Shown here piece by piece: positions 1 through 64,000 of a stretch of 64,000 nucleotides of DNA (positions are counted from its first letter, which is position 1; the number at the start of each line of letters is the position of its first letter). The position numbers and the translations under genes are program-made. The DNA is taken from positions 1,116,001 to 1,180,000 of the forward strand of contig NZ_CAJHAF010000001.1 in assembly GCF_904846315.1 (NCBI RefSeq), written 5' to 3'. Source of the DNA: Psychrobacter jeotgali (GTDB lineage: Bacteria > Pseudomonadota > Gammaproteobacteria > Pseudomonadales > Moraxellaceae). The notes beneath the pieces are model-generated. The model saw nothing but the letters and a program-made list of their open reading frames with translations, was not told the DNA's origin and did not search any database.

Positions 1-502
1 ACGGTAAACCATGGCGAAAAGAGAAATATGCCAACGATAAGCCGACTACGCCATAAATCGCCCAAATATGAAAGCCCCAATGGAAATAAGCAATCTGCAT
101 CGCTTCTTTGGCAGCAGCAATAGTTTGGGGCTCAGACAAGGGCGGGCTGGCAAAGTGCAGTACTGGCTCAGCGACACCAAAGAATAATAAGGCAATACCG
201 TAACCCGCCGAAAACAGCATAGCAAACCACTCAAGGAACTTGTATTCAGCCTCTCCATGGTCAGGGCCAAGCTTAATACTGCCGTAAGGCGAGAACGCCA
301 GCACAATAATAAACATCAAGAAGATCGCCACCGCCAGCATATAAAACCAGCCAAAGGTCTCAGTGATGTAATTGAGCACATCACTGAATAATGCGCCTGC
401 TGCTTCTGGGTTAATAGACGTACCAATCACTAATAAAATCATGACAACGGCTGCAGGTATGAATACTGGCAGCAAAATAGTAGAGCGAGGTAACTTATTC
501 AT
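1..502 (-). CDS. BCCT-family (betaine/choline/carnitine) transporter, 5' part only
   Basis: Reading the minus strand from an ATG at 502 gives an uninterrupted frame of 167 codons that leaves the window at base 1, so the C-terminal two thirds or more are missing. It starts MNKLPRSTILLPVF, has a hydrophobic first helix, a second helix (FYMLAVAIFLMFIIVLAF), then SPYGSIKLGPDHGEAEYKF and EWFAMLFSAGYGIALLFFG. The motif after the second helix and the AEP..H segment that follows are characteristic of BCCT carriers, sodium- or proton-coupled importers of betaine-type osmolytes in the inner membrane. A GAGGA sequence lies about 11 bases before the ATG. Substrate cannot be told from this part. Confident family call; the specific member is unknown. 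Confidence 0.85.
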   Translation of the reverse strand, partial: MNKLPRSTILLPVFIPAAVVMILLVIGTSINPEAAGALFSDVLNYITETFGWFYMLAVAIFLMFIIVLAFSPYGSIKLGPDHGEAEYKFLEWFAMLFSAGYGIALLFFGVAEPVLHFASPPLSEPQTIAAAKEAMQIAYFHWGFHIWAIYGVVGLSLAYFSFRHGLP

Positions 503-693
503 AAAAGATAATATCCTCAAATTAAAGAAGCTTTTACTGAATGAAAAAGTCATTCGTAAAGGCAAAATGGAACAAATGTGCCCAATAAAGCATATTTTGT
601 ACCACACTCTTAAAGTGAACCCTAGACAGAAACCTGTCTTGTAACATTAATTTTACGATTGTTACATGAATATTACCAAGCAATGTACAATAA

Positions 694-722
694 ACAAAAA
701 AAGGCAGCTTGCTAGCTGCCTT
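694..722 (-). terminator. Rho-independent terminator, minus strand
   Basis: A perfect 9-bp stem (701-709 with 714-722, AAGGCAGCT arms) with a 4-nt loop is followed on the minus strand by a run of seven T. It lies about 105 bases past the stop of the HIT-family gene and before the BCCT transporter gene, so it probably separates those two minus-strand units. Confidence 0.8.
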
Positions 723-828
723 GTTATACCTATCAGGAATTCTCTCGAGAACATCCTACCTCGAAAACACCCTAATGATTCCAATGTAGGATATATAAAT
801 CCTATTCTATAAAAGCTTATTCAGACAA

Positions 829-1269
829 TTAAGAGTCAATCGCCGCTGCCAACTGCTCAGCCATATTGGCGAGCTCGTCGCTATCGGCTTGCTTGGCCGC
901 ATGAATACCTAACTCATGAATACTACCCGGGATCAGATGCACGTGGTAGTGAAAGACGCTTTGACCCGCTTGGGCGCCATTTAGCTGCATCTGAATAATA
1001 CCCTCGCGCTCGAACACTTGGCGCTGTGCTTGCATCACTTTTTTGGCGGTCATTAATACCGCAGCGGCAAATTCTGGCTCAAGGTCTACCAAATCGACGG
1101 CTTTTTGCTTTGGAATGACCAGTACATGGCCTTGCGCTTGCGGCATGATATCCATGAAGGCTAGGGTTTTATCGTCCTCATAAACCTTATGATAAGGGAT
1201 ATCACCATTTAGCATTTTGGCGAAGATATTATTGTCATCGTATTTAGTGTTCTGATTATTCTGACTCAT
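829..1269 (-). CDS. HIT (histidine triad) family hydrolase
   Basis: 146 residues, normal for the HIT family of nucleotide phosphoramidases/hydrolases. The histidine triad is seen at residues 107-111 (HYHVH followed by LIP), preceded by NGAQAGQSVFH. The N-terminal part has the usual IFAKML.GDIP and FMDIMPQAQGHVLVIPK segments. These cytoplasmic enzymes bind nucleotides and cleave phosphoramidates such as AMP-NH2 or AMP-lysine; the exact substrate is not evident. The gene stands alone between a divergent unknown gene and its own terminator. Confidence 0.93.
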   Translation of the reverse strand: MSQNNQNTKYDDNNIFAKMLNGDIPYHKVYEDDKTLAFMDIMPQAQGHVLVIPKQKAVDLVDLEPEFAAAVLMTAKKVMQAQRQVFEREGIIQMQLNGAQAGQSVFHYHVHLIPGSIHELGIHAAKQADSDELANMAEQLAAAIDS

Positions 1270-1475
1270 TTTTATTCCTTTATTAAAGTTTAGATTTATA
1301 ATATTAGTGATAAGAGTAATATAGTGGACGAAATATAGAGTAAGTACAAGTTACCGTTTAGCAGGTGCTATTCAGCCTGTTATAGTAATTGACTGGCAGA
1401 TGAGCTTATTAATTGATTGGCGGGACATAGGCCATAAATGTTATATTAGTAATCAACATTAATAATGATAAGTTT

Positions 1476-2228
1476 ATGAATTTGACTGCTTCGCCTAATT
1501 CTACTGACACTCACACCGAGCTATTTACTAGCGCTACGGCCGATATTGGTGCAGCTCATGATGACAATACCCTTGATATCAATAGTCAGCAAACCATTGA
1601 CCCTAATACCCTTATTTTAGCAGAAGCACTCACTGATGCTACTATTGCTTGGCGTATTCATAACTGCAAAGTTAGTGAAAAAATAGTTACTCAAGATAAA
1701 CTGCTACCGTTTTTGTACCACTACGATAGCTTAGATGACACTATTAAACAGACGCACCCATTAACGCCTGAGCTTTTGGCACAGTTTAATACGCCTATGA
1801 CGGCAAGCACGGCGGCCAAACTTATCGGTATCGACGCCGAGTTGATCCCCTGTCCTTGGCATGTCAAAATAATCGGCTCGTTAGTGGTATTTAGCGAGGC
1901 TTTGCAGTTGGCAGTACGTCTACATTGGACCAATACGGGAAAAGATGCCCAGCAAATTTATACAAAAATAGAAGCCGACGCTATTGCTGCTGCCTTGAAA
2001 CACTGGCAGTTCTTTGGCCGTATCGATGTTCTCTATAAGAACGACAAGCAGCCACTTATTAGTATTGATGAGCAGGGTGTAAGTGACCAGCCGATACTCA
2101 AAATTGATGCCAATGCGAATTATCAGCTATTACCAGCCAGCCACGCTCTCACTATTATTGCTAAAATCGAGGCCGATAAAGAGCAGTTGCCTTGGTTTGA
2201 GACAGCTATTTTAGAACGGATTGAGTAA
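1476..2228 (+). CDS. Conserved hypothetical protein, 250 aa
   Basis: I do not recognise this protein. The frame is open for 250 codons with codon use like its neighbours and no competing gene, and it is divergent from the HIT gene across about 200 bases. There is no signal peptide or membrane helix. The first 45 residues are rich in Thr, Ser, Asp and Ala and look disordered; from about residue 50 there is a folded, mixed alpha/beta-looking region with two notable segments, IPCPWHVKIIGSLVV and LKHWQFFGRIDVLYKND. The start codon at 1476 has only a weak TAAG upstream. Probably a cytoplasmic protein restricted to Psychrobacter and relatives; no function is proposed. Confidence 0.65.
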   Translation: MNLTASPNSTDTHTELFTSATADIGAAHDDNTLDINSQQTIDPNTLILAEALTDATIAWRIHNCKVSEKIVTQDKLLPFLYHYDSLDDTIKQTHPLTPELLAQFNTPMTASTAAKLIGIDAELIPCPWHVKIIGSLVVFSEALQLAVRLHWTNTGKDAQQIYTKIEADAIAAALKHWQFFGRIDVLYKNDKQPLISIDEQGVSDQPILKIDANANYQLLPASHALTIIAKIEADKEQLPWFETAILERIE

Positions 2229-2284
2229 GGTTTGAATGCTAAGTTAATTAATATTACCAAGCCTTTTAAATTACTCATATAAAC

Positions 2285-2443
2285 GATAAGTTATAAAAAG
2301 AACATAATACTACTGGGATGCTTTCTTCTTAAAATATAGATTGCGCAGCATTGAAAGATGTATAGGCCAGCAGCTAGCAAGGAAAATTTATACCAGTAGC
2401 TCATCTAAATCTATATGACAGTGTTACTTTCAACTGACTATAG
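2285..2443. repeat. Diverged copy of a MITE-like intergenic repeat
   Basis: The 355-base gap before ilvD holds no gene. Its segment 2385-2443 aligns without gaps over 59 positions to the right arm of the element at 31991-32138, with about four in five bases the same (shared blocks ATACCAG, ACAGT, TTACTTTCA). The centre contains TTGCGCAGC, as in the other copy. The left arm (about 2285-2330) is much more degenerate, so the left boundary is approximate. No coding capacity. Confidence 0.55.
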
Positions 2444-2583
2444 CTAATGGTATGGTAAGCCTTTAATATTATTCACTTGTGCTACCTTTATATAAAAAGC
2501 AAACTATTCCTATAAAACAAATACCTATATCAAAAATGTAGGTGATTTTTAAAGAAACCTCGCCTATCTGTAAGGAACATCAC

Positions 2584-4470
2584 ATGGATTATCGCTCAAA
2601 AACCTCTACCGGTGGTCGTAACATGGCAGGCGCACGAGCCTTATGGCGTGCGACTGGTATGACTGATGGTGATTTTGGCAAACCGATTATCGCCATCGCC
2701 AACTCTTTTACCCAGTTCGTCCCAGGCCACGTGCATCTAAAAGACTTAGGTCAACTGGTGGCCCGCGAGATTGAACGCGCTGGCGGCGTAGCAAAAGAGT
2801 TCAATACCATTGCCGTTGATGACGGCATTGCTATGGGTCATAGCGGTATGCTCTATTCCTTGCCTAGCCGTGATTTGATTGCAGACTCCGTTGAATATAT
2901 GGTCAATGCTCACTGCGCCGATGCGCTCGTATGTATCTCTAACTGCGATAAGATTACCCCGGGTATGCTGATGGCAGCGATGCGCCTCAACATTCCGGTA
3001 GTATTTGTTTCAGGTGGTCCAATGGAAGCTGGAAAAGTTATAGCCAGCACCGTTGGTCAGAGCCATAACAACGAAAACACTAAAGGCGATACTATCCGCA
3101 AGCTCGATTTGGTCGATGCGATGATGGACGCTGCTGATGACACTATTAGTGATGAAGATGTGTTAGCGATTGAGAACTCAGCTTGTCCTACTTGTGGCTC
3201 GTGTTCGGGTATGTTCACCGCCAACTCGATGAACTGCTTGACCGAAGCTTTGGGCTTATCACTTCCTGGTAATGGTTCGCTGCTTGCCACCCATGCGCTA
3301 CGCCGTGAGCTGTTCTTAGAAGCCGGTCGTACCATTGTTGATTTGGCTAAGCGCCGCTATGAACAAAACGATGACTCGGTATTGCCGCGCTCAATCGCCA
3401 GCAAAGCGGCGTTTGAGAACGCCATGAGCCTCGATATCGCTATGGGTGGATCAACCAATACAATCTTGCACCTATTAGCAGCGGCTAATGAAGCCGAAGT
3501 TGATTTTAAGATGGCCGATATCGATAGACTCAGCCGCCGTGTGCCGTGCTTGTCAAAAGTTGCACCCGCTACCCAAAAGTATCATATGGAAGACGTGCAT
3601 CGGGCCGGAGGCGTAATGGCGCTACTTGCTGAGCTTGACCGTGCTAACTTATTAACCACTGATATTCCAACTATTCATAGTCCATCCATGCGTGCGGCTA
3701 TCGATAAGTGGGACATTATGAATCCTGATAATACCGAAGCTCGGGCACGCTATATCGCTGCTCCGGGCGGCGTCCGTACTACTGAGGCATTCTCACAAGA
3801 CAAAGAATGGCCCAATCTCGATGTCAACCGTGAATCGGGTTGTATTCGTAGCGTACAACATGCCTATTCAACCGATGGTGGTCTTGCCGTACTCTACGGT
3901 AATATCGCTGAGCGTGGCTGTGTAGTCAAAACCGCAGGTGTCGATGAGAGTATCCTAACCTTTACAGGTCGTGCACGTATCTTTGAATCACAAGATGATG
4001 CAGTAGCCGCTGTTCTTGATGATCAAATTGTTGCAGGCGACGTGGTTATCATTCGCTATGAAGGTCCAAAAGGTGGCCCAGGTATGCAGGAAATGCTTTA
4101 TCCAACGACTTATCTTAAGTCTAAAGGTTTGGGTAAAGAATGCGCACTGTTAACTGATGGTCGTTTTTCTGGTGGTACGTCAGGCCTGTCGATTGGTCAT
4201 GCCAGCCCAGAAGCGGCAGAAGGCGGAGCGATTGGTTTGGTAGAGGAAGGCGATATTATTAATATCGACATCCCTAATCGTAGCATTAATATCGATATTA
4301 GCGATGCTGATTTAGCCGCTCGCCGTGAGACCATGGAAGCTCGCGGCCGCGATGCATGGAAGCCTACTAGCCGTGAGCGCCATGTATCCCCTGCTCTTCG
4401 TGCCTATGCAGCAATGACCACTAGCGCTGACACCGGTGCAGTACGTGATGTGAGCCAAGTTGAACGTTAA
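2584..4470 (+). CDS. ilvD: Dihydroxy-acid dehydratase
   Basis: Dehydrates 2,3-dihydroxy-isovalerate and 2,3-dihydroxy-methylvalerate to the 2-keto acids in valine and isoleucine synthesis. The 628-residue protein has IlvD hallmarks: the [15 protein letters not shown] start region, cysteine ligands for the Fe-S cluster in CISNCDK (residues 117-121) and CPTCGSC (201-207), [12 protein letters not shown], and [14 protein letters not shown] near the C-terminus. I place the start at ATG 2584 because TAAGGAAC lies 5-6 bases upstream and the protein then begins where other IlvD proteins do. An in-frame ATG at 2539-2541 region extends the frame by only 14 unrelated residues. The gene is monocistronic and followed by a hairpin. 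Confidence 0.98.
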
Positions 4471-4496
4471 TAAAAGTATCTGACCATTATTTATCA

Positions 4497-4521
4497 AAAA
4501 GCCAGCATAATGCTGGCTCTT
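4497..4521. terminator. Hairpin terminator after ilvD
   Basis: Eight-bp stem AGCCAGCA/TGCTGGCT (4500-4507 and 4511-4518) with a 3-nt loop, 30 bases after the ilvD stop. The plus-strand T run is short (CTTTG); the flanking A run at 4496-4500 would give a T tail on the minus strand. Confidence 0.65.
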
Positions 4522-4651
4522 TGCATATTAAAGAACCAAAAAACAACGAAGCTCTTATGCTGATAACGTTTTTTTGCGGAATTAATTGTTATTTGCCTGC
4601 ATCATAGTAAGTTTTATACTTGTCAAATCACATTAGTTATAAGACCTATAA

Positions 4652-5917
4652 GTGTATGCACATATTATGCTTGAAAATTATAATTTACTCTTACTAAGTA
4701 GCGGTGTAACGTTTTTACTAGGGGCATTGTTTCCACTGGTGTTTAAGCGTAGCCCTATCTCATTACCTATGATGCAGATAAGCTTTGGGGTAATGCTGGG
4801 CTACTGGTGGACCAGTTTGGTATTTTTAAGGCCATTAGATGACGGTCTAATTATTGAAAAGCTCACTGAAATTCTAGTACTGATATCCTTGGTTAGTGCG
4901 GGTATTAAGATTGACACTCCATGGTCTTGGCAAACATGGCGACCTACAGCGCGTCTACTGCTTATCACTATGCCTGTCTGCATTTTTGCGATGGCGGTTT
5001 TAGGTTATTATACTTTTGGTTTAACTGTAGGCGCAGCGGTGTTACTTGGTGCTATGCTTGCACCTACTGATCCGGTCTTGGCTGCTAGCGTTCAGGTAGG
5101 ACCGCCCAATACTGGCGGTGAAGATATCACTCATTTAACGCTGACTTCTGAAGCTGGTCTGAATGATGGTTTGGCTTTTCCTTTTGTCTATCTGGCTATT
5201 AAGATTGCAGAAGCTCATAGTAAAGGTGATAGATTTACCGGCCAACTACTTTGGTCATGGTTTACTCATGATGTGTTGTGGCAAATTGGCGCAGGTTTCG
5301 CTGTAGGCGTAGTTGTTGGTAAACTGTTAGCTAAAGTCGTGTTCTCGCAGCGAGCTTGTGAGACCACAATATCTCAAGGTTATCTCGTTATTGCCTTGAC
5401 TTTAATAACCTACGGAATAGCCGAATACGTTAACAGCTATGGATTTATTGCCGTCTTTGTTGCCGCTTTTGTGTTTCGCCGTTCAGAATTTGAAAATGAC
5501 TATCATCAAAAATTGCACGACTTTGCTGAACAATCAGAGGGGCTGATGATGTCATTTATGATTGTGACTTTGGGTATCCTTTTGGGACAAGAGCTGCGAA
5601 TAGGGGTTGAGATACCTTGGCAGGTCTATATGATAAGCTTTGTGTTTTTGATATTGATACGACCTATCGGCGGCATTATTGCCCTGACAGGGCTTGACAT
5701 GCAGCGTACCGAAAAATATGCGATTGCAGCGCTCGGTATTCGCGGTATTGGTACCTTGTATTATCTATCTTATGCGCTCAATCAAGGTTACTTCAATGAC
5801 GACGATGCTACTAAACTATGGATTGTAGCTTCCATTATTATCTTTGTATCTATCTTTTTTCATGGTATCAGTGCGCCGTGGTTGTTAAATATGACGCCAG
5901 ATAAATCAGATAAGTAG
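4652..5917 (+). CDS. Cation/proton antiporter, CPA1 (NhaP-like) family
   Basis: A 421-residue polytopic inner-membrane protein with about 12 hydrophobic segments, the normal size for a bacterial sodium/proton antiporter without a long tail. The ion-binding core of the family is visible: GAMLAPTDPVLAASVQ (about residues 130-146) and SEAGLNDGLAFPFVYLA (about 168-184), plus ALGIRGIGTLYYLSYAL near the C-terminus. It likely exchanges Na+ or K+ for H+ for pH and salt balance. The start is uncertain: ATG 4652 and ATG 4667 are in frame and neither has a good ribosome site. It lies alone between ilvD and a convergent hydrolase gene. Confidence 0.9.
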   Translation: MYAHIMLENYNLLLLSSGVTFLLGALFPLVFKRSPISLPMMQISFGVMLGYWWTSLVFLRPLDDGLIIEKLTEILVLISLVSAGIKIDTPWSWQTWRPTARLLLITMPVCIFAMAVLGYYTFGLTVGAAVLLGAMLAPTDPVLAASVQVGPPNTGGEDITHLTLTSEAGLNDGLAFPFVYLAIKIAEAHSKGDRFTGQLLWSWFTHDVLWQIGAGFAVGVVVGKLLAKVVFSQRACETTISQGYLVIALTLITYGIAEYVNSYGFIAVFVAAFVFRRSEFENDYHQKLHDFAEQSEGLMMSFMIVTLGILLGQELRIGVEIPWQVYMISFVFLILIRPIGGIIALTGLDMQRTEKYAIAALGIRGIGTLYYLSYALNQGYFNDDDATKLWIVASIIIFVSIFFHGISAPWLLNMTPDKSDK

Positions 5918-6047
5918 TCTCAGTGTTTTAACCCTTTAGCTTTTTAGTTGTTTGTGCTACTAACTAAAGTTTAAAAGAAACTGTCGCTCAATTTAGGCCC
6001 TCGTAGGTTAGCGCCTGCTCAGCCTTGTACTCTTAAAACTTTTAAAA

Positions 6048-6066
6048 GCTGGGTTAAAAACCCAGC
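6048..6066 (-). terminator. Hairpin between convergent genes, probable minus-strand terminator
   Basis: Perfect 8-bp stem GCTGGGTT/AACCCAGC around a 3-nt loop. On the minus strand it is followed by TTTTAAAAG, so it could end the serine hydrolase transcript. The immediate flank (CTAC) also recalls the REP-like GTAGGCTGGG hairpins scattered in this group of bacteria, so either reading is possible. Confidence 0.5.
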
Positions 6067-6134
6067 CTACATCAATGAGGCTTAATAGTTGAAGTTGGCA
6101 TTAAAACAGATTAACCCTATCCAATACTATGATT

Positions 6135-7502
6135 TTAATCGCCGGTTTCATCAATCATTTCAAGCAATGCCTCAGTTAAGACAAACTGGCGAATATCATT
6201 CAGCATGGTCACATCAAAGTTATGTACAAAGGCAAACGACAACTTACGAGTTGGCTCACACCAAGCGACTGAGCCGTTGTAACCCATATGTCCAAAACCA
6301 TCTTCAGTATCTGTACAAACGCTAAATAATTGATGGTAACCCAAGCGCCAATTCATATTGACCGGCATAACTGCATCCATGCCGCTCACTTGCGGCGTCG
6401 ATAGTTCTGCAAATGTATCACTATCAATTAGCGTTTTACCATTCCACGTGCCGCCATTTGCCAGCATCGCATAAATAATGGCGAGCGCTCTAGCAGATGC
6501 CACCCCATTGGCCGCTGGAATGATCGCTTGCATGGTTTGGCTATTATGATAGTCGATAGGTTGTCTATTGGCCGGTACTAACGCCGCTCTATAATTATTG
6601 GCATTTATAGCACTATGGTCAAAATATAAACGATTAATTTGAATGGCGGTCAATTTCTCATTTGCCAGATCAGCAGCGCTGTCAGTAGCTAGTTTTTGCC
6701 AACAGTTATAACTTGGCAAATTGGCATAAGTCGCTAAGGTCTGCTCAGAATCAGGCTTTAACGTCGGTTTATGGCGTTTGCTGCGCAGCTCTGAGTCCTG
6801 ATCAGCGCTTTCATTAGCGGTCTCAAAGTCCTTAACCAATTTAGCCACCTCATCTACTTTGGAAGCCGGAACCCCAAAATAGCAGCTATCAGCAATACCG
6901 AGCGGCTCGGTCAAATAATGACGTAGCGCCTGAGCTAAGGTCATATCAGTTACCGCTTCTATCAAAGCGCCCAATATCCAGCCATAAACCAGTGCGCTAT
7001 AAGCAGACTCGTACTTTTGGTGCTGGTCAGGCTTAATTGGCGACATCGCAGCGACTTTTTCTTTCATCGCCTGCCAATTAAGCAACGCCTCGCTATCAGC
7101 ATCGATGGAATTAATAGCAAATAAATCCGCTTGATGGAGCATCAGCGCCCGCAGTGTAATATCTGCTTTACCATTGGTTGCAAATTCAGACCAATAATGC
7201 GCAATGGGCGTATCGTAATCTAACAGTTGCTGCGATACCAGTACATGAGTGAGCGTTGCCAAAACCCCTTTACCAGTAGAGAAATTCAGCGACAAGGTAT
7301 CCGCCTGCCATGGCTTATTAGTCTGCGCCATACCAACGCTGGTTTGTGCGATACATTCACCAGCTTGATAAACCACTAAGGCACCGCCTGCTGGGGCGTC
7401 ATCTAGCTGCAAATCGGTCAATACCTGTTGTAACTGCTGCTGGATGTTGGGATTAATATTTTTACTGTTGTCGTCGCTGTTCTTTTTATGGTTATTGGTC
7501 AT
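6135..7502 (-). CDS. Beta-lactamase-fold serine hydrolase (class C / esterase type)
   Basis: 455 residues of the beta-lactamase/transpeptidase-like superfamily. The nucleophile motif S-T-G-K is at residues 75-78, a Tyr-Ser-Ala at 168-170 stands at the Y-x-N position, and GHMGYNG near the C-terminus fits the third motif. There is no signal peptide: the N-terminus (MTNNHKKNSDDNSKN) is polar, so a cytoplasmic esterase or peptidase is more likely than a periplasmic beta-lactamase. A charged insert of about 30 residues (around 225-255) interrupts the domain. GGAG sits eight bases before the ATG. The actual substrate is unknown. Confidence 0.85.
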   Translation of the reverse strand: MTNNHKKNSDDNSKNINPNIQQQLQQVLTDLQLDDAPAGGALVVYQAGECIAQTSVGMAQTNKPWQADTLSLNFSTGKGVLATLTHVLVSQQLLDYDTPIAHYWSEFATNGKADITLRALMLHQADLFAINSIDADSEALLNWQAMKEKVAAMSPIKPDQHQKYESAYSALVYGWILGALIEAVTDMTLAQALRHYLTEPLGIADSCYFGVPASKVDEVAKLVKDFETANESADQDSELRSKRHKPTLKPDSEQTLATYANLPSYNCWQKLATDSAADLANEKLTAIQINRLYFDHSAINANNYRAALVPANRQPIDYHNSQTMQAIIPAANGVASARALAIIYAMLANGGTWNGKTLIDSDTFAELSTPQVSGMDAVMPVNMNWRLGYHQLFSVCTDTEDGFGHMGYNGSVAWCEPTRKLSFAFVHNFDVTMLNDIRQFVLTEALLEMIDETGD

Positions 7503-7716
7503 TTTGACTCCGTTTACTGTATTTGGTTTTTATGGTTTATAGATACTGATAATAAATGACTACATGATATTTTTCAAAGATAAAAACCGTTAAAAAACAG
7601 TAGATTTATGAATCAAATGAAATTGTAAAACCAAGCCAATGCTGACGACGTTTTTATGATTTAATATTCTGCTAACTTTTCTAATTTAAAGTCTCTACAG
7701 TTTTTGCTACTCAATT

Positions 7717-9321
7717 ATGACTAAAGAATCAAAAATAACTCTAGTGAAACGTATACAAAATTTAGCAATTTCTTTAGGGCTATTTGCTCTGCTGTATTCA
7801 CTGACTAATAGCTATGCCGAAAAAATATTTTTTGCCAATCAAACTAAGCATTTTCATACATCCAGTCACCTGCCGCAGGTAAAGGTTTATGTATTAGCTA
7901 CTGCAATCGACACTCATATCCCTTTTATCGCAAGCATGATTGTACCTTATAGCTGGTCAATTACTCTATTTTGCGCCAGTTTTTTTATGGTAAAAACGCC
8001 GCGGCAGCTATCTTTATTGACGCAAAGACTGGTTTTAGCCACTCTTTTGGCCTGCACTGTCTTTTATTTGCTCCCAGCTAGATTTAGCTTTGAGCGTCCT
8101 TTTATCGATAACTGGACCCAGCTTGGCTATCAATTTTTGAGTGTGACGGACAAACCTTTTAATCAACTCCCTTCCTTACATGTCACTTATGCGCTACTAT
8201 TAGGCATCACATTATGGCCGATTACCAGAGTAAATAATGAGCTTTTAACATCTACTTATCGCCTGCTGTTGTTTGGTATTTGTAGCTTAATCATCGCCTC
8301 TACGGTATTTACTTATCAGCATCATCTACTAGATATTGTCGGTGGCTTTTTATTAGCCGCCGTGGTTTTGATAGGGGTAAAAACATTACGTAGCTATTTG
8401 GTGCTTAAATATATAACCATCGCTATCACCGGGTTTTTACTGCTTGCTACGACTGGGTTTTTTCTAAGCTTATCTTTTAGCGTAGTCATCGAAGCGCTGT
8501 TTTTTGTATTCGCTTTATATTGGCTGATCAGCTTTTTAAGGGTGGCTTGGTTTTATCAAACCCCCGATCAAATCCGGAATAAACATTGCTTTAAAAAAGA
8601 TAAGCAGGGCCGTTTGAGCTTAATGACTTGGGTTAAATTTGCGCCATTACTGCTAAGCTATCGTTTGCTAGCATATTTAGGACAGCGCTATGAGTTACGC
8701 GGGTTAAACAAAGGTAATTGCAGGCTGAGTACTGATAAAATACCCAGCTTATATCGCTTTATACATAACCTACAGCCCTACTATATTACAGATTGTATTT
8801 ATGCCATAGCCACGCCGCGCTTGGCAACTGCTAATATCGCCCATTATATAGCTCTGACTATTACCAAAAGCGATATTAAACAAATTATCATAGTCGACCT
8901 TGCCGCAGAAGTACCCAGTCATTTTTTAACCTTAAAAAGAGCTATTAAAAACAATCTCGATGCGCCACCAAATATGTCAGTGACGCTAGATTATCTGTAT
9001 TTGCCGTTATTAGATTTGCAATCTTTGGATGAGATTAACCCTCAAGATTTAATCCATTTATTTGTACAGCTAGATCAATTATTACTTACTAAACAGATAA
9101 TTAAAGGCAAAATAATGATCAACTTTCACTGCGTTATGGGATTGTCTCGCAGCGTGGCGCTACAGGTTTTGTATCTGCTTTACTGCGGCAAATTAACGCC
9201 TGCTAATTATTTATTGTGGCTAAGCGAGCACTACCCAAACGCGCATATTAACGATGATTATTTACCAAAATCTATAGTAGAGCATATGGCTTTTGCGAAA
9301 ACACACAAGAAGACGTTATGA
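7717..9321 (+). CDS. PAP2 phosphatase fused to a dual-specificity phosphatase domain (YnbD-like)
   Basis: 534 residues in two halves. Residues 1-290 are a membrane PAP2-type lipid phosphatase with hydrophobic helices and the motifs PSLHVT (152-157) and YQHHLLD...GG (200-210). After a linker, residues 330-530 form a cytosolic dual-specificity phosphatase with the active-site loop HCVMGLSRS (471-479; Cys472, Arg478). This layout is that of E. coli YnbD. Family knowledge suggests dephosphorylation of a lipid phosphate head group. Its stop overlaps the next start (ATGA at 9318-9321), so it is translationally coupled to the CDP-diglyceride synthase gene. Confidence 0.88.
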   Translation: MTKESKITLVKRIQNLAISLGLFALLYSLTNSYAEKIFFANQTKHFHTSSHLPQVKVYVLATAIDTHIPFIASMIVPYSWSITLFCASFFMVKTPRQLSLLTQRLVLATLLACTVFYLLPARFSFERPFIDNWTQLGYQFLSVTDKPFNQLPSLHVTYALLLGITLWPITRVNNELLTSTYRLLLFGICSLIIASTVFTYQHHLLDIVGGFLLAAVVLIGVKTLRSYLVLKYITIAITGFLLLATTGFFLSLSFSVVIEALFFVFALYWLISFLRVAWFYQTPDQIRNKHCFKKDKQGRLSLMTWVKFAPLLLSYRLLAYLGQRYELRGLNKGNCRLSTDKIPSLYRFIHNLQPYYITDCIYAIATPRLATANIAHYIALTITKSDIKQIIIVDLAAEVPSHFLTLKRAIKNNLDAPPNMSVTLDYLYLPLLDLQSLDEINPQDLIHLFVQLDQLLLTKQIIKGKIMINFHCVMGLSRSVALQVLYLLYCGKLTPANYLLWLSEHYPNAHINDDYLPKSIVEHMAFAKTHKKTL

Positions 9322-10205
9322 CCCTTGCCTCAGACCAATTTTTCATCGTCTTTATCGTGACCATAAATACGATTGTATGGGTATTATTTTTTATACCGCA
9401 AAATCGCCGCAAGCTGCCCAAAATTTACTTGATCGCGCGCTCGTGGTGGTGGATGCTGGCGTTGTTGTTCTCAAGCTACTTATTAAGCATTTATACGCCC
9501 TTTTGGTGGCTATTAGATGCGCTATTTGTGGTGATTGGTCTACGCGGGGGCTATGAGATAGTAAGGCTGCTACGTCACGACAGCAAAATTAAATTTATTG
9601 CCAAACTAAAAAGACAGCAAGATAAAGAGGCACAAGAGAGCAATGCTGGAATAACTGTGATTCCTGTAACCAATGCCGCTATTCCTACGAAGCGTTTTAG
9701 AAGTATCAGCTTATTGGATATTGGATTTTTGATCGTATTTATTGGTTTAATCGCTAGTCTTATTCTGCTCAGCCGATTGACCATAATCCGTGAGCAGCCA
9801 GGCGTATTACTATTTGTATTATTCGCCAGTCAGTTTAATGATATCGCCCAGTACCTATGCGGACGCTGGATGGGTAATCGCTGGTTTAAACGTAAGCTTG
9901 CCCCCATTATCAGTCCTAATAAAACCATTGAAGGCGCATTATTAGGCAGCTTATTGTCGGCCAGTTTGGCGACAGTGTTAGGATTGTGGCTCACTCCGTT
10001 TTCAGCGCTAGTATGTTTCGGTATTGCTTACTTTTTGGCCGTTAGCGGTATCGCGGGTGATTTATTTGAGTCGGCCTTTAAGCGTCGCCACGGTATTAAA
10101 GACACTGGAACCATGCTGGCAGGACATGGCGGTATTTTAGACCGCGTGGATAGTTTATTACTTGGTGTGCCTGTTTTTACGGTGGTTTATTGGTTGCTGG
10201 GTTAA
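9318..10205 (+). CDS. Phosphatidate cytidylyltransferase-family protein (YnbB-like)
   Basis: 295 residues, multi-helix membrane protein of the CdsA family, which makes CDP-diacylglycerol from CTP and phosphatidic acid. The family signature is at the C-terminus: SAFKRRHGIKD (252-262) followed by GHGGILDRVD (269-278), with an Ala where CdsA commonly has Pro before GHGG. The start overlaps the phosphatase stop by four bases. Being beside YnbD- and YnbA/YnbC-like genes it is more likely the accessory paralogue YnbB than the main housekeeping CdsA. It ends ten bases before the convergent SDR gene, with no room for a conventional terminator. Confidence 0.9.
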   Translation: MTLASDQFFIVFIVTINTIVWVLFFIPQNRRKLPKIYLIARSWWWMLALLFSSYLLSIYTPFWWLLDALFVVIGLRGGYEIVRLLRHDSKIKFIAKLKRQQDKEAQESNAGITVIPVTNAAIPTKRFRSISLLDIGFLIVFIGLIASLILLSRLTIIREQPGVLLFVLFASQFNDIAQYLCGRWMGNRWFKRKLAPIISPNKTIEGALLGSLLSASLATVLGLWLTPFSALVCFGIAYFLAVSGIAGDLFESAFKRRHGIKDTGTMLAGHGGILDRVDSLLLGVPVFTVVYWLLG

Positions 10206-10214
10206 TTTACCGAG

Positions 10215-11054
10215 CTATTTATCTAGTCTTTTGTGCATTACCCAATTAAGAACACGTTTGGGAGTTTTATCTAAAGCTCGCGTAAGATAACGCATTGATT
10301 TTGGAAAGACTGCCAGCTCAAGGTTATCTGCTATAGCCTTCATGATATGCTCTACCGCTGCTGCTTGTGTCATGATAAAAGGTTTATGACTGGCATCACC
10401 ATGGTTAAGATCACGTAGAGTTTGGGTGTCGACATATCCGAGGGCGATACAATTGACGTTGATGTTAAAGGGTTTTAGTGCTAAACGATAGGCGCTAGCA
10501 GTCACTATCATCGCACGTTTGCATTTGGCATAAAGACTGGCGTATGGATAATTAATGGTGCCGGCAATGGAGGACAGACAAACTAATGATGGATTTTGAT
10601 CGTTGCCGTTTAAGTCTGTCTTATTATGGCGATTATTGATTTTCAATTGCTCGCTTGCCCATGCAAATATTGCTTGAAACGCTTGCAAATTAACCGCTAG
10701 CATATAAGCACTATCTTGCTGGTTTAAATAAGAAGTGCGTTCGTTTAGATACCAACCTGCACAATATATTAAACGCTCAAATTTATACCCCTCTAACTGC
10801 TCAAATAATTGTCTTCGCTCGTTATCATCAGTAATATCACATTGCAGCGTTGAAATACGCGGCTGCTCTTTATTAAGCCGCTGGATTTTTTCGCTACTAC
10901 TACCGACCACCACGATTTGCCAGCCCAGTGCGAGATGCTTTTTTGCTAAAGCTAGGCCTATGCCGCTGGTACCGCCAATAATGACGACGCAAGGTTTAGA
11001 TAGCTCATTTGACGACTGAGAAAGTGATGACACTTTTATATTAGCAGTCTGCAT
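10215..11054 (-). CDS. Short-chain dehydrogenase/reductase in the lipid island
   Basis: Classical SDR of 279 residues with the NAD(P)-binding GGTSGIG near residue 28-34, a CAG segment at the N-A-G position, a serine pair (LSSIAG) and the catalytic Y-A-K-C-K. I prefer ATG 11054, which has AAGGAA six bases upstream; ATG 11075, four bases after the patatin stop, would add seven residues. It is the last gene of the minus-strand lipid operon. It may reduce a keto or aldehyde group on a lipid precursor or head group; the substrate cannot be inferred. E. coli ynb loci, as I know them, do not contain this gene. Confidence 0.88.
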   Translation of the reverse strand: MQTANIKVSSLSQSSNELSKPCVVIIGGTSGIGLALAKKHLALGWQIVVVGSSSEKIQRLNKEQPRISTLQCDITDDNERRQLFEQLEGYKFERLIYCAGWYLNERTSYLNQQDSAYMLAVNLQAFQAIFAWASEQLKINNRHNKTDLNGNDQNPSLVCLSSIAGTINYPYASLYAKCKRAMIVTASAYRLALKPFNINVNCIALGYVDTQTLRDLNHGDASHKPFIMTQAAAVEHIMKAIADNLELAVFPKSMRYLTRALDKTPKRVLNWVMHKRLDK

Positions 11055-11078
11055 AGTATTCCTTTTGCAATTCATCGA

Positions 11079-12287
11079 TTATAACGATGCTAAATACTGC
11101 TGCGTACGCTGATAGCCATAATCCCACTGTGACTGCATTTGCGCCATAAAACCTGCGTAATCGGCGTGAATCAATTCAACGTTGCCTTGTCTTAAATTAA
11201 GACGCTTACGGATCTGCATTTTGATAAGCCTCTTGCTATTATCAGCGAAAGGTAGCCAATGAATAGTCGGTGACTGCAGCTCTGATTGCGCATCATTAGC
11301 CGATAATAAGTGTTGCGAATGCTGTTCGTTAATTAAAAAATCATGTACCGCTTGCAAACGACTATTAGGATCAAACCCGAATACGCGCTTGATAGCAGGG
11401 GCCGCAAGCTTGGTATCATAGCCTGCTTTGGTTTCGGCAAATACCGTTGATCCCAGTTGGCTCGCCAGCTCAACAGGGGTCAAATCAATGACCCCGCCAA
11501 GACACCAACCTAGTTTTTCTACCTGAATTGGCGTTAGATAGTACATATCCGCCATCGAGGCTCGCACAGCTTGCTCGGTACCTACATCGGTTATATTACT
11601 TATGAAAATATCAGGCAGTAGCCGATTGGGTGCATATTGGTACGTTGGGCAATTTAGTTCTGCGACTTGCTGGGAAGCTTGGTTGGCATAATGAATAACT
11701 TTTGAGGGCGCAAATAAAACCTCTTGTAGCTGCACTGATTGAGAGTCAGTCTGTTTCTCTTTTATTAGACGACTGGCAATAATGGCTATGTCAGGCGCAT
11801 TGGTTTTTTCTTTCTCACGGTATTGACCGTTTTTACTTTCATTTTTTTGTTTCCAATCCATCAGTTCGTTTAACCACTGGTCTTCATTACGGATTTCAAA
11901 CATAGCTAGATGTTGTAACTCTGCCAGTAGCTCATCATGCATTTCTAACGCTTGCAGCTGAGCTAGCTTTTTAGGACGATTAGATAAATACCAGCGCCTG
12001 ATAGCGTTTTGAAAAAAGTTGGGCTTAACACTTTTTGATGATACAAGGGATACCGCTTGAATGGCTTGTAGCACGTGATAAAGCTCACGGCTCTGTGCCA
12101 GCTGTTTTAACTCACTAGGCTTGGGCGCTATATCTACCAATAGCGCTGATAAGCTGCCACCGCAGGTTGCCAAAATCAAATCCGGTTTCAGACCTTGCTC
12201 ACACAAAGCGGCATAACTGCCTAAATAATAGCCAAAACGTGAGCCACCACCGGAGAAAAGCTGGACGCGATGATAAATAGGATTCAT
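11079..12287 (-). CDS. Patatin-like phospholipase-family protein
   Basis: 402 residues. The N-terminus shows the patatin oxyanion glycine loop GGGSRFG (residues 13-19) and the nucleophile elbow C-G-G-S-L-S with Ser45; the last position is Ser where G-x-S-x-G is usual. A Gly-Gly-Val-Ile-Asp segment further on (about residue 262) fits the catalytic Asp. No signal peptide, so it should act on the cytoplasmic face. It lies nine bases downstream of the phosphatidyltransferase fusion and four to 24 bases upstream of the SDR gene, clearly one operon. Likely an acyl hydrolase that removes a fatty acid from the lipid made or remodelled here. Confidence 0.85.
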   Translation of the reverse strand: MNPIYHRVQLFSGGGSRFGYYLGSYAALCEQGLKPDLILATCGGSLSALLVDIAPKPSELKQLAQSRELYHVLQAIQAVSLVSSKSVKPNFFQNAIRRWYLSNRPKKLAQLQALEMHDELLAELQHLAMFEIRNEDQWLNELMDWKQKNESKNGQYREKEKTNAPDIAIIASRLIKEKQTDSQSVQLQEVLFAPSKVIHYANQASQQVAELNCPTYQYAPNRLLPDIFISNITDVGTEQAVRASMADMYYLTPIQVEKLGWCLGGVIDLTPVELASQLGSTVFAETKAGYDTKLAAPAIKRVFGFDPNSRLQAVHDFLINEQHSQHLLSANDAQSELQSPTIHWLPFADNSKRLIKMQIRKRLNLRQGNVELIHADYAGFMAQMQSQWDYGYQRTQQYLASL

Positions 12288-12296
12288 AAACTTTTA

Positions 12297-15017
12297 TCAA
12301 TCTTTTGTGCTGACAGAGTTGACTAAGTGTTCATCGTTAAAGGACGCTATAACATCGCTTGTTTTTATAGCTAATGAAACCGTAAATATACCAAAGCGAT
12401 CGATACGCATATCTACCTTTTCAAAGCCTGCCTGCGTCACCAATTGATCCATCTCGGCTTGCGAGCGGCAGCGCATGACCCAGCTGCTACCGCGATGATT
12501 GTTTAAGGTTTTACTGATAAACTCTTGCTCTGGATGCCAAGGCTGATTGGTGTAAATAAAATAGCCACCGTCGTCTAAACTGTCATAAATACCTTTGATA
12601 GCGGTACTTACGAGCGTATTGTCTGAAAACAGCTCAAAGACTCCCGAAGCGATAGCAATATCAAATTGCTCAGTGGTTTTTGCAGGCTGTTTATCAGTCG
12701 TACTAGGATAACTATGGCTAGCAAAAGCATCTTTTTCTAATACGGTGACTCTATCGCTAAGCTCAAGCTGCGCAGCTTTCTCAGTCATTACCGTAACATT
12801 ATGCGTATCATAATCGCGCAGTTCGGCTTGCAGATGAGCAAACTCAGTCAATAAATCAAACGCATAATAACCATTACCACTAGCGATGTCGAGTAGCTTG
12901 ATTGCTGACTTGCTTTTGCCAGTAACATCTTTAAGCTGACGTTTTTTAACAGCCATACGGCCAAGCTCAAGCAAATGCTCGCGGCGGATACGGATGCCTT
13001 GCCAGCCGATATTGCTCAGATAAAACTTATCTACTGCTTTGCCAAAGGCGTTTTTACCTGCTGGCTGATTGCTATATACCTTATCAAGCGAGCTACCCGA
13101 ATCAAAACCATGCTCAAGTCCTGTAGCAATAGCATCACTGACGTGACCGAATTTTTGCATGGCAAAGCGGGTTACGGCAAAGCTGGGGTTAAAGGGTTTG
13201 ATCGCCAGGCGATCTACCCTATCCTTACTGGCGCTATTCATATGAGCCTGTGTTAAGTCTACGCTTTGGAGAGGCGCTACAAATAAACTATCGGCAAAGT
13301 CGATACAATCGCTGATGACATCGGCTTTATTGGTCTCGTGGAATATGGCATGAAAGCTATCCGGATATAGCTGCCAGTGCTTGATAGGCGTAGCGAGCTT
13401 TTCATAAAACTCACGCTCAGCTTGTTTATCTACCACGTAATCTTTGCCTGCACACAGGATAAAAGTCGGCACGGTTATTGCGCCTGCATCATCTAACAAG
13501 CGCTGTCCGGTGGCGTGAGTGTCAATTAATAAGTCGCTTGATATGGAGCTAGAGATGAGCGGATCGTCATTGTAAGCTTGCTGCGCCTCCTTATCATGAG
13601 TCAATACTTGCGCTTTGACGTAACTTGAGACTCGTGACATCAGGCCAAACTTACGCGCGATTTTCAGCGCAGGAATCGCCAGCGGAATATAAAGACGGAT
13701 ACTTATAGCAGGCGTGCCCAGTATCATACCGCGGATGGTTGGGGCGTAGTCATGCACCCACGCTGCAGCTAGCACCGCGCCAATGCTACTGGCGACAATG
13801 ACAGTATCTTCGATACCAATACCTGTTTGCGCGATCACTAATTGCACAAAGTCATTTAAATCGCGCTCAAGTTGGGTCACACTATCGGCATGATCTTTTA
13901 TGCCTCCTGAGCGTCCATTACCGCGTGCGTCCCAAGCAAACACCTGATAGCCTGCCCGAGCATAACGCTTACCCAGCTCATCTAGACGGCCAGAATGCTC
14001 ATGCCCGCGGTGCAATAAGATGACTTGTTTTTGCTGAATAGACGCACTAGTAGCGCTGGACTGCTCTAAAATCTTATCTAGCGGCTGGGTTAGCCAATAA
14101 CGATAATAAATCGCCGTGCCGTCATAAGCGTTAAAACAGCTTTGCTTGCTAATGACATCAAAAGACTTTGATGATGAAAAATCCGATGACGAATGCTTTA
14201 AGTTATTGTTATTATCGTGAACCTCATTGTTCTTAACTTCTTCATTATGCGTCTTAGCCATGGAAATTCCTTTTATAGTATCGGTATAAGTCAGCGAGCG
14301 ATTTTCTCGTAATTGCGGGGCAGGATGTAATACTTCAAAATAACGCTTGAGCATAAAAGCTAAGCGATTGAAGCTGGTTTTTAGCAGCAATAACTGATTG
14401 ATCAATAACAAAGGCTGAGCGAAGCGGCTTACAGGAACACCAAAAGTAGCCAATGTACCTATAACACCTAACTCTAGTGCTCTATCACTTTTTCCTAGCG
14501 GCCCTTGGTTGGCACGTTCATGAGTAGTAATCAAAGAGGTTATAGCGATAAGCTCGGTCGTAGTACTTAGGATATTGACAAGCTTGAGAGAGATATTTGA
14601 ATTAAAGTGTTCTGATTGACTGCTATTGATCTGATCCGTAGATGCTTTAGGGAGATGAGGATGTAAACTGGCAATCAATAACGTATCAGCAACGATATCG
14701 CCCACTTCATTGAGCACTGCGCCAAGTTTTGATGCCTGTCCATGCTCACGCGCCATCATGCCATCGATGGCATTTAATGCCATACGGCAGAATAGAGTCA
14801 CGGGTAATATGAGCCAAGTAGTTTTATTTGAATGGCGTTCATTTTTATTATCAAAATGCTTGCGATCATCGATAGTCGCGATGATATAAGCCGTACCTGC
14901 GCTCATCAACACCGCAGTGATAGTGACCTGATTGGCAGTGACACCCCATTTGACCAACTCATTGCTGATAGGCCGCAGTTGATTTTGAAATTGGGATTTG
15001 AGTTGGTACAGGGACAT
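12297..15017 (-). CDS. CDP-alcohol phosphatidyltransferase / alpha-beta hydrolase / methyltransferase fusion (YnbA-YnbC-like)
   Basis: 906 residues, three domains. Residues 1-235 are a membrane CDP-alcohol phosphatidyltransferase with N82-x2-D85-G-x2-A-R-x8-G-x3-N103-x3-D107, where the family consensus has Asp at both Asn positions; GPLGKSDRA at about 172-180 also matches E. coli YnbA as I recall it. Residues 290-580 are an alpha/beta hydrolase (HRGHEHSGR, elbow A-S-S-I-G with Ser411, Asp526, His556). Residues 650-906 are a SAM methyltransferase (DIASGNG at 710-716). The last two together resemble YnbC. Start chosen at ATG 15017 (MSLYQLK, like YnbA); a GTG at 15029 is the alternative. First gene of the minus-strand operon with the patatin and SDR genes. 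Confidence 0.88.
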   Translation of the reverse strand: MSLYQLKSQFQNQLRPISNELVKWGVTANQVTITAVLMSAGTAYIIATIDDRKHFDNKNERHSNKTTWLILPVTLFCRMALNAIDGMMAREHGQASKLGAVLNEVGDIVADTLLIASLHPHLPKASTDQINSSQSEHFNSNISLKLVNILSTTTELIAITSLITTHERANQGPLGKSDRALELGVIGTLATFGVPVSRFAQPLLLINQLLLLKTSFNRLAFMLKRYFEVLHPAPQLRENRSLTYTDTIKGISMAKTHNEEVKNNEVHDNNNNLKHSSSDFSSSKSFDVISKQSCFNAYDGTAIYYRYWLTQPLDKILEQSSATSASIQQKQVILLHRGHEHSGRLDELGKRYARAGYQVFAWDARGNGRSGGIKDHADSVTQLERDLNDFVQLVIAQTGIGIEDTVIVASSIGAVLAAAWVHDYAPTIRGMILGTPAISIRLYIPLAIPALKIARKFGLMSRVSSYVKAQVLTHDKEAQQAYNDDPLISSSISSDLLIDTHATGQRLLDDAGAITVPTFILCAGKDYVVDKQAEREFYEKLATPIKHWQLYPDSFHAIFHETNKADVISDCIDFADSLFVAPLQSVDLTQAHMNSASKDRVDRLAIKPFNPSFAVTRFAMQKFGHVSDAIATGLEHGFDSGSSLDKVYSNQPAGKNAFGKAVDKFYLSNIGWQGIRIRREHLLELGRMAVKKRQLKDVTGKSKSAIKLLDIASGNGYYAFDLLTEFAHLQAELRDYDTHNVTVMTEKAAQLELSDRVTVLEKDAFASHSYPSTTDKQPAKTTEQFDIAIASGVFELFSDNTLVSTAIKGIYDSLDDGGYFIYTNQPWHPEQEFISKTLNNHRGSSWVMRCRSQAEMDQLVTQAGFEKVDMRIDRFGIFTVSLAIKTSDVIASFNDEHLVNSVSTKD
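14259..14274 (-). promoter_or_regulatory. Internal Shine-Dalgarno and in-frame ATG inside the YnbA-YnbC fusion
   Basis: On the minus strand AAAAGGAA (plus bases 14267-14274) lies five bases before an in-frame ATG (14261-14259), codon 253 of the fusion. It sits exactly at the junction between the phosphatidyltransferase and the low-complexity linker (MAKTHNEEVKNNEV) leading to the hydrolase. It looks like the relic, or a still working copy, of the start of a separate ynbC-type gene. Confidence 0.6.
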
Positions 15018-15194
15018 ATTTTTATGCACGAAAGTAGGCTAACGAGAAGTATAGCAGGATATAGTCGAGCAATAGCAATACATGTGATAAAAATAAATAA
15101 AGCTCATAAAACAGGCCACCCACTGGTCGCCTAGTTTGAAATATACTACTTTTTTATAAATCAATACAGCTACCTGATCAATGCGGTACAAATA

Positions 15195-15698
15195 TCAACG
15201 CGGTACTAATAAACGATTATATACTTCTTCTTCTAAACTGGTGAGCCCATGATTACGTCCGCGCTCCATAGCAGTATCCATTTTACGTCCACGTAACCAG
15301 CCTGCCCGCAGCGCTACTGCAGCGCCAGCGCGATTACCCGACCCACAGTGCATCACTGTTTTTTTGCCAGGATGTTGGCGCAATATATTATCAAATGCCA
15401 GTATTTTGAGCTGCTTTAGATCCTCTGCGCCATCTATGGGCAGATGCTCATAAGCCATACCTGCTTGCTTTACGGCTTCTGCTTCATCAAACTCTAGCTC
15501 TTCATCCGCTTGTAAGTTAATCACCAGCTCAACGCCCGCTTTTGCTAAAGCAGCTACCTTAGCCTTATCAAGCGCACCGCAAACAATAGTTTGTTCATCA
15601 GGACGATAATAAGGCTCTAAAGTATCAGTTAGATTAATGCCATTATCTGCGGGGGTTTTCTGTACGTCATCTAAGTTTTTTTTAATGTTTTGAGTCAT
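15195..15698 (-). CDS. DUF442 / beta-lactamase-hydrolase-like phosphatase family protein
   Basis: 167 residues, cytoplasmic. The protein-tyrosine-phosphatase-like loop is HCGSGNRAGA, with Cys and Arg four residues apart, as in the DUF442 (BLH phosphatase) family rather than the Cys-x5-Arg of classical phosphatases. The domain starts at about residue 32 (YRPDEQTIVCGAL) and shows VELVINLQADEEL and YEHLPIDG. The first 30 residues are a polar extension. It is transcribed towards the lipid operon from about 180 bases upstream of it, so it may be co-transcribed. Substrate unknown. Confidence 0.82.
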   Translation of the reverse strand: MTQNIKKNLDDVQKTPADNGINLTDTLEPYYRPDEQTIVCGALDKAKVAALAKAGVELVINLQADEELEFDEAEAVKQAGMAYEHLPIDGAEDLKQLKILAFDNILRQHPGKKTVMHCGSGNRAGAAVALRAGWLRGRKMDTAMERGRNHGLTSLEEEVYNRLLVPR

Positions 15699-15732
15699 GG
15701 TTATAAGTTAGTTAGTTGGATAGATTTAGCTC

Positions 15733-15774
15733 ATTCATAGCATTCGCTTGATGAAACTGGCTAATGCTATGAAT
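15733..15774. repeat. 12-bp inverted repeat upstream of the DUF442 gene
   Basis: ATTCATAGCATT at 15733-15744 is repeated in inverted orientation at 15763-15774, perfect over 12 bases with 18 bases between. It lies 35-76 bases upstream of the DUF442 start and could be an operator or a 5'-UTR hairpin. Its right arm runs directly into the hexamer array. Confidence 0.6.
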
Positions 15775-15806
15775 AAGAATAAGAATAAGAATAAGAATAA
15801 GTATAA
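15771..15806. repeat. GAATAA hexanucleotide tandem repeat
   Basis: Five perfect copies of GAATAA (15771-15800) plus a sixth with one change (GTATAA). It stands between the divergent-side gene end at 15853 and the DUF442 start at 15698, 73 or more bases upstream of that start. Such arrays can change length by slippage and alter promoter spacing. Confidence 0.8.
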
Positions 15807-15852
15807 TAATTATTGCTGGGCGTTATTCAAATAAGATGACCTACTAAATTAT

Positions 15853-16770
15853 CTACTGATCTTCAGCAACTAATTTAACCACCCCAGCAAGGTGCGGTTT
15901 ATCATTTTTGGCGCTATATAAACCAAAAACACAGGCATCTTCTACAGTTTCAAGCTTATCAGTCGGCTCTGCAATCAGCTCAACCTCTGATGGCAAAAAG
16001 ATAGGTAGTTTAAATGATACCTCAGCGCTACAAGCATCGGGTAAATCGCCCATCAATGCCAAGCATTTAGCTTTAGACCACATCCCATGTGCAATAGCTT
16101 TAGGAAAGCCAAAAGCTCGAGCAGATAACGGATGTAAATGAATTAAGTTAAAGTCGCCAGAGATGAAAGCATAGCGGCGACCGACATCTTCGGCGACCTC
16201 AAATACTTTATGCACCCCTTTTTCATCAACCATAGGCTTTACGGTCGCTGGACGTGGTTTGTTTTTGCTACTTACACTACTCTCCGGTTTCTTGCCACGA
16301 GCAAGATAAGTGGACACCCCTTCCCAGATAATATCGTCTTGCGACTTAACCGTAGTCACAAAATCAAACTGCTGACCCTGAGCATGATCACGTAAATTAT
16401 CAAAGGTAACTGACATCGAGACCGTTTCGCGCTCGCCGATAGGACGATACTGAGTAACCACATTATCCACATGAACTAAGCCTAACATGGCAAATGGGAA
16501 CGGTTCTTTGACCATCATATTCATTTGCAGCGTCTGTGATAACACCGCAAAATAAGTGATGGGCACTTTGCCATTATCCGCAAACCCACATATCTTACGA
16601 TAATCATTCAGGTTACCCTGATCAATATGCAGATCATCTACATAATAAGTAGATCGGGGCAACTGGTCTTTACTGACCTTGGGGTTATCACCGATAGGCA
16701 ATAAACTTTTGATAATATTAGCGTAGGTAGTATGCGCTTTTGGTAACGCATCATAATGTTTATCTGACAT
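15853..16770 (-). CDS. MaoC-like (R)-specific enoyl hydratase / acyl dehydratase
   Basis: 305 residues, a double hot-dog protein. The C-terminal half carries the MaoC hydratase-2 signature in SGDFNLIHLHPLSA followed by AIAHGMW (about residues 210-240), with the catalytic Asp and His. The N-terminal half is the degenerate partner domain. It hydrates trans-2-enoyl thioesters to (R)-3-hydroxyacyl thioesters or the reverse. AGGAT lies seven bases before the ATG. It lies downstream of the FabG gene on the same strand, with a terminator-like hairpin between, and resembles HtdX of mycobacteria in both type and neighbours. Confidence 0.88.
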   Translation of the reverse strand: MSDKHYDALPKAHTTYANIIKSLLPIGDNPKVSKDQLPRSTYYVDDLHIDQGNLNDYRKICGFADNGKVPITYFAVLSQTLQMNMMVKEPFPFAMLGLVHVDNVVTQYRPIGERETVSMSVTFDNLRDHAQGQQFDFVTTVKSQDDIIWEGVSTYLARGKKPESSVSSKNKPRPATVKPMVDEKGVHKVFEVAEDVGRRYAFISGDFNLIHLHPLSARAFGFPKAIAHGMWSKAKCLALMGDLPDACSAEVSFKLPIFLPSEVELIAEPTDKLETVEDACVFGLYSAKNDKPHLAGVVKLVAEDQ

Positions 16771-16948
16771 AAATCGATCCTATTGGGGCTTGAACAAATA
16801 TTCTTAGCACATCCATTGAGCTATGAGTTATATATTATATTACGATATTACTAGTATTAACGGGCAAATGATCCACTCAAAAGCGCACAATACCAACAAA
16901 TAAACAGCAATAGCGCAAATTTATTTTATTAAGCCTGTTTTTTATCAT

Positions 16949-16973
16949 AAAAAAGCCACCCTAGGGCAGCTTT
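16949..16973 (-). terminator. Terminator after the FabG gene
   Basis: In the 337-base gap between the FabG and MaoC genes. The minus-strand RNA forms a ten-pair stem (AAAGCUGCCC with GGGUGGCUUU, two G-U pairs, very tight loop) followed by a run of U. No other feature is seen in the gap. Confidence 0.6.
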
Positions 16974-17107
16974 ATTAACCTTTACTAGTGCTTTTTTCGT
17001 AAGCATTTGTTATCTTAAAAATTAATCAGCAACCATATCAATGACTTACAAGGTCGATAGACATTGCTACATCTGTACTCCAAACTAAGCTTTAGAGGAG
17101 TCAGCTT

Positions 17108-18508
17108 TTAAGCGCCCAGTAAGCTCTGACCACAGACACGAACGGTGTTGCCGTTCAGACCTCCAGATGCTGGCGATGCTAACCAAGCGATAGTTTCGGC
17201 AACATCGACTGGTAATCCGCCTTGGCTCATTGAGTTCATACGGCGACCGGCTTCACGAATAGCAAATGGAATCGCTTCAGTCATTTGAGTTTCAATGAAA
17301 CCAGGAGCCACCGCATTAATCGTCATACCTTTATCACTGTCCGCCAGCTGTTTGGCAGTGGCATCAACCAACCCAATGACGCCAGCTTTAGAAGTGGCGT
17401 AGTTGGTTTGACCCAAGTTACCGGCGATACCTGAAATTGAAGAGACACAAACGATACGAGCATTTTCTTTTAGGACTTCGTTTTCAAGCAAATAACGGTT
17501 TAGTTTGACGATACTAGCAAGGTTGATGTTAATCACCATATCCCATTTTTTCTCATCCATTTTAGCCAAGGTTTTATCACGGGTCACACCCGCATTATGA
17601 ATGATAGCATCAAGACCGCCCCGTTTTTTAGCAGCATCTGCTATTTGCGCGCCGGCATCTTCGCTAGTGATATCAACCATCAAGGCTGAACCGCTAATTT
17701 CGCTAGCTACTTTTTGTAAGTCGCTTTGCTGCTGCGGGACGTCAAGACAAATGACATGCGCGCCTTCACGAGCCAAGACTCGAGCAATAGCTTCACCAAT
17801 ACCACGGCTGGCGCCAGTTACTAGCATAGTTTTGCCGCCCAGTGGCTGCGTCCAGTCGAGCTCGACCACATCGCCTTTGGTTACTCGTACGACTTGTCCT
17901 GAAACATAAGCTGAGCGTGCTGAGGTAAAGAAACGCAAGCTTGAATCAAGGTTTTGCTCGGCACCGTCAGCCACATAAATTAGCTGTGCAGTAATACCGC
18001 GCTTAAACTCTTTGCCCACTGACTTCACAAAACCTTCAAGCGCACGCTGTGCCAATACGGTTTCTATATCATCATTATCTTCTGGTGGACGTCCGATGAC
18101 AATGACCCGGCCTGACTTTTCAATACGGCGAGCGACAAAGTGGAAAAACTCATAAACTTGCTTTAATTGATCCGCATTGGTGATGTTACTGGCATCAAAT
18201 AGCACCACTTTAAATTTATCATCACCACCCGTATTGGCCTTGGCATCGACACCAGCATCCGCAAGCGCATCTTTCACCTTGTCGCGACTATTGACGTAAA
18301 CCTCAGCATGTAGCTCTGATAATACCCGAGCTACTGACGCACTAATGCTCATATCATCGCCATTAGCACGACCAACCAATACGCTACCACGCACCAAACG
18401 TTGACCGCTCTCAAAACGATCTAAACTAACCGGTAAAGGCAAACCTAAATTTTTTGCTACTTTTTTACCAATCGTAGATTGAACAAAATCTCCATAACGA
18501 TCCGACAT
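17108..18508 (-). CDS. High-molecular-weight 3-oxoacyl-ACP/CoA reductase (FabG4-type)
   Basis: 466 residues, about 220 longer than ordinary FabG. Residues 1-215 form a degenerate nucleotide-binding-like domain without a glycine motif; residues 222-466 are a full SDR with GASRGIG (232-238), NAG at about 305-307, SSIS and Y370-x3-K374. The family reduces 3-ketoacyl thioesters with NADPH or NADH. AGGAGC lies seven bases before the ATG. The gene is divergent from the thiolase and upstream of the MaoC dehydratase; the three enzymes cover consecutive steps of fatty-acyl chain building or breakdown. Confidence 0.92.
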   Translation of the reverse strand: MSDRYGDFVQSTIGKKVAKNLGLPLPVSLDRFESGQRLVRGSVLVGRANGDDMSISASVARVLSELHAEVYVNSRDKVKDALADAGVDAKANTGGDDKFKVVLFDASNITNADQLKQVYEFFHFVARRIEKSGRVIVIGRPPEDNDDIETVLAQRALEGFVKSVGKEFKRGITAQLIYVADGAEQNLDSSLRFFTSARSAYVSGQVVRVTKGDVVELDWTQPLGGKTMLVTGASRGIGEAIARVLAREGAHVICLDVPQQQSDLQKVASEISGSALMVDITSEDAGAQIADAAKKRGGLDAIIHNAGVTRDKTLAKMDEKKWDMVININLASIVKLNRYLLENEVLKENARIVCVSSISGIAGNLGQTNYATSKAGVIGLVDATAKQLADSDKGMTINAVAPGFIETQMTEAIPFAIREAGRRMNSMSQGGLPVDVAETIAWLASPASGGLNGNTVRVCGQSLLGA

Positions 18509-19118
18509 ATTTATGCTCCTATAAGTATTTGTAATTGGGAATTTTTATCAAAAATCAAAACGATAACTATTATAATGTGATTTACTTAACATAAGCTATT
18601 TACTTACTATAATATAACTAGGTGTCTATAAGTACTATATAAATAAGCGTTGAGTAAGTGACACTAGCTAAAATAATGCTAAACGCTACCCGATAACTAT
18701 ACACACCAATGGGCCTAAGTACAAAAGTCAATATCTGACATCAGCAGTCATATAACTATTTGTAGACCGAGGCGTTACGTTAACCATCTTCAAAAAATAG
18801 TGAGTTATGCTAATATCATACCGATAAGTTATAGGTTTACGATATAAGTATTCTGTTTATTGATGCTATTTTTTATTAGCCGTTCCAGCTGTGTACTTAG
18901 CATCCGCTAAAATTGCATTGAATAGCATGGTTTGTGTATAGCAGATATTTTTGACCTTGTATATTCGGAGTTATGCGTTCTGAGTATAGTCATTTATCTA
19001 GTCTATTTGCTTATAGTTACCTGCTTTAGCATATTATGTACATTACAATAAGATCAGCTCTATAGAATAGTTATATTCGAATGCCATTTTTACATTCATT
19101 TTATTAAAGGATAATTTT
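18509..19118. other. 610-base divergent intergenic region, no gene seen
   Basis: AT-rich region between the start of the FabG gene and the start of the thiolase gene. It must carry both promoters and probably their shared regulation. Both strands are broken by stops and I find no RNA gene, strong hairpin or repeat. It is unusually long for a divergent promoter region here. Confidence 0.6.
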
Positions 19119-20858
19119 ATGAGTAACAAGAAAAACAATCCCATTGTCGAGACCTCTGTAGTCAAAAATTCTGACAGTTCTGACTCGGTAACTGCTAGTA
19201 CGCAGACCGAAAATAAGGGTAATGATAAAGGTGGCCAAGACGCTAATACTAACTTTGATTCGATTGCTGATCTCAAACAAGCGACTGATATCGTAGATAG
19301 TGAAGGTAAACCAGTAGAAGATAATTCAAAAAATAAACAGGCGGAGAAGAAGTCTAAGATTAAGGAAGACTTAATTGAAGAAGCTGAAGAGCTTAACGCC
19401 TTTGATACTACCGCAAAGTCGAACGCAGCAGAACAACCGAAGCAGAGCAGCAAGCAAGAAGATAAAAAAGACAGCAAAAAGCAAAATGCTAATAAAGATC
19501 AGAAAGAAGCTGATACTAAAGCTACTAAGCAAACCCGCCCTACTCCTAAAAAGCCGGGCAAGACTACTCTGAGCTCAGGGCAACACCGAGTGGCTATTTT
19601 AGGCGGTAACCGTATCCCATTTGCACGCTCAAATGGTCCTTATGCTGATGCTAGCAACATCGATATGCTCACTGCTGCTTTAAATGGTTTGATTGAGCGT
19701 TATGATTTACAAGGTGAGCGCGTAGGTGAAGTAGTAGCCGGTGCAGTACTTAAGCTTAGCCGCGATTTAAACCTAACTCGTGAAGCGGCGCTCAATACCG
19801 CTTTGGATCCACATACGCCAACTTATGACGTCTCGCAGGCTTGTGGCACAGGCTTACAGGCTACTTTTGCCGCTGCTAACAAAATTGCGTTAGGAGTCAT
19901 TGATTCAGCTATTACTGGTGGTGTCGATACCACGTCGGACGCCCCGATCGCTATCGGTGATGGCCTGCGTAAAGTCATTCTTAAGCTTGGCGCAGCAAAA
20001 AACAACAAGCAGCGTCTTAAAGCATTAATGGGTCTGAATCCAAAAGATCTGATTGAATCACCACAAAATGGTGAGCCGCGCACAGGTTTATCTATGGGCG
20101 ACCATCAAGCGATTACCGCTCTTGAATGGAACATCGGCCGTGAAGCTCAAGATGAGCTGGCTTTTAACAGTCATAAAAACCTAGCCCGTGCTTACGATGA
20201 AGGCTTCTTTGACGATTTGATTACTCCTTACAAAGGTCTGACCCGTGACAATAACTTACGCCCAGACTCTACCAAAGAGAAAATGGCTAAGCTAAAACCG
20301 GTATTTGGTAAAAAGAACGCTAACCCAACCATGACCGCAGCCAACTCAACCCCATTGACCGATGGTGCTTCTTGCGTGCTATTAGCTAATGATGAGTGGG
20401 CAGAAGCGCATGGCCTCAAGCCACTGGCTTATATCGTGCATCAAGAAACCGCAGCGGTCGACTTCATTGGTAAATCTGGAGATAGAGAAGGTTTATTGAT
20501 GGCGCCTGCTTACGCAGTACCACGTATGCTTGAACGCGCAGGATTAAGCTTGCAAGACTTTGACTTTTATGAGATTCATGAAGCCTTTGCCTCACAAGTA
20601 TTATCAACGCTGGCGGCATGGGAAGATGAAACCTTCTGTCAAGAGCGTTTGGGACTAGATGCCCCACTTGGCTCTATTGATCGTAGCAAACTTAACGTTA
20701 ATGGCTCGTCATTAGCAGCAGGTCACCCCTTTGCTGCTACTGGTGGACGTATCTTAGCGACTGCTGCCAAGCTACTGGATCAAAAAGGTTCAGGACGTGC
20801 GCTAGTTTCTATCTGCGCAGCTGGCGGTCAAGGCGTAACTTGTATTTTAGAAAAGTAA
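19119..20858 (+). CDS. Acetyl-CoA acyltransferase (thiolase, FadA/FadI type) with long charged N-terminal extension
   Basis: 579 residues. The thiolase domain runs from about 154 to 579 with the acylated Cys242 (SQACGTG), HEAFA at 487-491, His536 in GHP and Cys566 in CAAGGQG. The 153 residues before it are nearly all Lys, Glu, Asp, Gln, Ser, Asn and Thr and look disordered; usual thiolases have nothing there. There is no Met between residue 1 and residue 183, which lies inside the domain, so the extension must be translated. AAGGAT lies six bases before ATG 19119. Catalyses thiolytic cleavage or condensation of 3-ketoacyl-CoA. Confidence 0.93.
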   Translation: MSNKKNNPIVETSVVKNSDSSDSVTASTQTENKGNDKGGQDANTNFDSIADLKQATDIVDSEGKPVEDNSKNKQAEKKSKIKEDLIEEAEELNAFDTTAKSNAAEQPKQSSKQEDKKDSKKQNANKDQKEADTKATKQTRPTPKKPGKTTLSSGQHRVAILGGNRIPFARSNGPYADASNIDMLTAALNGLIERYDLQGERVGEVVAGAVLKLSRDLNLTREAALNTALDPHTPTYDVSQACGTGLQATFAAANKIALGVIDSAITGGVDTTSDAPIAIGDGLRKVILKLGAAKNNKQRLKALMGLNPKDLIESPQNGEPRTGLSMGDHQAITALEWNIGREAQDELAFNSHKNLARAYDEGFFDDLITPYKGLTRDNNLRPDSTKEKMAKLKPVFGKKNANPTMTAANSTPLTDGASCVLLANDEWAEAHGLKPLAYIVHQETAAVDFIGKSGDREGLLMAPAYAVPRMLERAGLSLQDFDFYEIHEAFASQVLSTLAAWEDETFCQERLGLDAPLGSIDRSKLNVNGSSLAAGHPFAATGGRILATAAKLLDQKGSGRALVSICAAGGQGVTCILEK

Positions 20859-20908
20859 GACGCCTAAATATTCAAATTTAACTTGAAAGCTATTGAAACT
20901 CTATTACT

Positions 20909-20945
20909 TGCCCTTTAATCTGTTGATTAGAGGGCATTTTTATTT
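20909..20945 (+). terminator. Rho-independent terminator after the thiolase gene
   Basis: Twelve-bp stem (TGCCCTTTAATC with GATTAGAGGGCA, one T-G pair) and 4-nt loop, followed by TTTTTATTT on the plus strand, 50 bases after the thiolase stop. Confidence 0.85.
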
Positions 20946-20987
20946 AGGTTTATTTAATATAGAAACATTATCTGACAGGAACTCATT

Positions 20988-22001
20988 ATGGCAAACATCC
21001 CCTCATCGATAGACCCTAAGTCTTTAACTCCGCAAGAACGCAGCGAGCTTAGTGAGCCTGAGCAGGATAATTTTATTGAGCGCATGGACAAAGAGGTATT
21101 CAATGATGAGTTACGGCGCAAAATGCACCAAGACTTAATCGATACCTATGACGAAGAGCTTGAGAATGAAATCGATGATTACTTCCGAGATTTTCGTTTC
21201 GCTGGTATTGAGATGACCGAACAAGAAAAGCTTGATCGTCAGACCTACTTTCAAGAGCTGGTGCGCTTGCAACGTGAATTAATTAAACTGCAGGACTGGG
21301 TGGTGGATCGCGGCGAGCGTATAGTAGTGATATTCGAAGGTCGAGATTCAGCGGGTAAAGGCGGCGCGATTAAGCGTATTACCCAACGACTTAATCCCCG
21401 TGTCTGTAAAGTTGCCGCCCTACCTGCGCCCACTGAACGTGAACAATCACAGTGGTACTTTCAGCGTTATGTGGCGCACCTGCCAGCAGCTGGCGAAATT
21501 GTATTGTTTGATCGCAGTTGGTATAACCGTGTGGGTGTTGAGCGAGTTATGGGTTTTTGTACCGATGAGCAATATGAAGAGTTTTTCCAATCGGTGCCTG
21601 AGTTTGAGCGCATGTTAGTAAGATCCGGTATACGCCTAGTGAAATACTGGTTCTCTATTACCGACGATGAGCAGCATTCGCGCTTTATGAGCCGTATTCA
21701 TGATCCGCTAAAACAGTGGAAGCTCTCACCGATGGACTTGCAGTCAAGACGACGCTGGGAGGATTATACTAAAGCAAAAGAAACCATGTTCGAGCGCACT
21801 CATATTCCTGAAGCGCCGTGGTGGGTGGTGGAAGGTAATAATAAAAAACGTGCCCGCCTAAACTGTATTGCCCATTTGCTGGAGCAGATCCCTTATAAAG
21901 AGGTGCCTCGTGAAGAGGTGGAGCTACCAGATCGCAAACGCGATAATGAATATTACCGCGAGCCCATTCCTGATGATATGTATGTACCGCCACGCTATTA
22001 G
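20988..22001 (+). CDS. ppk2: Polyphosphate kinase 2 family protein
   Basis: 337 residues. The P-loop GRDSAGKGG (118-126), the Walker B-like FDRSWYNR (174-181) and the lid-region arginines in SRRRWEDYTKA are all present, so it should be active. PPK2 enzymes transfer phosphate between polyphosphate and nucleoside mono- or diphosphates, usually making GTP or ATP. The first 85 residues are an acidic helical extension. AGGAAC lies seven bases before the ATG. It stands alone between two terminators. Which nucleotide it prefers cannot be read from the sequence. Confidence 0.93.
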   Translation: MANIPSSIDPKSLTPQERSELSEPEQDNFIERMDKEVFNDELRRKMHQDLIDTYDEELENEIDDYFRDFRFAGIEMTEQEKLDRQTYFQELVRLQRELIKLQDWVVDRGERIVVIFEGRDSAGKGGAIKRITQRLNPRVCKVAALPAPTEREQSQWYFQRYVAHLPAAGEIVLFDRSWYNRVGVERVMGFCTDEQYEEFFQSVPEFERMLVRSGIRLVKYWFSITDDEQHSRFMSRIHDPLKQWKLSPMDLQSRRRWEDYTKAKETMFERTHIPEAPWWVVEGNNKKRARLNCIAHLLEQIPYKEVPREEVELPDRKRDNEYYREPIPDDMYVPPRY

Positions 22002-22049
22002 AGACTGTAATAGCCACCTATTTATGCAGTAAAGTCAGCTATAACTACC

Positions 22050-22085
22050 AAAAGAGATTGATATATGATCACTCTCTTTTTTTCT
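22050..22085 (+). terminator. Terminator after ppk2
   Basis: Outer stem AAAAGAGA/TCTCTTTT with further pairing (TGAT/ATCA) inside and a plus-strand run of T (TCTTTTTTTC). The A run on the left also allows minus-strand termination of pilZ. Confidence 0.75.
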
Positions 22086-22123
22086 TATATGAATACTACT
22101 TTCAACGGACTGAATTATAAGGG

Positions 22124-22471
22124 CTACATGGTATAGGTAGCTTGTAAGCTGTCTATTTTTCCAGCCAATAGGCGCTCAACTTCATTTTTTATTCTTTGTC
22201 CCGCCACGTCCGTCCCGATTTGCACCGCAAAACCTGCTGGACGACTAGACTGAGACTGATGGTTTATCCATACCACTTTACCATTCATCGGTAGGCGCTC
22301 ACTAGAATTTGGTAGCGTCACCGCAATAAAAACCTCATCACCTAGCGCTTGTTCACGCTTGGTAGGTATAAATAGCGCCCCATTATCGACAAACGATAAA
22401 TAACTGGCATATAAAGTCTCGACATCTTCAATATGGCAGGTAAGAATTCCGCCACGCCCTGGCATTGCCAT
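22124..22471 (-). CDS. pilZ: PilZ-domain type IV pilus assembly protein
   Basis: 115 residues, same length class as Pseudomonas PilZ (about 118). Recognisable segments are RGGILTCHI, NGALFIPT, LGDEVFIAVTLP and GKVVWI. As in true pilus PilZ proteins, the N-terminal RxxxR that binds cyclic di-GMP in other PilZ domains is not evident, so it probably works through protein contacts, classically with FimX and PilB, in type IV pilus assembly. AGGAGC lies seven bases before ATG 22471. It follows holB at 112 bases, the same order as in Pseudomonas. Confidence 0.9.
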   Translation of the reverse strand: MAMPGRGGILTCHIEDVETLYASYLSFVDNGALFIPTKREQALGDEVFIAVTLPNSSERLPMNGKVVWINHQSQSSRPAGFAVQIGTDVAGQRIKNEVERLLAGKIDSLQATYTM

Positions 22472-22583
22472 AATAAGCTCCTGATCGTAAAAGTTGATTC
22501 TGTTTAGTTACTAAAAAACCTTAGCATAATTACTGCTTGATAATTAGACTAAGCAAGCCTTAAGTGCAAGCCCTAAATGAGAG

Positions 22584-23729
22584 TTATAATTCTGCTAATT
22601 CTTGCATTAGCTTATCATAAGCAAATTTTTCTTGTACGTTTTGTTGCAAGGCAATTTTGATCTGTTGTAAGCTTTGGGTCAGAGCCTCTAGTGATTGAAT
22701 ACTGGGCGGATAGTTTTGTAGGGCAGCAGTAATCTCAATATCCTGTTGTACAGCCCTTAACCCAAGACCAACCCGCCTGATATCAACCAGCATGAGCTCA
22801 GACAACTTAATAAAATCAAAGATATCAAACTGCGTTTGCCAATAGTCGCTAGCAGCGATGCTACTGCGCTTACCACTACGTAGCGCCTGCCAAGTCGTAA
22901 GCCATAGCGTGCGCTTACTGTACCAACTAGCCTTGGCCAGATCCACCGCTGCCAGAGGCGCACCATTGGCCAGTTGTAATAACTGCTCGATCTGAGCGGG
23001 AGTCACCAGCTCTTTATTCACTACCCCGCCCAAGGTATCTGTCACATAATTGCGAGCAACCGATGTAGCAATCGCTTGTAGCGGTAACTGTTGTACACGG
23101 CTTTTAATAGTAGGTAGCAGTTTGGCTGGCATATCGCTAATCAGGAATAAATGCACTTGCGCTTGCGGCTCCTCAAGGGTTTTTAGTAGCGCATTAGCTG
23201 CGGCAATAGTCATTTGCTCGGCATGATCTAACACGCAAATGCGCATGCCCTGCCCGCCTTGGTAAATAAAAGGCTGTAGCGCGCGGATATCATCTATTTT
23301 TATAGTATTGCTGGAGGTTTTGGCAGATTTATTGTTGGCTTTGGTACTGGCTTTAGAGGATTTGCCTTTGTTAGTACTGCTCTCCATTTGGCTATCTCGG
23401 CTTTCATCGCTGATGAGCATATTGCTAATAGGCAACACTTGCAAGCTAGGATGGGTGCCCGATTTGAGCCACTGGCAGCTTTCACAATGACCACATGCCC
23501 CTTGTGGATGCTGCTGGCGGTTGCGACATAGTAACCAAGCGACCAAACGCCAGACAAAAGCTCGTTTGCCCATGCCTGACATACCAGCGGCAAGCATAGC
23601 GTGGGGTAAGTTTTGTGGCGGCGTCAATACGCGCTTAGTCAGCTGCGTCCAAATAATCTGTTGCCACGGTAATAAAGGCGCAAAATAAATGTCGCTTGAT
23701 TTATTATTGGTATCTGCGCTGTTATTCAC
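22584..23729 (-). CDS. holB: DNA polymerase III delta' subunit
   Basis: 381 residues. Clamp-loader AAA+ fold: a degenerate P-loop (GMSGMGKRAF), the zinc-binding cysteines in CRNRQQ and CGHCESC, then ALLKTLEEP and the SRVQ arginine region. Delta' is part of the clamp loader that places the beta clamp on DNA. An insert of about 40 Ser/Lys/Asn-rich residues sits between the zinc module and the IDDIRAL segment. The start is GTG at 23729, supported by GGAG eight bases upstream. Genes before and after on the same strand are kdsB and pilZ. Confidence 0.93.
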   Translation of the reverse strand: MNNSADTNNKSSDIYFAPLLPWQQIIWTQLTKRVLTPPQNLPHAMLAAGMSGMGKRAFVWRLVAWLLCRNRQQHPQGACGHCESCQWLKSGTHPSLQVLPISNMLISDESRDSQMESSTNKGKSSKASTKANNKSAKTSSNTIKIDDIRALQPFIYQGGQGMRICVLDHAEQMTIAAANALLKTLEEPQAQVHLFLISDMPAKLLPTIKSRVQQLPLQAIATSVARNYVTDTLGGVVNKELVTPAQIEQLLQLANGAPLAAVDLAKASWYSKRTLWLTTWQALRSGKRSSIAASDYWQTQFDIFDFIKLSELMLVDIRRVGLGLRAVQQDIEITAALQNYPPSIQSLEALTQSLQQIKIALQQNVQEKFAYDKLMQELAEL

Positions 23730-23808
23730 CTTTACTACTCCATTATTTGCAGTATCGACCTATTTTACGAGAGTTTAAATATGCTTAGGCTATTTCACAA
23801 CTGTAGGC

Positions 23809-24633
23809 TTATTTATGATAATTCTGAAACTGCTCAATGCTAAGCGCATTCAAACGCTCTAAATCCTCTTGGGTATCAACACCTGCTGGCAGATGTAGTG
23901 CCGCCGCTTCGATAGCAATCTTGCCACCACTCTCTAAAATACGTAGCTGCTCTAAATGTTCTAGCTGTTCAAGTGGAGTTTGGGACCAATGAACAAACTG
24001 CTGCAATAAACTTACGCGGTATGCATATAAGCCCAAATGACGATAAGCGTTTTTTGGGGCGAGTGGCTGTACATTTTTTTCATTATCTGCTGCTAAGGCT
24101 ACATCACGATCACAAGGGATAGGCGCTCGGCTGAAATATAAAGCTCGCTGTTTATTAGCGACCACTGCACTCACCACTTTTACCACCGATGGGCGCATAA
24201 AATTATGATAGTCGGTAATAGGCTCATATAAAGTCGCCATCACACTGTCTTCATCCTGCACTAATAAATCTTTAACTTGCTGCAATAGTAACGGCGGTAC
24301 TAAAGGCTCATCCCCTTGCATATTGATAACAATATCATGAGCTGACCAGCCCTTAATAGCAGCGACTTCTGCCAAACGATCGGTGCCTGAGGCATGATCA
24401 GCCCGGGTCATAACCACTTCATAACCGGCATCAGTGCATACTTTAGCAATGCGCGCATCATCGGTCGCAATACACATATCATCGGCAAAATGCGCCGCTT
24501 GTGCCTTTTCAGCCACCCACAATATCATGGGCTTACCATGAATCGATAATAAAGGCTTTCCTTGTAAGCGGGTACTTTTAAACCTTGCAGGAATCACAAT
24601 ATGGGTTTTGACAGTGGCTGGGGTGATGGTCAT
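23809..24633 (-). CDS. kdsB: 3-deoxy-manno-octulosonate cytidylyltransferase (CMP-KDO synthetase)
   Basis: 274 residues. Activates KDO with CTP for lipopolysaccharide inner-core synthesis. Seen: IPARFKSTRLQGKPL at the N-terminus (nucleotide-binding loop), TDDARIA, NMQGDEPL, and HLGLYAYR further on, all standard KdsB motifs. AGGAAT lies eight bases upstream. It follows lpxK at 90 bases in the cluster exbB-exbD-msbA-lpxK-kdsB, so these envelope genes are probably expressed together. Confidence 0.97.
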   Translation of the reverse strand: MTITPATVKTHIVIPARFKSTRLQGKPLLSIHGKPMILWVAEKAQAAHFADDMCIATDDARIAKVCTDAGYEVVMTRADHASGTDRLAEVAAIKGWSAHDIVINMQGDEPLVPPLLLQQVKDLLVQDEDSVMATLYEPITDYHNFMRPSVVKVVSAVVANKQRALYFSRAPIPCDRDVALAADNEKNVQPLAPKNAYRHLGLYAYRVSLLQQFVHWSQTPLEQLEHLEQLRILESGGKIAIEAAALHLPAGVDTQEDLERLNALSIEQFQNYHK

Positions 24634-24723
24634 GATTTATTCCTAGAACCTAATATACAAGCATTTTGCAAAAAGTGTTGGTAAGCGAAAAAGTTAATTC
24701 TTAAAACCAGTTATCGGCTGATA

Positions 24724-25848
24724 CTATTTATTATTCTCAGTAAGCACTATGCCAACCGCTGTCAATTGCTGCTCTAATGTCTGATAGCAAGCATCTGATA
24801 ATACCGCAGTGACGGGCAGCACCCAAAGCTGAGTTACTAAGTCGGTCTCTTCTGCTGAGTAGGCTACTTTGCTTTCATCTTGGGTCAGCAAAGTGCGGAT
24901 TTTTACCGCATCTTTACTAGTCACAATAATAGGATAATCCTTATATTGCAGTAGCTCATCAATACCAAAATCATGGTGGTCAGGATAAGCATGTCCTATA
25001 ACCTCAAAACCCAGCGCTTCAAGGGTATTAAAAAAGCGCTGAGGATAGCCGATGCCACTAACGGCATGTACTTTATTATTGATGGAGTTCGTAGCAGGAA
25101 CAGTCGTCTCTGATATTGAAGAATTCTGACTATCATCAATATTAGCGGACAATAAGGGCTGCAAACTATCAGGCTGTAGCTGCATGGTTAGCGCAGACAG
25201 CTTACTTGATGCTTCGTCATTAACCTGACTATCATTAGGTTTTTGATGATAAATGACAGTACTGTTTTTGAGCCGCGATAGGGGCTCACGTAGAAATCCC
25301 GTAGGCAATAATTGCTTATTCCCAAAACCGCGGGCGGCGTCAACCACAATCCATTCTATATCACGCTCTAACGCATAATGTTGTAAGCCATCATCAGCGA
25401 TGATCAATTGCAAATCCGGATGGGCTTCTATTAGTAGCTCAATAGCTTGCTGGCGATTAGGACATACCGCCATAGGTACTTGAGTCATACTAACAATCAA
25501 GCAAGGCTCATCGCCTACTACGCTTGGTAAGCTATCTATCGTTACTAACGCTGGCATTTGACTACTGTCACCACCGTAGCCACGGCTAATCACTCCAACC
25601 TTTACGCCATGCTGTTGCAAATGATCGACTAAGCTGATGATTAGCGGCGTTTTACCGCTACCACCAACCGTAATATTGCCAATTACCATTACTGGTATAG
25701 GAGCCTCGTAACTGGAGAACAGTCCTAGTTTATAAGCTTGACGGCGCAGTAAAGTGACTAGACCATACAACCCGCTAACAGGTAAAAGCAGCCATAACCA
25801 AGGCGCTTTTCGCTGCCATGCATCAGTGATTGTGGTCTCTAGGCTCAT
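24724..25848 (-). CDS. lpxK: Tetraacyldisaccharide 4'-kinase (lipid A)
   Basis: 374 residues. Phosphorylates the 4' position of the lipid A disaccharide at the inner membrane. It has an N-terminal membrane helix (WLWLLLPVSGLYGLV), the P-loop GNITVGGSGKTP (57-68), SRGYGG, and DDGLQHY. Start chosen at ATG 25848, with AGGTG eight bases before it; a GTG at 25857, directly after the msbA stop, is in frame and would add three residues. An unusual polar insert (about residues 205-250) carries Ser/Asn-rich sequence. Confidence 0.96.
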   Translation of the reverse strand: MSLETTITDAWQRKAPWLWLLLPVSGLYGLVTLLRRQAYKLGLFSSYEAPIPVMVIGNITVGGSGKTPLIISLVDHLQQHGVKVGVISRGYGGDSSQMPALVTIDSLPSVVGDEPCLIVSMTQVPMAVCPNRQQAIELLIEAHPDLQLIIADDGLQHYALERDIEWIVVDAARGFGNKQLLPTGFLREPLSRLKNSTVIYHQKPNDSQVNDEASSKLSALTMQLQPDSLQPLLSANIDDSQNSSISETTVPATNSINNKVHAVSGIGYPQRFFNTLEALGFEVIGHAYPDHHDFGIDELLQYKDYPIIVTSKDAVKIRTLLTQDESKVAYSAEETDLVTQLWVLPVTAVLSDACYQTLEQQLTAVGIVLTENNK

Positions 25849-25857
25849 TGATAACAC

Positions 25858-27639
25858 CTACTCAAAATCACGAGCATACATCTGTGCATAATGACTATTC
25901 GCTTGCATCAGCTCTTGATGAGTACCGATCTCTAGAATTCGTCCGCCATCTAGCACCGCAATACGATCAGCGGATTCGATAGTGGTCAAGCGGTGTGCCA
26001 CTACCAAAGTGGTACGGTTTTTCATGACATTATCAAGCGCTTTTTGAATATAGTATTCTGACTCGTTATCAAGCGCACTGGTTGCTTCGTCTAAAATTAG
26101 AATAGGTGCGTCTTTTAATAACGCCCGAGCAATGGATAGACGCTGACGTTGCCCCCCTGATAATTGCAGACCTTCAGCGCCGATATGGCTTTGGTAGCCC
26201 TGCGGCAATTTCATAATAAAATCGTGGGCAAAAGCATCTTTTGCTGCCCGTTCAACCTCAGCTTGCGATTTATTTGCAAGACTGCCATAAGCAATATTGT
26301 TAAAGACCGTAGTATTGAACAGCACCACTTGCTGATTAACCATGGCAATTTGCGCCCGCAAGCTCTCTAAAGTAATGTCTTCAATAGGAATGCCATCTAA
26401 AGTAATCTCCCCAGAAGAAGTATTCAGCGTACGGGTCAATAGATTTAGCAAAGACGATTTTCCAGCGCCACTACGTCCTACAAGAGCTACAGTCTCCCCT
26501 GCTTTAATATTCAAATTGAAATCCTGCAAAGCAACGGTGGAGTCTGGGTAAACCAAGCTGACATTATCTAAATGAATATTACCACTTAAGCTGGGGTGAA
26601 GAATACCGCTATCGGTTTCTTCGGGCTCATCAAGTAGCGCAAATATAGACTCACCAGCGGCAATACCTCTTTGTAGCTTTTGGTTGACGTCAGTGAGGGC
26701 GCGTACCGGCTTACTTAGTAGGCCAGCTGCGGCAATATAGGAGATAAATTCACCTGCTGAGCTATTGGCAATAACCTCAGGACGCAATGCCAGCCATACT
26801 ACCACTGACATCGCTATTGCCATTAATAGCTGGACGGCTGGGGTATTAATACTATTAGTGACCACCACCTTCATACCTTGGCGTAGGTTCTTTAGTGAAG
26901 TATAGTTAAAACGTTCAGCTTCATAAGCTTGCCCACCATAGTTTTTGACCACTTGATAGCCGCCAATAACCTCATTGGTAATATGGCTGACATCGCCCAT
27001 GGTTTGCTGAATACCTTTTGACAATCTAAGATAGCGTTTAGAAGCAAAACGAATTAACCACAAAATCGGCGGCAATACTAAAAACAGAATTAACGTTAAG
27101 CGCCAATTGCTATACAGCAAAAAACCAATTAAGGCGACGACGGTTAAACCGTCTCGCAATAAGGTTTTCATAGAGTCAGTACTAGCCGCTGTAACTTGCT
27201 CCACATCAAAGATTAGCTTGGAGGAGATGGTACCAGAGGGGTTCATTAGATAAAACGAGCTTGGCAAACGTAGTAACTTATTAAACACCTCAACCCGCAG
27301 TTTATAGACTAGGTTGCGAGAGACTAAAGCTGAATAATAATTACCTAAAAAACTACCTAAACCACGTACAAAAAATAGCAGGATAATTAAAAAGGGAAAT
27401 AGGTTCTGTTTACTTTGATCGTTTTGATTGACCGCATCAGTGACATATTGCAGTAATTTAGCCACCCAGATCTCTGTAGCAGCATTGATAGCAAAGCCAA
27501 TAACCACTAATATTAGCGCCCACCAGTAGGGCTTTAGATAGCTTAGCAGCCGCAACAAAGTTTTATGCTTAGGCGGCGTTATAGGCTCCTGTGGTTTTTT
27601 AGTAATATCAGTTGCATCAGATGACCAAGATTGGCTCAT
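25858..27639 (-). CDS. msbA: Lipid A export ABC transporter, MsbA
   Basis: 593 residues, half-transporter with six predicted membrane helices (about 35-320) then an ATPase domain: Walker A GRSGAGKSS (about 395), signature LSGGQRQR (493-500), Walker B ILILDEATSALD and the switch His in VAHRL. Flips lipid A-core from the inner to the outer leaflet of the inner membrane. GAGG lies six bases before the ATG. It lies directly upstream of lpxK with no intergenic base to spare, so the two are co-translated. Confidence 0.96.
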   Translation of the reverse strand: MSQSWSSDATDITKKPQEPITPPKHKTLLRLLSYLKPYWWALILVVIGFAINAATEIWVAKLLQYVTDAVNQNDQSKQNLFPFLIILLFFVRGLGSFLGNYYSALVSRNLVYKLRVEVFNKLLRLPSSFYLMNPSGTISSKLIFDVEQVTAASTDSMKTLLRDGLTVVALIGFLLYSNWRLTLILFLVLPPILWLIRFASKRYLRLSKGIQQTMGDVSHITNEVIGGYQVVKNYGGQAYEAERFNYTSLKNLRQGMKVVVTNSINTPAVQLLMAIAMSVVVWLALRPEVIANSSAGEFISYIAAAGLLSKPVRALTDVNQKLQRGIAAGESIFALLDEPEETDSGILHPSLSGNIHLDNVSLVYPDSTVALQDFNLNIKAGETVALVGRSGAGKSSLLNLLTRTLNTSSGEITLDGIPIEDITLESLRAQIAMVNQQVVLFNTTVFNNIAYGSLANKSQAEVERAAKDAFAHDFIMKLPQGYQSHIGAEGLQLSGGQRQRLSIARALLKDAPILILDEATSALDNESEYYIQKALDNVMKNRTTLVVAHRLTTIESADRIAVLDGGRILEIGTHQELMQANSHYAQMYARDFE

Positions 27640-27727
27640 AAAAGCCTCGAGTTAAAATAAATAAGTGAATTAATTTGATGGTTTAACTAAGAATGATAGT
27701 TATGATCTACTCATGATTAATAACTAT

Positions 27728-28159
27728 TTATTGCGAAGAGGATTGACTTAACGGCATCACCGTACTGATGTTTAGATTTAAGAAGCCAAGCTTGCCCGCT
27801 ATATCCATGACTCTAACTACCGATTGGTGAGTAGCATTAGCATCTGCCGCAATCACAAAGAGCATATCTCGGTTGCTGCCGGCCTCTTGTTGCAGCAGAT
27901 TAGTCAGCTCAGCCTCACTACTACTAGCAAGACTGATGCCATTGACTAAATAGCTACCATCCTCTTGCACAGCCACTTCAATACTAGTCTCCGGCTCAAT
28001 AAGTGCCACCCCTTCAGCTTCAGGTAAAACGATATTCAAACGACTGAAGTGATTGAATGAAGTTGCTAAAAGTAAAAAAATAATCAAGAAAAGCAAACAA
28101 TCAATCATTGGGGTTAGATTGATTTCCAGCGGCTCAACAGCGGGCTTTCTAAAACGCAT
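27728..28159 (-). CDS. exbD: Biopolymer transport protein ExbD/TolR family
   Basis: 143 residues: short cytoplasmic start, a single membrane helix (about 20-40) with the essential Asp in INLTPMIDCLLFLIIF, and a periplasmic domain. With ExbB it forms the proton-driven motor that energises an outer-membrane process. It follows exbB at 48 bases. Its position before msbA and lpxK is common in this group and suggests an envelope role beyond classical TonB; no tonB is in the window. Confidence 0.92.
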   Translation of the reverse strand: MRFRKPAVEPLEINLTPMIDCLLFLIIFLLLATSFNHFSRLNIVLPEAEGVALIEPETSIEVAVQEDGSYLVNGISLASSSEAELTNLLQQEAGSNRDMLFVIAADANATHQSVVRVMDIAGKLGFLNLNISTVMPLSQSSSQ

Positions 28160-28207
28160 AGCAGTCTCTTTAATCAGGTCGACGTTACGGTACTAATAAA
28201 CATGACG

Positions 28208-29002
28208 TCATAATGACTGCATGCCAACGGTAGCGCTCTCTGCTATCGATTGATTATCATTAGCAGTTCTCTCATTATCAATAGACTTATTACTTGTAAA
28301 ATCTGCATTAGAGCTGCGAATATCACTTTGACTGTCTGCTTTAATACCAAGGTTAGTTGATGCTTTTTGGGTTGCCACCTGTGACTCTGAGAGTAATTGA
28401 TAATCATAAAGCTCTTGAATCATCAAACCGGCTTCCGTTTCAAATCGGGCATTGACATCAACAACTCGGCGCTGAAAATAACGATACGCAACTAAAGCGG
28501 GAATAGCAACGATCATTCCTGCTGCGGTAGTAATCAGGGCTTGTGACACCCCAGCGGCTAATAAAGTTGGATCTTGCATGGCGCCATCGGTAATAGCCAA
28601 AAATGAGGAGATGATGCCAAGCACCGTCCCTAATAAACCCAGCAAAGGCGCTATTGCACCGATAGTCCCCAGCATATTGATGTTTTTTTCTAACTGATGA
28701 ATCTGTACGCTAGCCCGATTTTGCATATGCATGGTCATAGATTCTAGACCATACTGCCTATAGATTAAGCCCGTTGCCAAAATATCGCCCAGCGGCGTTT
28801 TTTCTTTGACATTCATCAGCTGGGTGCGACCGATATCGCCATTTTCACGTAAGCGGGTAATCAGCTGTTCACGTAAACGCTTGGGGACAATATTGTCAAA
28901 CTGTAAGGCGCGGCTACGCTCAATAATAATAATAAGCGCCACTACTGAACAAACAACAATAGGCGTCATTAACCAACCGCCGGCTTTTACCAACTCCCAC
29001 AT
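28208..29002 (-). CDS. exbB: MotA/TolQ/ExbB proton channel family protein
   Basis: 264 residues with three membrane helices: WLMTPIVVCSVVALIIIIE at the N-terminus and two near 120-185, the latter with GLLGTVLGIISSF and ALITTAAGMIVAIPALVAY typical of the family. The last 55 residues are Ser/Asn/Asp-rich and probably disordered. GGGAAAG lies nine bases upstream. First gene of the exbB-exbD-msbA-lpxK-kdsB run. Confidence 0.92.
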   Translation of the reverse strand: MWELVKAGGWLMTPIVVCSVVALIIIIERSRALQFDNIVPKRLREQLITRLRENGDIGRTQLMNVKEKTPLGDILATGLIYRQYGLESMTMHMQNRASVQIHQLEKNINMLGTIGAIAPLLGLLGTVLGIISSFLAITDGAMQDPTLLAAGVSQALITTAAGMIVAIPALVAYRYFQRRVVDVNARFETEAGLMIQELYDYQLLSESQVATQKASTNLGIKADSQSDIRSSNADFTSNKSIDNERTANDNQSIAESATVGMQSL

Positions 29003-29114
29003 AGCTGTGCTTTCCCTTTATTAAGTCTAACGATTAAATTTTTATATCGATATAGCTTTGCTATTGGTTTTTCTGTGGTTTTATTGCCAAGACCATACTA
29101 GCGTTAAGACCACC

Positions 29115-30251
29115 TTAACTACGTTGTGCTTCTAATTGCTGAATGAGCGCAGCGAGCTCATCTTGATCATGAAAGAATATCTCCAAGCTGCCCTGCCCGT
29201 CTTTTTTATGCTTGAGCTTCACTTGAGCCCCTAATGCATCGGTTAAACGCTGGGTTAGACGCTCAGCTTCTCGGCTTTCTACTTGTTGAGTGCTGTTTGA
29301 TTTAGCAGTAGGCTGCAAGATAGATTTGACTAGCTTTTCAGCCTCCCGTACCGTCATTCCGCCATCAATTATTTTTTGGGCGATAATAGGTTGCTGCTCA
29401 GATGACAAGGCTAGTAATGTACGGGCATGTCCCATATCAAGGGCATTATTGGCTAAGTGGTCTTTGACAGCGTCATGTAGCTGATTGAGACGCAGCAAAT
29501 TGGATACCGTCGTTCGAGCCTTGCCAACCACATCAGCAATCATGGCATGGCTCATACCAAATTCAGTATGAAAACGTTGCAAAGCAGCCGCTTGCTCAAT
29601 CACAGATAAGTCTTCACGCTGGATATTTTCAATTAATGCTAGAGCTATAGCTAACTCATCAGATAAAGCTCGTTCGATAGCAGGAATGACTGACTTGCCC
29701 GCCATTTTTGCCGCACGCCAGCGCCGTTCACCAGCGATGATTTCATGGGTCACCTCGGCGGTGCTCTTATCTTCATTAGCTAGTAGCGGACGGATAACAA
29801 TAGGCTGCATGACACCGTGTTGCTCAATAGAAGAAGCCAGCTCCGCCAATGCAGTTTCGCTCATATCTCGGCGCGGCTGGTACTTCCCTGCTTGCAACTG
29901 TGTGACAGCTATTTGTACTAAGCTGATTTGATCTTCAGTGGCACCGCTTTCATCACTTGGAGCTTTGACACTTTTTCTAGCAGTATTGCGAACACTAGCC
30001 TTACGCGGTGCACGCTTATCGGTAGCTTCGACTTTGCTAGATTTGGCAGATTGGGCTTTTTTCGTACTAGCTTTGGTATTAACTTTGACATCTTCATTAG
30101 TTTCAATGCTGATATTTGCAGGCGTATTATCGCCCTCGTGCACAACCTTATCATCTTGCAACGCAGAGGCGGTAATTTGCTTTTCTCTTTTGATTGACCC
30201 AAGCAAGGCATCTAAACCTCGATTGGCAGCCAACCCTCGTTTTTTCGCCAT
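29115..30251 (-). CDS. parB: Chromosome partitioning protein ParB
   Basis: 378 residues. Starts AKKRGLAANRGLDALLGS, the conserved ParB head that contacts ParA. A Lys/Ser/Ala-rich linker (about 40-105) follows, then the CTP-binding/ParB core: QPRRDMSE, GERRWRAAKMAG and NIQREDL, the helix-turn-helix around ARTTVSNLLRLNQL, and a C-terminal dimerisation segment. Binds parS and spreads to segregate the origin region. I saw no 16-bp parS palindrome in this window. AGGT lies shortly before the ATG; the gene follows parA at about 90 bases. Confidence 0.95.
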   Translation of the reverse strand: MAKKRGLAANRGLDALLGSIKREKQITASALQDDKVVHEGDNTPANISIETNEDVKVNTKASTKKAQSAKSSKVEATDKRAPRKASVRNTARKSVKAPSDESGATEDQISLVQIAVTQLQAGKYQPRRDMSETALAELASSIEQHGVMQPIVIRPLLANEDKSTAEVTHEIIAGERRWRAAKMAGKSVIPAIERALSDELAIALALIENIQREDLSVIEQAAALQRFHTEFGMSHAMIADVVGKARTTVSNLLRLNQLHDAVKDHLANNALDMGHARTLLALSSEQQPIIAQKIIDGGMTVREAEKLVKSILQPTAKSNSTQQVESREAERLTQRLTDALGAQVKLKHKKDGQGSLEIFFHDQDELAALIQQLEAQRS

Positions 30252-30338
30252 GATTACCTATCCTCTAACGCTAAATAAATGCCAATTTGTGATTAATAAT
30301 GGAGTCGAGCTACTACTTTTTTACTTTGAAGATCAATG

Positions 30339-31118
30339 CTAACGACTTTGCTTGATAACTTCAGCCGCTAACTTTTGGTAGGCTCGTGCGCCTTTGGACC
30401 ATCTTTCATAAGCCAGTACTGGCAAACCGTGCGCCGGCGCTTCTGCCAAGCGTATATTTCTTGGAATGTGAGTTTTATACATAATATCACCGAAGTGAGC
30501 GTCAAGCTCAGCGGATACATCCTTAGCTAAAGTGTTACGCGCATCGAACAAAGTCCTAACGACTCCCCGAATATAAAGCTTATCATTAAGCTCTGTTAAA
30601 CGCTCAATAGTCTGCGACAAATCAGCCAATCCTTCCAAAGCGTAATACTCACATTGCATGGGAATAATAACACCTTCAGTCGCTACTAAAGCATTAATGG
30701 TTAACAAATTCAAACTAGGCGCACAGTCCATAACGATATAATCATATGGCTGTTGCTGCTCGGCTGCTTGATCGGCGACTAGCTGGGTTATCGCTTTCTT
30801 CAATATCTCATGACTATCGGTCTGTCCCATTAAAGTAATGTCCATACCTGCCAGCTCGCGATTGGCCCCAATAACATCAAATCCTGCAGGACTATTGACC
30901 ATAGCATCCGACAGCAAAACCCCGTCGAGTAGTACGTCGGCTATGGTTAAACTTAAATCATTTTTATCAAGGCCAGTCCCAGTGGTAGCATTACCTTGCG
31001 GGTCTAAATCAATCAGCAGAACATGCTTGCGCTTAGCGGCCAAACTGGCGGTCAAGTTTACCGCCGTTGTGGTTTTCCCAACGCCGCCTTTTTGATTCGC
31101 AATCGCTATGATTTCCAT
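30339..31118 (-). CDS. parA: Chromosome partitioning ATPase ParA (Soj)
   Basis: 259 residues. Deviant Walker A box KGGVGKTTT right at the N-terminus (after EIIAIANQ), then LLIDLDPQGNATTGTG, DYIVMDCAPSL and a C-terminal R.AEAPAHG segment: a standard chromosomal ParA without an extra DNA-binding domain. Start set at ATG 31118, giving the usual MEIIAIANQ; a TTG twelve bases upstream is in frame but atypical. With ParB it segregates the chromosome origin region. Confidence 0.96.
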   Translation of the reverse strand: MEIIAIANQKGGVGKTTTAVNLTASLAAKRKHVLLIDLDPQGNATTGTGLDKNDLSLTIADVLLDGVLLSDAMVNSPAGFDVIGANRELAGMDITLMGQTDSHEILKKAITQLVADQAAEQQQPYDYIVMDCAPSLNLLTINALVATEGVIIPMQCEYYALEGLADLSQTIERLTELNDKLYIRGVVRTLFDARNTLAKDVSAELDAHFGDIMYKTHIPRNIRLAEAPAHGLPVLAYERWSKGARAYQKLAAEVIKQSR

Positions 31119-31257
31119 ACACTCACTCAATTTAATTGGGGTCTATTACTGACTTACACTTTCATATTAGCTATTACAGTACTTTATACTTTTTTTAATT
31201 CATATCAACGGTTTCACAACTATAAAATAGTTTCATGAGTTTTCGGTTGTGCATAGC

Positions 31258-31938
31258 TTAGTCATTTTTAACCGATAATTCAATCAAATGACGACTGTCA
31301 TCTAATCGTGGCACGTTTAGCTTAATAGTATTGATCTGCCAGCTCTTTTGTAGCGCCTGCAATTCTTCCTCAGAAGGCGCTTTACCTTTCATTGCCCATA
31401 ATTGACCTTCTTTGCTAAGCCGCGACTGAGCGACAGTGACAAAGTCAATCAAGCTAGCAAAAGCGCGCGAAGTGATAATTTCATAACTGGCCTCATGAGC
31501 TTCGATACGTGCGGCAATGGGGTCTACATTATCGAGCCCAAGCTCGCTACTGATTTGCTTAATAAAACGAATCTTTTTCTGATTACTATCGAGCGCCGTG
31601 CAGTGACGCTCTGGCTGACAAATCGCTATAATGACAGCTGGCAGTCCCGCACCGGTACCAATATCGAGCAGCGAACCTTTCGGTAAATGCGGTATAATAG
31701 CCAAACAATCTATAACATGCTTGATTAATGCCTCTTTTGGATCGGTAATGGCAGTCAAATTATACGCTTTATTCCATAATAAAAGCTTGTCTAAGTACAA
31801 TAACAAAGTGCGCATTTGAGTATCGTCAAGCGATAACTCCAGCGATTGTACTGCCTGCGCTAAGATATCAGCCAGTGCTGGAAGCTGGGCGCCAAGCTTT
31901 ACAAAGCCTGCCGGATCTATAATAGTAGGATTCATCAT
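31258..31938 (-). CDS. rsmG: 16S rRNA (guanine-527-N7) methyltransferase RsmG (GidB)
   Basis: 226 residues. SAM-binding motif LLDIGTGAGLP (90-100), NLTAI and KHVIDCL before it, and TSRAFAS after it, all RsmG signatures. Methylates G527 of 16S rRNA. Two adjacent ATG codons (31938 and 31935) could start it; neither has a clear ribosome site. It is upstream of parA on the same strand, as in many bacteria, but the usual mnmG partner is absent: the next gene outwards is a divergent Lon-like protease. Confidence 0.95.
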   Translation of the reverse strand: MMNPTIIDPAGFVKLGAQLPALADILAQAVQSLELSLDDTQMRTLLLYLDKLLLWNKAYNLTAITDPKEALIKHVIDCLAIIPHLPKGSLLDIGTGAGLPAVIIAICQPERHCTALDSNQKKIRFIKQISSELGLDNVDPIAARIEAHEASYEIITSRAFASLIDFVTVAQSRLSKEGQLWAMKGKAPSEEELQALQKSWQINTIKLNVPRLDDSRHLIELSVKND

Positions 31939-31990
31939 ATTGTTGATAGCATTTCTAGTGTTGGATTGGGTAGAAGCGAATATACAGCAT

Positions 31991-32138
31991 ATAGTTAAGT
32001 TACTTTAAAAGTGTTACCGTCCAGTGCTGCTGGTATTTATTTTACTTGCGTGCTGTGTCTACGCTGACAGAGGCTGCGCAAAATTAATACCAGCAGCACC
32101 TTTGAATTTACATAACAGTTTTACTTTCACCTAACTAT
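31991..32138. repeat. MITE-like palindromic intergenic element
   Basis: In the 474-base gap between rsmG and the Lon-like gene, which otherwise holds only promoters. About 148 bases with imperfect inverted arms: the left arm begins ATAGTTAAGT and ends TGCTGCTGGTATTTATTTT (to 32043); the right arm begins AAAATTAATACCAGCAGCA (32080) and ends ACCTAACTAT (32138). The inner 19 bases of the arms match at all but one position. The centre holds GCGTGCTGTG and GGCTGCGC. No coding capacity. A diverged relative lies at about 2285-2443. Confidence 0.7.
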
Positions 32139-32412
32139 ACTACCCATTCTGGTATCTGGACCGATTATTTTATCACGCAGCCCGCTTATTGGATAGTTGC
32201 AGATTGCGCCAATGTGCGCCATCTTATACTATCTACCCTTTAATTAATGGTTTATTCTATATAACGAGCTCAAAACCTATAAGCTTAAACCTGATTTTAT
32301 GTTTTGAAAAGCTATAGCTTCAATGACTACAATATCTATAAACTTATATAAACTCACCATCACAGATTATGCGTGCTGAGATTATCCTATATTTTATAAG
32401 CCCTATACGCTT

Positions 32413-35157
32413 ATGCGCGAACCAAAAGCCAATCCTATGACTCAAGATTCAACAAATTTTACTGCTACAGAATTCGATTTGACGGCTGCAAACACTGCCG
32501 AATTAAATGAAATGACAAAACCTTCAAAATTAAAAAACGAGGAGTCATCAAAAAGCCCTCACTCGGTATCTCCTATATTTATTGAAACCATGCAGCGCTG
32601 CCGTATAGATGCTGAGCAGCTCAAACGCTATAGCCAACCTGATAAGCTCCCTACTGATACTCGCACGGCTCCTGATTTGGAAGTAGGTTTTGGGCAACAA
32701 CGGGCCATCAAAGCCCTACAGACTGCTTTAGATATTAATGCCAGTGGCTATCACGTATTTGCGGCAGGTGAAAATGGCTTGGGCAAACGTACTATAATTA
32801 GCCGTTTACTGCAACGTATCGCCGCTGATGCCCCTACTCCTGACGATTGGGTCTATGTGCATAATTTTATTGATCCAAGGACGCCTATCGCTTTACATTT
32901 ACCCGCTGGGCAAGCGCAGCTACTGCAGCAACAGGTCAATGAACTATGGCAGCAAGCAAAAAAACGGCTTAGCCAACGCTTTCGTAGCGATCATTATCAG
33001 AGCAAAATTGAAGCTATAAAAAATGCCACTCATCAGCAAGAAAGCCATGCTTACGAGGCGTTAAATACCGAAGGCAAGCAATACGACTTAGCGCTCACTT
33101 TTCGCTCTCATGACAATAAAGCAGTATTTGTTCATCCCAACCAGTTGCCCACAAACGAGCCTTCCGAGGATACTGGAGAGAGACAAAACCTTGCTCAAAG
33201 CGCTAATGAAAATCATAAGGAAAAAGATAAAAACAATAACGAAAATACAAATTCAAAAGCAAACATAAAGTCAAATCAGACTTCTGAGGATACTGAGCGG
33301 CATAATTTTACTCAAAAAAACTATATGCAAAAGCGGCTTAATCAGCTGACTATTGCTTTGGAGCAATTAGAAGATGAGGCTAATGACGCCATCGAAAGCT
33401 TACATCGAGATATTGCGCAGCGCACATTGCGACCTCTATTCACCCCTGTTTATGAGCAATTTAGTGAAAGTGCTGCGGTTGTAGATTATCTAAAATCCAT
33501 GCTTAACGATATGGTTAATCATGTTGAGCGTATCGTCAATGCTGACGATGAAGAGTTTATCGCTGCTATTTTAGCCACCACTCCTAGTCGCTACACAGTC
33601 AATATTATCGTCAGCCACGAGCCTGAGAGCGGCGCACCAGTGATTTTTGAAGACTTGCCTACTCATTTAAACTTATTGGGTCATGTTGAACAAATCACCC
33701 AACTGGGTACGGTGACCACCGATGTTAGTATGATTCGTGCGGGCGCGCTGCACCGTGCCAATGGCGGTTACTTATTGCTGGAAGCTAGCCATTTGCTCGA
33801 GCATCCTTATGCCTGGCAAGGGCTAAAACGAGCGCTGCAATCTCGCAAAATTAAGCTATCTAGCCTTGAGCAAATGCTGACTTTAACCGGTAGCTTGTCA
33901 TTAGCACCTGCACCAATTGACTTGGATGTCAAAGTGGTTTTGCTGGGCGAAGCGGATTTATATTATGAGCTGTTAGAGCTTGAGCCTGAGTTTGACGCGG
34001 TATTTAAAATACGAGCTGACTTTCATGATGACATCATTCGTAATGATGCTCATGAGCTGGCGCTAGTGGCAAAAATGGCTGATATTATCGACTATGCCCA
34101 TCTTTATCCCTTTAACAATGAAGCTCAGGCGGCCTTGCTTGAGCATTTAAGCTTGCAAGCTGAGGACCAAGATCGCCTAAGCTTACATAGCGATCGGCTG
34201 ATTAAACTACTGCATGAGTCCAATCGTCATGCACGCTTGAAAAAGCAAGATATCGTCGATGCCAGCCATGTCGCTCAAGCTATTGCCGATATGGATGAGC
34301 GCTCGGGCTACTTGCGCGATTTATACTGGAACGAGCTCAAAACGGGTCAGCAATTGATCAACACCGAAGGACAAGCGGTCGGACAAGTGAACGCCTTGAC
34401 GGTAGTCAGCTATGCCGATAGTGAGTTTGGGATGCCTGCCCGTCTAACTGCGGTTATCCAGCCTAATACTGGCACTGGCGACATTTTGGATATTGAGCGT
34501 GATGTTGATTTAGGGGGTAGCTTACACGCTAAAGGCATGCTGATTATGACCAGCTATCTACGCGCCCTCTTTAGTCAACATCATGCGCTTAATTTTAGTG
34601 CCTCTCTTGCTTTTGAGCAAAGCTATGCGCATATTGATGGCGATAGCGCTACGGTTAGTGAGGCCTGCGCCTTATTATCGGCTTTAGCTGACGTACCTAT
34701 CAATCAAGCATTAGCGATTACTGGCTCTATGAATCAGTTGGGTGAAGTACAAGCGGTTGGTGGTATCAATGCCAAAATTGCGGGCTTTTTTGATGCCTGC
34801 CGCGAGCAGCAATTAACCGGTGAGCAAGGCGTAGTCATACCGATGGCCAACATCAATCAGTTGATGCTACGTGACGACATTATCGATGCCGTTGAGGCAG
34901 GACGCTTCCACGTTTACGGCGTTAGCACTCTGAGCGAAGCCTTAACTTTAATGACCGGTCTACCTGTCGATACTCTAAATGAGAAAAAAGGCAAAAAAGC
35001 CAAGAAAAAGGGGCGCTATCATAAGGACAGTCTATTCGGCAAGGTGCTACAGCGCTTGATGTTATGGGATGATGATCAAGAAGCAGCCGAAATGATGGAA
35101 GATAAAAAGAGCAAAAAAAAGTCTAAGAAGAAACGCAAGGATAAAAAGCACCAGTAA
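32413..35157 (+). CDS. Lon-like ATP-dependent protease (YcbZ/LonH type)
   Basis: 914 residues. AAA+ region with P-loop AAGENGLGKRT (117-127), then, after a charged insert (about 250-310), the second part of the ATPase and a Lon protease domain. The Ser-Lys dyad is Ser745 (DGDSATVS) and Lys788 (GGINAKIAGF), 43 apart, the same spacing as in E. coli Lon. It lacks the N-terminal Lon substrate domain, as YcbZ does. The C-terminus is a Lys-rich tail (about 860-914). Probably degrades selected proteins, perhaps on DNA or membranes given the basic tail. ATG 32413 and ATG 32437 are both possible starts; neither has a strong ribosome site. Confidence 0.9.
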   Translation: MREPKANPMTQDSTNFTATEFDLTAANTAELNEMTKPSKLKNEESSKSPHSVSPIFIETMQRCRIDAEQLKRYSQPDKLPTDTRTAPDLEVGFGQQRAIKALQTALDINASGYHVFAAGENGLGKRTIISRLLQRIAADAPTPDDWVYVHNFIDPRTPIALHLPAGQAQLLQQQVNELWQQAKKRLSQRFRSDHYQSKIEAIKNATHQQESHAYEALNTEGKQYDLALTFRSHDNKAVFVHPNQLPTNEPSEDTGERQNLAQSANENHKEKDKNNNENTNSKANIKSNQTSEDTERHNFTQKNYMQKRLNQLTIALEQLEDEANDAIESLHRDIAQRTLRPLFTPVYEQFSESAAVVDYLKSMLNDMVNHVERIVNADDEEFIAAILATTPSRYTVNIIVSHEPESGAPVIFEDLPTHLNLLGHVEQITQLGTVTTDVSMIRAGALHRANGGYLLLEASHLLEHPYAWQGLKRALQSRKIKLSSLEQMLTLTGSLSLAPAPIDLDVKVVLLGEADLYYELLELEPEFDAVFKIRADFHDDIIRNDAHELALVAKMADIIDYAHLYPFNNEAQAALLEHLSLQAEDQDRLSLHSDRLIKLLHESNRHARLKKQDIVDASHVAQAIADMDERSGYLRDLYWNELKTGQQLINTEGQAVGQVNALTVVSYADSEFGMPARLTAVIQPNTGTGDILDIERDVDLGGSLHAKGMLIMTSYLRALFSQHHALNFSASLAFEQSYAHIDGDSATVSEACALLSALADVPINQALAITGSMNQLGEVQAVGGINAKIAGFFDACREQQLTGEQGVVIPMANINQLMLRDDIIDAVEAGRFHVYGVSTLSEALTLMTGLPVDTLNEKKGKKAKKKGRYHKDSLFGKVLQRLMLWDDDQEAAEMMEDKKSKKKSKKKRKDKKHQ

Positions 35158-35294
35158 TCATTCCTAGACGTTACTGCCCTTTTCTGCGATGATAAAAAAT
35201 GCAGGGCTAAAGTAGTGCTGTTGACTATTATCTGTCTATAGCTAACTTTTAACAGACCCTAATAATCGTATTTATTTATATAGGTTATCTTGCA

Positions 35295-36407
35295 ATGACT
35301 GTGCAACCTACTGATAAAACAGATATTGAAACTGCTAATGAAGCCACAAATGAAACCAGCGGTATGGCTGCCAGTCGTCACGGGGCGGCGACTACAGCGC
35401 GGCAATGGCAAGTGCTGTCGCAACTACAACGCAATCGCTGGGTAGGAACCACTCATATCTATGAGCAGCTAATGTTAGCTGGCTTTGATATTAGCTTGCG
35501 TACGGTACAAAGAGATTTGAACGCTTTAGCCAAGCGCTTTCCTATCGAAAAGAATAATGCCAATCCGCAAGGTTGGCGCTGGAAGGAAGATGCGCCGCTA
35601 CAAAGCTTACCGCACATGAATTTATCACAGGCCGTAGCGTTTAATATGGTCGAGGCCAACCTGACCCAGCTGCTACCCCCTGCTATTTTAGATGAGCTTT
35701 TCCCTTGGTTCGATTTGGCACGCCGGCAACTAAAAAACAGCAAAGTAACCCACTCTTGGATTGACCGAGTACGGATTGAGCCTGCCACGCAGCCCTTGAT
35801 TGCGCCGCATATCGACTTGGAGAGCAAAGACAATATTTATCACGCGCTATTTTATCAATTGCAAATAAAAGCCTGTTATACCCGTAGCAATAAAACCGAA
35901 GCTAGCGAGTATATTTTAAATCCTATCGCTATCATTCAGCGCGGGGTAATTATTTACTTGCTGGCCACCCGCATCGACGATCCAGAAGCTATCATTCGCA
36001 CCTTTGCTCTGCATCGTTTTGCTAGCGTTGAGATTCTTGAAAGTAGCGCTCAGACCCCTGATGACTTTCAGCTGGATAGCTATCTAGATGCTGGCGGTAT
36101 GGGCTTTACTCATCCTTTATTGAGTCAGTTGCCCGATCATGGCAAAAACACCGCTATTGAGCTTACCTTTACTAAAAGAGCGGGCAAAAGCCTGACTGAG
36201 AGTAAACTTAGTGAAGATCAAGTGGTAACCATTAATGATGAGGATGATACGCTGAGCGTAAAAGCCACTGTAAATTTGACTTCGCAATTGGTTTGGTGGC
36301 TGCGAGGTTTTGGAAATGGCTTATTAGATGCCAAGCCCACACTACTCCATCAAGTGGTATTGAATCAGCCTGCCAGCGATGATTCTGCCCCCTCTAAAAC
36401 CAAATAA
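35295..36407 (+). CDS. WYL-domain transcriptional regulator
   Basis: 370 residues. After a 35-residue polar start comes a DeoR-like winged helix-turn-helix (about 38-95; RQWQVLSQL, RTVQRDLNAL). Residues 155-280 form a WYL-type ligand domain (ILNPIAIIQRGVIIYLLATR, TFALHRFASVEI), followed by a C-terminal part with VWWLRGFG. Such proteins usually repress or activate neighbours on binding nucleic-acid or nucleotide ligands. The TerD-like gene starts 16 bases downstream, so regulator and TerD protein are co-transcribed. Confidence 0.88.
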   Translation: MTVQPTDKTDIETANEATNETSGMAASRHGAATTARQWQVLSQLQRNRWVGTTHIYEQLMLAGFDISLRTVQRDLNALAKRFPIEKNNANPQGWRWKEDAPLQSLPHMNLSQAVAFNMVEANLTQLLPPAILDELFPWFDLARRQLKNSKVTHSWIDRVRIEPATQPLIAPHIDLESKDNIYHALFYQLQIKACYTRSNKTEASEYILNPIAIIQRGVIIYLLATRIDDPEAIIRTFALHRFASVEILESSAQTPDDFQLDSYLDAGGMGFTHPLLSQLPDHGKNTAIELTFTKRAGKSLTESKLSEDQVVTINDEDDTLSVKATVNLTSQLVWWLRGFGNGLLDAKPTLLHQVVLNQPASDDSAPSKTK

Positions 36408-36422
36408 TCAATAAGGAACACT

Positions 36423-37088
36423 ATGCCAACCTCACAACCTTTGTCACTGCTATCAGACAATTTGAAGGCGCTTGGACTAACTTCAGACACTTTATTTTTT
36501 GCCTTAAATTTTGATTTCACCCCGCCTGATCCTGAGCCTAAAAAGAAAAATAAGTTCAAACGTTTAAAGCAGAATCAAGGCGCAATCGATATCGATATTG
36601 CTTGTGCACTCTATGATGATAACTGTAATATCACAGACCTAGTATGGTTTAAAAAACTGCGGGACAAAGTGGAATGCGTACGTCATCAAGGCGATAGCCT
36701 AAATGGCAAGGATCGTGGTCACGAAGCTATGTATAATGCGCCGCTCGATCAAGAACAAATCCGCATTTATTTGGATAAAATCCCTGCCCATATCAATCAA
36801 ATCGGCTTATTAGCGAGCTCATACTATGAACAAGCCTTTGGAAAAGTACACGCCGGTGAGATTCATCTTAGTGATGACGAGGGTAATCGAGCATTCGAGG
36901 TTAATTTAAAGCAGCTACCCCGTGATTGTAATGCTATTTGGGTCGCCAGTTTACAGCGTGAAGTTGATGATTGGCATTTAACGGTACAGAACTTGCCTTT
37001 ATCAGAAACTGACTTACAAAAAGCCGCTCAACAAGTGGCTCATGAGCTCGCCCGTGCGCTGCCTGTCCCCGCCACTGCACGTAGCTAG
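36423..37088 (+). CDS. TerD-family (tellurium-resistance/stress) protein
   Basis: 221 residues. Carries TerD-like features: LFFALNFDF, IDIDIACALYDDN, VRHQGDSLNGKDRGHE, and IHLSDDEGNRAFEV, with the acidic calcium-binding-type residues around D-x-D and GDSLNG. TerD proteins bind calcium and are linked to stress and phage resistance. A Lys-rich insert (PKKKNKFKRLK) lies near residue 40. AAGGAAC lies four bases before ATG 36423. No other ter genes are in the window, so this is a lone member tied to a WYL regulator. Confidence 0.82.
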   Translation: MPTSQPLSLLSDNLKALGLTSDTLFFALNFDFTPPDPEPKKKNKFKRLKQNQGAIDIDIACALYDDNCNITDLVWFKKLRDKVECVRHQGDSLNGKDRGHEAMYNAPLDQEQIRIYLDKIPAHINQIGLLASSYYEQAFGKVHAGEIHLSDDEGNRAFEVNLKQLPRDCNAIWVASLQREVDDWHLTVQNLPLSETDLQKAAQQVAHELARALPVPATARS

Positions 37089-37145
37089 GGAGATAGCTGA
37101 CTATCGACTGTGATGGGTTATAAGTAAAAATGAAAAGTAAAAAAC

Positions 37146-37184
37146 AAAAGGGCGATAAACTATAGACTAGTTTATCGCCCTTTT
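37146..37184. terminator. Strong bidirectional terminator
   Basis: Perfect 17-bp stem (37146-37162 with 37168-37184) with a 5-nt loop, A run at the left and T run at the right. It separates the convergent TerD-like and ion channel genes and can serve both. Confidence 0.95.
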
Positions 37185-37220
37185 AGATATATAAGCTTAG
37201 GTTTGGTTGCAATTCTAGCC

Positions 37221-38201
37221 TTAATCTAATGGCTCTCCGCAATGGGGACAAAAATTCTTTTTGCGCACTTCTTTTTCGCGGCGCTCAAGCTCTTGCTCAC
37301 GTAAAACTTGCAGTACAATATTCTGCGACTGCTCTTTATCAAGTCCAAGCTCACGACGAATCTTATCAATTAGAACTTGGTTTTGTACCAGATCAAAATC
37401 CCCATTTACCAGTTGTTCCCGAAAGTGCTGCTCAAGCTCTTCACGGCGCTGAGCAAGCTCATTTGCCAGACCCGTTGCCAAAATACCTGCTGGCAGTGCT
37501 GCTAGACCTACACCCAATATCGTAATGACCGCGCCTAGTATTTTACCCGCATTAGTGATGGGCGTTACATCACCGTAACCCACTGTGGTCAAAGTTACCA
37601 CCGCCCACCACATGGCTTTGGGTATCGACTCAAATTCTTCAGGTTGGGCATGATTCTCAACTAAATAGATACCACTGGAGGCAGTCACAATCATGATAAG
37701 CAAAATAAAGATAACCGCTTGGAATGAGCCACGCTCTTTACTGATGACCACCAAAAGAATGCGCATTGATGCAAAGTAGCGAGTAAGTTTAAGGATTCTA
37801 AACAAACGTAAGATACGTAAGAAACGTAGATCTATACTGACAAAGAAGTTCAGAAACGCCGGTGCAATCGCTACTAGATCAATCATAGCTGAAGGACTTC
37901 TGAGCCAGTCCCAACGTTGCCGCCAGGTGGTATTATCAGGCTTAGCTTCGGCAACACTCCACAAGCGCAGTAGATACTCAATAGAAAATATGACGATAGA
38001 GAAGTTTTCAAACCAAGTAAAATACTGCTGATAAGGGTAATACAACTGGTCTACTGATTCGGCAATTACTGCCGTTACGTTAGCCAAAATTAGAAAAATG
38101 AGAAAATAGTCAACGTAACGACTAAAAAGGGTATCATGCTCATCGTTTTGTAAAATATTATAGACAAAACGACGTAAGCGCCGTATAGATTGGAATAGCA
38201 T
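37221..38201 (-). CDS. Voltage-gated-type potassium ion channel with C-terminal zinc ribbon
   Basis: 326 residues with six membrane segments. S4 has regularly spaced arginines (RFLRILRLFRILKLTR, about 126-141) and the pore holds the potassium filter TTVGYGD (205-211). The helix after the pore is followed by a coiled, charged C-terminal tail (about 250-315) and finally CPHCGEPLD, a Cys-x2-Cys that could be half of a zinc ribbon. A K+-selective tetrameric channel of the inner membrane is expected. Ends 37 bases before the shared terminator. What gates it is unknown. Confidence 0.9.
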   Translation of the reverse strand: MLFQSIRRLRRFVYNILQNDEHDTLFSRYVDYFLIFLILANVTAVIAESVDQLYYPYQQYFTWFENFSIVIFSIEYLLRLWSVAEAKPDNTTWRQRWDWLRSPSAMIDLVAIAPAFLNFFVSIDLRFLRILRLFRILKLTRYFASMRILLVVISKERGSFQAVIFILLIMIVTASSGIYLVENHAQPEEFESIPKAMWWAVVTLTTVGYGDVTPITNAGKILGAVITILGVGLAALPAGILATGLANELAQRREELEQHFREQLVNGDFDLVQNQVLIDKIRRELGLDKEQSQNIVLQVLREQELERREKEVRKKNFCPHCGEPLD

Positions 38202-38297
38202 GCCGTCCCTATGCGGTATAATACCGAGCGTTAATAAGTAAGCGATAAAGCTAGAGATTTTAAGCAGATAATTAGATTAGCTTAATAAGAGCGGTAA

Positions 38298-38525
38298 TTA
38301 TACAAATTTTTGGTAGTGAATATAGACTAATATTAGTAGTAACCCTACCATAAGTAGCAAACTAACATACAAAAACTTCTGATCAAGGCGCAGACTATCA
38401 TTAGCGTTCTCAGCAGGAATCAACGAAAACTCGCATTTAGGACAGTAATGACTAGTTTGCACCAGCACTTTCACTGAACGTGCATTATCACACCTTAAAA
38501 AAGAATTACTGCAATATCCATTCAT
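38298..38525 (-). CDS. Small membrane protein with zinc-ribbon-like cysteines, 75 aa
   Basis: Not recognised. The 75 residues contain four cysteines, Cys5 and Cys12 and then CPKC (28-31), arranged like a small zinc ribbon, followed by a polar stretch and one clear membrane helix (FLYVSLLLMVGLLLILVYIHY). The topology is an N-terminal metal-binding head on a C-terminal anchor. It lies upstream of the channel gene on the same strand, about 100 bases away. Reality is supported by its composition and the lack of a competing gene, but there is no strong ribosome site. Confidence 0.5.
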   Translation of the reverse strand: MNGYCSNSFLRCDNARSVKVLVQTSHYCPKCEFSLIPAENANDSLRLDQKFLYVSLLLMVGLLLILVYIHYQKFV

Positions 38526-38865
38526 GATATTTATTACTTAACCTTTAATTATTTAGAATTATCTAATTATTAACACTTGCTTTTAACTATTTATTAAAGA
38601 ATAGTTAAAGACTTAATTTTAAAATTTGTTAATAATTACATTTGTTAAAGTGATAACAATATTAGCAATACTCTTTATTAAATTAAAACTTTTTAGCATT
38701 GAATAGCCGATTTGTGTCCAAATCACTACTGTTAACAAGGAATATGTATTATACTACCCCTAAGATGTTACAGATTATATTTTAACATCTGCGTTGTGTA
38801 TTAGTGAAGGCATCCACTTCTGATTATAATCCCACTGATATTCCTCTTTTTCGTTAAGGAACCAA
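38526..38865. promoter_or_regulatory. 340-base AT-rich divergent intergenic region upstream of the OmpW gene
   Basis: No gene. It has a direct repeat of TTTGTTAA (about 38630 and 38640), several ATTGTTAA/TAACAATA-like sequences and a possible sigma-70 -10 element TATACT at 38750-38755, about 110 bases before the OmpW start. I cannot name a regulator. Confidence 0.4.
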
Positions 38866-39516
38866 ATGATGAAACTACAATCCCTAGTTTTAGCCACTGC
38901 CGCTGCACTTACTATGACCTCTGCTATCGCCGTTCCTGCAGGAACTTGGACTATCGGCGCCGGCGCCCACATGGTCGACCCTAAAAGCGATAACGGTACT
39001 TTGTCTACGCCTTTAGGTGCTCTTAAAGTCGATGTTGATGATGATATTCGCCCTACTATTACTGGTGAATATTTCATAGCTAATAACGTTGGTGTTGAAC
39101 TGCTAGCAGCCATTCCATTTCATCACGACATCACCTTAAAAGCTGCTGATGGTAGCAAGGTTGATGCAAAAACTCAGCATTTACCACCTACTCTATCATT
39201 ACAGTATCACTTTGATGGCTACAACATGCCAATGAATGTGAAACCGTTCGTTGGTGTTGGTTTAAACTATACTACTTTCTTTAAAGAAAGAATTGGTGTT
39301 AGCGGTGCAAAACTAGATATTGATGATAGTTTTGGAGTTGCTGGGCATATTGGTGTAGATATTCCATTCACGCCTACTGAGTCTTTCCGTATTGATGCCC
39401 GCTATATCGATATTGATACCGACGTTGAATTGCAAACAGGCGGTGTGTCTTATGATGTAGGTAAAGTTGATATCAGCCCTTGGGTTTATGGCGTTGCTTT
39501 TGTGAAGCAGTTCTAA
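38866..39516 (+). CDS. OmpW-family outer-membrane protein
   Basis: 216 residues. Signal peptide (about 1-22, cut after AIA) then an eight-stranded barrel: WTIGAGAHMVDP at the start, NVGVELLAAIPFHHDI, THQHLPP-like TQHLPPTLSLQYHF, KPFVGVGLNYTTFF, and the final PWVYGVAFVKQF ending in Phe, as barrel proteins do. OmpW proteins form small hydrophobic channels in the outer membrane. AAGGA lies five bases before the first ATG and eight before the second (38869), which may be the real start. Monocistronic with its own terminator. Confidence 0.95.
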   Translation: MMKLQSLVLATAAALTMTSAIAVPAGTWTIGAGAHMVDPKSDNGTLSTPLGALKVDVDDDIRPTITGEYFIANNVGVELLAAIPFHHDITLKAADGSKVDAKTQHLPPTLSLQYHFDGYNMPMNVKPFVGVGLNYTTFFKERIGVSGAKLDIDDSFGVAGHIGVDIPFTPTESFRIDARYIDIDTDVELQTGGVSYDVGKVDISPWVYGVAFVKQF

Positions 39517-39547
39517 TATAGCCATAGCATTAGCAAAATTGAGAATG

Positions 39548-39576
39548 AAAAAGCCAGCTTGATAGCTGGCTTTTTG
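39548..39576 (+). terminator. Terminator after the OmpW gene
   Basis: Perfect 12-bp stem AAAAAGCCAGCT/AGCTGGCTTTTT with a 4-nt loop; the plus-strand end is a T run. It begins about 30 bases after the OmpW stop. Confidence 0.92.
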
Positions 39577-39633
39577 CTGCTTATGAATAAAATGTGCTGA
39601 TATCAAAATGAGGGGTAATCACCATACTTAAGC

Positions 39634-39662
39634 AAAAAAAAAGACCATCCGTAGATGATCTT
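39634..39662 (-). terminator. Terminator after aceF
   Basis: Nine-bp stem (39641-39649 with 39654-39662, one G-U pair) and 4-nt loop CGTA, with nine consecutive T following on the minus strand. It lies about 35 bases beyond the aceF stop. Confidence 0.88.
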
Positions 39663-39696
39663 CTTTTCATAATTGCTATTTAGGCATCTTGAATAC

Positions 39697-41406
39697 TTAA
39701 AGCAGAATATGACGTGGATCCGCTAGCAAGCTTGCTACATAACGAGTAAATACGGCCGCATCCGCACCGTTGATTACACGGTGATCATAAGATAATGATA
39801 GCGGTAGCATCAGACGAGGCTCAAAGGTTTGCTTATCTTTATTCCAGCGCGGCTGCATTGTCGCTTCAGACGCCCCTAATATACCGACTTGTGGCCAGTT
39901 TACTAGTGGTGTAAATGCGGTGCCGCCCAAGTTACCTTGGCTGGAGATAGTAAAGCTTGCCCCTTGTAAATCCTTGGTGCCGAGCTTTTTATCACGTGCT
40001 TTTACGGCCAGCTCACCAATCTCAATAGCGATTTGCTTAATACCTTTATCTTGCGCATTTTTGATCACAGGGACGATTAAGCCGTCATCGGTAGCAACGG
40101 CGATGCCCATATTGACGGTTTTACGTAAGATAATTTGGCTATTATCATCATTTAGATGACTATTAAATCTCGGATATTGAGTCAAGGCATAAGCCGTTGC
40201 TTTTACGATAAAGGCCAAAATAGTCAAACCAATACCTTCTGCCTTCATACCGCCTTTGAGCTCACCGCGTAGCTTTTCAGTTTCAGTAATGTCTGATATA
40301 TCAAACTGGGTCACTTGCGGCAGATAAGTATTTAAGTTGAGCTGCGGAATCGAAACTTTTTGTAGACGACTTAAATCTTGTACTTCGGTCTCACCCCAAA
40401 GCTCAACATTGCTCATATCTGGTAACGCCGGCAGGCCCGAACCTACATTAGCGCTGGCAGGAGCGGCTTGCTGCGAGCTTAAGCGGCTCTTAACATGAGC
40501 AAATAAATCCTCTTTTAGGATACGATCATTGAGTGCTGAACCGTTTACTTGGGTGATATCTATCCCCAGCTGACGAGCCAGTTTACGTACTGCAGGACCG
40601 GCGTAAACCTCAGTTAGTTTTTCATTAACTTGTGCTTCAGACAGTTTATCGTCCTGATTATTGGTAGTAGTAGACTGTTTGGCCGCTTGCTTGGGCTCCC
40701 CTGTAGTTTGCACTTGCGTTGCTGTTTTTTTATCTTTCGAACTGTCTGAAACTGGCGCTGCCGTAGTTTCTACTTCATCGACTTGAGAGCCACTATCACC
40801 GATGATCACCACAAAATCTTGACCATTAGCGACCATATCACCTGCTTCGACCAAGATTTTTTCAATCTTGCCCGCTTCAGGCGCAGGGACTTCAACAGAC
40901 GCTTTATCCGACTCAATCAATAGAATCGATTGATCGGCGCTCACTGTATCGCCCACACTTACCATAACCTCAGCCACTTGGGCTTCATCAACCCCTAAAT
41001 CTGGTAGGGCATGGGTAGTTGCTTTACCTGATGCCGCTTTAGCTGATGTTGAGTTAGACTTAGATTGTGTCTCTTCTTCCTTAGCTGCTTTTTGCTCAGA
41101 CTGCTTATTATCAGCTTCAGCCTTCTCAGTAGAAGCTTCATCCGAGTCTGAATTGGTATCATCATTATTGGTATCAGCTGCATCACTATCAATCTCAATG
41201 AGTACCGTGCCTTCACTGACTTGATCACCAACAGCAATATTAATCTTCGTAATCTTGCCAGCGGCTGAGCTCGGTACTTCGACTGAAGCTTTATCAGACT
41301 CTAATAATACAATGTTATCGTCTTTAGCAATGACATCACCGACTTGCACCATTATCTCACTGACTTCGGCGCTATCAACACCTAAGTCGGGGGCTTTAAT
41401 GTCCAT
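39697..41406 (-). CDS. aceF: Pyruvate dehydrogenase E2, dihydrolipoyllysine acetyltransferase
   Basis: 569 residues. Two lipoyl domains with the lipoylated Lys39 and Lys168 in D-K-A motifs, separated and followed by acidic or Gln/Thr/Ala-rich linkers. Then come a peripheral-subunit-binding domain (about 269-307) and the acetyltransferase core ending with SYDHRVINGADAA, which holds the catalytic His and Asp. Transfers acetyl from lipoyl to CoA in the pyruvate dehydrogenase complex. AAGGAG lies eight bases before the ATG. It is 36 bases after aceE; no lpd (E3) gene is in the window. Confidence 0.97.
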   Translation of the reverse strand: MDIKAPDLGVDSAEVSEIMVQVGDVIAKDDNIVLLESDKASVEVPSSAAGKITKINIAVGDQVSEGTVLIEIDSDAADTNNDDTNSDSDEASTEKAEADNKQSEQKAAKEEETQSKSNSTSAKAASGKATTHALPDLGVDEAQVAEVMVSVGDTVSADQSILLIESDKASVEVPAPEAGKIEKILVEAGDMVANGQDFVVIIGDSGSQVDEVETTAAPVSDSSKDKKTATQVQTTGEPKQAAKQSTTTNNQDDKLSEAQVNEKLTEVYAGPAVRKLARQLGIDITQVNGSALNDRILKEDLFAHVKSRLSSQQAAPASANVGSGLPALPDMSNVELWGETEVQDLSRLQKVSIPQLNLNTYLPQVTQFDISDITETEKLRGELKGGMKAEGIGLTILAFIVKATAYALTQYPRFNSHLNDDNSQIILRKTVNMGIAVATDDGLIVPVIKNAQDKGIKQIAIEIGELAVKARDKKLGTKDLQGASFTISSQGNLGGTAFTPLVNWPQVGILGASEATMQPRWNKDKQTFEPRLMLPLSLSYDHRVINGADAAVFTRYVASLLADPRHILL

Positions 41407-41442
41407 CTTTATTCTCCTTATCTTCCGATTGTCTTATGGTTA

Positions 41443-44262
41443 TTATTCTTTGACATCATCATCATTGAGTAAATTGGCGTCAGCTTGATCTTCTGCGCGG
41501 CCTTCACTGCTGATTTCGTCATCGTCTTCACCGACAAATTCAGGTACAGGAACCGGATTAACATTATCAAGTGCAGGAGCAGGAGCATCTGGGAAATGGT
41601 CATAATGAGGCTGTTGTTGCCATGCAGGCGGCTGATCAGCATCAATACCAAAGCTTGAAATAGCGTCTTTTACTAAGCGCATCTCAACTTCTCCCTCATC
41701 TGCTAAGCGTTTGAGTGTTGCTACCACAATATGAGCGGCATCAACATGGAAAAAGCTACGCAGCTTCTCACGAGTATCTGAACGGCCGTAACCGTCGGTA
41801 CCCAAGGTAGTATAAGGACGATTATCAGGTAACCAAGCACGGATTTGCTCAGAGTAATTACGCATATAGTCGGTCGCTGCTACTACGATACCTTCGTGCG
41901 GAGCCAGCTGTTCGGTTACCCACGAGACTTTTTCTTCTTCCATAGGATGCAAACGGTTATAATCATCACAAGCCATACCGTCACGGGTCAATTCATTAAA
42001 GCTGGTGACACTCCAAACGTTGGCCTTGATATTGAACTCGTCTTTTAGAATACGGGCGGCTTTTTGCACTTCACGTAAGATAACCCCCGAACCTAATAAT
42101 TGAACTTGGTTTGAGCCATTATCTTCAAGCAAATACATACCACGCTTGATACCCTCTTCGACCCCTTCTGGCATCGCAGGTTGCTCATAGTTCTCATTCA
42201 TTAGCGTCAAGTAATAATAGACGCGCTCACCCTCGGCATACATTCGGCGTAAACCATCATGCATAATCACAGCTAGCTCGTAACCAAAACAAGGGTCATA
42301 GCTGACACAGTTAGGAACGGTATTAAACAGAATCTGTGAATGTCCATCCTGATGCTGCAAACCCTCGCCATTCAAAGTTGTACGGCCGGCTGTACCGCCT
42401 AATAAGAAGCCTTGAGCCTGACAGTCACCTGCCGCCCACGCTAGATCACCTACTCGCTGAAAACCAAACATTGAGTAGTAGATATAAAGCGGAATCATCG
42501 GTAAGGCGTTCACTGAGTAACTGGTCGCTAAGGCAATCCAAGTACTCATTGCCCCTGCTTCATTGATACCCTCTTCTAACATATGACCGTCTTTGGCTTC
42601 TTTATAGCCCATCAAGGCTTCGCTATCCTCTGGGGTATATTTTTGTCCACCAGCAGAATAAATACCTAATTGACGGAACATACCCTCTAAACCAAAAGTA
42701 CGGGCTTCGTCAGGGACGATAGGTACTACGCGGTCTTGGATATCTTTGTTTTTGAGCATGGCTGCGAGCAAACGCACGAATACCATAGTAGTCGATTGCT
42801 CTTTGCCTTTACTACCTTGGAGCATTCGATCAAAGATAGATAAATCAGGAATAGTGAGCGGGATATGACCACTGCGGCGATTAGGTAAATGGCCACCAAG
42901 GGCTTCACGGCGACCTTTGAGGTACTTCATTTCCAGTGAGTCCTCTTCAGGACGGTAGAAAGGTAAAGTCTCTAATTGTTCGTCGGTAAAGGGCAAATCA
43001 AAGCGATCACGGAAGTACATCAAAGACTCTTGATCCAGCTTTTTGATTTGGTGCGATTTATTTACCGCTTGAGCTTGGGTAGATAAGCCATAGCCTTTAA
43101 CGGTTTTTACTAATATTACTGTCGGCTGGCCCTTGGTTTTCATGGCTTCACTAAAAGCGGCATATACTTTCATGGGATCATGTCCACCACGATTAAGCCG
43201 TGAGATATCATGATCTGATAGCTCATCTGCCATCTCTTTTAGCTCAGGGTATTTATTAAAGAAATGCTCACGAGTAAACTCTGGCGTACGTGCTTCATAG
43301 AGCTGATAATCGCCATCGACAGCTTCTTCCATACGATACTTAAGAACACCGGTCTCATCTTTATCGAGCAGCGTATCCCAGTTGCCACCCCAAATGACCT
43401 TGATAACTCGCCAGCCTGCCCCGCGGAATACGGACTCAAGCTCTTGAATAATCTTGCCATTACCCCGTACCGGCCCATCCAGACGCTGCAAATTACAGTT
43501 AATCACCCAAATAAGATTATCTAGCTTTTCACGACCTGCCAGCGAGATGGCGCCTAAGCTTTCAGGTTCATCAGTCTCACCATCACCGATAAATGTCCAA
43601 ATTTTGCGATCTTCTTTTTCTAATAAGCCACGGTTTTCCATATAACGATGCACGTGGGCATGATAAATCGACATAATAGGGCCAAGACCCATGGATACCG
43701 TTGGGAACTGCCAATAATCTGGCATTAGATAGGGATGCGGATAGCTTGATAACCCTTTACCACCAATTTCACGACGGAAATTATCAAGCTGTTCTTCATC
43801 CAAACGTCCTTCTAGATAAGAACGCGCGTAGATACCCGGTGCCGAATGACCTTGATAATAAATCATATCGCCGCCGAAATGATCGGTAGCCGCCCGGAAA
43901 AAGTGGTTAAAACCGGTTTCATAAAGCGTGGCACTCGAGGCAAATGTTGCCAAATGTCCACCCAAATCATCATCGTTTTTATTAGCGCGCATGACCATAG
44001 CCAAGGCGTTATAACGAATCAAAGCCCGAATTTTACGCTCAATGGTCAAATCACCCGGATACATAGGCTCATCTTCGACCGCGATGGTATTGAGATAAGC
44101 GGTATCAAGGCGGTTGAACGGCATGCCTTCTTGCACCGCCTTATTGTATAAAGCCTTTAATAAAAACTGGGCACGATCTTTGTCTGTATGTTTAATAACC
44201 GACTCAAAAGCGTCGAGCCATTCTTGAGTTTCGGTGCTATCAGCATCCTTATAATAATTCAT
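41443..44262 (-). CDS. aceE: Pyruvate dehydrogenase E1, homodimeric type
   Basis: 939 residues, typical size for the single-chain proteobacterial E1, which decarboxylates pyruvate using thiamine diphosphate. The thiamine-binding motif is GDGETDE (226-232) with NCNLQ (255-259); GGHLATFASSATLYETGFNHFFRA near the N-terminus and EGLQHQDGHS in the second half are AceE hallmarks. The last 40 residues are an acidic extension (EDDDEISSEGRAEDQ). AAGGAC lies twelve bases before the ATG. Forms an operon with aceF. Confidence 0.97.
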   Translation of the reverse strand: MNYYKDADSTETQEWLDAFESVIKHTDKDRAQFLLKALYNKAVQEGMPFNRLDTAYLNTIAVEDEPMYPGDLTIERKIRALIRYNALAMVMRANKNDDDLGGHLATFASSATLYETGFNHFFRAATDHFGGDMIYYQGHSAPGIYARSYLEGRLDEEQLDNFRREIGGKGLSSYPHPYLMPDYWQFPTVSMGLGPIMSIYHAHVHRYMENRGLLEKEDRKIWTFIGDGETDEPESLGAISLAGREKLDNLIWVINCNLQRLDGPVRGNGKIIQELESVFRGAGWRVIKVIWGGNWDTLLDKDETGVLKYRMEEAVDGDYQLYEARTPEFTREHFFNKYPELKEMADELSDHDISRLNRGGHDPMKVYAAFSEAMKTKGQPTVILVKTVKGYGLSTQAQAVNKSHQIKKLDQESLMYFRDRFDLPFTDEQLETLPFYRPEEDSLEMKYLKGRREALGGHLPNRRSGHIPLTIPDLSIFDRMLQGSKGKEQSTTMVFVRLLAAMLKNKDIQDRVVPIVPDEARTFGLEGMFRQLGIYSAGGQKYTPEDSEALMGYKEAKDGHMLEEGINEAGAMSTWIALATSYSVNALPMIPLYIYYSMFGFQRVGDLAWAAGDCQAQGFLLGGTAGRTTLNGEGLQHQDGHSQILFNTVPNCVSYDPCFGYELAVIMHDGLRRMYAEGERVYYYLTLMNENYEQPAMPEGVEEGIKRGMYLLEDNGSNQVQLLGSGVILREVQKAARILKDEFNIKANVWSVTSFNELTRDGMACDDYNRLHPMEEEKVSWVTEQLAPHEGIVVAATDYMRNYSEQIRAWLPDNRPYTTLGTDGYGRSDTREKLRSFFHVDAAHIVVATLKRLADEGEVEMRLVKDAISSFGIDADQPPAWQQQPHYDHFPDAPAPALDNVNPVPVPEFVGEDDDEISSEGRAEDQADANLLNDDDVKE

Positions 44263-44879
44263 CTTTATTAGTCCTTATAAATAATCATCCCCGTTTAATA
44301 GCAGGGTATTAGTAATAATATAACCAGATTATAGTCTACTCAATAACTTCCTTGATTTATTTAAGTAGTTAATTCTTGCTGAATGGTTTAGATAGGCTGC
44401 GAAGGCGATAGACAATTAACAAAGATAGACAACTAATAATATAACCATTGCCTTACTAACCGTAAACCACAAACTATCCAAAATCTGTCTAGCAAGCTAT
44501 AAGCATCTATTATAGGCGCTTACGCTCTTAATGTTTATAGCTGTGAAGAAATGACAACACAACAAGTATTTCTAAGATAAATAGCGATTAGTTAAAATAT
44601 AAATATATTACTATTAGCTACTAGCACTTTGGTGCTAGTAGCTAATATTTAGTCTAAACTTATTTGGAGTAATAAAGGTAATGAATGTTGGATAATAAAA
44701 GTAGTTCCCGATTCCATTCAGGCATTAATCCTAGCCTTCTGTCACTAAAAGCTTACTATGAGTAATATAATGTTAGATTTTATTAAGGTTTTTGTTTATA
44801 TTCTTTATAAGTAGTATTTTTTTTATTGTGAGTAAGATCACTGCTTATTTGCAACATGCAGGACATAGGAAGTAGCACT
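44263..44879. promoter_or_regulatory. 617-base divergent region between aceE and the surface-protein island
   Basis: No gene. It should contain the aceE promoter on the minus strand and the promoter of the first DUF11-type gene on the plus strand. Features seen are the palindrome at 44612-44647 and a segment at about 44700-44775 that resembles the leader of the second paralogue (GTCACT at 44741-44746, ATGTTA at 44770-44775; the second gene has the same two words 24 instead of 23 bases apart). Confidence 0.5.
44612..44647. repeat. Perfect 16-bp palindromic hairpin
   Basis: TATTAGCTACTAGCAC at 44612-44627 is exactly complementary to 44632-44647, with loop TTTG. There is no T run on either side, so it is a poor terminator. 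It lies midway between the divergent aceE and surface-protein genes. Could be a transposition scar or a regulatory structure. Confidence 0.85.
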
Positions 44880-47800
44880 ATGAGCAAAACCAAAGATGGT
44901 AAGCGTCTGAATTCAATTGATAATTTTGTAAAAAATATTATAAATCTCATCATACTGCTATTGATTAGCAGCTCATCTTTTGCCTTAGTGGCGAATGATG
45001 GTCCAGATACTTTCTGTCCTGCAGGAGCCATACAAGGCAGTTTAAACAATGCCAGTTATAGCACGCTAATGACGAGCTATAATAACAATGATTTTAGATC
45101 GGTAGTTAGCACCCCTTCTAATACCATTCCTTTACAGATCAAGATGAGCAAGCAGGAGCTGCCTAATAGCAACTCTAATACCACGAATAGTTTTGCGGTT
45201 AATAGCCAAAATAGTAACTACGCTATTAATATTAATAAGCGTTTTGCTAACAATGATACTGCCGCTACCACTATCACCCTTGAGTTTCGTAATAGTGATA
45301 CCTTACAACCTTTATACCTTAGTAAGGTCGCTCTAAGTGCCTTTGATATCGACGCCTCTACTCAAGGAAGCAGTAACTTTGATGACTATGTCAAATTTAC
45401 TGGTGTTGCTGAAAGCAAGTCTATTACTGGGAAAATCCAAACTATAACAGGTTCAAACGTAGTAGCTTTTGATAAAGGGCTGAGAACCAATAATATTAGT
45501 GATAGCGGCTGCTCTGCCAAAGGCTTGCAAGGAAGATGTCAAGGCTCCGTAGTATTTGAGGAGCCCGTTAAGTCCGTGACCCTTACTTACAGAACCACTG
45601 AGCGTATCAAGTCATCTGCAACCACTAATCAAGAGATTGACTTTCGGTTAGACAGTTACTGCTATCTACCGCCTTCCTATGAGATTACTAAAGATGATGG
45701 CCTAGCAATAGTTGCTACTGGCGATACCACTAATTATGTCATTAAAGTAACCAATACTGGAGGATTTCCACTAACTAATATTACCTTAAAGGATCCGGCA
45801 GTTTCAGGTCTCAATAAGCTCATTGGTATCAGCTGTGATAATAATGACCCCACCAATATTTGTAGTAGCGTGCCAAGTGTTAACCAGCTAGAGCGTGCCG
45901 CAGGATTTAATATCCCATCTTTACCAGTTGGCAAGAGTTATAGTATTAGAGTGCCAACACGGGTCACGGCAGCTGAAGGCTCTACTATTATTAATACGGC
46001 TAACATTAATACTGCAAACTTAGATCCTAAAAGTGCGAGTGATAGCAATGAAGTAACCTCTATATTTGGTGGTGGATCGAGCAGCGCACCAGCAACTTGT
46101 CCGAGCGGACATCAAATGTACTACCTTGGCGAAAGTCCACCTGCTTACTCTCCTATACAAACACAAAATCTAGGCTGGACTAGGAACTCCAGCAATACTA
46201 ATAGCTTTAATTTTGGTAGCATCAAGCTAACCTTAGCGTTTTCTGATATATCATATTTACGTAACGGTTATCCAAGCTACAGTAGTTATTCTGGCGCAAC
46301 AAACAATGCCATTAATATGTATCACGAAAGCCCATACGCACCTGTTAATCACCGATTAACCGCCACTATGAATAAGCCCGTATCAAAGTTCGGCTTTCTG
46401 GTTCAAGACTTAGATACCAATCGAAATAGCTATGTAGAGTCCCTTTCATTTGATACGAGCAATAATAAAGCGACGGGTGGCGTATTCTCATTTCCAAGTA
46501 CGTTTAATGATTATTTAGAGCTTTCTAATAACAACCAAACTATAGCAGGCAAAAGATGGGAGAACTGTAGTACTTCTAATCCATGTGATTTCAATGTAGA
46601 TTGGGGCTATCAATCAGCGGGCACCCCTTTTGTAGTCACTCATGGCAATATCTACAATACCTCTAGTACACCAGGGCAATTAATGGGCTACTCTGACTTT
46701 TACTTCTGTCTTGCGCCGCCAAAACTGGTAGTCAAAAAAGAGCTCGAAGGCAATCGTATTAATGATACTAACGCCAAGCGTGATCAGTTTGAGATAACCG
46801 TCGTAGGCGGTTCAATAGCTGCTAATAGCTTTACAACTACTGGAACCGGCGCGACTATCAATAACGGTCGTAGTACAGTTTTAGAGTTAAAAGAAAACAC
46901 CACTTATACGATTACTGAACGAGTAATAAATGGTAATGCCAACAGCTATAGTGCCAGTTATACTTGTACCAACACTACTACTGATAGCACCACTATCGTA
47001 CCTAGTGGCGCAATGAGCTATGATGCAGCGGCAGGCACACGCTCATTCAATTTGTCTAACGTCAACTTCGCCGATGAAATCACTTGTACCATTACCAATA
47101 GCGCCAATTATGTATTCTCAGGTATTGTATTCAACGATAATGGCGGTATCGTCGCAGACGATGAGAAAAAACGAGATATCTCCGCCACTTTTACCGCTAA
47201 CAGCAGCTATTTTAATGGGCTATTCGATAGTGGATCTGAATCGGGGATTTCTAGTAGTAATTTAAGCATACGTCTAACTGACTGCAGTGGAACAGATATA
47301 GCTACTAGCTCGCCAAACCCACAAACGGTAGCAGATGATTCAGTAAACAACGGCAGATACCGCTTTACCGTAGCGCCTAGTGCTTTAGTCAATAAAACCC
47401 AAGTGTGCTTGATTGAGGCTGAACCCAGCGCGTGGGAATACCCCATAGATACTACCACCAATGTTCGAGAGATTACACTTGTAGCCGATGTCTATAATTA
47501 CAAAACAGAAATAAGCAGTTCAGGGACGATAATACGTAATTTAGACTTTGGGGAAGTAAAGTCTGATAATGCGGCTTTAGTGCTTATCAAATCACAATAC
47601 GTTCACGACTGTGATAGTAATCTTGATTATCAGAGTATTCCTGACAGTGAAAACCCAACGATAGGCTTTAGTATAGAGCCTATTAGTGATATTAGCCCAA
47701 ATAACTGTATCGCTTACCGAGTTCAAGCTTATAACCGCGCTCATTTAATTCTAGAACAGATTCAAATTAGCGATATATTGCAAAACACGCCGGTTGCCTC

Positions 47801-47999
47801 TGTATTTAAACAACCTGCACCTTTATTTCTACCTACATCGGTAGCTAGTCCTACCGTTGTTTATGATACTAATGGGGAGATCCAGTCCAACCAGTTTAGC
47901 CTAGCTGCCGTTGCAGCAACAGCTAGCACACCCACTTCGGCGACGCTATACTTCAATACGAAATATGGTACTACCGTTACTAGTCTAGTAGTTCCTTAA
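44880..47999 (+). CDS. Large exported DUF11/Cna-B-like surface protein, paralogue 1
   Basis: 1039 residues from ATG 44880, preferred because AGGAAG lies seven bases upstream; an ATG 24 bases earlier has none. Signal peptide about 1-38 (IINLIILLLISSSSFA). Then a domain opening CPAGAIQGS, a DUF11-like domain at about 265-400 (YVIKVTNTGGFPLTNITLKDP), a second Cys-led domain opening CPSGHQMYYLGE (405), and a region from 615 (VVKKELEGNRINDT). An SdrD-B/Cna-B-like domain follows at about 743 (FSGIVFNDNGG), and a final DUF11-like part at about 899. No barrel or membrane anchor. Probably secreted or attached to the surface; function unknown. Confidence 0.85.
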   Translation: MSKTKDGKRLNSIDNFVKNIINLIILLLISSSSFALVANDGPDTFCPAGAIQGSLNNASYSTLMTSYNNNDFRSVVSTPSNTIPLQIKMSKQELPNSNSNTTNSFAVNSQNSNYAININKRFANNDTAATTITLEFRNSDTLQPLYLSKVALSAFDIDASTQGSSNFDDYVKFTGVAESKSITGKIQTITGSNVVAFDKGLRTNNISDSGCSAKGLQGRCQGSVVFEEPVKSVTLTYRTTERIKSSATTNQEIDFRLDSYCYLPPSYEITKDDGLAIVATGDTTNYVIKVTNTGGFPLTNITLKDPAVSGLNKLIGISCDNNDPTNICSSVPSVNQLERAAGFNIPSLPVGKSYSIRVPTRVTAAEGSTIINTANINTANLDPKSASDSNEVTSIFGGGSSSAPATCPSGHQMYYLGESPPAYSPIQTQNLGWTRNSSNTNSFNFGSIKLTLAFSDISYLRNGYPSYSSYSGATNNAINMYHESPYAPVNHRLTATMNKPVSKFGFLVQDLDTNRNSYVESLSFDTSNNKATGGVFSFPSTFNDYLELSNNNQTIAGKRWENCSTSNPCDFNVDWGYQSAGTPFVVTHGNIYNTSSTPGQLMGYSDFYFCLAPPKLVVKKELEGNRINDTNAKRDQFEITVVGGSIAANSFTTTGTGATINNGRSTVLELKENTTYTITERVINGNANSYSASYTCTNTTTDSTTIVPSGAMSYDAAAGTRSFNLSNVNFADEITCTITNSANYVFSGIVFNDNGGIVADDEKKRDISATFTANSSYFNGLFDSGSESGISSSNLSIRLTDCSGTDIATSSPNPQTVADDSVNNGRYRFTVAPSALVNKTQVCLIEAEPSAWEYPIDTTTNVREITLVADVYNYKTEISSSGTIIRNLDFGEVKSDNAALVLIKSQYVHDCDSNLDYQSIPDSENPTIGFSIEPISDISPNNCIAYRVQAYNRAHLILEQIQISDILQNTPVASVFKQPAPLFLPTSVASPTVVYDTNGEIQSNQFSLAAVAATASTPTSATLYFNTKYGTTVTSLVVP

Positions 48000-48058
48000 T
48001 TATTATTAAATCTATGATATAACTAAAGTTATTTCAAGATTAAAGTTTCAATAATTAG

Positions 48059-48086
48059 AAGCCTTAATATAAGGATATTAAGGCTT
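48059..48086 (+). terminator. Hairpin after surface-protein paralogue 1
   Basis: Perfect 12-bp stem AAGCCTTAATAT/ATATTAAGGCTT with a 4-nt loop, 60 bases after the stop. Only a loose T-rich tail follows (TATCTAGTC), so termination may be partial. Confidence 0.65.
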
Positions 48087-48225
48087 TATCTAGTCATTCT
48101 TCTTTTACTATGAATATAGTCTAAATATGATTGGACTTATTAATATCATCCAGCCCAAAACTTTAGTCCCCGTCTATCATACCAATAATGCCTCTTGTCA
48201 CTTTAAACTATTCACTCACTCATAT

Positions 48226-48250
48226 TATGTTAATATCGAATGTTAACATA
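48226..48250. promoter_or_regulatory. Inverted repeat upstream of paralogue 2, possible operator
   Basis: TATGTTAA (48226-48233) and TTAACATA (48243-48250) form a perfect 8-bp dyad with 9 bases between, about 180 bases before the gene. The left arm overlaps the ATGTTA word that is shared with the leader of paralogue 1. The size suits a dimeric regulator. Confidence 0.45.
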
Positions 48251-48430
48251 GCGTCAGGCTATAGATTATTTAGAGCCGTTAACTAATTTAGAGCCACGAA
48301 CTATTAGTAACCGCGACTTTGTAGCACTACCAAGCTGTAAATTTTACAAGATTTAAAGCTTTCCTATAACCCCAGTATCTGATTGGTGTAGAGCTTCGTA
48401 ATATTAGTAGCGCTTTATTAGGAATATGTC

Positions 48431-51400
48431 ATGCACCCAGCATTGTATCTGTTGAATTCAATAAGCTCACATCGAGCCCGTCATTTTATGTATAAACTAT
48501 TCATCTCGATGAGTTTACTTATCGCTTTATTGATGAGTAATTCCTCATTTGCTATTGCGCCAAATCCTGGTGCAATATGCCCTGCTGGCACTCAAGGTAG
48601 TTTTACCGAAGCTGATTATAGTACTTTATTCTCTAGTTATATTCGCAAAAACTACGCGGATATTGCAGGCTCTGGCAGCATTCCTCTACAAATGCAGATG
48701 AGTGCTATAGATACTGACCGTAAAACCAAAGTAAGGGTTGAGCAAAGAGATAGCGGCGGCTATTCATTTATTCGTGTTAGGAGAGAAGCCGACGATGACC
48801 CTACTTCTACCACCAATGTAACCCTTGATTTTCGCAAAAGTGATACTACTGAACCTCTTTTTCTTAATAATGTTGCGCTCAGTGTATTTGAAATTGATAG
48901 ATATCTAGATAAAGGTGAAGGTTGGGATGATTTGGTAACCGTGACGGGTAAGACCAAAGCAGGCACTACCATCAATGGCATTATTCAATCTATTGCAGGC
49001 TCTACAGTCACTGGTTCTAATGGCTCACTTTATCAGTCTGGCAATGCCAACCGAATTCGGTGTAGAGGCACGCTTGCAACAGACTGCCAAGGCTCTATCG
49101 CCTTTGATCAACCTGTAGACTCGGTAACGATTTCATTTGGCAATACGACCAGAATTACCAAAGGTGATGAGGAACAAGAAATAGAATTTAGAGTAGACAG
49201 CTACTGTTACGCGCCGCTGTCTTATGAAATCTCTAAAGACGATGGTATTACCAGTATCGGTACTACCAACCTTACCAATTATACGATTAAGGTAACCAAT
49301 ACTGGCGGTGCGGTCTTAAATAACGTGACTCTAAAAGATCCTATAGTCGCAGGTCTCAGTAAGCAATCTAATATCACTTGTGACTCGGCAGATAGCACCA
49401 ATAGTTGTAATACAGTGCCGACAGTAGCGCAGCTAGAAGGTGCTGGATTTAGTGTTCCGCCTATACCGATTGGTCAGAGCTACAGTATTAACATCCCTAC
49501 GAGAGTAACTGCTGAACAAGGTTCAACCGTAACCAATACCGCCACCATCAGCCATCCAACTCTAGCATCCAAGAGCGCCAGTGATCGTAATACAGTAACC
49601 GCTATATTTGATGGCGGCACCACTGACACGCCAGCCATTTGTCCAAGCGGACATAAAATGTACTATATTGGCGCTAACCCACCAGCTTTTAGTCCTATTC
49701 AGAGCCAAAGCCTGAGCAGTTGGGTTGGCGGCAACACTTCAAAGACTTTTACATTCACTGAGGCTTCAGGTAACAAAAGCTTTAATATTAGCTTCTCTAA
49801 TCTTTTAGATTTAAACACTTCAACCTCTGGGGGCAGACCACCTTTTTATAGTTCACTAAAAGATGTTACTACCTCAGCGATTAATTTATTGCATCACTCT
49901 TATGGAGTGAGAACCAATCACGTTTTGGACGTTAGCGTAAACCGTCCTGTGAGTAAGGTCGGCTATAAAATACAAGATATAGACTCAACTATTATCTCCG
50001 GTCAAGTACCGTACATAGAACAAGTAGATGTCTCTAGTAGCAATGGTCAGCTAACCTTTAATGATATCTTCCATACTATCAATGCTAATAGAGATAAAGT
50101 CACGGCTATTAGAGGTCGAAACTGTGATACTAATGAATGTACTATCGATGCCACTTGGGGCTATAATCCTGCAAACACCCCTCTTAACTTAAAGCACAAC
50201 AATACTTTTACTGAAAGAAATAGCTATCATGCCGTAGGCTATTCTGACTTTTACTTTTGTCTAGCACCGCCAAAACTAATAGTTAAAAAAGAGCTAGAAG
50301 GCAATCGTATCAATGATACTGATAGCAAGCGCGATCAGTTTGAGGTCAAAGTCACTGGTGGATCAATAGCGAGCAATAGTTTTACCACTACGGGCACTGC
50401 TGCCACTGTAAATAATGCTAGTAGTCGTCTCTTGAGCTTGACGGAGAATACCACTTATACCATTACTGAACGGGTAATGAATGGCTCGACGCTTGGTGAT
50501 ATTGCTAACTATAAAGCGACTTATATCTGTACCAACAATAGTACAGGTAGCACCACTGTCATGCCCACTGCTGATATGACTTACGACGCGGTGGCTAAGA
50601 CTCGTTCGTTTACCTTATCAGGGGCATCCTATGGCGATGAAATCATCTGTACCATTACTAACACCCCGGTAAGCTATACTTTTTCAGGCATTGTGTTTAA
50701 TGATAATGGTGGCATCACAGCTGCTGAAGAAACCAAACGAGACATCTCTACTACCTTTATCGGCAACAAGGATTACTTTAACGGTATCTTTGATAGCGCT
50801 ACTGAATCAGGTATCTCTAATAGTAATTTGAGCATCAGCCTCACAGACTGTAATGGTAACAACATCACCAATACCACAGCGCAAACAGTCTCTTCTGAAG
50901 GCAGATATCGATTTGTAGTACCGGTAAGCGCTTTATTAGGTAAAACCGAAGTCTGCTTGGTTGAGAATGAGCCCAGCTCATGGCTGTATAAGGTTGACAC
51001 CACTCCTGATAAGCGTAAAGTCACTCTAATGCCCAACGTTTATGATTACAAGACTGAGAAAAGTGCGGGAGGCGAAATGCTCCGTAATTTAGACTTTGGT
51101 GAGGTCAAAGAGAACAACTCAGCTTTAGTATTGGTGAAATCTCAATACGTTCATCAGTGTGATAGCGCCTTAGACTATCAAGCTATCCCTGAGGGCGAGA
51201 ATCCAACTTTGGGCTTCAGTATAAATACGATCGAAGATCTTGCTCCAAACCAGTGTATTGCTTATCGGATTCAAGCCTATAACCGTGGACATATAGGTTT
51301 AGAGAAAATTCAAATCACTGACCAGCTACAAAGTACGCCTGTCATTTCTGTGTTTGAATTACCGGCACCTTTATTTCTTCCTACTTCGATAGCGAGTCCT

Positions 51401-51547
51401 ACCGTTGCTTATGGCACCAATGGTGAAATTACGTCCAATAAATTTAACTTAGCGGCTACTCCATCATCTGCTACTCAGCCAAATATGGCGACACTCTATT
51501 TTAATACTAAATACGGAAACACCGTTTCTAATCCAGCGGCACCTTAA
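48431..51547 (+). CDS. Large exported DUF11/Cna-B-like surface protein, paralogue 2
   Basis: 1038 residues with AGGAA six bases before ATG 48431. Signal peptide within the first 41 residues (LLIALLMSNSSFA). Domain order is the same as in the preceding gene: CPAGTQGS head, DUF11-like domain at about 263-398, CPSGHKMYYIGA at 402, VKKELEGNRINDT at 613, FSGIVFNDNGG at 750 and ALVLVKSQYVH at 897. Many stretches are identical between the two proteins, so this is a tandem gene duplication. Lacks an obvious anchor; Cys pairs in the heads could form disulfides. Function unknown. Confidence 0.85.
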   Translation: MHPALYLLNSISSHRARHFMYKLFISMSLLIALLMSNSSFAIAPNPGAICPAGTQGSFTEADYSTLFSSYIRKNYADIAGSGSIPLQMQMSAIDTDRKTKVRVEQRDSGGYSFIRVRREADDDPTSTTNVTLDFRKSDTTEPLFLNNVALSVFEIDRYLDKGEGWDDLVTVTGKTKAGTTINGIIQSIAGSTVTGSNGSLYQSGNANRIRCRGTLATDCQGSIAFDQPVDSVTISFGNTTRITKGDEEQEIEFRVDSYCYAPLSYEISKDDGITSIGTTNLTNYTIKVTNTGGAVLNNVTLKDPIVAGLSKQSNITCDSADSTNSCNTVPTVAQLEGAGFSVPPIPIGQSYSINIPTRVTAEQGSTVTNTATISHPTLASKSASDRNTVTAIFDGGTTDTPAICPSGHKMYYIGANPPAFSPIQSQSLSSWVGGNTSKTFTFTEASGNKSFNISFSNLLDLNTSTSGGRPPFYSSLKDVTTSAINLLHHSYGVRTNHVLDVSVNRPVSKVGYKIQDIDSTIISGQVPYIEQVDVSSSNGQLTFNDIFHTINANRDKVTAIRGRNCDTNECTIDATWGYNPANTPLNLKHNNTFTERNSYHAVGYSDFYFCLAPPKLIVKKELEGNRINDTDSKRDQFEVKVTGGSIASNSFTTTGTAATVNNASSRLLSLTENTTYTITERVMNGSTLGDIANYKATYICTNNSTGSTTVMPTADMTYDAVAKTRSFTLSGASYGDEIICTITNTPVSYTFSGIVFNDNGGITAAEETKRDISTTFIGNKDYFNGIFDSATESGISNSNLSISLTDCNGNNITNTTAQTVSSEGRYRFVVPVSALLGKTEVCLVENEPSSWLYKVDTTPDKRKVTLMPNVYDYKTEKSAGGEMLRNLDFGEVKENNSALVLVKSQYVHQCDSALDYQAIPEGENPTLGFSINTIEDLAPNQCIAYRIQAYNRGHIGLEKIQITDQLQSTPVISVFELPAPLFLPTSIASPTVAYGTNGEITSNKFNLAATPSSATQPNMATLYFNTKYGNTVSNPAAP

Positions 51548-51651
51548 CAGGCTGCCGTTTCTACACCTCCACAAAAGTATTTATGACTGTATTCTGCAAG
51601 TTATAAATCCCATTTAAAACAACTACCTACTGACTCCTTTCTTATCAATTT

Positions 51652-51689
51652 CCCTCATCACAAACAGAGGTCTTTGTTTGTGATGAGGG
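51652..51689 (+). other. Long stem-loop without T tail
   Basis: In the 331-base gap after paralogue 2, which has no gene. CCCTCATCACAAACA (51652-51666) pairs perfectly with 51675-51689 over 15 bp, loop of 8. No T run follows on the plus strand (TCATTACC), so it might be a processing or attenuation structure rather than a classical terminator. Confidence 0.7.
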
Positions 51690-51878
51690 TCATTACCACT
51701 GACACCCTTCAAATTGCCATTTGTCGCTTTTATGATGAATGTTTGTAGCTACTTTGTAATAATGCCAACATAGAAAAGATATCTACTCTTTATCAGTAAC
51801 AGTTAATTATATCGAACATCAGTTGAATAACTGAAGACCAAGGTTACTGATAGCCATGGTTTTAGCAAGGAAAGTTAT

Positions 51879-52343
51879 ATGAAATGTTTTAACTACTTAC
51901 GCAGTGTTTTATTAGCTACTTTGGCTTCTAGCTTGTTGTTGAGCGCCGCTCACGCCAATGAAGCTCTAGATATGCAACTAAGTGCTAATAAAGTCATGAC
52001 CAATGCTGAAGGCAAAGTTGTCTACTCGCCTATCAGCACGGCGCCCAAGGGCACGGTCGTACAATATAAAGCCACTTATACCAATACCATCGACAAAGAC
52101 ATTAAAGACTTAGTAGTGGTACTGCCTATTCCTGTCAACATGACCTTTAATGGGGTAGCACTCCCGACTAGTGCGCAAGCCAGCGTTGATGGCAAGAACT
52201 ACGCTGATATGCCGCTTATGCGCCGTGTCGATGGCAAGTTGGTCAAAATCCCATTATCTGAATATCGTAGCCTGCGCTGGAATATCAAATTATTACCAGC
52301 CAAGAAATCTGCCGCTGTAGCACTGAATACTATTGTCAATTAA
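51879..52343 (+). CDS. Small exported DUF11-like protein, 154 aa
   Basis: Signal peptide about 1-27 (LLATLASSLLLSAAHA), then a single immunoglobulin-like domain of about 125 residues with YKATYTNTIDKDIKDLVVVLPIP, the core pattern of DUF11 repeats. AAGGAAAG lies before the ATG. It is followed 44 bases later by the 682-residue protein gene, so they form an operon. A free-standing DUF11-like module could be a subunit or chaperone-like partner for the larger proteins; this is inference only. Confidence 0.75.
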   Translation: MKCFNYLRSVLLATLASSLLLSAAHANEALDMQLSANKVMTNAEGKVVYSPISTAPKGTVVQYKATYTNTIDKDIKDLVVVLPIPVNMTFNGVALPTSAQASVDGKNYADMPLMRRVDGKLVKIPLSEYRSLRWNIKLLPAKKSAAVALNTIVN

Positions 52344-52387
52344 TCCCATTGTTAGAGCATTTCATTTACCCTTAGGAGATTTACCGT

Positions 52388-54436
52388 ATGAAACCAAACC
52401 CTTTTAAATATTCAGTGCTGACCGTTGGTATTGTTACTGCCATGGGCGTTGCCAGTATCGCTATGGCCACTACTAGCCTCACCTACGATCAGGAGAATGC
52501 CTTTTCTGTTACTAACAAAGCTGAAGCTACCTATATGGTTGAGGGTAATACTACTGAACAAAAAGCTGAATCAAATGAAGTCAAAATTAATGTTACTGAA
52601 ACAGGTGCATTTAGCTTAATTGCTACTTCAGCTGACGACAAACCTAATGATGATCTTAATAAGAACCTTACTATTAACCCGCAAATTGATCAGAAGGTCG
52701 ACTTTAAACATACCTTAAGCAACGCTGGTAACGTCGCTGATAGCTATACTATTAGTATTCAGAATGGCGAAGGTGATGACTTTAACTATAGTATCGCCAA
52801 CAGCGTTATTAAATATCAAAAGGTAAGCGCTGATGGGAACAATATTGGCGACGTTGTGACGGTTGCTAACGGTGGAACTATAACACTAGGCGCTGGTGAG
52901 TCTGCTGGAATTACAGTGACAGCGGCGGCAGAAACAGCTCGTGTTGTTGGAAAGAACGGCATACTTACTGTTACTGCTATTAGTACCTTCTTAAATGGTA
53001 AGGGTAAAACAGCTACCATTACTAATACTGACAATGCTATTACCACTACGCCTATTTATGCCATTAACAAGTCGGCAACGACTAACCTTGGCACTAAGAA
53101 TTTTGACCTTAAAAATGACAATGCTTATGTCGACTATACCATTACCGTCACTAACCAAGGTAATGAAGATGGTACCGCAGTTACTATCGAAGATAAGCTA
53201 CCTAATGGTTTGGTTGCCATTCAAAGTGGTGAGGATAACTATGTAGCGCCTACTACCACTGGTGGCACTAGTAGCGTTACTCCTAGCATCTCAAGCGATG
53301 GCAGAACCGTTACTGTAACTGGTCAAAATATCTTACAGAACCAAACCATTACGGTTACTTTCCGTGCTAAGAAAGCAGAAAATGCTACTGTTGATAGTAC
53401 CTTTAATAACTATGCAGTGGTAAGAGACGACACTAATGGCGATGGTAGCTTTGATCTTGTAGATAGCTCAGGCGATAAAAAAGATGACTCAGTTATTGAA
53501 AATAACTATGAAGACCCAGCTAATCCTAGTGTCGGTACAGATACTGATAACGGTACGATAAGACCTACACAGCAAAATCGCGAATTAAACATTAGTAAAG
53601 GCGCTGATAAAGAAGTAGCACTACAAAGTACTAATAACGTTTATACCTATACTATAACCAACGCTGGTAAAGACATTACCGAGGCTGCTAAAGCTGGGGA
53701 TGTGTTGTTTACTATCACTCCTACTACTGATATCAGTCAAATTAATGTTACTCAAGTATTCGTGGATGCCAACAATAATGGCGTATTTGATTCGGGTGAA
53801 AAAGTATTGACTGCTAATCAAAGCGGGCAATATGATCTTAATAATGCTGCTCCAGCTGGCTTAGCATCTGCTGTTGCTGGCTCTCCTGCTGGTTCAGTCA
53901 CTATTGGTGTAGTAGTCGCTACCAATGGTTCGGGCAGTAAATTGCAAGGTAAGAATGATATCGGTAAGTTTGAAGAGATTACTGTTGCCATCTTACCAAA
54001 GACTGAAGTAGATGGTACCCCAGCACCTACCAAAAACGTATCTACTACCTCAACTACGACTATGCAAGGTATTGACTTGACCAAGTACCAAGCTGTCGCT
54101 AGCTGTGGTACTGCACCAACAGATATTCCTGCTAATGATTGGGTCACAACTGATCTTACTGGTACAGCGGGTGCTTGTGCTTTCTATAAATTAGAGGCTA
54201 TTAACACCTTTACTAATATCAAAATCAATAACATTGTCTTGAAGGATAGTTTGGTTGGCAAACTTACCTATCAAAGTGACTTTGCTTCTGATACCAGTAT
54301 TAACTCAGCAGCAGCCACATCAAACATTTCTGGTAATGTCATTACCGGCACCTTTGCCAGCTTGGCAGGAAAGGAGATCGGTAACGTCTACTTCTCTGCA
54401 AAGATATCTCAAGCAGGTAATAACTCTAATCCATAA
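52388..54436 (+). CDS. Exported DUF11-repeat protein, 682 aa
   Basis: Signal peptide about 1-28 (VGIVTAMGVASIAMA). The mature protein is a chain of DUF11-like or related beta-sandwich domains. The first is at about 30-215 (FKHTLSNAGNVADSYTI), then about 224-335 (VDYTITVTNQGNEDGTAVTIEDKLP), one at about 405-560 with an Asp/Asn-rich loop DANNNGVFDSGE that could bind calcium, and a last one to the end. Very acidic, Thr/Asn-rich, few cysteines. GGAG lies ten bases before the ATG. Ends without an anchor. Likely a secreted or surface-attached partner of the neighbouring proteins. Confidence 0.82.
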   Translation: MKPNPFKYSVLTVGIVTAMGVASIAMATTSLTYDQENAFSVTNKAEATYMVEGNTTEQKAESNEVKINVTETGAFSLIATSADDKPNDDLNKNLTINPQIDQKVDFKHTLSNAGNVADSYTISIQNGEGDDFNYSIANSVIKYQKVSADGNNIGDVVTVANGGTITLGAGESAGITVTAAAETARVVGKNGILTVTAISTFLNGKGKTATITNTDNAITTTPIYAINKSATTNLGTKNFDLKNDNAYVDYTITVTNQGNEDGTAVTIEDKLPNGLVAIQSGEDNYVAPTTTGGTSSVTPSISSDGRTVTVTGQNILQNQTITVTFRAKKAENATVDSTFNNYAVVRDDTNGDGSFDLVDSSGDKKDDSVIENNYEDPANPSVGTDTDNGTIRPTQQNRELNISKGADKEVALQSTNNVYTYTITNAGKDITEAAKAGDVLFTITPTTDISQINVTQVFVDANNNGVFDSGEKVLTANQSGQYDLNNAAPAGLASAVAGSPAGSVTIGVVVATNGSGSKLQGKNDIGKFEEITVAILPKTEVDGTPAPTKNVSTTSTTTMQGIDLTKYQAVASCGTAPTDIPANDWVTTDLTGTAGACAFYKLEAINTFTNIKINNIVLKDSLVGKLTYQSDFASDTSINSAAATSNISGNVITGTFASLAGKEIGNVYFSAKISQAGNNSNP

Positions 54437-54464
54437 GTAATTAACCTTCATTTTAATAATTCAA

Positions 54465-54497
54465 AGGAGCTTTCTTAACCCGATTAAGGAAGCTCCT
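54465..54497 (+). terminator. Hairpin between the 682-aa and 1781-aa genes
   Basis: Fourteen-pair stem (54465-54478 with 54484-54497, one T-G pair) and 5-nt loop, 28 bases after a stop. The following sequence is pyrimidine-rich but lacks a T run, so it may reduce rather than stop transcription into the 1781-aa gene. Confidence 0.55.
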
Positions 54498-54556
54498 CTC
54501 CACCATCAACCAAGTCTCTCTAATTATATTTTCTTTCATAAGTAGGATTAACATAT

Positions 54557-57500
54557 ATGCATTACACTTTGTCATCGTCTAGTAAACTACGCTGCCGTAC
54601 TGGCGTGCTTACTACACTGGCGACTTCGATGCTACTTATGCAAGCAAATATCGCCTATGCTGATACCGGTAAAGGCGTTACGACTATTAATAATATTGCC
54701 AGCGTTGATTACACGGTGGTTGCTGGTGAATCACAGTCCGGCACCTCTAATCAAGTTAGCGTCAGAGCTTTGACCTTGCCGCAGTACGATATTACCCTCA
54801 CGCAGCCACCGCTAAACATTATTGATCTGGGTAGTGGTACTCAATGGATTAATATTCTGTCTAACACTGGCACCTATGACGCAACCGTATTATTAAGCTA
54901 CTCTTTGACAGAAGGCTTCGCCCCTTTTTCTAACTCATTTAGCAGAACAATGCCTGCTGCTATCTCAACTTATGACTCTCCAGTAAGCCTTTCTAACTTT
55001 GCGGTCTATCAAGATGTCAATGAGAATGGCCGTATTGATGATGGTGATATTCGCTTTAGTAATCCACAGCAAATAAAAATTGCTCAGGGTGAAAGCATTC
55101 AACTGATTGTAGAATCATTGTCTGATATCAACCATCGTGAAGATGAGCAAGTGGATATACACCTCAATGCGTTAGTTCTTGAAGATAACTCGGTGACAAG
55201 TCTGGCAATGAACAGCTTGATACCTATTACTCCTCGTATCAATTTTAAAAATACAGCTTATGCAGATCCTCTAAAAGCTTCACAAGTGGGCAAAGAGATT
55301 TATGTTGAAGCCAGTTTTGCACAATGTAATGCTGATCCTAAGAAGCCTGATCAAGCTTGGGTTACCATAACTTCGGCCTTGACGGGGGACAAGTATTCGC
55401 TAAAAGCGGTAGAGACTGGCGATAATACGGGTAAATATCGTCTGTCAGCGCCTACACAAAATAATGCCAATCCTATTGATGATCAGATTATCCAAACGCT
55501 GCAAGGTGATACCCTTAAAGCCAGCTTGGATGCTTGTATTGATCCTGAAAACTCTACTTTGATTCCTATCAACCAAAATATTAGCAGTAATATCGCTATC
55601 GTTGACGAGCTTCCAAGCCTACAAGTCCTTAAAGAAGGCGATGTCAAAACTGCTGAGCTTGGCGACTATGTCAACTACACTATTCAAGTCACTAATAATG
55701 GTGCCGCTACCGTTTATGATGTCGAGCTAAAAGATGCCCTGCCTCGTGGTTTTGATTATGTCAAAGGCAGCGTTCGTTTTGACAAAGATAACCTTGATAT
55801 CAATCAAACCCAAACGACTGAATTTAAAACTGAGGGTAAATACCAAGTTTTAAGCTTAGGCGAGATGGCGGCTGGTACAACTAAAAAGATTCGCTATCGG
55901 GCTCTCATTGGCTCTTCTTCACTAGGCGGCGATGGTATCAACCGTGCGACGGCTTATGGCCGTGATGAAAATAGCAATCCACTAGCATCAATGGAAGCTC
56001 AGTGGGAGATCGAAGTTGACCGTGGCCTGATAAATACTGACGGCATTATCGTTGGTAAGGTCTACCACGATATCAACCGTGATGGCATCCAGCAAAAAGC
56101 GGACGGCGAGCTTGGCGTCGCAGGCGTACGTATTTATATGGAAAACGGTAACTTTGCCGTTACTGATCCTGAAGGTAAATATAACTTCTACGGGGTCAGC
56201 GCCAAGACTCATGTCCTAAAAGTCGACCGCACTACTCTGCCAAGAGAGACTGAATTAGTTACCCAAAGTAATCGTAACGCCGGCGATGCCGGTAGCCGCT
56301 TCGTTGACCTAAAGTACGGTGAGCTCCATCGTGCAGACTTTGGTTTGGTCGGCGGGATGGCGGATAGCACTGAGCGTCTTAATGAAGAGCTTATTAACCG
56401 CAGCAACAGCATTAGTGCTAAAAATGACAAGCTAGAGCAAGCAGTCAAAAGCAAGCTAGATTTAGAGCCTATCTATAATCGCAACTATGAAGACAACGTT
56501 GACGCTAGTGGCTGTAAATCTAACGATATCTTAGATCAAGGTATCAAATGTGATTCAGCCATCGTCAATGAGATGGCAAATCCTAGTGCTGAACGTATCG
56601 ATATGGCAGTCAATACGGTCACGCAGCCTAAAGCGAAACTGCTAGAAGAGTATCTCAAAGAAGTTCCTAATAATGATGTGGCTTTTATTAACTTGACTAA
56701 TGATCAGCAATTAGCGTCTTACAAGCAGCTGATTCAAGTACAAGCGCCGCTAGGAGCACAGTTTACCCTTTATGCTAATGGCAAAGCGGTATCAGAGCAG
56801 CAAATCGGTAAGACCGCTGAGCAAGAAAAGCAAAGCGTTATCGCTTTTGACTACTATGCCGTCGAACTCAAACGTGGACGCAACACTTTACGCGGCGTAG
56901 CCACCGATGTTAATGGCAAAGTCATATCTGAGCAAACCATCCAAGTGACCGCACCGGATAGTCTAAAAGCTATTAATTATCGTACTCAAGATGGTCTAGT
57001 AGAAGCTGACGGCGTTAGCGAATATCAGATCGTCATCAGTCTAAAGGATTCAGATAATCGTCCTTATGTGGCCTCAACTCCTATCACTATTGATACCAAT
57101 ATTGGCCGTATTAACCTAAAAGATAGCAGTAACAATCAAGCAGGTACTCAGGTCACGGTCAATGGCGGCGAGCTTTTAATCCCAGTTATTGCCCCAAGCG
57201 TACCGGGTAAAGGCGAGCTGGTTATTGATACGGGTAGTAGCAAGCAAGTCATTCCGCTGCAGTTCACTGCCAAGCTACGTCCACTTATCGCCGTAGGTAT
57301 CGTTGAGGGTGCTATATCCCTCAAGGACTTTGATGGCGGCAATATCACCGATGCTCAAGGCGCTTTTGAACAAGAGCTCCATGAGATCTCGGGCAACGAT
57401 GATTACTCAGCAACTGGCCGTGCTGCTATGTTCCTAAAAGGCAAAGTACGCGGTGATTATCTGCTTACTCTAGCCTATGATAGTGACAAAAAAGGCGAGC

Positions 57501-59902
57501 GCTTGTTCCGTGATATCGAGCCTGGCGAGTACTATCCTGTATACGGCGACTCATCTGCCAAAGGCTTCGATGCTCAGTCTACCAGCAAGCTTTATGTCCG
57601 CGTCGATAAAGGTCGCTCGTTTGCGATGTATGGCGATCTAAAAACTCAGATTGAGAACGATGAAGGTATCGAGCTTGGTCGTTACAATCGTACTTTGACC
57701 GGTGCCAAGGCGCAGTATGAAGACGAGAACACTCGTATTACCGCCTTTGCCGCAGAAACCAGCTCATCACAGCGCGTAAATGAGACTCGTGGTTTAGGTA
57801 TCTCAGGCCCTTATCCTTTAGCTGAGAACTTCGACGCCGTTCTTGAAAATTCAGAAACCGTTGAAGTGATAGTGCGTGATGCCAACAACCCGGGGCTTAT
57901 CATCAGCCGCGAGACCTTGATTCGCTTTGCTGATTATGAGATTGATCCTATTAGCCGCAGCTTATATCTAAAGTCGCCTATCGCTAGCCAAGACTTGGCG
58001 GGCAACCCCATCTATCTACGTGTTACGGTAGAAGTAGACGCGGGCGGCGAAAAGTACTGGGTCGGCGGCGTAGCAGTTAAGCAGCAGTTAAATGAAAAAG
58101 TTGCTGTTGGTGGTAGCTATGTCAATAGTGACGATCCTTTAAACAAAGAAGAGCTTGCTAGTGTTAATAGCGTGATCAAATTTAATGATAAGCTCAAGCT
58201 CGTAGCAGAATACGCTCGAAACAAAGCGGATAATCCAAACTATCAACCTAGCAACCAGATCAATGCTGAATTACTAACAGGCGAAAACGTTGAAGGCGAC
58301 GCCCTACGTATCGAGCTTGATTATGATGATAAAAAACGTACCCGTGCCAAAGCTTACTATAATGATGCGGACGCTGGCTTCGTTACTGGCGCATCCCCTT
58401 TAACCGCTGGACGTACTGAATCTGGCGTAGAAGTAGTTCATGCCTTAGAGAACAAAAAAACAGCTTTAAAATTAGAAGGCGTACGCACTAAAGACAACAT
58501 TACCAAAGCTAGCCGTCAAGGGGTAGAAGCTAGTGTTGAGCAGCGTTTAAGCAAGAATATCGTTGGTGAGGTCGGTGTACGTTACTATAAGCAAGATGCT
58601 ACGGCGGCCTCACGCAATATCCAAGCGGCAACCGATGTCGAAGATATCACCGATGATACAATATTTAATGATAGTATCGTCAATCAGTCGGCTCTTAGTA
58701 GTGTTAATGACGCTGATAAAGATATTGAGGGCACTACGGCACGTGCTCGTATTACTGCGCGCCTGCCCAAGCTTAATAACAGCTTAGTCTTTGCTGAATA
58801 CGAACAGGACATTAGTCATAGCGAGCGTAATGCCACCTCAATTGGCGGTGAAACTCCACTAGGTAGCCTCGGTCGCCTTTATGCTCGTCATGATTTAATC
58901 AATAGCTTATCAGGTAGCTATGGACTCGACGATACCGATGAGCGCCAGCGCACGGTTATCGGTTTTGACACCACTTATATGAAAGACGGTAAAGTCTATA
59001 GCGAATACCGCATGCGTGATGCCGTTAGTGCACGAGAAGCTGAAGCCGCTATTGGTCTTAAAAACAAATGGTATGTACAAGAAGGGCTGACCCTTAGTAC
59101 TTTATTCGAGCGTGTTGAGTCTCTTGAAGGTAAAGAAGACAATACCGCCACCGCTGCCGGTATCGGTGTCGAATATCTAGCGCAGGAAGACTATAAAATT
59201 TCAGGACGTCTAGAAAAACGTTGGGGCGAGACCAGTGATACGCTCCTTGCTAATGCAGGCGTAGCTTATCGTTATACCGACGACATTACCTTATTGGCAA
59301 AGGATATCTATTCACGGGTCGATTATCTCGACGGTCACCGTACCATCAACCGCTTACAGATCGGCGGTGCTTATCGTGATTACGATAGCAATCAGCTGGA
59401 TATGCTGGCCAAGCTAGAATACCGTCTAGATGACAATGCTACTGGTGATGATCGCTATCAAAAAGATACTTTGGTTTGGACTTGGAATGGTAACTACCAT
59501 CCTACTCGCGCCTTAACCCTATCGGGCCGCTATGCTGGTAAATATACCGAGTATGATGCAGATAATATTACTAGTGATAATACCGCGCACGCAGCCTATG
59601 TACGTGGTCTATATGATATCAGCGAGCGCTGGGATATAGGATTACAAGCAGGCTCTTACTGGAACGATAGAGCAGACGATTTATCTTACATGCTCGGTGC
59701 TGAGATTGGCTACAGCCCAATGACCAACCTATGGTTATCGCTTGGTTATAACTTTATGGGCTTTGAAGATGAAGATATTGCCTATGATGATACTACCCAA
59801 GAGGGCGCCTACTTTAGACTACGCTTTAAGTTTGATGAAGACTTATTTAAACGTAACGATCCTCGTAAGAACAAACGTATCACTAATAATGCTACATTAT
59901 AG
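54557..59902 (+). CDS. Giant composite surface protein: DUF11 and SdrD-B modules plus outer-membrane barrel, 1781 aa
   Basis: Signal peptide about 1-36. A DUF11-like start (40-345), a clear DUF11 domain (about 354-455, VNYTIQVTNNGAATVYDVELKDALP) and an SdrD-B-like domain (about 495-560, GKVYHDINRDGIQQ) follow. Next are an extended linker and an invasin/Ig-like domain near 811-900 (GVSEYQIVISLKDSDNRPY). From about 910 to the end there are some 870 residues of alternating beta-strand sequence with YYPVYGDSS at about 990, ending YFRLRFKFDEDLF plus a short basic tail, read as a large outer-membrane barrel. Probably anchors and displays the island's DUF11 modules. AGGAT lies seven bases before the ATG; a strong terminator follows. 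Confidence 0.85.
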   Translation: MHYTLSSSSKLRCRTGVLTTLATSMLLMQANIAYADTGKGVTTINNIASVDYTVVAGESQSGTSNQVSVRALTLPQYDITLTQPPLNIIDLGSGTQWINILSNTGTYDATVLLSYSLTEGFAPFSNSFSRTMPAAISTYDSPVSLSNFAVYQDVNENGRIDDGDIRFSNPQQIKIAQGESIQLIVESLSDINHREDEQVDIHLNALVLEDNSVTSLAMNSLIPITPRINFKNTAYADPLKASQVGKEIYVEASFAQCNADPKKPDQAWVTITSALTGDKYSLKAVETGDNTGKYRLSAPTQNNANPIDDQIIQTLQGDTLKASLDACIDPENSTLIPINQNISSNIAIVDELPSLQVLKEGDVKTAELGDYVNYTIQVTNNGAATVYDVELKDALPRGFDYVKGSVRFDKDNLDINQTQTTEFKTEGKYQVLSLGEMAAGTTKKIRYRALIGSSSLGGDGINRATAYGRDENSNPLASMEAQWEIEVDRGLINTDGIIVGKVYHDINRDGIQQKADGELGVAGVRIYMENGNFAVTDPEGKYNFYGVSAKTHVLKVDRTTLPRETELVTQSNRNAGDAGSRFVDLKYGELHRADFGLVGGMADSTERLNEELINRSNSISAKNDKLEQAVKSKLDLEPIYNRNYEDNVDASGCKSNDILDQGIKCDSAIVNEMANPSAERIDMAVNTVTQPKAKLLEEYLKEVPNNDVAFINLTNDQQLASYKQLIQVQAPLGAQFTLYANGKAVSEQQIGKTAEQEKQSVIAFDYYAVELKRGRNTLRGVATDVNGKVISEQTIQVTAPDSLKAINYRTQDGLVEADGVSEYQIVISLKDSDNRPYVASTPITIDTNIGRINLKDSSNNQAGTQVTVNGGELLIPVIAPSVPGKGELVIDTGSSKQVIPLQFTAKLRPLIAVGIVEGAISLKDFDGGNITDAQGAFEQELHEISGNDDYSATGRAAMFLKGKVRGDYLLTLAYDSDKKGERLFRDIEPGEYYPVYGDSSAKGFDAQSTSKLYVRVDKGRSFAMYGDLKTQIENDEGIELGRYNRTLTGAKAQYEDENTRITAFAAETSSSQRVNETRGLGISGPYPLAENFDAVLENSETVEVIVRDANNPGLIISRETLIRFADYEIDPISRSLYLKSPIASQDLAGNPIYLRVTVEVDAGGEKYWVGGVAVKQQLNEKVAVGGSYVNSDDPLNKEELASVNSVIKFNDKLKLVAEYARNKADNPNYQPSNQINAELLTGENVEGDALRIELDYDDKKRTRAKAYYNDADAGFVTGASPLTAGRTESGVEVVHALENKKTALKLEGVRTKDNITKASRQGVEASVEQRLSKNIVGEVGVRYYKQDATAASRNIQAATDVEDITDDTIFNDSIVNQSALSSVNDADKDIEGTTARARITARLPKLNNSLVFAEYEQDISHSERNATSIGGETPLGSLGRLYARHDLINSLSGSYGLDDTDERQRTVIGFDTTYMKDGKVYSEYRMRDAVSAREAEAAIGLKNKWYVQEGLTLSTLFERVESLEGKEDNTATAAGIGVEYLAQEDYKISGRLEKRWGETSDTLLANAGVAYRYTDDITLLAKDIYSRVDYLDGHRTINRLQIGGAYRDYDSNQLDMLAKLEYRLDDNATGDDRYQKDTLVWTWNGNYHPTRALTLSGRYAGKYTEYDADNITSDNTAHAAYVRGLYDISERWDIGLQAGSYWNDRADDLSYMLGAEIGYSPMTNLWLSLGYNFMGFEDEDIAYDDTTQEGAYFRLRFKFDEDLFKRNDPRKNKRITNNATL

Positions 59903-59930
59903 TGAACGTTTTTGAATATATGACATAAAT

Positions 59931-59964
59931 AAAAAGGGTATCAATAAATATTGGTACCCTTTTT
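59931..59964 (+). terminator. Strong terminator after the 1781-aa gene
   Basis: Stem AAAAAGGGTA/TACCCTTTTT, with further inner pairing CAATA/TATTG, and a T run on the plus strand, about 30 bases after the stop. It closes the 52.4-59.9 kb unit. Confidence 0.92.
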
Positions 59965-60087
59965 GCTTGTAATGAAGAGATTTAAGTTATCATTATGCTA
60001 TGATTATTATTTTTTATGTGCTGTTAGAATAAATCTATTCGATTGCGCTATTACCTATCTACCCTATAATTTTATGAGACCCACTTT

Positions 60088-60912
60088 ATGCTTCGCTTTG
60101 CAACTATGGCAACCCAAAAGAAATCTTATCGCCCGTTTACAGCTTCTACAGTTGCAGCCTTAATATCGTTAGCGCTAGGTACGCTCTCGTTAACCCTAGC
60201 ACCAGCCAGCCAAGCCAGTGCTGTTGACTCTGTCTCTGTTAAATCGATTAATATTGATTGCCATACTGCTAAGGCGATGCAAGCCTCAAACCCCACTTAT
60301 CAAAGCGCCCACCAGCGTACTATTAATTGTATGATGACTGAGCTAAATAGTTATCAGCAACAACAACGAAGCGCACGCCAGCGCTATTTCGCTTACAAAG
60401 CACAGGCATGGCTAAACTATGCTTATCATGAAGATAGTATTAACAGTCGTTCGATTGCTGGAAAACAAGCCTTTGAAGCTGCCGATACTATTCTACAAGC
60501 CCTAAAGAGTGGTACTGAAAACCGGCTCGATCTTACTACTGATATTCCTACTACCTCTGCTTTGATGCGGCCAGACCTATGGGCAACCCTCAGCGCCTTA
60601 AAAGATCGTCAAGGAATAGATCAGGCACCAAGAGAGCTGGCTTATAGTGAGATTGCCCTGATTTGGGCCGCAGCCAATCACTGTCAACAAGGATGGCGTC
60701 AGTCGAGTGCGCACTTTCGGATGGCAGACCGCTGGCTGCAGCAAGCTCGTGAAGCTTATGTCAACGCTCATAATTCTCGCGACAACGTTGCGCTTGAAGA
60801 GCTTATCAATCAATACTATAAGCACTATGCTCCTTTAGATCCTAGTGATGATGTTTGTCGAGGTCAGACACTCGCAAACAATATCTCGATAACAAAGAGC
60901 CAATCGTTATAA
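60088..60912 (+). CDS. Exported alpha-helical protein, 274 aa, unknown function
   Basis: Not recognised with confidence. A hydrophobic segment at about 20-42 (ALISLALGTLSLTLAPASQA) looks like a signal peptide after a basic start. The mature part is helical, with CHTAKAMQ and TINCMM giving a cysteine pair, then AYKAQAWLNYAYHEDS, a motif that I associate with periplasmic segments of some OmpA-family proteins, and a tail with HCQQGWRQ. The start is uncertain: ATG 60088 or ATG 60106. It sits alone between two strong terminators, beside the surface island but not in its operon. It could be a periplasmic helper. Confidence 0.6.
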   Translation: MLRFATMATQKKSYRPFTASTVAALISLALGTLSLTLAPASQASAVDSVSVKSINIDCHTAKAMQASNPTYQSAHQRTINCMMTELNSYQQQQRSARQRYFAYKAQAWLNYAYHEDSINSRSIAGKQAFEAADTILQALKSGTENRLDLTTDIPTTSALMRPDLWATLSALKDRQGIDQAPRELAYSEIALIWAAANHCQQGWRQSSAHFRMADRWLQQAREAYVNAHNSRDNVALEELINQYYKHYAPLDPSDDVCRGQTLANNISITKSQSL

Positions 60913-61054
60913 ACTGCTAATGACAGCCGCTTAGAGTACATGCCATTTAGTTAGCGTTATGATCATGCTGACACTAACAACCATCTCCAATATCGCTGAT
61001 TAGCTTTTATTATAAAGGGGCTTATAAGATTTAATTTTTACTTAAACGGCCCAC

Positions 61055-61083
61055 AAAAAAGCTGACATGGCGTCAGCTTTTTT
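61055..61083. terminator. Bidirectional terminator
   Basis: Perfect 12-bp stem AAAAAAGCTGAC/GTCAGCTTTTTT with 5-nt loop, between the 274-aa plus-strand gene and the convergent TetR gene. Confidence 0.92.
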
Positions 61084-61127
61084 ATTTCATCGGGTTCTTT
61101 CAATTAGAGAAGCTCTCCTAGCAACGA

Positions 61128-61817
61128 TTAACTTTTACGAGGTAGTTTCTCCGGTAAATAACAACGCAAATAAGCAATAGAAGCCGTTATAGCTTCTTGT
61201 AAGTAATTATCTGTAATGCTTTCATGACGTCGATAAGATAAAGTAAATATCCCATTTATAATACTAAAAGTGACCAGTAGAGTATCTTCAATATCTTCAA
61301 ATTTTGGTACCTCGTAACGTTCTGATAAACGCTCATATATTAGCTTTATAATTTGATGGTCAATATCCTCACCAAAGCTATCTTCTTCAAAATCTGGCGT
61401 ATTGGTATCATAGATCAGCTTAGCTTTGGTTTGATCACTATGAAAGATACTAACCGAGCGCTCCATGAGGGCGGTTAGATAGCCCTGCCATCTATCATAA
61501 TTGTCCGTTTCAACCGTCGCCAATATCTCCAATATTTCAATAGCGTTCAAGAAGCGCAACGCTAAAAATATCGCTTCTACATTAGGAAAGAAATGATACG
61601 CAGAAGCTCTAGGAATACCAGCTTCCTCACAAACATCAGCTAAAGTGATATCATTAATAGCCCGAGTTTCGCTTAACTTCTTGGCACCCATCAATAGCTT
61701 TTGACGACGGATACGCCCTTGTTGACTGGTAAACTTAAACTTATTAGGCACTAGTTTTTTGGCCAGCTCCGAATCTACGAGTATGTCTTCTATCTTTTCA
61801 TCTTTATGTTCACTCAT
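61128..61817 (-). CDS. TetR/AcrR-family transcriptional regulator
   Basis: 229 residues. After a 30-residue charged start comes the TetR DNA-binding domain (about 35-82): RQKLLMGAKKLS, DITLADVCEEAGIPRASAYHFFPN, the typical helix-turn-helix with the Tyr-x-x-Phe. The remaining 145 residues are helical and bind an unknown ligand. AGAGGT lies six bases before the ATG. The gene upstream on the same strand is 180 bases away, so it may be transcribed separately; its target cannot be told. Confidence 0.93.
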   Translation of the reverse strand: MSEHKDEKIEDILVDSELAKKLVPNKFKFTSQQGRIRRQKLLMGAKKLSETRAINDITLADVCEEAGIPRASAYHFFPNVEAIFLALRFLNAIEILEILATVETDNYDRWQGYLTALMERSVSIFHSDQTKAKLIYDTNTPDFEEDSFGEDIDHQIIKLIYERLSERYEVPKFEDIEDTLLVTFSIINGIFTLSYRRHESITDNYLQEAITASIAYLRCYLPEKLPRKS

Positions 61818-61997
61818 CGTAAACCTCTTAAAATTATGTTTGTTTTTACCCCTAACACTCTCAATCTCACTCTATTAAAAATAATTATAATAATTGAGCT
61901 ATGGCCATTAGGGTTAATCAGAACCATTATAAACAGTAGTACATCATCAAGCACAGGGCGCAAATGAATTAAAATAATAAGCTACTAATCATTGCGC

Positions 61998-63023
61998 TCA
62001 ATCATGAAGTTTTATCTTGGCACGTATAATACCATGATCAATGACTCTATCAGAATAATCCCATTTGAGATGATCATTAAAATAATCTACCCTATCTACA
62101 TGACCTAACGCAAATTTACTATCAGGTAAAAACTCTTCTGAGACAAACAACTGATCAATAACCTCTGGCATACCTTGATAAATATGGGTATAAGCTACGT
62201 CTTTCATCCACCCATAACGCGCTTGGATACGAGCTGCATCGAATAATGCAACATCACGCATACTTTTATCATAGTTTACCTCACCTGTCTCGGTCATCAA
62301 CTGGGTGGTCACACTACCCGTGACATCATTCATATCTCCAAGTAAGATAAGCGGCTCTCGAGTATGCTGCAAACGCTCGATAATAGACATTCTAATTGAG
62401 GCCGCTTCAGACGCACGCATACATAAACTACGCAGTTTAGCACGCACCCGAATATTAGGATCATCCATATCCTCTAACAAATTACCATTTTCGTCTCGTA
62501 AAAAAAAGGCACGTTTACTTTTTAAATGGGCAGTGATAATCGTTATCGGTTGACCAAAGGCATCGACTCGTAGTAATAAAGGGGGGCGATTAAAACGCTG
62601 ATAGGGTCCGATATCTGGGATATCGATCACCGCCTCTGCTACTACCTCTTCTAATAATTCGCATTCTAATGGTTTAAAGCGGCTAATAATACCTACTGCC
62701 GGCGTCTTTTGGGCACCCAATCCTTGAGTATGAACACTGTTTTTATCATTACTAGCCAGCGGGATGACCACATCCTCAGCTTTGAACCCCAAAGATATAG
62801 CCAATGCTTCTAGGGCTGTACTGTCCCACACCTCCTGCACAGCAATGATATCAGCATGCGCTTTTGCTAATAGCTCAGTGATGCCTGTTAATTTGTGTTG
62901 ATAAGCTTTTTGATCATAAGCAGGCGCATTGTCATAATAAATGCGCCCTGGATTGGCAAAATTAAGTAAATTGGCAGTAGCAATATAAAACTGTTTTTGA
63001 CCATTAGTATTCGCAAGTTGCAT
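61998..63023 (-). CDS. Endonuclease/exonuclease/phosphatase-family protein
   Basis: 341 residues of the EEP (DNase I-like) fold. Metal and active-site motifs seen: FYIATANLLNF at the start, AVQEVW (catalytic Glu), IITAHLKSK, LLGDMND, DQLFVS and the final DHGIIRA (Asp-His). There is no signal peptide, so it is cytoplasmic. Members act on DNA, RNA, nucleotides or phosphoinositides; nothing in the context chooses. AGGT lies about ten bases before the ATG. Confidence 0.9.
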   Translation of the reverse strand: MQLANTNGQKQFYIATANLLNFANPGRIYYDNAPAYDQKAYQHKLTGITELLAKAHADIIAVQEVWDSTALEALAISLGFKAEDVVIPLASNDKNSVHTQGLGAQKTPAVGIISRFKPLECELLEEVVAEAVIDIPDIGPYQRFNRPPLLLRVDAFGQPITIITAHLKSKRAFFLRDENGNLLEDMDDPNIRVRAKLRSLCMRASEAASIRMSIIERLQHTREPLILLGDMNDVTGSVTTQLMTETGEVNYDKSMRDVALFDAARIQARYGWMKDVAYTHIYQGMPEVIDQLFVSEEFLPDSKFALGHVDRVDYFNDHLKWDYSDRVIDHGIIRAKIKLHD

Positions 63024-63065
63024 AGTAACTAACCTGTTATTATTTTAGTATTTTAATTTTTGATA

Positions 63066-63097
63066 TAAAAAAAGCTTTCAGAGCATCCTCTGAAAGC
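63066..63097 (-). terminator. Terminator after the glycine-zipper gene
   Basis: Perfect 10-bp stem GCTTTCAGAG/CTCTGAAAGC with loop CATC and a run of seven T on the minus strand. It lies 200 bases beyond the stop at 63300; the AT-rich stretch between holds nothing else I can name. Confidence 0.85.
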
Positions 63098-63299
63098 CTC
63101 AACAATAGCACATTTATAAAGATTAGGGTCATCGGCTCATAACTATATTTGCCTAGCAATTTACATGGTATGCATAGATAGATGACTATAAGTTTTTTAT
63201 TTAGCATTACTCTAAAAGCTTATTTTATTTATATATAGTCTCTAAATCAATCGACCCTAACTTATTTTATGGCTTGAGAATTTGGGTTAATTTTTTGAA

Positions 63300-64000
63300 T
63301 TAACTTACGCGATTCCAAGCATCGCGTGATGCCAAACGGGCTTCTTCCCAAGTCAAACGTGAATCACCTTTCACTTCTTCCCATGACCGTTTTAGATCTT
63401 GCTCATGATCTTCAAAACGAGCATCAGCGGCGTAGTGAGGGCGATTGGCGTAACCTACCGCATAGGCAGGATGCAAATCACGGTCAAAGTCATAACCTTC
63501 TTTGATATAGCTGGCATTGGCATGCTCTGCGCGCCAGTAAGCTTCCTCATGAGTGGGGTTGATAGCTTCAGCCGAGGCGTGACCTGCTCCGCCGCCAGCA
63601 ACCGCACCGATCGCACCGCCAATAAGTGTACCTAAAGGACCAGCCATCGAACCAATAGCCGCACCAGCTACTGCCCCGCCAACACCGCCGACACCGGTAC
63701 CTACTGGATGTGAACCGGGCTCGCCAGTAATCATACTAGCGTTAAGCTCATCTTTAGCTTCATCGGACATCTCTTTAACTTCGTGACGATCGATACCATC
63801 ACGATCATGAATAACTCTGTCATTATCTACTCTAGTGCCATCCACTCTCGTGTCGACTACTCTACCATCTACATCTGTTACTACATGGTCAGCATCAGCC
63901 ATGCGGCGGGCATTGTCATCAATAATACGCTCTCTATCGCCTACTTCCATATTATCTTGGGTGATTACGCGGTCATTTTTGTCTATCACTTTCTCATCAG
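63300..64000 (-). CDS. Glycine-zipper protein with charged repeats, probably incomplete at the 5' end
   Basis: The frame is open from 63300 to the right edge. A GTG at 63989 could start it, but the codons before it (Asp-Glu-Lys) continue in the same Asp/Arg/Val style, so the true start probably lies outside. Visible: a charged region rich in DNDRVI/DGRVVDTRV-like short repeats, then a glycine zipper (GVGGVGGAVAGAAIGSMAG, with GGAIGAVAGGGAG after it). The C-terminal part holds YWRAEHANASYIKEGYDFDRDLHPAYAVGYANR and two SWEEVKGDSR/TWEEARLASR-type repeats. Glycine zippers insert in membranes. Perhaps a stress or envelope protein; function unknown. Confidence 0.7.
   Translation of the reverse strand, partial: DEKVIDKNDRVITQDNMEVGDRERIIDDNARRMADADHVVTDVDGRVVDTRVDGTRVDNDRVIHDRDGIDRHEVKEMSDEAKDELNASMITGEPGSHPVGTGVGGVGGAVAGAAIGSMAGPLGTLIGGAIGAVAGGGAGHASAEAINPTHEEAYWRAEHANASYIKEGYDFDRDLHPAYAVGYANRPHYAADARFEDHEQDLKRSWEEVKGDSRLTWEEARLASRDAWNRVS

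Follow-up and report, generated by a model that had tools for sequence, protein, structure and literature searches.

Organization of the locus

The window, i.e., the whole 64,000-nucleotide stretch of Psychrobacter jeotgali DNA analyzed here, harbors six consecutive open reading frames (ORFs) on the plus strand between positions 44856 and 60912. They encode proteins of 1047, 1038, 154, 682, 1781 and 274 aa and are designated A to F. This arrangement corresponds to the six consecutive plus-strand genes of the original prediction, whose start at 44880 is an in-frame ATG inside gene A, but the ORF itself opens at 44856. A signal-like hydrophobic N-terminal stretch is present in all six proteins (judged by eye), in agreement with the claimed export of the complete set, and a pattern search retrieved neither an LPxTG motif nor a lipobox in any of them (0/6), again as predicted.

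The gene set holds its position between aceE and a tetR-family gene throughout the genus Psychrobacter, and its GC content (0.376-0.469 in 2-kb bins) is similar to that of the rest of the window (0.378-0.462). The shared flanks and the unremarkable GC content are indicative of a resident locus of the genus; the earlier designation as an “island” was thus not borne out, and a horizontally acquired island was rejected. The tetR-family gene (61128..61817, minus strand; Pfam), which lies beside F in most Psychrobacter loci, is a possible candidate regulator of the set. A scan for promoter-like sites (42 versus 43.9 in shuffled sequences) and terminator-like sites (17 versus 13.3) was uninformative. 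In three annotated records the parts are named “DUF11 domain-containing”, “NEW3 domain-containing”, “OmpA family”, “SdrD B-like”, “carboxypeptidase-like regulatory” or hypothetical.

Domain composition of the six proteins

DUF11 domains (PF01345) exceed the curated Pfam cut-off of 24.6 bits in four of the six proteins, namely, A, B, D, and E. Gene A (44856..47999, plus strand) encodes a modular, cysteine-rich protein with DUF11 at aa 277-401, SpaA_3 at aa 624-749 and a DUF11-like C-terminal domain. Its paralogue B (48431..51547, plus strand) is 52% identical, likewise contains SpaA_3 (Pfam) and has the same number of cysteines (16 each). The multi-domain DUF11 protein D (52388..54436, plus strand; Pfam, hhalign, and locus comparison) has an N-terminal module in common with E (hhalign 94%) and a C-terminal domain of the same type as A and B, that of A being alignable with its own (hhalign). 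C and F have no DUF11 match over the cut-off, and for C no Pfam family at all reaches its cut-off. However, the C family can be aligned to the DUF11-like domains at the C-termini of the other set proteins (hhalign probability 76.5-97.6%), and one C relative matches DUF11 at E=3e-4, under the cut-off. The five proteins originally assigned to the DUF11 type hence comprise four that stand by Pfam and a fifth, C, that can be added only through its family. The Lys/Asp/Asn triad of the CLIPPER/DUF11 structure 9IFR aligns with Lys359, Asp393 and Asn462 in E, with 279/313/380 or 385 in A and with 228/269/340 or 341 in D, whereas B lacks the Asn at that place and C the Lys and Asp.

The barrel-like region of gene E

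Gene E (54557..59902, plus strand) is composed of a variable, D-like N-terminal module (aa 1-350), the DUF11 (CLIPPER) domain (aa 355-473; 55619..55975, plus strand; Pfam), an SdrD_B domain (aa 501-566) slightly under the Pfam cut-off (28.1 versus 29.7 bits), a linker and Ig-like portion (aa 600-945) and a C-terminal barrel-like region (aa 946-1781; 57392..59899, plus strand). The outer-membrane match of the latter is sub-threshold in E (DUF2490, 17.1 bits; Pfam), but the same region of a distant relative exceeds the cut-off for OMP_b-brl (41.0 versus 28.7 bits; locus L150). A home-made strand counter returned 22-26 strands for LptD (26 known strands), 18-28 for two TonB receptors (22) and 8-10 for OmpW (8). 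For 31 homologues its medians were 34-40, with single values of 26-44, and these counts depend on a self-chosen penalty and are to be read as a range only. Moreover, the control failed, as about 10 strands were also scored between residues 590 and 929, which lie outside the barrel, and 10-12 between residues 300 and 600 when the settings were matched. The strand number of E is therefore not established, because the counter scores non-barrel beta domains as well. A comparison of the E profile (A2) with PDB chain sequences mainly retrieved beta-galactosidase and other Ig-like parts, corresponding to the pre-barrel region, and not a single outer-membrane barrel chain at E up to 10; the Ig part additionally shows a weak Invasin_D3 match (E=0.1, Pfam). 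The proposal that the 1781-residue protein ends in a long barrel can accordingly be retained as to its nature, a large barrel being likely, but not as to the number of strands.

A probable large outer-membrane barrel with exported partners encoded alongside would also be in accordance with an uptake channel, i.e., E as a large importer for a polymer and the DUF11 proteins as its surface binders. This explanation appears very unlikely to us, since none of the six proteins matches TonB-receptor or SusD-like families; transport genes may nevertheless recur among the neighbors of the set, which were surveyed at the level of ORFs.

Conservation and pairing of genes C and E

Gene C (51879..52343, plus strand) encodes a single DUF11-like domain with an invariant Trp134 in the family alignment (A3), and both family alignment and co-occurrence identify it as the conserved partner of E. 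A six-frame search of 20 distant gammaproteobacterial loci, hand-picked among strong E matches (12 from one search, 8 from another), located it upstream of E and in the same orientation in all 20. Model A3 includes the C of 14 of these loci, and the E model A2 the E of several sampled genomes, but a C model built from Moraxellaceae only also recovers C in all 20 (E<=4.4e-11). Among the other Moraxellaceae loci of the same layout, 13 of 15 likewise contain C, the two misses being cut at contig ends (L073, L082). Of the 41 named Psychrobacter loci, which include several assemblies of one species and are hence non-independent, 39 contain it; the exceptions are the cut locus L031 and L049, which kept E and F without A-D.

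The same pairing emerges from whole genomes. Apart from the genome of the window, full-length E relatives were recovered from 25 genomes in a sample of 273 gammaproteobacteria and from 33 in a sample of 298 Pseudomonadota. C accompanies E in 21 of these 25 (2.2 expected), in 26 of these 33 (3.5 expected) and in 29 of 31 E-containing genomes among 108 Moraxellaceae outside Psychrobacter (8.3 expected); the corresponding p-values overstate the significance, because the sampled genomes are related. Cut-offs were set at gaps in the match lists (E: 1e-100 for the class, 1e-240 for the phylum and 1e-30 for the family outside Psychrobacter; C: 1e-28, 1e-20 and 1e-35, respectively), and the family cut-off for E omits two genomes of the Acinetobacter silvestris type (G039, G084; about 1e-15). 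The association is not absolute. E lacks C in four genomes of the class and seven of the phylum sample, two of them 100% complete (G545, G902). Conversely, C is located beside aceE without E in four Psychrobacter loci (L182-L185; F present in L184), another locus harbors C and F beside aceE, with only 38 codons still matching the end of E (L091), and C paralogues stand alone at other sites. A strict dependence of C on E is thus ruled out.

The recurrence of content and order across Pseudomonadota is more than chance. Independent scattering of the genes, which had been named as the outcome that would speak against the original prediction, was not found: their order is conserved in Psychrobacter, other Moraxellaceae and other Gammaproteobacteria, and C and E co-occur. 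The occurrence of C alone and of E without C would fit unconnected surface-protein genes, clustered by chance or by the promiscuity of DUF11, but the conservation of order and co-occurrence across families makes this extremely unlikely. As for the predicted joint assembly, the Psychrobacter loci with C (in two cases together with F) that lack E speak against an obligate complex.

Gene F and the OmpA domain

Gene F (60088..60912, plus strand) encodes an exported protein whose relatives in other genera possess a C-terminal OmpA domain, whereas those of Psychrobacter do not; it is missing in L076 and L086. An OmpA domain (PF00691) is absent from the six proteins of the window (Pfam) and from all 41 named Psychrobacter loci. 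In the 20 distant loci it is located inside E in 13 cases and on a separate downstream gene in four (17/20 in total), while three loci are devoid of it. This position inside or next to E makes it likely that the stretch of E beside the barrel lies in the periplasm.

The OmpA domain bears on the alternative that E is an autotransporter-like fibrillar adhesin, whose N-terminal DUF11/SdrD_B modules exit via its own barrel, with D and A/B as separately released surface or matrix proteins. The order of N-terminal passenger and C-terminal barrel is that of autotransporters, and within E variability peaks in aa 1-350 (median identity 45% versus 85% for the barrel). However, the C-terminal autotransporter beta-domain (PF03797) is absent from the Pfam matches of E, the OmpA domain precedes the barrel within E in 13 of the 20 distant loci, which argues for a periplasmic location of that stretch, and the pairing with C is left unexplained. 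We consider this alternative unlikely.

Variable members of the set

The proteins of the set differ in their degree of conservation. Median identities to the window protein are 75% for E, 72% for C and 55% for F, compared with 44% for A/B and 32% for D, based on 35-36 Psychrobacter loci. Scoring covered 36 of the 41 named loci; five were left out due to a short contig (L031), a contig start just before C (L033), two sets (L060) or an E broken in frame (L062, L071), and L049 lacks D, C and A/B, so that 35 loci remained for the classes. They fall into nine D classes and 12 A/B classes. One example is L057, which shares E (99%), C (99-100%) and AceE (100%) with L040, L052 and L056, yet its D protein is only 33% identical. 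The turnover of D could stem from differential loss of tandem copies instead of exchange; C is duplicated jointly with D in four tandem loci. Size varies as well: the A/B gene nearest to C encodes 540-721 aa in 31 of 35 scored loci and 1047-1073 aa in four, and the two predicted paralogues of about 1040 aa, which do exist, are hence a local feature.

Between classes, the last 150 aa of A/B are best kept (39% versus 34% in the middle and 22% in the first 200 aa, equal to the shuffled control of 22%), whereas the last 135 aa of D (30%) are no better kept than its middle (31%), and a conserved terminal tag on D is unsupported. A terminal-strand ending was scored for 72 of 102 same-strand exported neighbors of E versus 12 of 52 exported control ORFs, at a self-set score cut-off of 0.75 and with neighbors that include C genes and probably some non-members (e.g., in L156 and L163).

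The rapid turnover is also relevant for the alternative of a wholly periplasmic brace, in which barrel and DUF11 proteins tie the outer membrane to peptidoglycan and nothing is displayed outside. The OmpA domains in E or F of the relatives, the N-terminal module common to E and D and the exclusively Sec-type N-termini would all be compatible with it. Nevertheless, the turnover of D and A/B greatly exceeds that of E, C and the flanking genes, as would be anticipated for exposed cargo, the A/B N-termini have diverged to the shuffled level, and a tether needs no large barrel; a purely periplasmic role thus seems quite unlikely.

A putative display machine with exchangeable cargo

C, E and, to a lesser extent, F are the conserved members of the set, and D and A/B the variable ones. 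This division suggests a machine with its cargo and not merely an anchor with partners. The original concept of one barrel anchor plus secreted partners accordingly persists in the recurrence of the C/E/F core with exported neighbors, but has to be modified with respect to the roles of the parts. Judged from sequence comparisons, we give about an even chance to the reading that the set represents a multi-part outer-membrane display system, probably for fibre assembly. All parts would be exported by Sec, and C, E and F may form a peptidoglycan-braced display machine with D and A/B as exchangeable surface cargo. E would be seated in the outer membrane via its large C-terminal barrel and, in the relatives, braced to peptidoglycan by the OmpA domain that either E or F contains; since the Psychrobacter F has no such domain, bracing there might rely on some other contact or be absent. 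C, in view of its joint duplication with D, may assist D and E in the periplasm as an adaptor or in a chaperone-like manner. D could represent a stalk to which isopeptide bonds and a disulfide lend stiffness, and A/B a disulfide-rich tip or adhesive part, with the terminal DUF11-like domain of D and A/B presumably contacting machine or stalk. The weakest step is the assumption that the barrel might act as both exit and anchor.

A more far-reaching proposal, which we regard as rather doubtful, is a distinct export and display route of the Pseudomonadota outer membrane. A very large, perhaps SprA-sized, peptidoglycan-braced barrel would pass DUF11 cargo recognized by its terminal Ig-like domain, C would be the dedicated cargo adaptor, and the “fibrillar adhesin” of A. 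silvestris with its adjoining barrel would represent a two-gene branch. Our confidence in this route decreased after the strand counter had failed its control. If the proposed system is real, an appreciable proportion of the Pseudomonadota would possess a hitherto undescribed system for surface display, and Gram-negative DUF11 (CLIPPER) proteins would be provided with both a passage through the outer membrane and an anchor therein.

Comparison with known systems

No named system with this gene set was found in the open-licence literature among the matches listed, judged by title or start of the abstract, in line with the original prediction. No usher, type IX secretion (T9SS) or autotransporter family was matched, so that none of the tested precedents can be transferred. 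Chaperone-usher pili resemble the set in their barrel anchor, small Ig-like exported partner and stalk- and tip-like subunits, but none of the six proteins has a Pfam match to usher or PapD-like chaperone families (E up to 1), and the barrel-like region of E is C-terminal. The idea of a very large barrel and of cargo sharing a terminal beta domain is reminiscent of T9SS, whose SprA translocon has 36 strands. In contrast, Por_secre_tail-type and T9SS families are absent from the matches of A-D and the window set in general, and outer-membrane barrel chains are absent from the PDB sequences retrieved with the E profile (E up to 10). A combination of modules and an outer-membrane barrel in a single chain is also seen in type Va autotransporters and intimin/invasin, and the Ig part of E shows the weak Invasin_D3 match, but E lacks an autotransporter domain, its relatives contain OmpA before the barrel, and the C gene is constant. 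POTRA and Omp85/FhaC barrel families are absent from the Pfam matches of E. T11SS shares the principle of an outer-membrane protein with co-encoded exported cargo, and a paper on its cargo loci names DUF11 among the domains combined with DUF1194 (PMC12282271); however, the window set has no Pfam match to the T11SS outer-membrane family or the TbpB-like cargo barrel at E up to 1.

Another close counterpart is B9T28_05395 of A. silvestris, a “putative fibrillar adhesin” of 2129 aa and the source of structure 9IFR (PMC12617251). The words “barrel”, “operon”, “translocat” and “outer membrane” are absent from the main text of this 2025 structural survey (PMC12617251), and a six-frame search of 20 kb around the locus retrieved no stand-alone C. 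The protein resembles the set in its DUF11 arrays and OmpA-like domain, and the gene that directly follows after 12 nt specifies a protein of 1237 aa with distant homology to the E barrel. Barrel and modules are thus two proteins in A. silvestris, but a single chain in E.

Organization of the gene set and its domains

The six consecutive plus-strand genes A to F (44856 to 60912) encode proteins of 1047, 1038, 154, 682, 1781 and 274 aa. The intergenic gaps of 431, 331, 44, 120 and 185 nt, in this order, mean that C, D and E could form a single transcript with A and B apart. Upstream lie two minus-strand genes, which we take from their sequences to be aceE and aceF, and downstream a minus-strand tetR and a presumably endonuclease-like gene named in the same way. 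A terminator-like 16-pair hairpin with a T-rich tail is located immediately upstream of gene A (44612-44647). A Pfam search detected DUF11 above the cut-off in four of the six proteins (A, B, D, E). A and B also contain SpaA_3, and SdrD_B scores slightly below the cut-off in E, the giant protein with a C-terminal barrel-like region; C and F contain no Pfam family above the cut-off. A and B are 52% identical and have 16 cysteines each, and D has two.

Profiles of the terminal domains align with each other (hhalign 65-99%; A/B versus D 98.8%, E 5e-17) for A/B, D, C and the D-like proteins of distant loci. According to a simple alternation score the chain usually stops with the final strand. This score was passed by 72 of 102 exported same-strand neighbors of E, compared with 12 of 52 exported control ORFs and 34 of 185 control ORFs overall. 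Since a strand of this kind closes DUF11-like folds in any case, the score indicates that the proteins terminate with this domain and is no proof of a sorting signal. Between different classes of D, the last 135 aa are conserved no better than the middle of the protein.

Conservation of the C-E pair

We compared 41 named Psychrobacter loci, some of which are from assemblies of the same species. As a rule they have A/B-C-D-E-F, in this order, between aceE and tetR. C was detected in 39, the exceptions being a short contig (L031) and a locus without A to D (L049), and F in 40 (all except L060, which has two E genes). The C-D pair is tandemly repeated in four loci (L038, L041, L053, L058), and L069 and L070 contain an additional D that has no C of its own. 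Among 15 loci of this layout in other Moraxellaceae (L072-L083, L085-L087) C is present in 13, and both misses are located at contig ends. From other gammaproteobacterial families we picked 20 loci among the strong E matches. C precedes E on the same strand in every one of them; a C model built from Moraxellaceae alone also retrieves it in all 20 (E<=4.4e-11), and D-like proteins are common beside these loci.

In samples without such a choice, C occurs in 29 of 31 E-containing genomes among 108 non-Psychrobacter Moraxellaceae (8.3 expected), in 21 of 25 among 273 genomes of the class (2.2 expected) and in 26 of 33 among 298 genomes of the phylum (3.5 expected), where p-values overstate the association since the genomes are related and the phylum sample consists largely of one family (f231). 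C without E was found in 0, 3 and 6 genomes, respectively. Of the 26 genomes of the phylum sample that contain both genes, 18 have C and E on the same contig less than 10 kb apart according to the search tables, and the other eight, which are fragmented, have them on separate contigs. We have little doubt that C and E are parts of one conserved gene system.

The dependence is not symmetrical. In a 149-genome Moraxellaceae sample, 33 of 41 Psychrobacter genomes have a full E, one (G096) retains a match to 38 codons only and seven lack E, while C is detected in 40 of the 41 (E<=1e-40). In the four E-negative genomes inspected (L182-L185), and at the G096 locus (L091), A/B, D and E are absent from the site and C is intact beside aceE. 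F is also retained in L184 and L091, and in the latter a match to the final 38 codons of E remains between C and F. Moreover, C paralogues stand alone at other sites of these Psychrobacter genomes, and E-less genomes of another genus (g10) likewise have one. Examples are found on the P. jeotgali chromosome beyond the window (L181:9494-10111, minus strand) and at L186:10221-11246 and L188:9735-10760; these proteins have about 205 and 341 aa, and no D, E or A/B was found beside them. Of the two genes, C is therefore the less dependent on its partner.

Turnover of D and A/B

The median identity to the window protein amounts to 91% for AceE (22 loci), 75% for E (36 loci), and 72%, 55%, 44% and 32% for C, F, A/B and D, respectively (35 loci each). 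At 50% identity these 35 loci contain nine D and 12 A/B classes. In 45 locus pairs with E more than 90% identical, identity falls below 50% for D in 22, for A/B in 26 and for C in none. The clearest case of cargo-like turnover is the comparison of L057 with L040, L052 and L056, in which E (99%), AceE (100%), C (99-100%) and F (96-100%) are nearly invariant versus 33% for D and 39-72% for A/B. When A/B classes are compared, identity over the first 200 aa is at the level of a shuffled control built from D termini (22%), and it reaches 39% over the last 150 aa. Different D classes can coexist in one tandem set, hence both differential loss and exchange are possible sources of the turnover.

The barrel-like region and its possible link to peptidoglycan

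The conserved portion of E comprises aa 353-1781, with a median identity of 45% for aa 1-350 versus 85% for the barrel region (aa 946-1781). No Pfam or NCBIfam family exceeds the cut-off in this region, and a search of PDB sequences with the E profile gave no barrel chain among the matches listed; OMP_b-brl is above the cut-off over the barrel region of one distant relative (L150). Strands were counted with a home-made alternation counter. Its medians across 31 homologues are 34-40 (single values 26-44), compared with 22-26 for LptD, 18-28 for two TonB receptors and 8-10 for OmpW under the same settings, but it also scores about 10 strands in parts of E outside the barrel. If the region forms one barrel, it exceeds that of LptD in size.

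Peptidoglycan is the ligand of OmpA domains. Thirteen of the 20 distant loci have such a domain inside E and four on a separate downstream gene; none was found in the other three. F is present in 11 of the 15 other Moraxellaceae loci and carries an OmpA domain in nine (L074, L075, L077-L082, L087); two more (L083, L085) have this domain inside E, and L076 and L086 have neither F nor an OmpA domain inside E. No OmpA domain was found in any of the 41 named Psychrobacter loci. Because OmpA domains bind peptidoglycan, the part of E that precedes the barrel most likely resides in the periplasm, at least in the relatives.

Plasmid-borne sets and distant relatives

A plasmid copy of the set is located on p4 of Acinetobacter haemolyticus (CP085288.1, L194:7005-20512) in the order C (156 aa, 142 bits), D (annotated in several pieces), E (2008 aa), an OmpA-family F and a 978-aa DUF11 protein. 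The alphaproteobacterium Pacificitalea also has a plasmid (NZ_CP021408.1, L195:4096-14349) with relatives of C (176 aa, 82 bits), D (880 aa, 212 bits) and E (2032 aa, 586 bits) in the same order.

A more distant barrel subfamily (L147-L150, L118-L121, L196) matches E mainly from aa ~910-980 onward and perhaps represents a two-gene branch. Its member in L148 is fused to OmpA, and that of a betaproteobacterial plasmid (L196) is annotated as "OmpA family protein" and located behind a 2647-aa SdrD B-like protein.

Proposed mechanism and relation to known systems

Judging from their N-termini, the proteins would be exported by Sec, and E would reside in the outer membrane, with the OmpA domain of the relatives probably bracing the system to peptidoglycan. 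The pairing of C with E and its joint duplication with D suggest that C may be the adaptor of D and E; domains and turnover are consistent with D as a putative stalk and A/B as the outer part. The putative passage through the barrel is the weakest step, and we are evenly divided on whether the whole chain holds.

DUF11 has been renamed CLIPPER, and its structure 9IFR is that of a domain from A. silvestris B9T28_05395 (PMC12617251). The source of 9IFR is a 2129-aa ORF (residues 708-828 identical), 12 nt downstream of which follows a 1237-aa ORF matching E residues 942-1744 at 26% identity, a distant homologue of the barrel (L090:3685-13800 for both ORFs, minus strand). The words "barrel", "operon", "translocat" and "outer membrane" are absent from the main text of the paper. 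In the alignment E, A and D have counterparts of the 9IFR residues Lys, Asp and Asn; B and C do not match all three. Residue 748, an Asp in the paper, is Asn in the 2129-aa ORF and residue 749 is Asp, so the numbering in print may be shifted by one residue.

The core proteins match no tested families other than DUF11, SdrD_B and OmpA, and no named system with this gene set was found among the papers listed in searches of the open-licence literature. As an outer-membrane display system, its outline is already of a known kind.
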